IMG/VR virus record: IMGVR_UViG_3300033153_002955
Span: 1-30,489 of that record
Direction: 5' to 3' (one strand)
DNA length: 30,489 nucleotides
DNA from: a virus
Part shown: positions 1 to 30,489 of the stretch, in pieces
How the letters are laid out: every line of letters starts with the position of its first letter
Position numbering within the stretch: the first letter of the stretch is position 1
The notes under the pieces: generated by a model
What the model saw: only the letters and a program-made list of their open reading frames with translations
The model's database searches: none
What the model was told of the DNA's origin: nothing
Position numbers and translations under genes: made by a program

Positions 1-314
1 AAGATGAACAAATAATTTGTTGTCTGATACTTCCGGGATATAAACGATTGCATAAATTATAAAAACAAAAGAAAGTAATCCCGTTAACCCGGTTGCCAAC
101 ATCATCCAATCAATTCCGTTTTTTCTAACGGAAGATTCTCTTTTTCTTGCTGAATCACGATCATCAATTTCTAATCTGTAAACCTCTTGAAGATGATTAT
201 TTGCAATTATCTTTTGTTGGTCAGTCATTTCATCATCTTTATCAATTAGATTTTTAACAACTCCCAAAACACCACGATCGGGTAAAACATCAGCAATTTT
301 ATCGAATAATTTTG
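1..314. repeat. Left copy of a 314-bp imperfect terminal repeat
   Basis: Bases 1-314 align without gaps to 30176-30489, the exact right end of the window. I count 14 substitutions (95.5% identity). Twelve are silent in the shared holin-like reading frame and two change an amino acid. The repeat runs exactly to both window ends, as expected for an overlap of a circular or circularly permuted genome assembled from two closely related strains. Confidence 0.9.
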
Positions 315-369
315 GAGCAACCTTTTTTAAAAAACCACCGAATTTTGTTTCTTTAATTTTACTTGGCAT
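1..369 (-). CDS. Holin-like two-TM membrane protein, C-terminus beyond left edge
   Basis: The start codon at 369 overlaps the stop of the downstream lysin gene. The 123 visible residues give a basic amphipathic N-terminus (MPSKIKETKFGGF), a charged middle rich in Asp/Arg (EIDDRDSARKRE) and one hydrophobic segment (roughly residues 90-112) before the window ends. The arrangement of a charged DRDSARKRE-like stretch followed by two membrane segments resembles the GTA_holin_3TM type of phage membrane protein, which forms the lysis pore. That family link is from memory and moderate. The right edge of the window holds the same gene with the N-terminus missing. The visible parts differ at only two residues (Asp/Ala and Ala/Gly). 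Merging the two gives a protein of about 146 residues, so this is probably one gene cut by the linearisation point. It sits directly before the lysin gene in transcription order, which fits a lysis role. Confidence 0.6.
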   Translation of the reverse strand, partial: MPSKIKETKFGGFLKKVAPKLFDKIADVLPDRGVLGVVKNLIDKDDEMTDQQKIIANNHLQEVYRLEIDDRDSARKRESSVRKNGIDWMMLATGLTGLLSFVFIIYAIVYIPEVSDNKLFVHL

Positions 370-817
370 TATCTATTATTTGTATTGAAACCTCTTCTCC
401 TTGTTCTAACGCTTTACTGATTAATTTGTAAATTCGAACATAAGCAACTGCTGACTTCCCAATATAACCATCAGCATCAATGTTATTGTGACATATATCG
501 CCCACGATTACGCATCCGCTTGTATCATCATCATCATTCCCAATGTGAATTAGAATATACTTGAAATTTGGAACATCTTTGATCTCTAACATTCCGTAAT
601 GAACATTATTTCCAAATCTTTTCAAATATCTTTCGTGATGTCCTCCAACTTTTCGATAACCAATTTTATACGTTCCGGATGGTATTCTTGTTTCGTTAAA
701 AACTTTGACCGCCCTTCCTTCATCTTCCAATGTGAAGCAATAAAATACATCATCAATAAATAGCAAACCGACAGTTGATTCATTATTTTCTGAAAATCGT
801 TGAACTTTTATTTTCAT
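359..817 (-). CDS. DUF5675-type putative lysin
   Basis: This 152-residue protein carries the pattern LIHIGNDDDDTSGCVIVG at about residues 90-107. The spaced His and Gly-Cys resemble the catalytic His/Cys arrangement of L,D-transpeptidase-like folds and are typical of DUF5675, a family common beside holin genes in Bacteroidota phages. The N-terminus (MKIKVQRF) and the segment RIPSGTYKIGYR also fit that family. It probably acts on peptidoglycan at lysis, but catalysis is inferred from family and position only. It overlaps the membrane-protein gene 814-1107 by 4 nt and is followed by the holin-like gene, so the three look translationally coupled. No signal peptide is seen, which fits export through a holin lesion. 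Confidence 0.65.
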   Translation of the reverse strand: MKIKVQRFSENNESTVGLLFIDDVFYCFTLEDEGRAVKVFNETRIPSGTYKIGYRKVGGHHERYLKRFGNNVHYGMLEIKDVPNFKYILIHIGNDDDDTSGCVIVGDICHNNIDADGYIGKSAVAYVRIYKLISKALEQGEEVSIQIIDNAK

Positions 818-1107
818 TTTCGTTTGTAATTATTTCTTAATTCTAATTCCAATGATCGGATCAAATGTTTGTTATCTTCTATTTGTTTTTCAAGCTTGGA
901 AATTTTTAAATCTTCTTCATCTTTAAGATATTTTAAATCTTTTTCAGAAACCTCTTGTTTTGGCATAACCATTGCCTTATCAATTTTTGAATTCAAACTT
1001 AAATATCCGCCAAACACAGAAACAATCACTGAACCTATTACAATGACATTTTGAAATGTTAATGTAAAATCGGGTTTACCATCTCCATCAATATCAATGT
1101 TTGCCAT
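814..1107 (-). CDS. Small membrane protein with C-terminal coiled coil, lysis cluster
   Basis: The protein is 97 residues. It starts with a short Asp/Gly-rich stretch (DIDGDGKPDF), followed by one membrane segment at about residues 20-40 (VIVIGSVIVSVFGGYLSL). From about residue 55 to the end it is a highly charged helix (EEDLKISKLEKQIEDNKHL) with heptad-like spacing. A single membrane span plus a coiled coil fits a holin, antiholin or spanin-like role, but nothing here decides between them. The gene overlaps the lysin by 4 nt and the 51-residue membrane gene upstream by 14 nt. Position is the main argument for lysis. Confidence 0.55.
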   Translation of the reverse strand: MANIDIDGDGKPDFTLTFQNVIVIGSVIVSVFGGYLSLNSKIDKAMVMPKQEVSEKDLKYLKDEEDLKISKLEKQIEDNKHLIRSLELELRNNYKRK

Positions 1108-1249
1108 CTCTTAAATTATTAACGATTCGCATCACAGTATAAATTATTGATGTCAACAAAACAATCGTTTGCAAAATTGGATTAATTAAATCTAATATGG
1201 AAACAAAAAACGCTCCAAAATTCATCCCGTAAATTTTCAAATCTTCCAT
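1094..1249 (-). CDS. 51-residue membrane protein, lysis cluster
   Basis: ATG at 1249 follows the stop codon of the upstream structural gene with no gap, and the frame runs 51 residues to TGA at 1094-1096. The sequence starts MEDLKIYGMNFGAFF and contains a long hydrophobic helix (about residues 12-41, including LQTIVLLTSIIYTVM), then a short basic tail (RIVNNLRDGKH). This is a single-pass or hairpin membrane protein. Together with the two following membrane proteins it may form the holin/antiholin set. No family is recognised, and the coding claim rests on tight packing and frame. Confidence 0.55.
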   Translation of the reverse strand: MEDLKIYGMNFGAFFVSILDLINPILQTIVLLTSIIYTVMRIVNNLRDGKH

Positions 1250-1837
1250 TTATATAACTGTTATCAAAAAGTCTTCCACTCTCGCAGTTGCATTGTTCTT
1301 GTTTGCTTTAATTTGAATCTTTACCCCGCTTGTTTTGATGTCGTTTTTAACATAAAACTGTGTTGTTCTTGAATATCTTACTTCTGTACCATTCACCGCT
1401 ATATCATCGTGACTAAACTCTACTGATTTTGTTGTGTCAGGAAAATATAATCTTGCATCTAACCTTGTGTTGGCTGATCCACTCGTTACATCAAAATCGT
1501 TTCTTATTAACACAATCTTGCCTTCGGGAATCTCTGATAAATCAATAACATTATTTGCAGAATCCCATAAATCTCCGGTAACATAGCTTGGTTTATGTGA
1601 TGTAAATGTACTTGATCCTGCTTTATTGTTGGTTAAATCTGTCCAAGTATCAACTGATAAATTAATCGGTGTTGTTGTCGTTGCAGTATCTTCATAAAAT
1701 GCAAAACCACCTTGAGCATCATAAAGAGCATTTATCGAATTTTTAATTTCATTCATATCAGATGCTGAAACCTTGTATTGATTCGCTAAAGCCGAAATCT
1801 GATTATCTATTTTGTCAGTAAATGTAATTTTTGCCAT
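1250..1837 (-). CDS. Putative structural protein (tail or decoration)
   Basis: This 195-residue protein has a helical N-terminus (about residues 1-40, DKIDNQISALANQYKVSASD) and then a Thr/Ser/Asn-rich, beta-strand-like body (NLSVDTWTDLTNNKAGSSTF, LIRNDFDVTSGSANTRLDAR). That pattern, a short helix followed by a jelly-roll-like domain, is common in receptor-binding or decoration proteins of marine flavobacterial phages. The start codon overlaps the stop of the tail-completion gene (1837), so it is translated with the connector genes. I cannot name a family. A virion surface or neck role is inferred from position and composition. Confidence 0.45.
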   Translation of the reverse strand: MAKITFTDKIDNQISALANQYKVSASDMNEIKNSINALYDAQGGFAFYEDTATTTTPINLSVDTWTDLTNNKAGSSTFTSHKPSYVTGDLWDSANNVIDLSEIPEGKIVLIRNDFDVTSGSANTRLDARLYFPDTTKSVEFSHDDIAVNGTEVRYSRTTQFYVKNDIKTSGVKIQIKANKNNATARVEDFLITVI

Positions 1838-2322
1838 TATGATTGTAATTCGTTTTGTAATTCACTTTGTAACCCTCCGCTTGGATCAATCTGTTGTACC
1901 TTATTTGATAAATCAATGACCGCTCTAAAATATGTTTTATCATCAGCATCTTCTTCAAAATATGATGTATTTTCTAAAACGCTTGTATAAACATTAAAAC
2001 CATTTGAACTTAAATCAAAATATCCGTTTGATCGTGTTCTAACTAACTTCAAAACATCTGAAACAATTTGATTGCATTGTAACTCGCCTCCGGAATCAGA
2101 ATCAAAGGCAGTTACAACTTCAATTCTCGTTATGCATTCCAACATAAACGAATCTCGATTAAAATCAAGCTCATTATTTTGCAACGAATAAACTTTTATA
2201 AATGGTTCTGTGGCATTAGATGGAACACGATTATAAACATCAACAGATACACCATTTGAAACGATTGAATCTGTTAATCGATCTATAATAGCTTTTCTGA
2301 TAAAATGTAATGCCTCAATCAT
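1837..2322 (-). CDS. Tail completion/terminator protein, DUF3168-like
   Basis: The 161-residue protein lies at the usual tail-terminator position after the gp10-like gene. Features that fit the DUF3168/tail-terminator fold are the N-terminal helix (ALHFIRKAIIDRLTDSI), the segment VYNRVPSNATEPFIKVYSLQ and the strand-rich middle (ECITRIEVVTAFDSDSGGE). Such proteins cap the tail tube and join it to the head. An odd C-terminal addition consists of short near-repeats (LQSE-LQNE-LQS), visible in the DNA as a small repeat near 1838-1875. It overlaps the gp10-like gene by 4 nt. Confidence 0.7.
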   Translation of the reverse strand: MIEALHFIRKAIIDRLTDSIVSNGVSVDVYNRVPSNATEPFIKVYSLQNNELDFNRDSFMLECITRIEVVTAFDSDSGGELQCNQIVSDVLKLVRTRSNGYFDLSSNGFNVYTSVLENTSYFEEDADDKTYFRAVIDLSNKVQQIDPSGGLQSELQNELQS

Positions 2323-2693
2323 TTAAGAGATTCTTTAATTTTACGATTTATTCTGTTGGTTAACAATTTTAGGTTTCTGTAAATGTTCGGATAAAAATAA
2401 GGTTTTGGTTTTCTAAATCTTGATCCAAATTCTTGAACTACTGCATAATCAAAATTATCTTCGCCTAATGCTATGGATTCAACTAATGCTTCTTTTTTAT
2501 TTATCTTAATATGAACTTGACTTCTTAAATTCCCTGTGTCAACAGGAGCATCTCGAACAATATCACCTTCAGATTTTAATGCAAACAATCTGATTGATTT
2601 TGATGCTTCTTTTTTGTCGATTTGATACAACTTTGCCAACTTTGAATTTAAAGCAATCATATCTTTTTTGTTGAGTCTAAATTCATTCTTCAC
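2319..2693 (-). CDS. HK97 gp10-like head-tail joining protein
   Basis: The 124 residues include the signature of the HK97-gp10_like family: DIVRDAPVDTGNLRSQVHIK at about residues 46-65, then YAVVQEFGSRFRKPKPYFYP. The family member in HK97 is a head-tail connector or tail-assembly protein. The gene overlaps its neighbours on both sides (11 nt with the head-closure gene, 4 nt with the tail-completion gene), as in most siphovirus connector operons. Length is normal for the family. Confidence 0.85.
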   Translation of the reverse strand: MKNEFRLNKKDMIALNSKLAKLYQIDKKEASKSIRLFALKSEGDIVRDAPVDTGNLRSQVHIKINKKEALVESIALGEDNFDYAVVQEFGSRFRKPKPYFYPNIYRNLKLLTNRINRKIKESLK

Positions 2694-3012
2694 GATGCAC
2701 CGCTTTTATTTTTGTAAAAAAACGATCAACAGAATCAAACTTATCTGTTAATCTATATTTGCCGGGAATGTTTTCAATCTGCAATAAATCGCCAATGTAC
2801 AATTCATCAGATGTCTTTTTTCGTATGATTAATTCCATTTCCTTATACAATGATCGCTTTCCATTTTCTTGCCTAATTTCACCGCTTAAATCTTTTTTGT
2901 CTGCCCAAATATTCATAAACAAAGATTGAGTTGAATTATAACCGCCAAAACCATCTGATGATTTTGATAATCGATAAACTTCAACCCTTGTATTTAATTT
3001 CCCTGCATCCAT
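2683..3012 (-). CDS. Head-closure protein (SPP1 gp16 / phage_H_T_join family)
   Basis: The 109-residue protein begins MDAGKLNTRVEVYRLSKSSD and has FMNIWADKKDLSGEIRQENG in the middle and YRLTDKFDSVDRFFTKI near the end. This order, an N-terminal strand stating the axis, then W-A-D-K and a Gly-Glu turn, is typical of the phage head-tail adaptor family that closes the portal channel after packaging. The gene shares one base with the gp6-like gene upstream and overlaps the gp10-like gene downstream. Confidence 0.8.
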   Translation of the reverse strand: MDAGKLNTRVEVYRLSKSSDGFGGYNSTQSLFMNIWADKKDLSGEIRQENGKRSLYKEMELIIRKKTSDELYIGDLLQIENIPGKYRLTDKFDSVDRFFTKIKAVHREE

Positions 3013-3536
3013 TATATAAACAAGGATTTATAAGATGTAAGCATTGTTCTAACATCTGTTGGGATCATTTCAAATTTCTGTTCTTTAAAATCAGATCGAT
3101 TGTCGTAATATGTGCTGACCAATTGCATCATCGCATTTTTGATTAAGCTTCCACTAATACCGGATGTGACATATGTAACCTTGACCTCTTTTGATGGCAA
3201 TGTTGGTAGTTCAATAATGGAATCATCTATTCCATACACCTCGTAATCAGCAACCACAGAACCATCAACTGTAACTTCGGATATTGAAGAAATAGGAGCA
3301 AATGGCAATTCAAAGCGATCATTTACATCCCTTAAATAATACGTTCTGTTTTTTGAAACAATATCTTTTGAAATGTAATTTTCGCACCAAAGCCTTGATT
3401 GACTAATCATAGCACTAATCAAGTTGTCATCAGCAGATGTATCAACTCTTATATAATCTTTTGCCTCTTGAACCGTTACAAGTTCATTGCCTAAAGTTGA
3501 ATTGATTTTTATTTGCGTTAAAAAACCATTTTCCAT
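3012..3536 (-). CDS. Head-tail connector, gp6-like
   Basis: The 174-residue protein matches the gp6-like head-tail connector family: LVTVQEAKDYIRVDTSADDN at about residues 19-38, LISAMISQSRLWCENYISKD after it, then a strand region (FELPFAPISSISEVTVDGS). In HK97 and related phages this protein docks under the portal as the adaptor ring. The C-terminal helix (MMQLVSTYYDNRSDFK) fits the same family. It is the second gene after the promoter at 3745-3752. Confidence 0.85.
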   Translation of the reverse strand: MENGFLTQIKINSTLGNELVTVQEAKDYIRVDTSADDNLISAMISQSRLWCENYISKDIVSKNRTYYLRDVNDRFELPFAPISSISEVTVDGSVVADYEVYGIDDSIIELPTLPSKEVKVTYVTSGISGSLIKNAMMQLVSTYYDNRSDFKEQKFEMIPTDVRTMLTSYKSLFI

Positions 3537-3730
3537 TACTTTTTACGTTTTGTATATTTTCTTTTTGGCTTAAATTCTTTTGTTTCTTTTTCTATTTTTT
3601 CTTCTTTGAATTCAACGCCTAAACCTCTATTAATATAATGCCTTGCAGTTTTAGGATCAAGATTTATAATATCACCCTCGTTCCGGAAACCCTGAGATGA
3701 ATAAACTTGTTTTATCATTTTTATTTTCAT
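3536..3730 (-). CDS. Small basic-tailed protein ahead of the connectors
   Basis: I place the start at 3730 (MKIKMIKQVYSSQ), giving 64 residues. A longer frame exists up to 3790 but it would run through the terminator hairpin and the -7 box, so it cannot be translated from this promoter. The N-terminal part (QGFRNEGDIINLDPKTARHY) resembles small phage proteins with a single compact domain that precede gp6-like genes. The last 20 residues are strongly basic (KPKRKYTKRKK), suggesting contact with DNA or an acidic partner. No firm family is recognised. Confidence 0.6.
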   Translation of the reverse strand: MKIKMIKQVYSSQGFRNEGDIINLDPKTARHYINRGLGVEFKEEKIEKETKEFKPKRKYTKRKK

Positions 3731-3744
3731 ACTGATAATTTTAA

Positions 3745-3752
3745 CAAAGATA
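3745..3752 (-). promoter_or_regulatory. Promoter of the connector operon (-7 box TATCTTTG)
   Basis: On the minus strand TATCTTTG matches the Bacteroidota -7 consensus TAnnTTTG. It directly follows the T-tract of the preceding terminator, sharing its last T. The first start codon (3730) lies about 14 nt downstream. No good -33 element at the normal 17-23 spacing is seen; a TTTG lies in the terminator loop 16 nt upstream. Confidence 0.6.
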
Positions 3753-3786
3753 AAAAAAAAGAGAGCATCAAAACGATGCCCTCTCT
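3752..3786 (-). terminator. Intrinsic terminator after the endonuclease-like gene
   Basis: The minus strand reads AGAGAGGGCATC, a short T-rich loop, then GATGCTCTCT and nine T. The stem has about ten pairs with a two-base bulge. It ends the cassette 3812-4189 and abuts the next promoter. Confidence 0.8.
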
Positions 3787-3811
3787 TCAACTCAAAAACA
3801 CAATAACTTAT

Positions 3812-4189
3812 TCAAAAAGAATGGAATTCAAATTTATTAAAATAATGTCTATTTTTCCCCTCTAAATTCAATCTAATTGTACTCATTTTACCAATATTTT
3901 TAATAATAAAAAATCCATTGTAATAATGTATATAAACGGCAAAAAAATCAACTTCTTCTTGAGAATAACCATTAGAATCTGTTGTTAAATTTACTTTAAA
4001 GGATTTTTGATCTTCTTTAATATCTTTAAAATTAGATTTGACTTGTATTTTGTAAAATCGTTTACCATCATCAACAACAATATCATATCTTGAATGTGGA
4101 CTAATTGGTAAGCTTGGAAGAATTCCCCTCCTTAAGCATTCTACACAAAATTTAAGTTCAGCAGATACCCCATTTAGATTGGAATTCAT
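3812..4189 (-). CDS. PD-(D/E)XK endonuclease-like protein (PDDEXK_5 / I-Ssp6803I type)
   Basis: I place the start at 4189 (MNSNLNGVSAELKF), giving 125 residues, because a longer frame to 4252 crosses a terminator and a -7 box. Visible elements are the N-terminal helix with Glu11 (GVSAELKFCVECLRRGI), then SLPISPHSRYDIVVDDGKRF with Asp36, then KIQVKS with Gln49 and Lys51. This E...D...QxK layout is that of the PDDEXK_5 family, which includes the cyanobacterial intron endonuclease I-Ssp6803I. It is probably a free-standing homing endonuclease or related DNA-cutting enzyme; the substrate is unknown. It has its own promoter and is flanked by terminators on both sides, so it is an autonomous insertion between capsid and connector genes. 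The ATG is only 4 nt from the -7 box, implying a leaderless mRNA. Confidence 0.7.
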   Translation of the reverse strand: MNSNLNGVSAELKFCVECLRRGILPSLPISPHSRYDIVVDDGKRFYKIQVKSNFKDIKEDQKSFKVNLTTDSNGYSQEEVDFFAVYIHYYNGFFIIKNIGKMSTIRLNLEGKNRHYFNKFEFHSF

Positions 4190-4193
4190 ATCA

Positions 4194-4201
4194 CAAAAAT
4201 A
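4194..4201 (-). promoter_or_regulatory. Leaderless promoter (TATTTTTG, 4 nt before ATG)
   Basis: Minus strand TATTTTTG followed by TGAT and then ATG at 4189. The expected start of transcription falls on or beside the start codon. It lies immediately downstream of the terminator at 4205-4235. The same geometry recurs at 7567, 12221 and 26555. Confidence 0.65.
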
Positions 4202-4204
4202 TAC

Positions 4205-4235
4205 AAAAAAAAACCATCGCATTTTACAACGATGG
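4205..4235 (-). terminator. Intrinsic terminator of the four-gene mini-operon
   Basis: Minus strand CCATCG, 10-nt loop, CGATGG, nine T. It follows the Cys-rich gene ending at 4268 and precedes the endonuclease promoter. Confidence 0.8.
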
Positions 4236-4267
4236 CTTTCCAAACTAAACAATAAAACTAAATAAAA

Positions 4268-4393
4268 CTATATCAAAGATGCTTCAAAACAATGTCCTGA
4301 ACACCAATCACCTTCACATTCACGACCGCATTCACGACATTCGTTTTCATAATTATTTTCATATGCAGGATTTCCATAATCTACTGTTTCCAT
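4268..4393 (-). CDS. 41-residue cysteine-rich mini-protein
   Basis: ATG at 4393 overlaps the stop of the 55-residue gene (TAATG arrangement). The frame gives 41 residues ending at TAG 4268-4270. The second half holds Cys-rich NECRECGRECEGDWCSGHC: five Cys within 17 residues plus a His, at C-x2-C-x3-C-x5-C-x3-C spacing. This looks like a small zinc-binding knuckle. The rest is acidic and Tyr/Asn rich. Nothing in the sequence names a function; a host-takeover or DNA/RNA-binding role is only a guess. It is the last gene of the mini-operon. Confidence 0.55.
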   Translation of the reverse strand: METVDYGNPAYENNYENECRECGRECEGDWCSGHCFEASLI

Positions 4394-4560
4394 TAATTCC
4401 TGCTTTTAATTTCATTGATACGCACTTCCACTTCGCTTAATCGTTCTGCAATGTAAAGATAGTCAGCAGTTATTAAATTGCATTTATACCTTCGCAACTT
4501 ACTAATTTCATTTAAATAGATGGTTGCCCAATTAAAATTATTTTCTGATTTGCGTTCCAT
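4393..4560 (-). CDS. 55-residue helical hypothetical protein
   Basis: ATG at 4560, stop TAA at 4393-4395. The sequence (start MERKSENNFNWATIYLNEIS, later ADYLYIAERLSEVEVRINEI) is predicted to be almost all helix, in two amphipathic segments, with many charged residues. No membrane span or known motif. It ends in a 3-nt overlap with the next start, so it is co-translated with the Cys-rich protein. I recognise no family. Confidence 0.5.
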   Translation of the reverse strand: MERKSENNFNWATIYLNEISKLRRYKCNLITADYLYIAERLSEVEVRINEIKSRN

Positions 4561-4562
4561 TT

Positions 4563-4715
4563 TTAAGATTTGTTAAATAAAAAGTTAATGATTTGAATTA
4601 ATATATAAGAATCCCCTGCAAAAAGAATTGAAAATAAAATTAGCAATTTAATTTTGTTAATGCGATTCTGTTTTTTTGTGATCTTCTTTATCACGATGTA
4701 ATCTTTGACATCCAT
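4563..4715 (-). CDS. 50-residue single-pass membrane protein
   Basis: ATG at 4715 overlaps the region of the previous stop (TGATATGG). The protein has a basic N-terminal part (MDVKDYIVIKKITKKQNRIN) followed by one hydrophobic segment (LLILFSILFAGDSYILIQII) and a short tail. By the positive-inside rule the N-terminus would be cytoplasmic. Small membrane proteins of this type in phage accessory cassettes are often superinfection-exclusion factors, but that is inference only. Confidence 0.5.
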   Translation of the reverse strand: MDVKDYIVIKKITKKQNRINKIKLLILFSILFAGDSYILIQIINFLFNKS

Positions 4716-4716
4716 A

Positions 4717-4845
4717 TCAAACATTTAAGATTGTGCATACAACGATAAACAAAACTGTTAAGACAGATGCAACCGCATAAAATGAAGCTAAATAGATGAT
4801 GTTGTTTGGCGATTCTTTAAGCCATTTGATTAACCATTCATACAT
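4717..4845 (-). CDS. 42-residue single-pass membrane protein
   Basis: First gene of the mini-operon. ATG at 4845, stop TGA at 4717-4719. It starts MYEWLIKWLKESPNN and then has one long hydrophobic segment (IIYLASFYAVASVLTVLFIV) to near the C-terminus. It is followed at once by a second membrane mini-protein, so the pair may act together at the cell envelope. No family is recognised. Confidence 0.5.
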   Translation of the reverse strand: MYEWLIKWLKESPNNIIYLASFYAVASVLTVLFIVVCTILNV

Positions 4846-4874
4846 AATTAAAAGTTTTTGAGTTTAAATATGAT

Positions 4875-4905
4875 GCAATCTATAAACTTTTTTTTAAAAA
4901 ACAAA
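4875..4905 (-). promoter_or_regulatory. Putative promoter of the four-gene mini-operon
   Basis: Minus strand TTTG (4902-4905), 19 nt, then TAGATTGC (4875-4882), a near match to TAnnTTTG. It lies between the terminator at 4947-4973 and the start codon at 4845. The -7 box is imperfect, so confidence is moderate. Confidence 0.45.
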
Positions 4906-4946
4906 ATATATCTTTAATAAATCATTTTGTCCGGTAGTTTTAGAGC

Positions 4947-4973
4947 AAAAAAAAAGGGATCGCAATGATCCCT
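4947..4973 (-). terminator. Intrinsic terminator (GGGATC/GATCCC stem)
   Basis: Minus strand AGGGATC, loop ATTGC, GATCCCT, nine T. The same stem is used at 5363-5390 and, with one loop change, at 22232-22259. Confidence 0.9.
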
Positions 4974-4994
4974 ATTTTAATGTTTATTTGATTG

Positions 4995-5270
4995 TTATAT
5001 TAAATTATTAGCGAATTCAATTGCTTGATCTAATGTAAGATTATCAGCCATTATTGTAGCTTTTTTTGGAAAATTAGTTTTTGTTTTCCAAACAGTATGA
5101 CTTGAATCTTCATTATTTGTTGATCCAACAATTGAAATTTCAATATTACTATATATAGAATGATTTAAAGATTGTTCAGTTGTTACTGATATTCTGTTTT
5201 CTTTTTGGTTTTCTTTAGTAAAAGTTTTTTCTTCTTTTGTGTAAGTTGGAAAAATTGATTCGTAGTTCAT
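4995..5270 (-). CDS. 91-residue hypothetical protein in a monocistronic cassette
   Basis: I choose the ATG at 5270 (MNYESIFPTYTKEEK). A TTG at 5303 in the same frame overlaps the -7 box itself and cannot be a start for this transcript. The protein is Thr/Ser/Asn/Glu-rich with a strand-like middle (SLNHSIYSNIEISIVGSTNN, TVWKTKTNFPKKATIM) and a C-terminal helix (LTLDQAIEFANNLI). No motif is recognised. It stands alone between its own promoter and terminator, the pattern of a phage moron. The ending, a domain with an alternating pattern followed by an 'A-I-E-A-x-N' helix, is similar in style to the 53-residue protein at 22281-22442. Confidence 0.6.
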   Translation of the reverse strand: MNYESIFPTYTKEEKTFTKENQKENRISVTTEQSLNHSIYSNIEISIVGSTNNEDSSHTVWKTKTNFPKKATIMADNLTLDQAIEFANNLI

Positions 5271-5300
5271 AATTTCTATTGTTTTATCGTTTTGTTGATA

Positions 5301-5308
5301 CAAATATA
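5301..5308 (-). promoter_or_regulatory. Promoter, -7 box TATATTTG
   Basis: Minus strand TATATTTG followed by TATCAACAAAA and a leader of about 30 nt to ATG 5270. The stretch around the box (5293-5310) recurs nearly unchanged at 5618-5635 and 22684-22696, so it is a reused promoter unit. Confidence 0.75.
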
Positions 5309-5362
5309 AAAAAATATTTTCAATTTTAAACTATAATTTAAAAAATATTTTCAGTTTTACGC

Positions 5363-5390
5363 AAAAAAAAAGGGATCGCAATGATCCCTT
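5363..5390 (-). terminator. Intrinsic terminator (GGGATC/GATCCC stem)
   Basis: Minus strand AAGGGATC, ATTGC loop, GATCCCTT, then nine T. It ends the 60-residue gene cassette. Confidence 0.9.
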
Positions 5391-5413
5391 TACTTGATGA
5401 TTGTTTGAATATT

Positions 5414-5596
5414 TTATAAATTAAAAATATCTTTAACAATTTTGCAATTTGGAAAATTTCCAATTTCTTTTTTTGCATCAGATTCAGTTTCAAATCTTTT
5501 TGCATCTTTTACATCTCCAAATTGTGGTATGATAATACCGCCAAATTTGAAGTTTTTTATAAATGCTTTTCGATTGTTGATGATTATAAATTTCAT
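5414..5596 (-). CDS. 60-residue hypothetical protein in a monocistronic cassette
   Basis: ATG at 5596, TAA at 5414. The protein starts MKFIIINNRKAFIKNFKFGG and ends in a charged half with a helix (KDAKRFETESDAKKEIGNF). It is small, probably a compact alpha/beta fold, without membrane segment. It lies directly after the capsid gene but is separated from it by a terminator and has its own promoter, so it is an accessory gene rather than a head gene. No family recognised. Confidence 0.6.
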   Translation of the reverse strand: MKFIIINNRKAFIKNFKFGGIIIPQFGDVKDAKRFETESDAKKEIGNFPNCKIVKDIFNL

Positions 5597-5625
5597 AATG
5601 ATGTGTTTTATTGTTTTTGTTGATA

Positions 5626-5633
5626 CAAATATA
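5626..5633 (-). promoter_or_regulatory. Promoter, -7 box TATATTTG
   Basis: Minus strand TATATTTG followed by TATCAACAAAAACA and a 30-nt leader to ATG 5596. It shares at least 18 identical bases with the promoter at 5301. Confidence 0.75.
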
Positions 5634-5676
5634 AAGTAAATATTCTAATTAAAAAAATATTTTCAATAAATAATGC

Positions 5677-5703
5677 AAAAAAAAGGGAACAAATATGCTC
5701 CCT
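5677..5703 (-). terminator. Intrinsic terminator after the major capsid gene
   Basis: Minus strand AGGGAGCA, TATT loop, TGTTCCCT (8-bp stem with one G-U), eight T. It lies 20 nt after the capsid stop and probably ends the head transcript. Confidence 0.9.
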
Positions 5704-5723
5704 TAATTTTATAACACCTATTA

Positions 5724-6938
5724 TTATGGTGTTTCCAAAGCAGTTTTCGCAGTTGAAAAAGTTCCCTGAACAATCGCATTTGGCAAATAATTTGTCAAAG
5801 CCACTCGCTCTTGAACTCTTACAGTTACAAAACCATCTCTGAAATTCGTTGAATCATCTCTGCTAAATTCAACTGATAAATTTTCACGAATCCAAAGTTG
5901 GGTTGCTTGTGCAAGATTTCCAACTAAGAATTTTCCTGATGTCACCGCAGTATTCGTTGTTACGGGAATCCCTAAGATCGTTGGTTGTAATCCGCTGAAG
6001 ATTTGTTGTCTTAAATACTCATTCGCAGTTGATTTAAGCAAGATAATCTTGTGTAAATCTGTTGGATTTAAGATGATTGAATCGCCTTGATAATTTAATA
6101 ACGATAATTGATTACAAGCCGCAACTAAAACATCATATTCATTCGCTCCTTCAACTGATTGGTAGAATGCACCTCCTGATGTTGTATCGAATGCAGTTCC
6201 ATCTGTAAATAGTCCATCAAGATTTGGAGATGATCCATCACCATTTAAGATTTCATTATCTTCAATTGATAAGATTTTACCGGGAACTCGTGCAGATAGA
6301 TAGCCTGATAACTGCGGAGTGTCAGCCAACATTTCTTCGGTAATCCGCATAAACGTTCCGATCTTCTCAACGTTTACAGATGTAGCAGTAATATCAAAAT
6401 CAGATTGCCCTAATGTAGTACCCTGAGCAATTGCAGAACCTCCATCATCATAAGCAGACTCTTTCGGATATCGAATCGTTTGCGAATCAGTTGATCCGTT
6501 TGGAATCAATTGTCTGATGTGGGTTGGTCTTGTAGGATCAAATTTAATTGTCGGTAAAACTGTTTCCTGCGCAACGACTCCGGTGTAGGTATTAGCCATT
6601 GTCATATCACCTGCCTTGATTTCAAAACGACTTGCGTTTGAATTACCTTTTACGATTGAATCAATAGCACCACTTTTTAAAGCTTCATCTAAAGAACCTT
6701 TAAATGTTGTAGGTTGGTTTGAAGAATATTTTTTGTTTGCCATTTCGATAGCATCCATTCTGTCATTTGCTGACTTGTTTTTTGCAACAAATTCTTCAGT
6801 CAAATTTTTGATTTCACTTTTTAAAGAAGATTCGATTTCTCCTTTTACGTTTTCTTGCGATTGGTTGAATGCCTTTTCAATTTTTGCATCAACAATATTT
6901 CCAATCTGATCAAGTTGTTGTTTAACTTCCTCGTTCAT
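5724..6938 (-). CDS. Major capsid protein, HK97 family
   Basis: The 404-residue protein has an N-terminal charged helical region (about residues 1-75, scaffold-like delta domain, e.g. EIESSLKSEIKNLTEEF) and then a capsid domain. Family features include TIRYPKESAYDDGG, VEKIGTFMRITEEMLADTP, then LSIEDNEILNGDGSSPNLDG (the conserved helix and loop of HK97-fold capsids) and the C-terminal DGFVTVRVQERVALTNYLPN. The delta domain is expected to be removed by the prohead protease encoded just upstream, leaving a mature shell protein of roughly 300 residues. The length is normal. The gene ends the head operon, with a strong terminator behind it. Confidence 0.95.
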   Translation of the reverse strand: MNEEVKQQLDQIGNIVDAKIEKAFNQSQENVKGEIESSLKSEIKNLTEEFVAKNKSANDRMDAIEMANKKYSSNQPTTFKGSLDEALKSGAIDSIVKGNSNASRFEIKAGDMTMANTYTGVVAQETVLPTIKFDPTRPTHIRQLIPNGSTDSQTIRYPKESAYDDGGSAIAQGTTLGQSDFDITATSVNVEKIGTFMRITEEMLADTPQLSGYLSARVPGKILSIEDNEILNGDGSSPNLDGLFTDGTAFDTTSGGAFYQSVEGANEYDVLVAACNQLSLLNYQGDSIILNPTDLHKIILLKSTANEYLRQQIFSGLQPTILGIPVTTNTAVTSGKFLVGNLAQATQLWIRENLSVEFSRDDSTNFRDGFVTVRVQERVALTNYLPNAIVQGTFSTAKTALETP

Positions 6939-6943
6939 TTTTT

Positions 6944-7189
6944 TTATTTTAAAGTATTTAACAAATATTTATATATCTCACTTGTATCATCTTTTTTCGT
7001 TATCGGCTTTGTGGATTCCTCCGGCAAAGTGATCAAATCGGAAACCGATGATTTCAATTTTAATAATTCACTTTCAATTGCGTATCCAAGTTCATCTGAT
7101 ATTTCGCCCTTCCTAACAACTTTAGATAGGTTATCAAATCTTTTTAGAAACAAATCTTTATCAATGTTGCCCTTAACGTTCATTATCAT
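6944..7189 (-). CDS. 81-residue protein resembling the C-terminal part of Bacteroidota prohead proteases
   Basis: The frame starts at 7189 (MIMNVKGNIDKDLFLKRFDN), 8 nt after the stop of the protease gene. It is helical and charged (NLSKVVRKGEISDELGYAIE, SELLKLKSSVSDLI). From memory, prohead proteases of related phages end in a similar helical stretch after the protease core. Reading upstream in the +1 frame relative to the protease gives open codons (KNTNDQAMIMNV) joining the two. It may therefore be a detached C-terminal piece, a separate scaffold protein, or the product of a +1 frameshift. Confidence 0.5.
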   Translation of the reverse strand: MIMNVKGNIDKDLFLKRFDNLSKVVRKGEISDELGYAIESELLKLKSSVSDLITLPEESTKPITKKDDTSEIYKYLLNTLK

Positions 7190-7196
7190 CGCTTGA

Positions 7197-7562
7197 TCAT
7201 TTGTGTTCTTTTTGTATTGGCAAAATACCTACCGAATTTTCGGTAATCACTCCTGCTTTCATTAACTCAATAACATCTTTGCCAAGTTGCGTTTTTGGAA
7301 TTGATGCCTCAAAAACTAAACCTTTTTCATCTTCGTACAAATTAAACGGTTTTCCCAAAGGCTTAGTCATATCGTGCTGATACAAATATTTAACCCGATG
7401 ACCATTTTCTTTAATGGTCTTTGTGTATGCACCTCTACGAATTACATCGCCATCAGAATCAATGTTTCCAAAGATTGAACCATATCCCTTAACGACTCCG
7501 GATTTCTCATCCGCATCTATTAAATCACCTAATGGTGACGATTTAAACAACATTGTATTCAT
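7197..7562 (-). CDS. Prohead protease (HK97 gp4 / U35 family), short
   Basis: The 121-residue protein contains VVKGYGSIFGNIDSDGDVIR and GAYTKTIKENGHRVKYLYQHD at about residues 23-65, with the conserved His in YQHD, and ENSVG near residue 108 supplying the conserved Ser. This is the core of the HK97-type prohead protease, which cleaves the capsid delta domain. It stops soon after the Ser motif (ILPIQKEHK), 40 or more residues shorter than usual, lacking the segment that normally follows. The neighbouring 81-residue gene may supply it. The ATG lies 4 nt after a TATCTTTG box, so a leaderless transcript may begin here. Confidence 0.8.
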   Translation of the reverse strand: MNTMLFKSSPLGDLIDADEKSGVVKGYGSIFGNIDSDGDVIRRGAYTKTIKENGHRVKYLYQHDMTKPLGKPFNLYEDEKGLVFEASIPKTQLGKDVIELMKAGVITENSVGILPIQKEHK

Positions 7563-7566
7563 ATTG

Positions 7567-7574
7567 CAAAGATA
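7567..7574 (-). promoter_or_regulatory. Leaderless promoter (TATCTTTG, 4 nt before ATG)
   Basis: Minus strand TATCTTTG, then CAAT, then ATG 7562 of the protease gene. No clear -33 element at the usual distance. Support comes from the identical spacing at three other genes. Confidence 0.5.
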
Positions 7575-7585
7575 TTAAATTCTGA

Positions 7586-7867
7586 TTAAGGGATTATTTT
7601 GGACATATATATCAGCACAGATGGTATTGTGATAAAAATCATATCTAAAAATACGTTCAATAATGGTTTCTGAACACCATTCAAATCAATCATCGCAGAT
7701 TCTATAATTTGTTTTATGAATGAAAAAAATAAGATCATCAAAACACCTTTAAATCCGTATAAATTGACAATAAAAAACGAAATGATTGTTGAGTAAAAAA
7801 AAGATAACAAAACATCTTTAGAAATCGATTTTACTATTTTTTTAGATTTATTAATGAAATCAAACAT
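7586..7867 (-). CDS. Membrane protein with about three TM segments, in the head operon
   Basis: The 93-residue protein has a short amphipathic basic start (MFDFINKSKKIVKSISKD) and three hydrophobic segments: about 19-36 (VLLSFFYSTIISFFIVNL), 40-55 (GVLMILFFSFIKQI) and 68-88 (LLNVFLDMIFITIPSVLIYM). It sits between the minor head protein and the protease, an unusual place for a membrane protein. A holin or a superinfection-exclusion function are both possible; the sequence does not decide. Confidence 0.6.
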   Translation of the reverse strand: MFDFINKSKKIVKSISKDVLLSFFYSTIISFFIVNLYGFKGVLMILFFSFIKQIIESAMIDLNGVQKPLLNVFLDMIFITIPSVLIYMSKIIP

Positions 7868-7877
7868 ATTTAAAATA

Positions 7878-8651
7878 TTAAAGTTCTTCTTTATGTATTG
7901 GAATAATTCTACATCTGCAATTTATATTATTAGAAGCTTTTGCACCTCCACCGGGAAACATTAAATCTTCGCCTCCCACATTAAATTTTGAATTCCAATC
8001 TGCAGTTTCTTTGTTTGCATCATCGTGTGCATCTCTTGTCCTATCATCCCTTGTTGCAATCCATTCTTTAATCAAATTTTCTGCTCCATACATATCAGCA
8101 TTTGTTTTCCAAATAGCATAATTTGAAGCGTTAATTGATTCTGTTCTGACCACTCTTCTTGCTTGATAATCAGCATAACCGCTGAATTTGGATTGCAAAA
8201 TACGACCTGCTTGCCTTTCGTTTAATGCTTGAAATTCTTTATCTCTCATTAATCTTTTCAAAGTTGTTTCAAGTTGTTTTTTTGCTGAACCTTGAACCAA
8301 TCCACCCTTCACTTCAGAAACCTTTAATCCTACATTTTGAAAATTTGCTCTCCAAATGTCATCGTAACCACTAACATTATAAGCGTTTGGAAATGCGTTT
8401 TGAAATCTGTTAACACTAAATTTTGCAAATCTCATTCCAATTTTTTCGTACAAAGTTCTGTACAACTCTTGAATGTCTTTAAGCAGGAATTGATTCAAAT
8501 CTATTTTAGTTTTTCCGGATGCTAAGAAAACCGATATTGACAAATTATAGTTTTCAATATACCATCTCCGCCATCTTGATATTTCTGATTTTTCGCCCTT
8601 ATTAAGCTGATCATCAAAATCATCATAATAACTATCCTTGTTTTTAATCAT
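7878..8651 (-). CDS. Minor head protein, Mu gpF-like
   Basis: The 257-residue protein carries the C-terminal signature of the phage Mu protein F-like / SPP1 gp7 family: RRVVRTESINASNYAIWKT at about 164-182, then EWIATRDDRTRDAHDDAN, then GGEDLMFPGGG and NNINCRCRIIPI. These proteins bind the portal, enter the procapsid in few copies and help DNA ejection. It overlaps the portal gene by 8 nt, the usual order in HK97-like head operons. Length is typical. Confidence 0.9.
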   Translation of the reverse strand: MIKNKDSYYDDFDDQLNKGEKSEISRWRRWYIENYNLSISVFLASGKTKIDLNQFLLKDIQELYRTLYEKIGMRFAKFSVNRFQNAFPNAYNVSGYDDIWRANFQNVGLKVSEVKGGLVQGSAKKQLETTLKRLMRDKEFQALNERQAGRILQSKFSGYADYQARRVVRTESINASNYAIWKTNADMYGAENLIKEWIATRDDRTRDAHDDANKETADWNSKFNVGGEDLMFPGGGAKASNNINCRCRIIPIHKEEL

Positions 8652-10671
8652 CCTTGTTTGCGATTCGTTTTGCCCAAGAAACCATTGCTTTGCCTCCCCA
8701 AAGATTATAAGCTACATAACCTTTATCCCTCCAAGGTTCATCTTTAAATTTAGGATCAATCTTTGCGTTTTCTTCGTGTCTTGCTAAAAATGAATTAATG
8801 CGTTTAACAGTATCTAAGGAAATTGACTCTCGATTTGCGAGTTGATTTGCTCTCTTCCATCCGACTTCTGTTCCTCCACGAACAACATCACGACCATATT
8901 TCTCACGCCATTCTAACATTCGTTTTGCGTTATTGGTTGCACCTTGCGGATAATCGTTATATGATTCAGCTTTTGTTTCTTTCTTGGATGACATTGGATG
9001 ACCGCTCGGCAATAAATCTGTATCGTGTTTGCCCGATCTAAACTTTCCGTTTCTCAAAGCAAATAAAAATGAATTTACTCTTGCCATCGCCCATTGCTCA
9101 GGAGATGATACATTTGGTCTTACTGATGATGGATTAGTTCTGTACGCTCCAATACCACGAACATAAACATCAGATAAAACTCCCGGTGTTGTTCTTTTGG
9201 ACTTTACATCTCCGACCTCATCATTATGTTCATCTGCTTTTTTCTTCAGAGCAACTTTAACTTTATCCGAAACTTTTGCTTTTTCTTCTTGCTTTATAAT
9301 TGAAGCAAAATCATAATTTAAGTTAGTTGGTTGCGGAATCTCAACTTCATTGGATAACGGAATCAAATTTGCAGGAATGTAATATTGATCCATTTGCTCA
9401 TTTTCTTCATCAACTCCAAATGACATCGCTGATCTCTTTTCGTTTGGTGTTATCCACCAAGCCTTGCTCATCTGATCAACCACTTTGCCCATTTCCTCTT
9501 GGAGTTCCGGAATGACTGTGAAATCAAAATCTAAATATAAATTGTTCCCAAATTGCGGAATCAACCAACGATTCAATTCATCACGAATTTTTAGCATCTC
9601 AGGTATAACTGCATTTTGATAAAGCGATTTTTTCGCCTCCTTCATATTGTTATAAGTCGATGTATCTGTATTGTTAAGCAGTTGCACCGGAACATTGTAA
9701 ATGTTACATAAATCTTTTATTGATGCATTGTATTGCTCCAACAATGATAAATCTGAAGCATTCAAACCGAAATTAATCCAAGACAATTTTTTGGAAGATA
9801 AAACAACATCTCCTGCATTATTTGAACCTTGATATTGTTGTCTGAATTTCTCTTTTAATTGCTTTGCTTGAACTTCGTTAATATCGCCTTCGTCTGACAT
9901 TAAAACCCCTCTTGCAGTTTGGTTCTGCAAATATCTGACTCCCGTTGTCAATGCTTCATTGTTTGCATCTAATGATCTTAACCCTGCCTTCAATGGACTC
10001 ATTCCGTAAAGGTGCGATCCCGTACCATCATAATAGGGATTGAAATCTTTTATGTGACAAATTTCATCAGCATTAATTCTTATTGTTCCATTATATTCTA
10101 ATGTGTATTCTTTTATCGGGTTAAATATACCACCCGAAACAATTTCCATTGACTGCGATGGCAAAATATACAACTCCTTATATTTTCCTGCATTTGATCC
10201 CGACTCCGGTGATATTCCCCAAATGTATCTGTTCCCGGTTAAATTACCATAAGCAATAATTTCAGATAGCCAAGTATTATATGATTGTGCAGGATTTGGT
10301 CTTTCTAATAATTCGTGTAATTCTGTATGCTCTAACTCGATCATTGAATTTTTCTGAATCAATTTTGCATTGTGAATTGCTTGTGGATTAAAATCACCCG
10401 ATGTTAATGCTTTATATCTTTTAAGATCATTTTGACTGCCGATTTCATAAATTTGAAAAGGAATAGTAGTTGATGCCTTCGTGATTAAATTTATGATTGA
10501 ATAAATCGTTGAGTTATATCTGTAACCTTTGTTAATGTAAGTATCATCATTCTCAGGATTCCAAACAATTGTATCTCCTAAGTAATTATAAATCGCTCTG
10601 TTAAACGCTTCATTTGTTTTTTGTGAGTTTTTGTTCAATATACCTTTGAATCTGTCTAAAAGTGATGCCAT
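8644..10671 (-). CDS. Portal protein with a fused C-terminal domain
   Basis: Residues 1 to about 440 are a HK97-type portal: SIINLITKASTTIPFQIYEI at the start, LHELLERPNPAQSYNTWLSE, then MSPLKAGLRSLDANNEALTT, and NVPVQLLNNTDTSTYNNMKE, which is characteristic. The portal forms the twelve-subunit DNA channel. From about residue 450 to 675 there is an extra part starting with a charged linker (KVKVALKKKADEHNDEV). It then has RGIGAYRTNPSSVRPNVSSP, EQWAMARVNSFLFALRNGKF and KDEPWRDKGYVAYNLWGGKA, which I know as a stand-alone conserved phage/bacterial structural domain of unknown function. At 675 residues the protein is well above the 400-500 usual for portals. A Shine-Dalgarno-like AAGGAG, rare in this genome, precedes the start. 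Confidence 0.9.
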   Translation of the reverse strand: MASLLDRFKGILNKNSQKTNEAFNRAIYNYLGDTIVWNPENDDTYINKGYRYNSTIYSIINLITKASTTIPFQIYEIGSQNDLKRYKALTSGDFNPQAIHNAKLIQKNSMIELEHTELHELLERPNPAQSYNTWLSEIIAYGNLTGNRYIWGISPESGSNAGKYKELYILPSQSMEIVSGGIFNPIKEYTLEYNGTIRINADEICHIKDFNPYYDGTGSHLYGMSPLKAGLRSLDANNEALTTGVRYLQNQTARGVLMSDEGDINEVQAKQLKEKFRQQYQGSNNAGDVVLSSKKLSWINFGLNASDLSLLEQYNASIKDLCNIYNVPVQLLNNTDTSTYNNMKEAKKSLYQNAVIPEMLKIRDELNRWLIPQFGNNLYLDFDFTVIPELQEEMGKVVDQMSKAWWITPNEKRSAMSFGVDEENEQMDQYYIPANLIPLSNEVEIPQPTNLNYDFASIIKQEEKAKVSDKVKVALKKKADEHNDEVGDVKSKRTTPGVLSDVYVRGIGAYRTNPSSVRPNVSSPEQWAMARVNSFLFALRNGKFRSGKHDTDLLPSGHPMSSKKETKAESYNDYPQGATNNAKRMLEWREKYGRDVVRGGTEVGWKRANQLANRESISLDTVKRINSFLARHEENAKIDPKFKDEPWRDKGYVAYNLWGGKAMVSWAKRIANKDD

Positions 10672-10699
10672 TTCTCCTTATTATATATTTACAAAGATA
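10672..10699 (-). promoter_or_regulatory. Promoter and Shine-Dalgarno site for the portal gene
   Basis: Minus strand TATCTTTG (10692-10699) lies in the gap after the terminase gene, followed by an A/T leader of about 20 nt and AAGGAGAAATG. AAGGAG is the clearest Shine-Dalgarno sequence in the window and fixes the start at 10671. Confidence 0.6.
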
Positions 10700-10703
10700 T
10701 TAA

Positions 10704-11867
10704 TTAAACAACAAAGAAATTATTTCGTTTTGAATAGTGAGAATACACTCCATACCTAATTGAATCCATCAAATGATTAAACCGATCAATTGGTTTATTT
10801 ATAATTGTGCCATCCTTTAACTCTGTCCAATAATACGACTGATATTCCTTCATTAGATTTTTGCTTTCTTTTGAAACGTAAACATCAAATTCTTTTAAAA
10901 ACGATATCCCTGCATTAATTGAACCCGAACCTTTAACCGCTCCCTTAATGATTAATCCCAATCTTTTCAACTCTTCAATTGATTTAGGTTCTGCTGAATC
11001 GCCATAAAATAATAAATCATCATATCCTTCAGATTCAAAGTATTTAAAAAGATCGCCATTTGTCATCCCCTTTTTATATAGTAATTCGTGAATGTATATT
11101 TTATCATTTACTTTCTTAATTAAAGTTGCTCCTGCCTCATCATTTGAATAGCCAAAATCCAATCCAATAATCGCTTGGTCGTCCATATCAGGAAAATCAA
11201 CATAAGGGATAAAGTTCCAATTTGTAAAAATCTGTCTTGCTGAAAAAACCGCTTTTTGCCCTTCACCATAAACCCTCCAATAATCGGGATCACGTTCACG
11301 CATTCTTTCAATCTCGAATATCAATTCAGAAGATAAAAATTTGTTATCCTTATAAGTCGTTATCCAAGTATCGCAGTCATCTCTTGGGATTACCTCATCA
11401 TACAACCAATGCACCGGATCTGATGGATTAAAATCAATAATTATAGAATCCGTTGTCCTCATATTGATTTGTCTAAAATCTTCAATCGTTAATTCATTTG
11501 CCTCATTTAAAAAAGCAATGTTCCTTTTTCTTCCACGAATCTTCTGTGGTTCATCAACTGACAAAAACTCCAATAAATGATTTTTGAATCTAAATGTATT
11601 TTCTGCTTTGTTATGGATGCCTTGATAATACATTCCAAGATGTTCCAATATCTGAATGATATCTCTTTGAACTGATCCCTTTAATGCAGGAAGCGTTTTC
11701 CTAATGATGGATATGGTCAATGGTTTTTCTGATGATCTCAAAAGATAACAGATGTATTGACAAATTGCATAGGTCTTGCCCGACCTTGTTCCACCTTGAT
11801 GAACTCTGAACCTTTTTTTGGAATTTAAGAGATGCTCAAATTGAATATTGCAATCAACTGTTATCAT
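10704..11867 (-). CDS. terL: Large terminase subunit (TerL)
   Basis: The 387-residue protein has an N-terminal ATPase with Walker A GGTRSGKT (residues 25-32) and Walker B in RKRNIAFLNEANEL (about 115-128). The RNase H-like nuclease half shows its three acidic elements: IIGLDFGYSNDEA, LLFYGDSAEPKSI and NHLMDSIRYGVYSH. This matches the PBSX/Sf6-type large terminases that pump DNA into the prohead and cut concatemers. The length is complete though compact. The gene overlaps the small subunit by 14 nt. A headful type would agree with the circular permutation suggested by the window ends, but I cannot establish packaging mode from the sequence. Confidence 0.95.
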   Translation of the reverse strand: MITVDCNIQFEHLLNSKKRFRVHQGGTRSGKTYAICQYICYLLRSSEKPLTISIIRKTLPALKGSVQRDIIQILEHLGMYYQGIHNKAENTFRFKNHLLEFLSVDEPQKIRGRKRNIAFLNEANELTIEDFRQINMRTTDSIIIDFNPSDPVHWLYDEVIPRDDCDTWITTYKDNKFLSSELIFEIERMRERDPDYWRVYGEGQKAVFSARQIFTNWNFIPYVDFPDMDDQAIIGLDFGYSNDEAGATLIKKVNDKIYIHELLYKKGMTNGDLFKYFESEGYDDLLFYGDSAEPKSIEELKRLGLIIKGAVKGSGSINAGISFLKEFDVYVSKESKNLMKEYQSYYWTELKDGTIINKPIDRFNHLMDSIRYGVYSHYSKRNNFFVV

Positions 11868-12216
11868 CCTTATTGATTCGCCATTGAACTATTTCGTTTT
11901 CTAATTTACCGGAATGATCAATTTCTTGCCTTTCAATATATCCTCTCTTTTTCCCTTTTGTTTTTAATAGAAATATTGTCGCAGTTGTATTGCCTTCTTG
12001 TATTTGTTTATGCAATTGAGATTCAGCAAAATCTAAAGTAATATTATCAATTTGATCAACTTCACTTTTATATATCGGATCGGTTTTCATCCATTGATAA
12101 TGCGTATCACGATGAATCCCGGCAATCTTTGAAGCAGTTGTTACAACCCCCAATGATTTTTCCAAAGCTTTAATCATCGCTTTTTTCTTTGTCGGATTTT
12201 GTCTTTTATTAGCCAT
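11854..12216 (-). CDS. terS: Small terminase subunit (TerS)
   Basis: The 120-residue protein begins with a basic stretch (MANKRQNPTKKKAMI) and a helix-turn-helix (LGVVTTASKIAGIHRDTHYQ, then WMKTDPIY), followed by an oligomerisation helix (ITLDFAESQLHKQIQEGNTT) and FLLKTKGKKRGYIERQ, a strongly conserved TerS ending. It recognises the packaging site and recruits TerL, with which it overlaps by 14 nt. A -7 box lies 4 nt before its ATG, so the packaging-head transcript may start here as a leaderless mRNA. Confidence 0.9.
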   Translation of the reverse strand: MANKRQNPTKKKAMIKALEKSLGVVTTASKIAGIHRDTHYQWMKTDPIYKSEVDQIDNITLDFAESQLHKQIQEGNTTATIFLLKTKGKKRGYIERQEIDHSGKLENEIVQWRINKDDNS

Positions 12217-12220
12217 ATCG

Positions 12221-12228
12221 CAAAATTA
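12221..12228 (-). promoter_or_regulatory. Leaderless promoter (TAATTTTG, 4 nt before ATG)
   Basis: Minus strand TAATTTTG, CGAT, ATG 12216 of terS, in the 42-nt gap after the methyltransferase gene. A -33 match is weak. The geometry equals that at 4194, 7567 and 26555. Confidence 0.5.
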
Positions 12229-12258
12229 AGCAAATCAATAATAACGGATTTTAAAATT

Positions 12259-13416
12259 TTATTTGCTGATATAGTCTTTTCCGTTTATTTTGACAATCAA
12301 TGATGGATCAAGTTTTTGCATTCTGTCAATGATAACTTGACAATATTTTGGATCAAGTTCCATTCCGTAACAAATGCGATTTAATTGATGCGAAGCGACC
12401 ATTGTTGAACCCGAACCAAAGAATAAATCTAAAACTAAATTGTTTTTTGTTGTAACGTTTTCAATAGCCATTGCCGACAATTTAACGGGTTTTTGAGTTG
12501 GATGTAAATATTTAGTACCTCCATCCTTACCAATATTCCAAACGCTACCAATCCTTTTCCCTTTTATTTCTGCCCCTCTATTATAAACTAATGCAACTTC
12601 AAAATCTGTTAAAAATGTTTTTTTTAAATCTCCAATACCTCCACCGCCTTTATTCCAAATAATTAAATTTGATAAATTACCGATAGATTTGCAAAATTCA
12701 ATCCATTGTTCTAAAACCTTCCAACTTGTCCAAACAAACACAAATCCTTTTGAAAATAATGGTATATTATTTATCCATTCGGTAAGGAATACATTGTCAT
12801 TTTTTAATACATTAAACTTTTCTGTTTTAGTTCTGAAATTAGATTTATAATTTACTCCATATGGAGGATCGGTGAATACCATATCCGCTTTTTTACCATC
12901 CATCAGCTTTGCAACTTGATCGTAATCTGTTGAATCTCCACAAAGCAAACGATGCTCCCCAATCTCGATTAAATCGCCAAGAACAACATCAACTTGCATT
13001 TCATCGGGTTCTTCGTAGTCATCTTCCTCCGCTTCTAAAACTTCTTCTGTTGGAAATTCAGGTATATCCATCCCCCATTCAACCAATTCTTCCTGATCAT
13101 ATTGATTCGCTAAAATATCCCAATCCCATTCACCGAAACCAACATTGTCTTTTACTATAAATTCCTTCTTCTGTTCTTCACTCCATCCAAAAACTTGTTT
13201 GATTGGAACTTCAAAAATGCCTGATGATTTTAACGCTTTCAATCGCATATTACCACCCAAAACCATCATGTTTTCATCAACGATTAATGGTCTTGCTTCT
13301 AACATTTCCGGAAATGATTTAATCGATTTAATTAGTTTTTTAAACTTAGCATCTTTGATAAAACGTGGATTCTCGTTATTGGGTTTTATGGATGATATGT
13401 TAACCTTTTTTTCCAT
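12259..13416 (-). CDS. ParB-like domain fused to beta-class DNA methyltransferase
   Basis: Residues 1 to about 110 form a ParB/Spo0J N-terminal-like domain: ISSIKPNNENPRF, then RPLIVDENMMVLGGNMRLKA (the GGNxRxxA box) and QKKEFIVKDN. After an acidic linker (EEVLEAEEDDYEEPDE) comes a methyltransferase with ADMVFTDPPYGVNY (motif IV, about 180), HPTQKPVKLS and LDLFFGSGSTMVA (motif I, about 335). The order IV before I marks the beta class (N6_N4_Mtase family); DPPY suggests N6-adenine. This fusion is widespread in phages and prophages just before the terminase genes. It may protect phage DNA from restriction or mark packaging substrates. The specificity cannot be read from the sequence. Confidence 0.9.
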   Translation of the reverse strand: MEKKVNISSIKPNNENPRFIKDAKFKKLIKSIKSFPEMLEARPLIVDENMMVLGGNMRLKALKSSGIFEVPIKQVFGWSEEQKKEFIVKDNVGFGEWDWDILANQYDQEELVEWGMDIPEFPTEEVLEAEEDDYEEPDEMQVDVVLGDLIEIGEHRLLCGDSTDYDQVAKLMDGKKADMVFTDPPYGVNYKSNFRTKTEKFNVLKNDNVFLTEWINNIPLFSKGFVFVWTSWKVLEQWIEFCKSIGNLSNLIIWNKGGGGIGDLKKTFLTDFEVALVYNRGAEIKGKRIGSVWNIGKDGGTKYLHPTQKPVKLSAMAIENVTTKNNLVLDLFFGSGSTMVASHQLNRICYGMELDPKYCQVIIDRMQKLDPSLIVKINGKDYISK

Positions 13417-13540
13417 TTTTATTTTTATTTTCTTCTAACTCTGCTTCTCTAATTAATCTCACAATCTGTTGTTCACGAAATGTAAGTTCTGTAAACCTTC
13501 TATTGTATTGCTCTAATGATATAATGCTTAATGGACTCAT
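13400..13540 (-). CDS. 46-residue helical protein
   Basis: ATG at 13540, TAA at 13400-13402, overlapping the methyltransferase start by 17 nt. The sequence MSPLSIISLEQYNRRF then TELTFREQQIVRLIREAELE resembles one short amphipathic helix followed by a basic Lys/Asn tail (KNKNGKKG). It is packed between two genes with no gap, supporting translation. No function is recognised. Confidence 0.45.
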   Translation of the reverse strand: MSPLSIISLEQYNRRFTELTFREQQIVRLIREAELEENKNKNGKKG

Positions 13541-13541
13541 T

Positions 13542-13712
13542 TTAATTTTTTAAATCTGTGTACCAATGTATGTTAATTCCAAATAAACCAAAAAATATTT
13601 GAATTGTATTTCTTAGATCATTTCTTGGTTCTTCGCATTCTTCAATATCTTCGTTTGTATATACAATTCCGATCATAACCCCGTATAACGGGAAAAAATC
13701 AATTTGAATCAT
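13542..13712 (-). CDS. 56-residue hypothetical protein
   Basis: ATG at 13712 overlaps the stop of the upstream gene (ATGA), and TAA is at 13542-13544. The sequence starts MIQIDFFPLYGVMIGIVYTN, continues with an acidic stretch (EDIEECEEPRNDLRN) and ends in a hydrophobic patch (TIQIFFGLFGINIHWYTDLK). It looks like a small conserved phage protein with alternating strands and one helix. Tight coupling on both sides argues that it is real; function unknown. Confidence 0.55.
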   Translation of the reverse strand: MIQIDFFPLYGVMIGIVYTNEDIEECEEPRNDLRNTIQIFFGLFGINIHWYTDLKN

Positions 13713-13951
13713 TTTTTAAATTTTTTGTAAAGATAAATGTAATAATCCCAAATTTTCTGTTGATATACATTTTCTTTATGAACTATGCCTGACTCGAAAC
13801 CAACTCCGCCCTTAACACAAACTAATTTAAAACCACCTTTAGTTTTTTTTGGATAAACTTTAATCTCAGCAGATAAACACCATAACATTGACTTATAATG
13901 TTCTTCATTTGTGTTTACCTCTTTCCATTGATTTGATCTCATTTTTTTCAT
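13709..13951 (-). CDS. 80-residue hypothetical protein after the primase
   Basis: The protein begins MKKMRSNQWKEVNTNEEHYK and contains CLSAEIKVYPKKTKGGFKLV and the Tyr/Lys-rich end (YYIYLYKKFKK). It is basic, probably soluble and mixed alpha/beta. It shares one base with the primase-helicase stop region and 4 nt with the next gene, so it belongs to the replication operon. I recognise no domain. Confidence 0.6.
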   Translation of the reverse strand: MKKMRSNQWKEVNTNEEHYKSMLWCLSAEIKVYPKKTKGGFKLVCVKGGVGFESGIVHKENVYQQKIWDYYIYLYKKFKK

Positions 13952-15627
13952 TAAAAGGGAACGTTATCATTTAATATTTTAACTCGTTTATCCGGAACAA
14001 CATCTAATGATCGATAAACACCACCATTTCTGAAATCGGGTGCAGTATAAAAAACTCCTTGTTTTCCGTTTTCTTTTCTTTTCACTTTCTGAATATGTAT
14101 TGAAACCGCATCTGAATTATATTGTGTTTCTTGTCCTAATTCTCTAAAAACAGTAATACAATTATATGCTTTGTTGAAGAAATCCGCAGAACCCGAAATG
14201 TCATATGGTGTTGGTATTTTATAGCCATTTTCTGTTTGTTCCATCTTTCGGGGATGTGCAACCAAAAATAAATGTGTATTCGTTTGCTGACAAAATTGAG
14301 TTATCTCTGATAACATTCGCCCAATGTATGAATGGTCTTTTTGTTCTGAATGATCCAACATATTCCAAGGATCAATCACACAAATATTAATACCCTTTTG
14401 CAAAACTAAATCTCTGAATCTGTCTAAAATTGATTTCAATGTCAAATTTTCTAAATCAATTTTGACAAAGAAGAAATGTTCTTGAATAAAGTTTTTTGAA
14501 AAATTAAGATCATCGTTATTACATATTTTCTCGTTCAATTTATTTGCAATTCTCTTTATATGACCTTCATAAGGAAATGACTCAGGAGCAAACATTCCAA
14601 TTCTAAAATCATTTTCCAATGCTAAATTACAACATAGCTGATCAACAACATCTGATTTGCCTGAATTTGGTATTCCGGAAATTAATGTCCATTCCGATAA
14701 TGCTAACTTGAAATAATCATCAGATGTACCAAAGCCGATTCCATAGTTCTTAATTCCATTTTGATTGTAATTTAAAACATCATCCCATATGTCATTTAAA
14801 TTTACAATTCCTTCTAATGGAAAATTTTTAGCGTTTTTTAAACAGTTTTTTAACGACTCTTTGCCCTCGTTAACTAAAACATCATTAGCATCTTTATATT
14901 TTCCAAAATCAACGTATTTGCATCTATGCTTACCAAATCTCCTCGCCAATTCATTACGCAATGATAACCCTGCTTCATCTGTATCTGTACAAAGGATTAT
15001 TTCAGTTTTTATATTTTGAAAATACTTCCAACAATTGTCAAGATATTCCAACCTTTGATTCCCTTTTGACGCTCCATTTGGAACTGAACAAACCGAATAT
15101 ATACCGCACTCGTGAACTGATAATGCATCAATTTCACCTTCAACAATGTAGATTGTTGAACTATCTTTTATTTTGTCAAGTCCGTAAAAAATCAACTCAG
15201 CACCGCTTACCATTTTAAAATCTTTTCCGGCAGATCGGTGTTTTATATTGACCAACTGATTATTTCGATAATAATTAAAATTAATCGATAATCTTTTTTC
15301 GTTTGCTGATGGAAAAAATTGAAATGATTCTGTGATTCGCCAATTTTCTAAAGTTGGTTTTGATATTCCACGATTTCCAAAATATTGAATTATTTTGTCA
15401 GATAATGGAACAACGGATTCAATTGGTTTAACAAATTCTTTTTTTGGCTTAAATTTTACATTGCCTGACCATCCGCAGTTATGACAATTATAAACACCTT
15501 TTGATAATGATATTGATAATGGCTTATCATTTTTATTTTTTCGTGTTCCTGAGCATTTCGGACATTTTAATTTTTGCTTGTCAGAATTCCCTGTTGGTAT
15601 TATACCAATATTTATAAACTCTTGCAT
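13951..15627 (-). CDS. Primase-helicase, T7 gp4/Twinkle type
   Basis: The 558-residue protein has a complete three-part layout. A zinc-binding motif comes first (Cys22, Cys25, Cys48, Cys51). Next is a Toprim primase domain with IYIVEGEIDALSVHECG near residue 160 and ILCTDTDEAG near 215. Last is a RecA-like DnaB-family helicase domain with Walker A SGIPNSGKSD near 320, Walker B NICVIDPWNM near 412 and HLFLVAHPRKM near 448. It would prime lagging strands and unwind the fork. Length matches T7 gp4 (566 residues). Its 5' leader contains a structured RNA ending in a terminator-like hairpin, about 25 nt before the start codon, so its expression may depend on read-through or attenuation. Confidence 0.95.
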   Translation of the reverse strand: MQEFINIGIIPTGNSDKQKLKCPKCSGTRKNKNDKPLSISLSKGVYNCHNCGWSGNVKFKPKKEFVKPIESVVPLSDKIIQYFGNRGISKPTLENWRITESFQFFPSANEKRLSINFNYYRNNQLVNIKHRSAGKDFKMVSGAELIFYGLDKIKDSSTIYIVEGEIDALSVHECGIYSVCSVPNGASKGNQRLEYLDNCWKYFQNIKTEIILCTDTDEAGLSLRNELARRFGKHRCKYVDFGKYKDANDVLVNEGKESLKNCLKNAKNFPLEGIVNLNDIWDDVLNYNQNGIKNYGIGFGTSDDYFKLALSEWTLISGIPNSGKSDVVDQLCCNLALENDFRIGMFAPESFPYEGHIKRIANKLNEKICNNDDLNFSKNFIQEHFFFVKIDLENLTLKSILDRFRDLVLQKGINICVIDPWNMLDHSEQKDHSYIGRMLSEITQFCQQTNTHLFLVAHPRKMEQTENGYKIPTPYDISGSADFFNKAYNCITVFRELGQETQYNSDAVSIHIQKVKRKENGKQGVFYTAPDFRNGGVYRSLDVVPDKRVKILNDNVPF

Positions 15628-15650
15628 TTGTTGAATTTAATTGTGTTTTT

Positions 15651-15672
15651 AAAAAAGATAGTCTTTCCTATC
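15651..15672 (-). terminator. Terminator or attenuator before the primase gene
   Basis: Minus strand GATAG, GAAAGA loop, CTATC, six T. The stem is short (5 bp), so termination may be partial. It lies about 25 nt before the primase start. Confidence 0.55.
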
Positions 15673-15794
15673 AGTCAGTCTTATTGCAATTTATTGATTT
15701 TATGAAACCCAAATGTTAGGTAAAGAGCATCAATTTTGACTCACGCATTGCAACGACCTACATTAGCGACAACTAAGGATTTATATTGCTCTTT
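15651..15794 (-). ncRNA. Structured leader or small RNA between promoter and primase gene
   Basis: A -7 box (15796-15803) is followed at once by AAAGAGCA (15787-15794), which pairs perfectly with TGCTCTTT at 15722-15729, closing a domain of about 73 nt. Inside are TTAG/CTAA and a stretch around TTGCAA. TAGGT inside the domain can pair with ACCTA just 3' of the closing stem, a possible pseudoknot. CCTAA-CAT-TTGGG forms a further hairpin, and the RNA ends in GATAG/CTATC plus six T. No open reading frame is seen. It could be a free small RNA of about 140 nt, or a regulatory leader for the primase. I cannot match it to a known RNA family. Confidence 0.5.
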
Positions 15795-15795
15795 T

Positions 15796-15803
15796 CAAAT
15801 TTA
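15796..15803 (-). promoter_or_regulatory. Promoter, -7 box TAAATTTG
   Basis: Minus strand TAAATTTG, a full match to TAnnTTTG, in the gap between the methyltransferase stop and the primase. It lies 2 nt upstream of the closing stem of the structured RNA. The -33 region has only poorly spaced TTG candidates. Confidence 0.55.
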
Positions 15804-15870
15804 CTTTCCAAAATTAAAAAATTTATTTTGATAAAAAAGTATTTTTTTTGTCATTTTATCTACTTTAAAT

Positions 15871-16494
15871 CTAAAACATTCTTATTTGTGATTGATGCTG
15901 TTTTATTCTTTTTATTGCTTGGTCGTAGTATTGCTTATCAAGTTCACAGGCAGTCAAATCAAAACCTAAATTATGACAGGCAATAGCTATTGAGCCACTA
16001 CCTAAATGTGTGTCTAATATTTTATCGCCTTTCTTTGCGTAATTCATCAGCAACCATTCGTATAATGATATCGGTTTTTGTGTAGGATGTATTTTGTTTT
16101 TATTGCAGTATGCTTCTGCTCTTGACATTCTAAATGCTTTTGCCGGAGATTTAAAAGATGTCCAAGCAGTTTCAAATACTGCACCGCTAAACTCTTGCAT
16201 TTTATCCCATATAATTAAACAAGGAGTTGAGTATAAATACTCAATCATATAGTTTCCTCCCCAAATGATTTGGTTATTAGAAACTCTAAATAATTCATTA
16301 AAATATTCTTTATTCGGTATATTTTTATCCCATTTTTTATTATCATATTTCTTCCAATTTTTATTTAAATTTGGATTTTTAACTTGATTCATCCAATCAA
16401 TACCATAGGGAGGATCAACAATAGCAAGATCAAAGTAATTATCTTCGTACCTTGCCATTAAGTCCATATTATCTTCGTTTGTAATATTTATCAT
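15871..16494 (-). CDS. Beta-class DNA methyltransferase
   Basis: The 207-residue protein has LAIVDPPYGIDW with DPPY at residues 27-30, NQIIWGGNYMIEYL, the family motif KIHPTQKPISLYEWLL, and the AdoMet-binding ILDTHLGSGSIAIA near residue 160. Motif IV precedes motif I, the beta class. DPPY is more common in N6-adenine than N4-cytosine enzymes. It is a minimal enzyme without a recognisable target domain. It lies two genes downstream of the MjaI-like endonuclease, so it could be the cognate methylase, but an orphan role is equally possible. It is the last gene before the structured RNA promoter. Confidence 0.9.
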   Translation of the reverse strand: MINITNEDNMDLMARYEDNYFDLAIVDPPYGIDWMNQVKNPNLNKNWKKYDNKKWDKNIPNKEYFNELFRVSNNQIIWGGNYMIEYLYSTPCLIIWDKMQEFSGAVFETAWTSFKSPAKAFRMSRAEAYCNKNKIHPTQKPISLYEWLLMNYAKKGDKILDTHLGSGSIAIACHNLGFDLTACELDKQYYDQAIKRIKQHQSQIRMF

Positions 16495-16505
16495 ATATTT
16501 TCAAT

Positions 16506-16808
16506 TTATTCATTCTTGACAAAAATACCATTGACCATTTCACCTTTTCTTTTTGAAATTATTGCATAGACTGAATTAACGCAATGCTCAATGTTAAAAC
16601 CTTTCATTTTTGCCAATATTGTAAGAACAACAACACAATCTCCTATTGCATCAATAAATTTGGAATAACTGTTTTCTTGCATCGCTTCTGATAATTCTCC
16701 TACTTCTTCCATCAATTTTAAAAATTGCGTTTCTTGACTTGCTTTGTCAAAAATTTGTTTTTCGAATGCCCATTCTCTTATTGGATCAAATTCATCTTTT
16801 AAATTCAT
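16506..16808 (-). CDS. MazG-like nucleotide pyrophosphohydrolase
   Basis: The 100-residue all-alpha protein shows the MazG metal-binding pattern EExxE (Glu34, Glu35, Glu38 in MEEVGELSEAM) and the second half DAIGD (Asp53, Asp57), matching the ExxD element with Asp for Glu. A GEIVKG-like ending (RKGEMVNGIFVKN) also fits. These enzymes hydrolyse nucleoside triphosphates to monophosphates; phage versions may lower ppGpp or noncanonical dNTP levels. It overlaps the MjaI-like gene by 4 nt, so both are expressed together. Confidence 0.85.
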   Translation of the reverse strand: MNLKDEFDPIREWAFEKQIFDKASQETQFLKLMEEVGELSEAMQENSYSKFIDAIGDCVVVLTILAKMKGFNIEHCVNSVYAIISKRKGEMVNGIFVKNE

Positions 16809-17425
16809 AATCTTTTTAATTTTAATTTTAACTCCTTGTAATTTATTATCGTTTCGCCATCATAATATAATATAATGTGATCGCATTTGTTTTTAGACAT
16901 ATATAATTCTCTCTGTTTTTGATGATTTTTCTTTGCGTTAATCTGATATAAAGTATTCATTTTTAAATACGAAATTGGCTTTATCTGTATGCCTAAAACT
17001 ATATTATCATTTTTAAAACATTCGATATCTGTGAAATAATTTTGATCGGTTTCGAAATCAGATTTTTCAAAATTAAATTCCGGATGTTTTGATTTCAGAG
17101 CTTTTATTATTCTAAATTCAATCTGAATACCATTCCAAGTTTGACCGATTAATCTAAATGTCATATAATTTTTGGCATCTTCAAAATCCAATTTGTGAAC
17201 ATCTTGAATGTAATTAATTATATTTTGCATCGCCATTATATCTGATTGCCTGAAATAATACGTTTTCCATTCATCCATTGTGATTGATTTTACTGAATGA
17301 TAAAAGTTATCAAAGATTAAAGAACATTTTCCTACTTTATCCGGTGAGAATAGTTTGTTTAAAAACTTATCACGATTTAATGTTTTATAAATTCTTGAAT
17401 CTAAATCTAACTTAAATATTTCCAT
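16805..17425 (-). CDS. MjaI-like type II restriction endonuclease
   Basis: I take the ATG at 17425 (MEIFKLDLDSRIYK, 206 residues). A TTG at 17446 lies inside the upstream gene and is less likely. Features are LDFEDAKNYMTFRLIGQTWN, QIEFRIIKALKSKHPE with Glu103, FTDIECF with Asp133, and GIQIKPISYLK with Gln147 and Lys149. The D-x(13)-QxK spacing is a PD-(D/E)XK nuclease core. The TWNG and GIQIKPISY stretches resemble, from memory, the MjaI family, whose founding member cuts CTAG. Length agrees with the family. The phage genome appears to contain no CTAG at all, which is independent support. The enzyme may attack host or competing phage DNA. It sits between a PP-loop protein gene and a MazG-like gene, with a methyltransferase one gene further on. 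Confidence 0.65.
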   Translation of the reverse strand: MEIFKLDLDSRIYKTLNRDKFLNKLFSPDKVGKCSLIFDNFYHSVKSITMDEWKTYYFRQSDIMAMQNIINYIQDVHKLDFEDAKNYMTFRLIGQTWNGIQIEFRIIKALKSKHPEFNFEKSDFETDQNYFTDIECFKNDNIVLGIQIKPISYLKMNTLYQINAKKNHQKQRELYMSKNKCDHIILYYDGETIINYKELKLKLKRL

Positions 17426-17433
17426 ATTTTTAA

Positions 17434-18288
17434 TTATAAACCACAATAACCACTATCGCAATCATTAAAATCATCATCAAACAAATCAAACTGTAATTTT
17501 GTTTTTTTTATATCTGCGTAAGTAATTCCGTTTTTAAATGTTCTTGATTTATTACCTTTTTGCTCTTGATTAGCAAACCAATTAAACTTATTAGGATTCT
17601 TTTCAGACATCAACTTTAATAAAATTTCGTTTCTATGAAAACAACCAACGCAATTATTCATATAAGCAAAACGTACATTTTTATTTTTCCAATATTTTTC
17701 AACTGTGTCTTTAAATATATTATCCTCTATTAATGGAAATTTTGGTTTTTGCCATTCAATATTCGCCCATTTATTTTGATTTGTTTTTCCATTTCTCTTG
17801 CCGATAATATCTTTCATTTCAAGATTTCCATTGTCATTAACCTTTGACAACATTGTCTTTGCCCTTTTTTTCTCATTTGCACGATATCCAATCCTTGTTT
17901 CAACAACTTCATTAATATTTTTTTTCCACCATTGAAAAATTGGTTGTAATTTCATTTCAGTTGTACAAAATCTTTGCGTAACATTTGGAAGATACATTTT
18001 TCCATTTCTATTAATTATTTCATCGAATGTCCTTCCACTTACCCAATCTATTTTTTGTCCAATAAATTGTTCTAAATCTAACATAGTGTAAATAATTACA
18101 TCATCCTCTAAAGTCCCTATAAATTCATTACCTATTTTATCGGAAACCATTTGCCTAACCTTTTTATCAGGAAACATACAATTTTTATCATCTGTTCTGA
18201 CTAATGCAAATACATTGTAATCAGCAGGATAATTAACCGCTATATAACTTGATGTTTTACCACCACTTAAACTGTTTACTGTTTTCAT
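17434..18288 (-). CDS. PP-loop ATPase, PAPS reductase / DndC-like
   Basis: The 284-residue protein starts with the PP-loop SLSGGKTSSYIAV (residues 6-18), which binds ATP or an adenylated sulfur donor. Conserved Cys pairs follow: LPNVTQRFCTTEMKLQPI at about 97-114, and MNNCVGCFHRNEI near 220, so an Fe-S cluster or thiol chemistry is possible. The C-terminus also ends in Cys (CDSGYCGL). The set of motifs fits phage PAPS-reductase-family proteins and the related DndC of DNA phosphorothioation. Neither dndD nor dndE is seen nearby, so a full Dnd system is not present. Possible roles are assimilatory sulfate reduction, tRNA or DNA thiolation, or host-sulfur takeover. Confidence 0.75.
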   Translation of the reverse strand: MKTVNSLSGGKTSSYIAVNYPADYNVFALVRTDDKNCMFPDKKVRQMVSDKIGNEFIGTLEDDVIIYTMLDLEQFIGQKIDWVSGRTFDEIINRNGKMYLPNVTQRFCTTEMKLQPIFQWWKKNINEVVETRIGYRANEKKRAKTMLSKVNDNGNLEMKDIIGKRNGKTNQNKWANIEWQKPKFPLIEDNIFKDTVEKYWKNKNVRFAYMNNCVGCFHRNEILLKLMSEKNPNKFNWFANQEQKGNKSRTFKNGITYADIKKTKLQFDLFDDDFNDCDSGYCGL

Positions 18289-18290
18289 AA

Positions 18291-19013
18291 TTAAAATATA
18301 TTTTTGCCATATCTCTCTGCAAAGTAATCGATATATAAAATTCCTTCTTTATTTTTCTTTCTAAGCTTGGATATCGAATAAAAATTATCCTTCCAAAAAT
18401 CATCATCTCTTGCCTTTTTAACGATATAATAGACTTGTCTTGGATCATAACCATCAATTCTTTCTAATTTGTCAATCACCGACAACCAATCTATTTTTTG
18501 TTTTCTGTTTTTTGGTTGGAATCTTTTTGGGAATAGTGATAAAATATGAGGATATGATTCAATAGAATTTTTTGAAAAATCAGATTTAACACTATTACTT
18601 TTATTAATATTACTTTTAATATTATAAGATATATTAGTATTAATATTACTTTGTTGCGGATTATCCGTATGCGGTTTTTCCGTTTGCGGTTTTCCCGTTT
18701 TCGGTTTATCCGTTTTCGGATTATCATTTAAAATATAATTGTATCCTGCAAACTTTCCCTTAACTCTAACTTCTTGCCTGATAAGATAACCGAATGATAT
18801 AAGTTCTTTAATTCTGTTGTTGATTGAATCCCTTCCATCTTTAAAGTGACCAACAATAAATTCAGTTGATATTTTAAATTCAGAATTATGACTGAATAAC
18901 CAACAATACAGCCCGGTAGCACCGGATGATATATTTTTTTGGCGAAAAATATAACTTGGAATTACAGTGAACTGATCGTATTCTTTCGGCTTAATAATTT
19001 TGTTTGTTTCCAT
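18291..19013 (-). CDS. Replication initiator with winged-helix N-terminus
   Basis: The 240-residue protein has an N-terminal winged-helix-like domain (VIPSYIFRQKNISSGATGLY, EFIVGHFKDGRDSINNRIKE, LISFGYLIRQEVRVKGKFAG) typical of phage replication initiators that resemble lambda O and DnaD-type proteins. Residues about 97-121 are a five-residue repeat (DNPKT-DKPKT-GKPQT-EKPHT-DNPQQ) encoded by 15-bp tandem repeats, followed by a Ser/Asn/Ile/Lys linker (NINTNISYNIKSNINKSNSV) encoded by nearly pure A+T DNA. The C-terminal part (ESYPHILSLFPKRFQPKNRK, YDPRQVYYIVKKARDDDFWK) is probably the partner-binding domain that would load the helicase. The repeat and A+T linker look like an origin inside the gene. 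It has a leader with two hairpins. Confidence 0.75.
   Translation of the reverse strand: METNKIIKPKEYDQFTVIPSYIFRQKNISSGATGLYCWLFSHNSEFKISTEFIVGHFKDGRDSINNRIKELISFGYLIRQEVRVKGKFAGYNYILNDNPKTDKPKTGKPQTEKPHTDNPQQSNINTNISYNIKSNINKSNSVKSDFSKNSIESYPHILSLFPKRFQPKNRKQKIDWLSVIDKLERIDGYDPRQVYYIVKKARDDDFWKDNFYSISKLRKKNKEGILYIDYFAERYGKNIF
18581..18725. other. Putative replication origin: 15-bp iterons plus A+T-rich region inside the initiator gene
   Basis: Four exact-length 15-bp units lie at 18661-18675, 18676-18690, 18691-18705 and 18706-18720, consensus TTATCCGTTTTCGGT (top strand), with a degenerate fifth at 18646-18660 and a partial unit at 18721-18725. Next to them, 18601-18650 has only 4 G/C in 50 bases. 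Iterons within the initiator gene followed by an A+T-rich unwinding region is the layout of the lambda origin in gene O. Two units begin TTATCC, the first six bases of a DnaA box. The role as an origin is inferred from layout. Confidence 0.65.
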
Positions 19014-19127
19014 AATTTTAAAAAGAAAATCCGATCCAAAGCCATAGGAGAAGCTTCAAACCGGATTCATCAACAAAAACACAATTGAATAAAACAATGT
19101 AAAGTTGTACTGTCGCTCCTATTCGAC
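19014..19127 (-). promoter_or_regulatory. Leader RNA with two hairpins whose loops are complementary
   Basis: On the minus strand the RNA starts with hairpin GTCG/CGAC (19112-19127), whose loop contains ATAGGAG. A second hairpin closed by AATCCG/CGGATT (19028-19067), with inner stem AAGC/GCTT, has CTCCTAT in its loop (19044-19050). The two loops can form 7 Watson-Crick pairs (with 19116-19122). The second hairpin is followed by TTTTCTTTTT, so it can act as a terminator. Loop pairing could decide between termination and read-through into the initiator gene. Confidence 0.55.
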
Positions 19128-19130
19128 ATT

Positions 19131-19138
19131 CAAATATA
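19131..19138 (-). promoter_or_regulatory. Promoter of the initiator gene (TATATTTG)
   Basis: Minus strand TATATTTG fully matches TAnnTTTG, 6 nt from the end of the upstream gene. The expected start falls at the foot of the first leader hairpin. Leader length to ATG 19013 is about 112 nt. Confidence 0.65.
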
Positions 19139-19143
19139 GAATA

Positions 19144-19383
19144 TTAATCAGAATATTCTTTCAAATCTTGTAACATTTTTTCAAATTTTGCAAAAGTATA
19201 TTTTACCTCAGCAAATGATATATCGTAAGTTCCAAATTTAGAACCTAAAATTTCAATGAATAGATTGAATTCATTGTCGCTAATTGCACCAACAAACACA
19301 TAGTGATCTTTTTCTATAATTTTTGTTGACCTGCTTATTTTTTGTGATGTTTCATTATAGAACATCAATTTAACATCTTTCAT
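19144..19383 (-). CDS. 79-residue hypothetical protein
   Basis: The protein starts MKDVKLMFYNETSQKISRST and continues KIIEKDHYVFVGAISDNEFN, then LFIEILGSKFGTYDISFAEV, ending in a charged helix (FAKFEKMLQDLKEYSD). It looks like a small alpha/beta domain, with no membrane segment or Cys. Its start overlaps the preceding DnaA-domain/nuclease stop by 4 nt, so the two are translated together. No family recognised. Confidence 0.6.
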   Translation of the reverse strand: MKDVKLMFYNETSQKISRSTKIIEKDHYVFVGAISDNEFNLFIEILGSKFGTYDISFAEVKYTFAKFEKMLQDLKEYSD

Positions 19384-20078
19384 TTTAAATAATTATCTAT
19401 TATAGTTTTTACTTCATCGAAACTGTTAGACCAATACGATTCCCATTTCGCATTTTCAAGTACATTTAAGCATCTAAATTGACTTTCCGTAGGCTTATTA
19501 TATCCAACCTTTAATTCAATCGCTAAACCACACTTAAAATCGTTTTCTGTTTTTTTTGGATGAAAAATCATCACATCCGGAATCCCTTTAGTACCCCCAA
19601 GATATTTAAACTTGTATCTTTCAAATGCAGTTCTTTTGCCCTCACTTGGAACGTGGATAGCGAATACATTCGGATATTGCAGTTTAATATAATTCATCAC
19701 CATATGTTGCAAGTGATCTTCCTTTCCTAAATATTTTTCAAACGGATTTCTCAAATTTTCTATATTTTTTAAGCATAATGCTTCCAAAGTTAAATACAAA
19801 TTTTCAAGATATTTATCAAATGGAATCATATCGTTTAACTTTTGAAGATTGACCATTACTGTTGAGTGATCACAATTAACCGATTCGCCAATCATTTTAA
19901 ATGATGCTTTTTTAATATGATCCCTGCATATTTTAAAATAAATCTTCCGGGCATCTACATATAAACGCTTTCTTGTTTTAAATCTGATGTCTATGCTTAG
20001 ATAGTCATTGATTACCTCCATTACTGATTCGCAATCGTGTAATGACATTTTACAAATTTGCTTGTGAGTTAACTCCAT
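19380..20078 (-). CDS. DnaA domain IV-like HTH fused to VRR-NUC nuclease
   Basis: The 232-residue protein has two parts. Residues 29-85 resemble the DNA-binding domain IV of DnaA, with KTRKRLYVDARKIYFKI, then SFKMIGESVNCDHSTVMVNL. The D-H-S-T-V signature (Asp70-Val74) is the diagnostic DnaA-box-reading element. Residues 120-200 are a VRR-NUC (PD-(D/E)XK) nuclease: DHLQHMVMNYIKLQYPNVFA, FKYLGGTKGIPDVMIF with Asp168, LAIELKVGYNKPTESQ with Glu188 and Lys190, and Gln200. VRR-NUC domains occur in Fan1-type and stand-alone phage nucleases cutting structured DNA. The AAA+ part of DnaA is absent. This suggests a nuclease directed to DnaA-box-like sites, perhaps the iterons in the nearby origin or the host origin. 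The targeting is inference. Confidence 0.75.
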   Translation of the reverse strand: MELTHKQICKMSLHDCESVMEVINDYLSIDIRFKTRKRLYVDARKIYFKICRDHIKKASFKMIGESVNCDHSTVMVNLQKLNDMIPFDKYLENLYLTLEALCLKNIENLRNPFEKYLGKEDHLQHMVMNYIKLQYPNVFAIHVPSEGKRTAFERYKFKYLGGTKGIPDVMIFHPKKTENDFKCGLAIELKVGYNKPTESQFRCLNVLENAKWESYWSNSFDEVKTIIDNYLK

Positions 20079-20080
20079 AT

Positions 20081-20845
20081 TTACAATATAATAGAACCAT
20101 CTTCAGCCAATTCATACCCTTGATACAATTCAGCGTTTTTTGTGGTCAAATAAAATTTCCAATCAGACAATGATTTCTTCAATGTTGCCTCTCCAAATGA
20201 AATCATATCATCAGATAATGAATAAACTTGACAACTAAAAGGATAGTTTGTTTCAACTGCTATGAATTTAAAATATCTCGGATCAACATTCAGCATTTTT
20301 GAATAACAGACCGCTTGTAACGGATAATTATATTTATAACAATCTCTCTTAAATGCTTGTGGTGAATTGTCTTGGCAACTCTTTACATCTGAAATAAAAC
20401 CTAACAAAGAATTAAAACAGTCCGGTCTAACCCTCACTTTAACTCCGTATAATTCACCGAAATATGAACTTTCAATTTCGCCTTTGCAATAAAATTGTGC
20501 AAGTTCATTAGTGCTGAAATTTTCTTTGATACCATCTATTATTTCAATCTCTGAATCTTTTAGCAAAATTCTATCTTCTGCTATTTTTAATAATTCTTTT
20601 TTTTGCTCCTTTCCATCTTTTGTCCTGAGATCGATTTTTGGCATTCTGAAAAACTCCTTGTCAAAGTTTTGTGGTTCAAGTAATGTTGTATGTATTGCTG
20701 ATCCTAAATTCATCGCTGATGATGAAAATGGTTTTTGATTTAAATAATGATAAACCGATTTCTTATATATCATTTTAAGACCACTCGCTGAAATATGCGT
20801 TTTGTTTGCGTGATACTTTTCGTTTGTTAATTCTTTTTTTTCCAT
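20081..20845 (-). CDS. RecE-like PD-(D/E)XK exonuclease
   Basis: The 254-residue protein fits the exonuclease VIII (RecE) C-terminal nuclease family. It has HISASGLKMIYKKSVYHYLN near the start, SAMNLGSAIHTTLLEPQNFD with His52, KVRVRPDCF (Arg-Pro-Asp142), ISDVKSCQD with Asp153 and Lys155, and YNYPLQAVCYSKM with Gln177 and Tyr181. Such enzymes degrade one strand of duplex ends, giving single strands for annealing. It lies next to an SSB-like gene and an annealing-protein gene, completing a recombination module. Length matches the isolated nuclease domain. Confidence 0.85.
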   Translation of the reverse strand: MEKKELTNEKYHANKTHISASGLKMIYKKSVYHYLNQKPFSSSAMNLGSAIHTTLLEPQNFDKEFFRMPKIDLRTKDGKEQKKELLKIAEDRILLKDSEIEIIDGIKENFSTNELAQFYCKGEIESSYFGELYGVKVRVRPDCFNSLLGFISDVKSCQDNSPQAFKRDCYKYNYPLQAVCYSKMLNVDPRYFKFIAVETNYPFSCQVYSLSDDMISFGEATLKKSLSDWKFYLTTKNAELYQGYELAEDGSIIL

Positions 20846-20893
20846 TTGTTTTGTTTTAAATGGGTGATCCGTAGACCACCCGATTGATTAATA

Positions 20894-21187
20894 TTAAAAA
20901 GGATAATCCTCTGAAACTGATTTTAAATTAGCATTATCTGAATCTGATGATTCGGTTTTTTCTTTTTCCGGCTTCCAAGTGTTAACCAAAACTGAAACAT
21001 CCTTGCCATAGTTATCAGGTTCTTGCTTATCAGATACATTTAACTTGATATACTTCTTTCCGTTGTATTCAAAGATATGTTCTGATGGAAGATCACTTAG
21101 GTTAATGGTTACCGCTCTGAATGTTCCATATTGTCCGGTAACTTTCTTACCACCTCCTGCGTAAATTGTTTTTTTTGGTTCTGACAT
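20894..21187 (-). CDS. SSB-like small protein with acidic C-terminal tip
   Basis: The 97-residue protein has a strand-rich core (TGQYGTFRAVTINLSDLPSE, HIFEYNGKKYIKLNVSDKQE, YGKDVSVLVNTWKPEK) compatible with an OB-like fold, then a Ser/Asp/Glu-rich tail ending SEDYPF. The final acidic-aromatic-Pro-Phe tip imitates the bacterial SSB C-terminus (DDIPF), which binds primase, nucleases and RecO. It lies between the annealing protein and the RecE-like exonuclease, as single-strand-binding proteins do in such modules. The fold itself is not proved by motif, so SSB is likely but not certain. Confidence 0.6.
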   Translation of the reverse strand: MSEPKKTIYAGGGKKVTGQYGTFRAVTINLSDLPSEHIFEYNGKKYIKLNVSDKQEPDNYGKDVSVLVNTWKPEKEKTESSDSDNANLKSVSEDYPF

Positions 21188-21197
21188 TTTATTTGAT

Positions 21198-21689
21198 TTA
21201 AAAATTAAATTTTTCTTTGATTGTTGCTCGATATTCTTTTTTCATTCGAAAATTCTTGACAACTGATTCCGCTTGTTTTTTTGTTCCTTGTAATGTTGAT
21301 CGCAATTGAGATTCTGTCAACCAAGAGCGATCATCTTTTGTTTTTTCTTGGTTGTGTATTGCGTTTTGCATCTCTTGTGCTGAAGCAATAGATGTATCTA
21401 TTCCAATTCCTAAATAACCCAATGCTCTTCCTAATGCTGATGTAAAACCATTTTCAACGAATGATGTTTTGTTGATGTAACTCGAATCCCTGTATTCTTG
21501 TGCGTGTGCAGAAGAAATAACATTGCCTTTCTCATTTGATATCTCAACATAAAATACACCTTCGTTTTCATTCATTAGATGAATTGTTTCCTTAATCGAC
21601 CAACCATCGTATTTTTGGTTTTCTCTAAAATGTTTTAAACGTTCATTGACTGTTATATATTCCTTCCCTTTGATGTTTATTGATTTCAT
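21198..21689 (-). CDS. Single-strand annealing protein, Erf/Rad52-like superfamily
   Basis: The 163-residue protein includes YDGWSIKETIHLMNENEGVF, a strand pair (YVEISNEKGNVISSAHAQEY), and the strong motif FVENGFTSALGRALGYLGIG at about residues 79-98. The xENGxTSAxGRALxxLGIGI pattern is typical of phage Erf/Sak-type annealing proteins. The C-terminal tail (RSWLTESQLRSTLQGTKKQA) is helical. Partner of the RecE-like exonuclease encoded downstream; together they would repair or recombine phage DNA ends. The exact subfamily is not certain. Confidence 0.75.
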   Translation of the reverse strand: MKSINIKGKEYITVNERLKHFRENQKYDGWSIKETIHLMNENEGVFYVEISNEKGNVISSAHAQEYRDSSYINKTSFVENGFTSALGRALGYLGIGIDTSIASAQEMQNAIHNQEKTKDDRSWLTESQLRSTLQGTKKQAESVVKNFRMKKEYRATIKEKFNF

Positions 21690-21877
21690 ATGCCTAAGTT
21701 TAACAATTTAAAATTCAATTTTTTTAATGCGATCACTTCACCGACTGTTAATGTATCCGGACTTTTTAACTTTGATTTTAAAGTTGGCATCGTCATTCCT
21801 AATAATTCGCAAACTTCATAACGCTTTAATTGTAAGCGTTTCATATCGTTTATGAATTCCATTTCAAAACTGTTCAT
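21686..21877 (-). CDS. Small helix-turn-helix protein
   Basis: The 63-residue protein is a single XRE-type or Cro-like HTH: FINDMKRLQLKRYEVCELLG then MTMPTLKSKLKSPDTLTVGE and VIALKKLNFKLL. The recognition helix would be around TMPTLKSKLK. It is too small for a repressor with a dimerisation domain, so a Cro-like or early regulator is likely. It begins 3 nt before the end of the next upstream gene's stop region and overlaps the annealing gene by 4 nt, at the start of the early operon. Confidence 0.7.
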   Translation of the reverse strand: MNSFEMEFINDMKRLQLKRYEVCELLGMTMPTLKSKLKSPDTLTVGEVIALKKLNFKLLNLGI

Positions 21878-21879
21878 AT

Positions 21880-22158
21880 CTATTTATTTTGGATTTGTTT
21901 TTCTATTTTATTTAATATCGTTTTTGCGTTTTTGCAAGTATAATAGCTTCTATCCTTTCTAAGCATTTTAAACCCCTTTTTTTGAATCAAATCATTGTAA
22001 TGAATGACTAAGTTGTCATTGCTTAAATTAAGTTCTAAATATCGCTTTTCTGAGAAGATGCCTCTTATTCTTATTTTACCATCTACAAAGTGATTGATTT
22101 GAAAATAAGATTTTTCGATTTCTGTGTTTCTCGTGTAAGTAAAGTTGATAAATTCCAT
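21880..22158 (-). CDS. 92-residue hypothetical early protein
   Basis: Start chosen at ATG 22158 (MEFINFTYTRNTEIEKSYFQ). A TTG at 22191 in frame overlaps the -7 box and is rejected. The protein has strand-rich segments (DGKIRIRGIFSEKRYLELNL, SNDNLVIHYNDLIQKKGFKM) and a basic C-terminal helix (CKNAKTILNKIEKQIQNK). No family recognised. It is first in the early operon from the promoter at 22189-22196. Confidence 0.6.
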   Translation of the reverse strand: MEFINFTYTRNTEIEKSYFQINHFVDGKIRIRGIFSEKRYLELNLSNDNLVIHYNDLIQKKGFKMLRKDRSYYTCKNAKTILNKIEKQIQNK

Positions 22159-22188
22159 AATCTTTTTGATTTTGTTTCTGCAAAAATA

Positions 22189-22196
22189 CAAATATA
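22189..22196 (-). promoter_or_regulatory. Early operon promoter (TATATTTG)
   Basis: Minus strand TATATTTG, 30 nt before ATG 22158, directly downstream of a terminator. It probably drives the block 22158 to about 19144 (HTH, annealing protein, SSB-like, exonuclease, DnaA-nuclease). Confidence 0.7.
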
Positions 22197-22231
22197 TTTT
22201 AAGATTTAAACTATATTTTTTAAAATAATGT

Positions 22232-22259
22232 AAAAAAAAAGGGATCGTAATGATCCCCT
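22232..22259 (-). terminator. Intrinsic terminator (GGGATC/GATCCC stem)
   Basis: Minus strand GGGATC (pairs GATCCC), ATTAC loop, nine T. Almost the same hairpin as at 4947 and 5363. Confidence 0.9.
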
Positions 22260-22280
22260 TTATTTTAATTAAAATAGTGT

Positions 22281-22442
22281 TTAGATAACTTTAATTGATT
22301 TTAAATCTGCTTTTGTCGACTTTGCCATTGCGTTAGATGATGCTAAAGCTTTTTCTATCGCTTCATTTTCGTTATTAGCTTTGACATTTACTGTCCAAAT
22401 TCCTGCTTCATAACCATAAAAAGATATTTCAAAATTTTTCAT
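22281..22442 (-). CDS. 53-residue hypothetical protein
   Basis: ATG at 22442, TAA at 22281-22283. It starts MKNFEISFYGYEAGIWTVNV, continues KANNENEAIEKALASSNAMA and ends KSTKADLKSIKVI. The beta-strand/helix pattern with a 'A-x-N-E-N-E-A-I-E-K-A' helix resembles small alpha/beta phage proteins. It is 11 nt after the 71-residue gene and directly ahead of a terminator, so the two form a cassette. Confidence 0.55.
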   Translation of the reverse strand: MKNFEISFYGYEAGIWTVNVKANNENEAIEKALASSNAMAKSTKADLKSIKVI

Positions 22443-22453
22443 AATATTTGTTT

Positions 22454-22669
22454 TTATATAAATTCATTTATTAATTCTTTAGCTTCTTTAACAGATATGT
22501 TTGATGTCAAAAAATGCTTGCCATTATTTAAAAAAAATACTCTATCATATTTATCAGTAACGTAAATAGTAAATGTACCAACAAAATAAGTATTGTTTAT
22601 TTTGCTAAAATCTAAATCTAAATCTATTAATGCTTTAGCGATGTTTTTTAAGTTTTTTAAATTATTCAT
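22454..22669 (-). CDS. 71-residue hypothetical protein
   Basis: ATG at 22669. It begins with a helix (MNNLKNLKNIAKALIDLDLD), followed by paired strands (NTYFVGTFTIYVTDKYDRVF) and FLNNGKHFLTSNISVKEAKE. It has its own promoter at 22692-22721 and lies in an accessory cassette between the tail operon terminator and the early operon. No family recognised. Confidence 0.6.
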   Translation of the reverse strand: MNNLKNLKNIAKALIDLDLDFSKINNTYFVGTFTIYVTDKYDRVFFLNNGKHFLTSNISVKEAKELINEFI

Positions 22670-22691
22670 AATTTCTGTGTTTTTGTTGATA

Positions 22692-22721
22692 CAAATCTAA
22701 AAAAATATTTTTAATTACAAA
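22692..22721 (-). promoter_or_regulatory. Promoter with -33 TTTG and -7 TAGATTTG
   Basis: Minus strand TTTG (22718-22721), 18 nt, TAGATTTG (22692-22699), then TATCAACAAAAACA. The best-spaced Bacteroidota-type promoter in the window. It shares the box and downstream bases with the promoters at 5301 and 5626. Confidence 0.75.
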
Positions 22722-22742
22722 CTGTATTTTAAGGAAAAAAAT

Positions 22743-22785
22743 AAAAAAATAAAAAAACCCGGATCAAGCAGATGCCATCACCGGG
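22743..22785 (-). terminator. Intrinsic terminator of the tail operon
   Basis: Minus strand CCCGG, loop with inner GATGGCATC, CCGGG, then T7-A-T7. It lies 25 nt after the last tail gene. Confidence 0.8.
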
Positions 22786-22810
22786 AATACAAACAAAAGA
22801 AAAAAGAATA

Positions 22811-24793
22811 TTATACTTCAAATTTCTGCTTTAATGTCGCAGAAAGATCATCATCTTGATTTGGAACGTGCATTATAACTCTCGATTCATTTGCCTTTAT
22901 ATCGAATCTCATTGCATCTATGTAGCAACTCACCGGTTCTTGCAAAACGGATGTTCCGAAATTAATCCAAATTTTATTGTGCGGCATTAATGGAATGGCA
23001 GTTCTATTGCTCAAAGTTCCTTCATATCTCGGTAGATAATTTCTGTGATCATTTAAAATGTATCTTGGTATTATCTCAGAAATACGTTTCGTTGTATTGT
23101 TAAACTCATCAACTGCCCTTCTGACTTCTAAAATTGAATCGCCTTTGTCGTAATTAACGTGGATAAAATCTGATAATAATGAATCTTCCGATCTGTATTC
23201 ATAACTATAATTTCCGGAGTCCCTTGTAAGTTCAAATGTATTTTTCGAAACATCTGCTTTTATCGTTGCGTTTTGACCAACAATATTTTCATTAAAAATA
23301 TCTAAGAAAACACCGCAAACATTTACATAATCATTATTTGTGCCGATCAACTCAATCTTGCAATTCGTGTAAGTTGATGCAGGAAAAATTGGTGAAATGT
23401 CAGGAATTTCAATGTCGTGTTCAACCCATATAAATTGATTTGTGCGTACTAAATTGTTTACAACAGATGTACTTGTAAATGTATTATTTGCCTCATCAAA
23501 ATAAACTGTTTGCGATCCATTAAAACCACTCAATCTGTATGTTATCGCTCCCGATGGATTTGACAACGATAAATAGGTTAATTTAAACTTGTAATAACCA
23601 TCATTAGATTGTTTTTTTAAGGTAAATAAATCTGATGTAACTGTTTCGTTGCCAACCCATTTTAAAGATGTATTTGTCTTAAATGGTTCAGTCGTAACAA
23701 ATGATACATTTGAACCGCCTAACTCCCATCCTGCATAAACTCCCGATCTTGGTTCTGACCATTCTAAAAAAGGATTTTGATTTATAAACTCAAATCTGTT
23801 TTCCAACGAATTTACAAATGTTGCTCTATTTAATGGTCTTAACATCTGTTTTGTTAAATCACCATTTATTGGTTTTAAATCCTCAGGTAATTCAAACAAT
23901 ACATTTGTTGTTGTTGTACTTGTTGATCCGCTAAATGGAACTATTTTATATTTAATATTTTCTGAACCATTCGTTTGCAGGAATGATGTTTCAGTATCTC
24001 GAATTGATGTACCTGAATAAGTACCATCCATTAAATCATCTTTAATCGACTGCTCTGAATATGCTGACTTGTTTACTATATACCATCTTCCAAAGGATTG
24101 AAATATTCTTGAATGCGTTAAATTTAGTATTTGTTTTAAAAGTTCTTCGGCATTTAAGAATCTTGATCCATCCTTCATAAATCCATATGGAACATTATTT
24201 GAATCATCAGTATTATCCCAAATTGAAAAATAAATATTATCAGACTCTTCGCCATTTACAAATAATTCGTTTGAATAATAAAACGACAATTCAAGACCTA
24301 AGTTGTTTAAAATCTCTTGAATGTATTCATTTGGATAGTTAACATCTTCAACAACATCACTACCGGACTGTTTGTTAAAGAATGGTATGCTATAATTTGA
24401 TAATGTGCCTAATCCATCGATTGCCAATAATTCAATCAAATAAGGATCACTCTGTACGGATTCTATATATGTATCATTTACAAGCCATCCTTTCCAAATT
24501 GCAGTATAAAAACCACTTATTTGAGCATACACTATAACTTTAAATTCTCGCTCATCATATTCATAAAAATTTAAATATGAAACTGAATCCGTTGTGTAAA
24601 GTTGTATGGTGCAAGTTGATCCTATTATTGGCGAATAAATATCATCTTCTGATGTCCATTCAATAACCACCGGACTTTCAGCACCAATCATATCATCAAC
24701 TGATCCTGAATAATTTTTTTGATGGATTTCAAGCTTGTATGAACCGCCTTTATCATCGCCAAAATTTAAACGATATCTTGCCGAATAACTCAT
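22811..24793 (-). CDS. Tail tip / distal tail protein
   Basis: The 660-residue protein follows the tape-measure gene (sharing one base) and ends the tail operon. The N-terminal part (YKLEIHQKNYSGSVDDMIGA, VIEWTSEDDIYSPIIGSTCT, IWKGWLVNDTYIESVQSDPY) has the tail hub character. The middle includes EELLKQILNLTHSRIFQSFG and GRWYIVNKSAYSEQ, typical of baseplate proteins in Bacteroidota phages. The C-terminal half is beta-rich with a lectin-like or CBM-like appearance (PFLEWSEPRSGVYAGWELGG). It probably closes the tail tube and contributes to host binding. Exact family unassigned. Confidence 0.7.
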   Translation of the reverse strand: MSYSARYRLNFGDDKGGSYKLEIHQKNYSGSVDDMIGAESPVVIEWTSEDDIYSPIIGSTCTIQLYTTDSVSYLNFYEYDEREFKVIVYAQISGFYTAIWKGWLVNDTYIESVQSDPYLIELLAIDGLGTLSNYSIPFFNKQSGSDVVEDVNYPNEYIQEILNNLGLELSFYYSNELFVNGEESDNIYFSIWDNTDDSNNVPYGFMKDGSRFLNAEELLKQILNLTHSRIFQSFGRWYIVNKSAYSEQSIKDDLMDGTYSGTSIRDTETSFLQTNGSENIKYKIVPFSGSTSTTTTNVLFELPEDLKPINGDLTKQMLRPLNRATFVNSLENRFEFINQNPFLEWSEPRSGVYAGWELGGSNVSFVTTEPFKTNTSLKWVGNETVTSDLFTLKKQSNDGYYKFKLTYLSLSNPSGAITYRLSGFNGSQTVYFDEANNTFTSTSVVNNLVRTNQFIWVEHDIEIPDISPIFPASTYTNCKIELIGTNNDYVNVCGVFLDIFNENIVGQNATIKADVSKNTFELTRDSGNYSYEYRSEDSLLSDFIHVNYDKGDSILEVRRAVDEFNNTTKRISEIIPRYILNDHRNYLPRYEGTLSNRTAIPLMPHNKIWINFGTSVLQEPVSCYIDAMRFDIKANESRVIMHVPNQDDDLSATLKQKFEV

Positions 24794-26550
24794 TAACCTA
24801 TAATTCTATTTCGTGTTTTGTTTGCCCTCTGCAAAGCCAATATTAAATCCTGACCTTGCAACCTAAAATCACCCGATAGTTGATTACTCATCATTGTTCT
24901 ATTGGCATTTAATCTGCCCATTGATCTTGATGGTGATATTGATTTCGGAATAAAGGATTGACTACCTAAAGCAGACCTCCCTGATAAACCGCTTATGTCC
25001 CCAATTCCCGATAATGCACCAAATAATGATCCAAAACTAATTCCTGCACCGGGAAAAATTGCACCAATACCCAACGCTAACGCTCCCGATACAATTGCCG
25101 CAGTTATTAATTTTTTAATCAATTTTCCAAGCATATCCATCAACTGTTTAAAGAATGGTTCACCTTCACCGATTGTTTCAAAAATACCCATTAGCGATTG
25201 ACCAAATCCAACCGCAAAACTTTCTGATAATCTTAATCTATTATTTATTTTTTGCAATGAATTATCTAAAATATTAATATCCTCTGATGCAGTTGCACCT
25301 TCAGTATCAAAACCTTGTAAACCTACTGATGTTATTGAATTTGATACTGTTGCTAATTTTCTTCCGGTATTATCTATTGACTTTGATAAACCATCATAAC
25401 CAAGTTTTAATGAATTTAAATATTCAGTAGCTTTCTGTTTCGCTAAATTTGACTTTTCTTGTTCTGTTTTTTCTTTGTGCAATTTTTTAGCTAAACTTTC
25501 AGTTTGCAAAGCAAAAAATCTTGCAGGATCACCTGCGGATTTTATAAAATTTATAAATGTTGTTAATCTATCTGTTACCGGATTTAACTGATAAAGCAAC
25601 TCAGTAGTTGCAATTGTTACTGCCGATATTAATGTTACAAATAAACCGATTGGTGATATTATAGCACCTACAACAATTGATAAATTCCCGAATGCAGTAA
25701 TTAATAATGGCAACCCTGCGGTTAGCAATCCAATAGTCATTACTATTTTTTTAGTTTGATCATCAAAATTTTTAAATTTTTGGATAATATCATTTGCCTT
25801 TGTAACTGCACTCGTAAACAATGGCAAAATTTCTTTTCCAAAAGTTTGTCCTAATTCCTTTAAACTTTCTTGAAATATCCGCATTTGATTCGCTGAACCA
25901 TCTGATGTCCTCGCAAAATCACCTTGTGCATTTTCAGTTTTCGATAAAATAAATTGATATCGCAGATTAATCTTCTCCGCTTGTGTCATCTCCTTGATAT
26001 TCTTTTTAATACCTTGTTCCATTGCGAATTGCTTCAAGTTGACTTCTGTCATAACAATTCCCAATCTTTTCAATGACTCCGTTTCTCCGGTGAAAACACC
26101 GCTTAAAGCAGTTGTAACCTCTTCTATATTAATATTTTTAAACGATGCCAAATCTCCTGCTAAACCAACCATTGATGTTGATAATAATGATGCATCATCT
26201 CTTGCGATTCCCATTCCCGTAGCCATATCTCCAAATAAAGCAGACATTTCTAAAGTTGAACCTTCAGCAATTCCAAATTGCTTTAAAGTTGTTTTAGCAA
26301 AATCTTTAACATTATCAGAAGATGATCCAAAAGCAACGTCAACTTTATTTAGTGATTCTTCAAAATCACTTGCCATCTTAATGGCTGAACCTCCTAATAT
26401 AGTTAAAGGTAAAGTTACCTTTGTTGACAATGAAGAACCAATGTCTGTTAATTTACCTCCAAAAGATTTTAATTTTGTTGATGCTTGATTAATTCCCCTA
26501 ACTAATCCGGATGTATCGGCAGATACAATTACTCTTAACTTTTGATCCAT
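24793..26550 (-). CDS. Tape measure protein (TP901 core type)
   Basis: The 585-residue protein shows the conserved phage_tail_TP901 core: SALFGDMATGMGIARDDASL at about 109-128, AGDLASFKNINIEEVTTALS, GVFTGETESLKRLGIVMTEV, and QGDFARTSDGSANQMRIFQE. Hydrophobic segments follow (GLLTAGLPLLITAFGNLSIV near 275, and AAIVSGALALGIGAIFPGAG near 490), fitting the part that enters the host membrane. It sets tail length; about 585 residues of helix would suggest a tail of the order of 90 nm, a rough estimate. The ATG lies 4 nt after a TATTTTTG box. Confidence 0.9.
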   Translation of the reverse strand: MDQKLRVIVSADTSGLVRGINQASTKLKSFGGKLTDIGSSLSTKVTLPLTILGGSAIKMASDFEESLNKVDVAFGSSSDNVKDFAKTTLKQFGIAEGSTLEMSALFGDMATGMGIARDDASLLSTSMVGLAGDLASFKNINIEEVTTALSGVFTGETESLKRLGIVMTEVNLKQFAMEQGIKKNIKEMTQAEKINLRYQFILSKTENAQGDFARTSDGSANQMRIFQESLKELGQTFGKEILPLFTSAVTKANDIIQKFKNFDDQTKKIVMTIGLLTAGLPLLITAFGNLSIVVGAIISPIGLFVTLISAVTIATTELLYQLNPVTDRLTTFINFIKSAGDPARFFALQTESLAKKLHKEKTEQEKSNLAKQKATEYLNSLKLGYDGLSKSIDNTGRKLATVSNSITSVGLQGFDTEGATASEDINILDNSLQKINNRLRLSESFAVGFGQSLMGIFETIGEGEPFFKQLMDMLGKLIKKLITAAIVSGALALGIGAIFPGAGISFGSLFGALSGIGDISGLSGRSALGSQSFIPKSISPSRSMGRLNANRTMMSNQLSGDFRLQGQDLILALQRANKTRNRIIG

Positions 26551-26554
26551 ATAG

Positions 26555-26562
26555 CAAAAATA
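26555..26562 (-). promoter_or_regulatory. Leaderless promoter (TATTTTTG, 4 nt before ATG)
   Basis: Minus strand TTG, 17 nt, TATTTTTG, CTAT, ATG 26550. With a -33 TTG at accepted spacing this is the best supported of the four leaderless promoters. Confidence 0.6.
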
Positions 26563-26910
26563 CTAAATTAATGGCTTATCAATTTTTTTGGTTGCATTCT
26601 CAACTTTCTTTAGAAATGCTTCATATTGTTCCTTAGTAGATTTGGGTTTTCCTTTTCTTGAAATTTTATCTTGTGGTAGCTTAAATAAATCTTCGGGTTT
26701 TACCATTTGCGATCTTTTTGTCGCATTGGTATTATATAGTATTGTAGCTAAATACCTTGTTTGTTCCCATTGTTTATTTGAAGAAATGGTATAAGATTCA
26801 CCTAACAATTGATTTTCCTTCCAAGTATAAATCCAAAAATCGTTTGGAGAAATTCCAACTTGACCAATATAGAAATCTAAAACATCATCCCAAGTTAGGG
26901 ATTCATCTAT
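26563..26910 (-). CDS. Tail assembly chaperone, frameshift extension (gpT-like)
   Basis: This frame has no good start of its own; a TTG at 26808 exists but the open frame extends upstream through KIDESLTWDDVLDFYIGQ and VGISPNDFWIYTWKENQ to the A10 tract. It is entered by a -1 frameshift from the upstream gene, adding 115 residues for a fusion of about 239. The later part (SSNKQWEQTRYLATILYNTN) carries the helical, W-x-Q-T-R pattern common to gpT-like extensions. In lambda the G and GT forms chaperone the tape measure. It is immediately followed by the tape-measure gene. Confidence 0.8.
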   Translation of the reverse strand: MDESLTWDDVLDFYIGQVGISPNDFWIYTWKENQLLGESYTISSNKQWEQTRYLATILYNTNATKRSQMVKPEDLFKLPQDKISRKGKPKSTKEQYEAFLKKVENATKKIDKPLI

Positions 26911-26919
26911 TTTTTTTTT
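26907..26919 (-). other. Programmed -1 frameshift site (A10 run before TAG)
   Basis: The minus strand reads CCC, ten A, TAG. The zero frame stops at TAG 26907-26909. Slipping back one base on A-AAA-AAA continues into ATA-GAT-GAA and the long frame to 26563. Location at the end of the gpG-like gene is the standard one. Confidence 0.85.
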
Positions 26920-27281
26920 GGGTTATCTTCCCTTCTTTGGATGCCTCCGTTTAAATCGTTTCCAAGTATTCTGCTCTCCATCATAGCCATAACAATTTGG
27001 TCAAGTTTATCAGAATCTAAGTCTTCCATCCAAGCACCAACTTTGAATTCATTATAATCTATTTCGTTTCCTTCCTCTTGATCGTATGCTAATAAACCTG
27101 AATAAATCAATGTTCGGATTGTGGACAATTTAACACCGCCCTCAAATACATTTCCAATTTCATCAAGCTTAATATCTAAGATGTCGGTAAAGTTTGCCCA
27201 AAAGTTCATTGAGAAATGAAGCGTTCTGTTTTTACCTCCTAATTTTGTAGAAAAATATCCTCTTCTTTTGTTTTTCGCCAT
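26907..27281 (-). CDS. Tail assembly chaperone (gpG-like)
   Basis: The 124-residue protein starts with a basic stretch (MAKNKRRGYFSTKLGGKNRT) and then has LHFSMNFWANFTDILDIKLD, FEGGVKLSTIRTLIYSGLLA and EFKVGAWMEDLDSDKLDQIV, a helical layout that fits the first tail chaperone between tail tube and tape measure. It ends with KKK encoded by the A-tract. A fraction of ribosomes should shift to make the longer product. Confidence 0.8.
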   Translation of the reverse strand: MAKNKRRGYFSTKLGGKNRTLHFSMNFWANFTDILDIKLDEIGNVFEGGVKLSTIRTLIYSGLLAYDQEEGNEIDYNEFKVGAWMEDLDSDKLDQIVMAMMESRILGNDLNGGIQRREDNPKKK

Positions 27282-27329
27282 AAAATAAAGTTTTGGCGAT
27301 CTCGATAAAAGACCGCCAATTATTAAGGT

Positions 27330-27752
27330 TTAATTTGTCGCTGATGTAATTGCTCCGGTTGATGTAATTGATCCGCTAAATGATACCGGACTCTCCATCT
27401 CAGCAGTATAATCTACTGATGACAAAAAACCTTCGCCCGAATACACAACATCTCCGGTTTCATCAGTTCCAAAACTAAAATCAATCTTTTGTCTTGAAAT
27501 TACAAAACCCATTAACGTATCAATATCCATTGAATCGGAATAATCAACCAATCCATCAAATGTGATCTCCGCTGATTTTACTCCTGCAATCACTTCTTGC
27601 CATCCGCTCGAATCTTTTGTTGTCGCAATTGGAAGATCATTTGATAATGATATTGAACAAGATGTTGTATGTCCTATTGTCGCTAAGGTACCACCATCAG
27701 CGATGACTTTTAAAATTAAATTAGTTCCGTTAAAAGTTCCTGATGTTGCCAT
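27330..27752 (-). CDS. Major tail tube protein
   Basis: The 140-residue beta-rich protein fits the phage tail tube family: TSGTFNGTNLILKVIADGG, IGHTTSCSISLSNDLPIATT, KDSSGWQEVIAGVKSAEITF, DGLVDYSDSMDIDTLMGFVI, and the C-terminal YTAEMESPVSFSGSITSTGA. The KxSxGWxExIxGxKS motif is diagnostic. It builds the tube through which DNA leaves. It has its own promoter (27776-27783) with a well-spaced -33 TTG, as expected for a highly expressed protein. Confidence 0.92.
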   Translation of the reverse strand: MATSGTFNGTNLILKVIADGGTLATIGHTTSCSISLSNDLPIATTKDSSGWQEVIAGVKSAEITFDGLVDYSDSMDIDTLMGFVISRQKIDFSFGTDETGDVVYSGEGFLSSVDYTAEMESPVSFSGSITSTGAITSATN

Positions 27753-27775
27753 AACTTATTTTTTAATATTTTAAA

Positions 27776-27783
27776 CAAAGATA
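27776..27783 (-). promoter_or_regulatory. Promoter of the tail tube gene (TATCTTTG)
   Basis: Minus strand TTG, 21 nt, TATCTTTG, then an A/T leader of about 23 nt to ATG 27752. Both elements match the Flavobacterium-type consensus. Confidence 0.7.
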
Positions 27784-27789
27784 ATTAAT

Positions 27790-28131
27790 TTATTCATCAT
27801 AAGTCAATCCAAAAAAATTGTGCATATAATGATTTAGTCCGGTCAATAAATATTGTTGCCAACCATCCGGATAAATTGGTTCATCATTATCATCTAAATC
27901 TAACCCTTTCCATAAAACATCCACAGAATATTTATCAGATAAAATTGGCGGTGTAATTTCATTTCCTTCTTCATCATATTCGCCCTCATCTAAAGGAAGA
28001 AAACCCAACTTAACAATTGTATGCTTGTGATTTGGATAAACAATACCATCTTCTTCGATAGTTGGCAGAGCTTTTATTAGATCATCTGCTTGTTGCTTGG
28101 AATCGAATGTATATTTTCTGTAATATCTCAT
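27790..28131 (-). CDS. 113-residue phage protein of unknown role
   Basis: The protein begins MRYYRKYTFDSKQQADDLIK, followed by a strand-rich, acidic body (GFLPLDEGEYDEEGNEITPP, KYSVDVLWKGLDLDDNDEPI, YPDGWQQYLLTGLNHYMHNF). It lies between the LamG-type tail protein and the tail tube promoter. Similar small acidic proteins with a Trp-Lys-Gly centre accompany tail genes in Bacteroidota phages, but I cannot name a family. It probably is a virion or assembly component. Confidence 0.6.
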   Translation of the reverse strand: MRYYRKYTFDSKQQADDLIKALPTIEEDGIVYPNHKHTIVKLGFLPLDEGEYDEEGNEITPPILSDKYSVDVLWKGLDLDDNDEPIYPDGWQQYLLTGLNHYMHNFFGLTYDE

Positions 28132-28132
28132 A

Positions 28133-29650
28133 TTATGTAGTTAAACATTGCAATTCTGAATCTGTTAATGCTTCTTTAAATACTGCAATACATTTTATTT
28201 TTCCGTAAAATGGAGCATTAGCATCACCTTGTGAAAGTTTTAATTCTCTTAACCCCGAATGCGTAAAAGTAGTTGGGGATGTTGACCTTTCTACTCCATC
28301 TACCCATAATGCAGAATCTCCACTTTTATATTTAAACGCTATTTTGTGAAAATCAGTAATATCAGTAACAGGATGATTCATATCAACTTTAGTCAATCCA
28401 CCACTTCTTGTAAGTACATCAATTCTATTTTCAATTGTTGAATATCTTATTCTTAACGTTTCATCGTTAGTTCCATCACAAATAGATATTGTTCTGAAAT
28501 TACTATCTAAACTTACTAAAGATGCAGTTTCAAGATATAATACACCTTCTGAATCGTTAAACATTGTTGAGTCACCCGAACCACTTGCGACTTCTGTATC
28601 TCTTGTTGCAGTACTTCCGTTTGTAGGAATGTAGGATGTAACAAAATCAGATAGTTCAGCTTGCGCCCCCCAAACATATACTTCTGTTAATGTTGAAGAA
28701 CCTCTGAAATCAGCCGCATAAAAACCATTTGCCCCCGTTGATGTGGTAAGACCATCAACCTCAAATCTTTGCCATTCATTAGTTATTGTGAATAAATTAT
28801 TTGTATTACCATTAAAGCTACACAAATGTAACTGTCCTGTTCCGCTAACAGTTTTTGCCCAAATACTTCTTTTATGTGTTAAAAGATTTGTAGGATTAAA
28901 ACTAAGTGTGACACCACCATTATGAGATATTTTGTAAGCATTATTTCCACCATCGGGCGATGGAAAACCTCCAACTCTTGTACCTCCTGCATATTGACTA
29001 AAATCTTCGGAATAATTAAGCAAATTTGTTGCAGTTGGTTCTATTAACCAATGCCCTACACCACCTTGATAATCGATTCTTGGAATGTCCACTCCTACTG
29101 ATTCTATATCGCCATCACTTGCATTTCTTGTTTGTGTAGCTGATGTTCCTCTATCAAAATATAAGTCCGCAGGTAGTATTTCTTTTACAGAAACGTTGTC
29201 AATTGAAAACGATGTCTCTGTGCCTGCATTTCTAAAAATTAAAAGTCCACTTGTCCCGAATGGTGCGGTAAAGTCATAACTATAACTCCCATTTGCGGTA
29301 ATACCTTCAACTATTTTACTTGCGTTGTCATTATTATTTCCTAAGAAAACCCTAAAAGTTCCACTTACATAATCTAACACATCAAACTTTACTCTATATG
29401 TTTTTCCACCGCTTATCCCTATGTTTTCAGTTTTCCTTAAAGTTTGATTGTTATTATCTATTGTTGAAGTAGCTTTCCCATTTGATATACTCCAACCACT
29501 CCCTAAAAACCAATCAGAATTAGTTGAAAAATCACCATTAACAATAAGTTCTTCGCTTAAATCTAAGTTTGGTTTTACTGCATTGATACTTCCTACATTA
29601 TACCCTGCAGGAACGTGGATTATACTTGCTTTTTCTAATAGATTACTCAT
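28133..29650 (-). CDS. Tail fibre-like protein with carbohydrate-binding and LamG-like domains
   Basis: The 505-residue protein has three parts. After a short N-terminus (SNLLEKASIIHVPAGYNVGS), residues 33-157 form a CBM-like beta sandwich (LIVNGDFSTNSDWFLGSGWS, GGKTYRVKFDVLDYVSGTFR, TSFSIDNVSVKEI). A second sandwich follows (VGHWLIEPTATNLLNYSEDF, PDGGNNAYKIS). Residues about 355-500 are a LamG/concanavalin-like domain (EGVLYLETASLVSLDSNFRT, HKIAFKYKSGDSALWVDGVE). Such architectures bind surface glycans and are frequent in receptor-binding or decoration proteins. It starts in overlap with the 50-residue gene and precedes the tail tube operon. Confidence 0.75.
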   Translation of the reverse strand: MSNLLEKASIIHVPAGYNVGSINAVKPNLDLSEELIVNGDFSTNSDWFLGSGWSISNGKATSTIDNNNQTLRKTENIGISGGKTYRVKFDVLDYVSGTFRVFLGNNNDNASKIVEGITANGSYSYDFTAPFGTSGLLIFRNAGTETSFSIDNVSVKEILPADLYFDRGTSATQTRNASDGDIESVGVDIPRIDYQGGVGHWLIEPTATNLLNYSEDFSQYAGGTRVGGFPSPDGGNNAYKISHNGGVTLSFNPTNLLTHKRSIWAKTVSGTGQLHLCSFNGNTNNLFTITNEWQRFEVDGLTTSTGANGFYAADFRGSSTLTEVYVWGAQAELSDFVTSYIPTNGSTATRDTEVASGSGDSTMFNDSEGVLYLETASLVSLDSNFRTISICDGTNDETLRIRYSTIENRIDVLTRSGGLTKVDMNHPVTDITDFHKIAFKYKSGDSALWVDGVERSTSPTTFTHSGLRELKLSQGDANAPFYGKIKCIAVFKEALTDSELQCLTT

Positions 29651-29802
29651 TACGATGTGCAGTTTTTAAATTGTTCTAAAATAACAGTAGCACCATCTTC
29701 ATTCTCGTAATAAGTTGATCTTGATTTTAACGCACCCAACAATTGGCTTATTAATGTCGAAATTGATGATATCTTTGAAACGCTAATTCCTAAACCTAAC
29801 AT
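29650..29802 (-). CDS. 50-residue hypothetical protein
   Basis: ATG at 29802 overlaps the stop of the upstream 90-residue gene, and TAA at 29650-29652 overlaps the start of the fibre-like gene. The sequence starts MLGLGISVSKISSISTLISQ with a hydrophobic/Ser-rich helix, then LLGALKSRSTYYENEDGATV and a short tail with Cys (QFKNCTS). Coupling on both sides is the main evidence that it is translated. No function recognised. Confidence 0.5.
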   Translation of the reverse strand: MLGLGISVSKISSISTLISQLLGALKSRSTYYENEDGATVILEQFKNCTS

Positions 29803-30074
29803 TATCTTAAATAAGCTATTACTTTTCCTGATGCAACGGCAATATCTTCCAAGTTTCCGTAAACAATATGACCGCTTAATAATGTTAATGATGTAACAGA
29901 TGTATCACCGGATGTATCGTTGCAATTAAATGTAATGACTGAATCTTCCATTGATTGGATTGCACAAAAATCTTCATCTGCCACCGATGTTGATCCCGAT
30001 GCTAAAACTCGTAAACCTTTATCGCCAAAACTTAATTTTTGAAATTCTTTGGTGTAGTATAAATTAGATGCCAT
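29802..30074 (-). CDS. 90-residue small structural-type protein
   Basis: The protein begins MASNLYYTKEFQKLSFGDKG, continues LRVLASGSTSVADEDFCAIQ, then SMEDSVITFNCNDTSGDTSV and TSLTLLSGHIVYGNLEDIAV. The repeated Ser/Thr/Asp strands give a small beta-rich domain like those attached to phage fibres or decoration proteins. It follows the holin-like gene across a 30-nt gap that contains a -7 box. No family name is possible. Confidence 0.5.
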   Translation of the reverse strand: MASNLYYTKEFQKLSFGDKGLRVLASGSTSVADEDFCAIQSMEDSVITFNCNDTSGDTSVTSLTLLSGHIVYGNLEDIAVASGKVIAYLR

Positions 30075-30089
30075 TTTTTTATTTTTTTA

Positions 30090-30097
30090 CAAATTTA
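30090..30097 (-). promoter_or_regulatory. Possible promoter (TAAATTTG)
   Basis: Minus strand TAAATTTG in the gap after the holin-like gene, 15 nt before ATG 30074. No convincing -33 element. Confidence 0.4.
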
Positions 30098-30103
30098 ACA
30101 ATT

Positions 30104-30489
30104 TTACTTTTTAGCTGATGTCCCGTAGTAATAAGCAAAGATATTTCCAACAACAATTCCTTCAACCATCCCCATAAGATGAACAAATAATTTGTTGTCT
30201 GATACTTCAGGAATATAAACTATTGCATAAATTATAAAAACAAAAGAAAGTAATCCGGTCAGACCGGTTGCCAACATCATCCAATCAATTCCGTTTTTTC
30301 TAACTGAAGATTCCCTTTTTCTCGCTGAATCACGGTCAGCAATTTCTAATCTGTAAACCTCTTGAAGATGATTATTGGCAATTATCTTTTGTTGGTCAGT
30401 CATTTCATCATCTTTATCAATTAGATTTTTAACAACTCCCAAAACACCACGATCGGGTAAAACATCACCAATTTTATCGAATAATTTTG
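30104..30489 (-). CDS. Holin-like two-TM membrane protein, N-terminus beyond right edge
   Basis: The frame is open to the window end, where it reads KLFDKIGDVLPDRGV, so the true start lies outside; an internal TTG at 30442 is not the start. The visible part continues EIADRDSARKRE, a first membrane segment (LATGLTGLLSFVFIIYAIVY), a short loop (IPEVSDNKLFVH) and a second segment (MGMVEGIVVGNIFAYYYG), ending SAKK. Except for two residues the overlapping part equals the left-edge gene. It is thus the rest of the same gene in a circular map, or a near-identical neighbour copy. Confidence 0.6.
   Translation of the reverse strand, partial: KLFDKIGDVLPDRGVLGVVKNLIDKDDEMTDQQKIIANNHLQEVYRLEIADRDSARKRESSVRKNGIDWMMLATGLTGLLSFVFIIYAIVYIPEVSDNKLFVHLMGMVEGIVVGNIFAYYYGTSAKK
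30176..30489. repeat. Right copy of the 314-bp imperfect terminal repeat
   Basis: Aligned without gaps to bases 1-314 (14 substitutions). The identity begins exactly where the left end of the window begins and runs to the last base of the window. Confidence 0.9.

Follow-up and report, generated by a model that had tools for sequence, protein, structure and literature searches.

Restriction endonucleases of the MjaI family cut CTAG. Element-encoded nucleases that act on another genome while their own is spared are also known, among them endonucleases II and IV of phage T4 and the PLE nuclease NixI. It is well known, too, that phage genomes avoid the sites of host restriction enzymes (PMC6286503). 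The window analysed here, a stretch of 30,489 nucleotides from a marine phage, carries a lone nuclease gene of the MjaI family. We propose, with a probability of roughly 0.78, that this gene's product is an active nuclease of the restriction type, that it works without a dedicated cognate methyltransferase, and that the phage tolerates it by way of purged sites and uses it against host or rival DNA.

The protein had been described as MjaI-like in the first-pass annotation, and a profile search confirmed this by placing the ORF in PF09568 (RE_MjaI; Pfam) above the curated cut-off: residues 24-160 scored 33.2 bits, the cut-off being 22.7. D127, D133 and Q147-I-K149-P-x-S-Y were kept in 20 phage homologues, with D127, D133 and Q147-I-K149 invariant, and the putative active-site residues were also conserved in both of the plasmid copies described below. 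An AlphaFold model of the nuclease had a pLDDT of 94.4. Its credible PDB matches were Hjc-type PD-(D/E)XK nucleases, with high probability and weak E-values (none below 0.001); together with the invariant residues, these matches meet the expectation of a PD-(D/E)XK-type catalytic core. Pairs of relatives gave dN/dS values of 0.04-0.19 for the gene, and the protein is therefore maintained under purifying selection. Among its neighbours, the MazG-like gene is not needed for the proposed system. The PAPS-reductase-like gene upstream of the nuclease matches the SspD model of phosphorothioation systems.

Features of the window, with the evidence for each
Feature	Position	Strand	Evidence
Absence of CTAG (0) and CCAG/CTGG (0)	1..30489	.	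Genome-wide counts
MjaI-family nuclease gene (206 aa; start codon ATG at 17425, last base of the stop codon at 16805)	16805..17425	-	PF09568 E 5.6e-8; 70 phage carriers; dN/dS; AlphaFold
Putative PD-(D/E)XK-like active site, D127, D133, Q147-I-K149	16979..17047	-	Codons counted from ATG 17425
Y160 to H168, helix after the active site; proposed CCAG/CTGG specificity switch	16922..16948	-	Residue-purge correlation
MazG-like nucleotide pyrophosphohydrolase, overlapping the nuclease gene end	16506..16808	-	PF03819 E 5.3e-8
Beta-class N6/N4 DNA methyltransferase near the nuclease, specificity unknown	15871..16494	-	PF01555 E 1.4e-15
Second N6/N4 methyltransferase	12259..13416		
PAPS-reductase-like gene	17434..18288	-	SspD model E 5.5e-13

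Exact counts bore out the first-pass annotation's reading that CTAG is missing from the window: none occurred, against 23.9 expected from a second-order Markov model based on trinucleotides and 27.0 +/- 4.9 in 200 synonymous-codon shuffles of 41 genes (minimum 12, z -5.5). The gap lies beyond the range of the shuffles and so cannot be put down to stop codons or codon usage. Base composition, from which the annotation had roughly estimated 60-90 CTAG sites, gave a computed expectation of 83.9, and the more than 30 AGCT it had noted proved to be 37. GGCC, which had seemed absent with few sites expected, was indeed absent (0 vs 10.6). The annotation had suspected that avoidance might be broader; it had overlooked stronger or comparable gaps: observed/expected counts were 1/93 for CATG (z -11.4), 0/93 for the non-palindromic CCAG/CTGG (z -11.5), 0/17 for CGCG and 2/19 for GCGC. 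With several other words also gone or nearly gone, the window by itself is not diagnostic for a link between the gene and CTAG. The MjaI-like gene leaves the gaps in CATG, CGCG, GCGC and GGCC unexplained; host restriction may be their cause. The two ends of the window (1-369 and 30104-30489) code for a nearly identical protein stretch, and the record is therefore probably circular or has a terminal repeat.

The nearest clade consisted of 80 terminase relatives of the window. These relatives avoid words likewise, but the sets of words change between lineages. The gene was found in only four records of the clade (the window, G003, G081 and G082). The G003 copy, which the PF09568 profile alone missed, has an in-frame stop, and G003 holds one CTAG. 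CTAG was also zero in many relatives without a detected copy, for example G007 (0/42), G063 (0/57), G065 (0/64) and G070 (0/60). Relatives lacking both the gene and CTAG were an outcome that the first-pass annotation had itself named as refuting its proposal. The nearest clade cannot decide the question and, taken alone, would count against that proposal. The rival reading that survives best is that host restriction drives all of the tetramer losses, with the MjaI-like gene incidental or settling only in CTAG-free genomes without maintaining them. It draws on these gene-free relatives, on the avoidance of several words in window and clade, in combinations that differ from lineage to lineage, and on phage site avoidance under host restriction, which is established (PMC6286503).

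The link between the phage's own nuclease and the missing CTAG was supported by wider comparisons. Single-protein searches for the nuclease gene gave no match in phages, viral contigs or genome contigs, and a two-sequence profile gave none in genome contigs. A five-sequence profile was needed to detect the gene in the viral set, the protein sequence being the sole search input. Profile searching recovered 69 IMG/VR loci with MjaI-family genes, 66 of which had zero CTAG; the 70 distinct carrier contigs, window included, held 4 CTAG sites against 2007 expected. A control set was fetched through the neighbouring primase-like gene rather than through the nuclease. CTAG was 0/783 in its 30 carriers and 929/1379 in the 50 loci without a detected nuclease copy, several of the zero-CTAG loci among the latter stopping before the gene slot. 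Three loci (L243, L245 and L247) cover the slot and lack both the gene and CTAG, a pattern that fits recent gene loss without proving it. A further locus without the gene, L242, in which CTAG is back, was dropped as a clean test: all of its purges are relaxed, and a thymidylate-synthase-family gene is present (L242:2773-3525). Most purged words are back in this phage, and base modification is possible there. Some MjaI carriers (L166, L171, L174, L181-L184, L186 and others) also lack the non-palindromic CTCC/GGAG, with 0/48 in L174.

Two Bacillota megaplasmids, pSC2 and a Brevibacillus plasmid, each carry a lone MjaI-family gene of about 26% identity. In the 250 kb sampled from each plasmid, CTAG was the most depleted of all tetramers (0/341 and 0/380) and CCAG was at its normal level. 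In the syntenic sister plasmid, P. thiaminolyticus SY20, the neighbouring genes are the same and CTAG stands at 148/182; no MjaI gene was present in its sampled region, and a plasmid-wide search gave no match. An Aneurinibacillus relative had 51/80. Neither carrier megaplasmid showed an N6/N4 methylase above cut-off, nor a typical methylase motif within 50 kb around the MjaI gene. Other words are missing from the MjaI-free megaplasmids (L363/L365, L364): CGCG in SY20 (0/55), and GATC (0/187) and CCGG (0/49) in the Aneurinibacillus plasmid.

Relatives have other small ORFs in the slot, which lies between the primase and the DnaD-like gene. One of these, cl83 (L007:3530-3919 and 83 other loci), is a nuclease-like uncharacterised family with the pattern SDID-x13-ExK and matched no Pfam family at cut-off. 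GATC was absent in all six original carriers of cl83. A new search yielded 80 loci, two of them previously encountered, with GATC at 24/1879 (zero in 74/80) and CTAG retained at 1636/2372. Across 273 loci, CTAG was purged in 70/70 MjaI carriers and GATC in 80/84 cl83 carriers, with both genes in none, which is a double dissociation. The same pairing of gene and missing word in unrelated phages and in giant plasmids, together with that of cl83 and GATC, suggests site deletion instead of methylation. In one locus cl83 fills the slot held by the MjaI-like gene in close relatives (L244:4822-5214), and both GATC and CTAG are zero. Carriers of cl56, another nuclease-like family (L150:1367-1780 and 51 other loci), are mostly without CATG (27/1272 pooled). 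A link between cl56 and CATG was rejected, as independent pairs on the trees gave it no support, and one between cl46 and CGTC was likewise unsupported on the trees.

Independent pairs on the primase tree agreed 7.5 to 0 for cl83 and GATC (p 0.008). For the MjaI gene and CTAG, agreement was 4.5 to 0 on the terminase tree (p 0.06) and 1.8 to 0 on the primase tree, and for the MjaI gene and CCAG it was 5.7 to 0 on the terminase tree (p 0.03). No link between the MjaI gene and CATG was seen on the trees. The weakest part of the case is the small number of MjaI contrasts, which are fewer still on the primase tree.

CCAG/CTGG was purged in 66/70 MjaI carriers, and two residues of the enzyme tracked this second loss. 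Y160 and H168 occur in every one of the 62 full-length copies whose phages are purged of CCAG; the four phages that retain CCAG have H160 and D168, and both CCAG-retaining plasmids have E160 and N168. Since the missing word can be predicted from a residue of the protein, the enzyme itself probably sets which words go missing. Only some two evolutionary events underlie this link between residues and specificity. A CYRG specificity was rejected because CCGG is in excess in the window (58/40); the likely target set is thus CTAG together with CCAG/CTGG, which corresponds to CYAG on either strand. The phage-type enzyme probably targets CCAG/CTGG besides CTAG. Cleavage of CCAG/CTGG is an inference, as is that of CTAG, whose only basis is that carriers lack the word throughout their genomes. 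Against host restriction as the sole driver stand these residues, which track the absence of CCAG, and the pairing of each gene family with its own missing word in unrelated replicons. We consider that reading unlikely, though it cannot be set aside.

An ordinary restriction-modification pair, in which either methyltransferase of the window protects CTAG and the site is missing for other reasons, is much less plausible. The window does encode two N6/N4 methyltransferases, the nearer lying less than 400 bases from the nuclease. However, a protected genome has no need of site loss, and relatives of the nearer enzyme were found in some carriers and missing from others, a pairing too inconsistent for a cognate partner; in both plasmid carriers none of that type was above cut-off. 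A type II system would hold its site in protected form in its own DNA and would pair the nuclease with a cognate methyltransferase. Neither holds here: CTAG is absent from the window and almost absent from the 70 carriers, and no methyltransferase is a consistent neighbour across them. This result is a lack of consistent pairing and not proof of absence, the window having two methyltransferases of unknown specificity. Many prokaryotic genomes are CTAG-poor, but a loss through composition, codon usage or general rarity of CTAG without any enzyme is scarcely credible, since total absence exceeds the trinucleotide and synonymous-shuffle expectations and the neighbour-gene set and the megaplasmids already contradict it.

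The first-pass annotation had claimed that the phage carries a nuclease for CTAG and has removed its own sites. The wider carriers, the megaplasmids and the pairing of cl83 with GATC support this claim, with cleavage still an inference; it needs amendment in that CCAG/CTGG is probably also a target and the other missing words are unexplained. In the reading we prefer, the enzyme would be produced during infection from the replication module and would cut CTAG, and probably CCAG/CTGG, with host or competing phage DNA as its target. No dedicated cognate methyltransferase would be needed: all target sites would have been removed from the phage genome, fresh ones would be selected against, and the phage would be exempt from its own enzyme because its genome has no sites. 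The exact specificity, the direction of cause and the biological role are inferred. It cannot be told whether the purge followed gain of the gene or whether the gene was gained only by genomes already cleared by host restriction.

These results suggest that some viruses guard against their own restriction-type enzymes by site deletion rather than methylation. We also favour, with clearly less assurance than the reading of this locus, a general class of modification-free restriction, in which interchangeable orphan nucleases reside in phages and megaplasmids and each has its four-base target erased from the carrier; the MjaI type (CTAG and CCAG/CTGG) and cl83 (GATC) would be its first two members. 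If true, site deletion would join methylation and DNA hypermodification as a means by which an element coexists with a restriction-type enzyme that it encodes. The missing words of a carrier would then reveal the specificity of its enzyme, and site avoidance in phages would no longer be evidence for host restriction alone. In a partial literature search, with most subscription journals missing, no paper was found to link self-avoidance in a phage to an orphan enzyme that the phage itself encodes.

Endonucleases II and IV of T4 and PLE NixI are loose parallels: T4 depends on modified cytosine, and NixI has a longer motif and belongs to a contest between satellite and phage. With the MjaI-family type II endonucleases (PF09568) the window's enzyme shares a sequence family, a conserved motif and an inferred CTAG target. 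It differs from them in that the phage has no consistent cognate methyltransferase and has emptied its own genome of the site, and phage-type copies probably target CCAG/CTGG as well. With restriction-site avoidance in phages (e.g. PMC6286503) it shares the complete loss of short sites and nuclease-driven selection. In that case selection comes from a host enzyme, whereas here, by inference, it comes from the phage's own.
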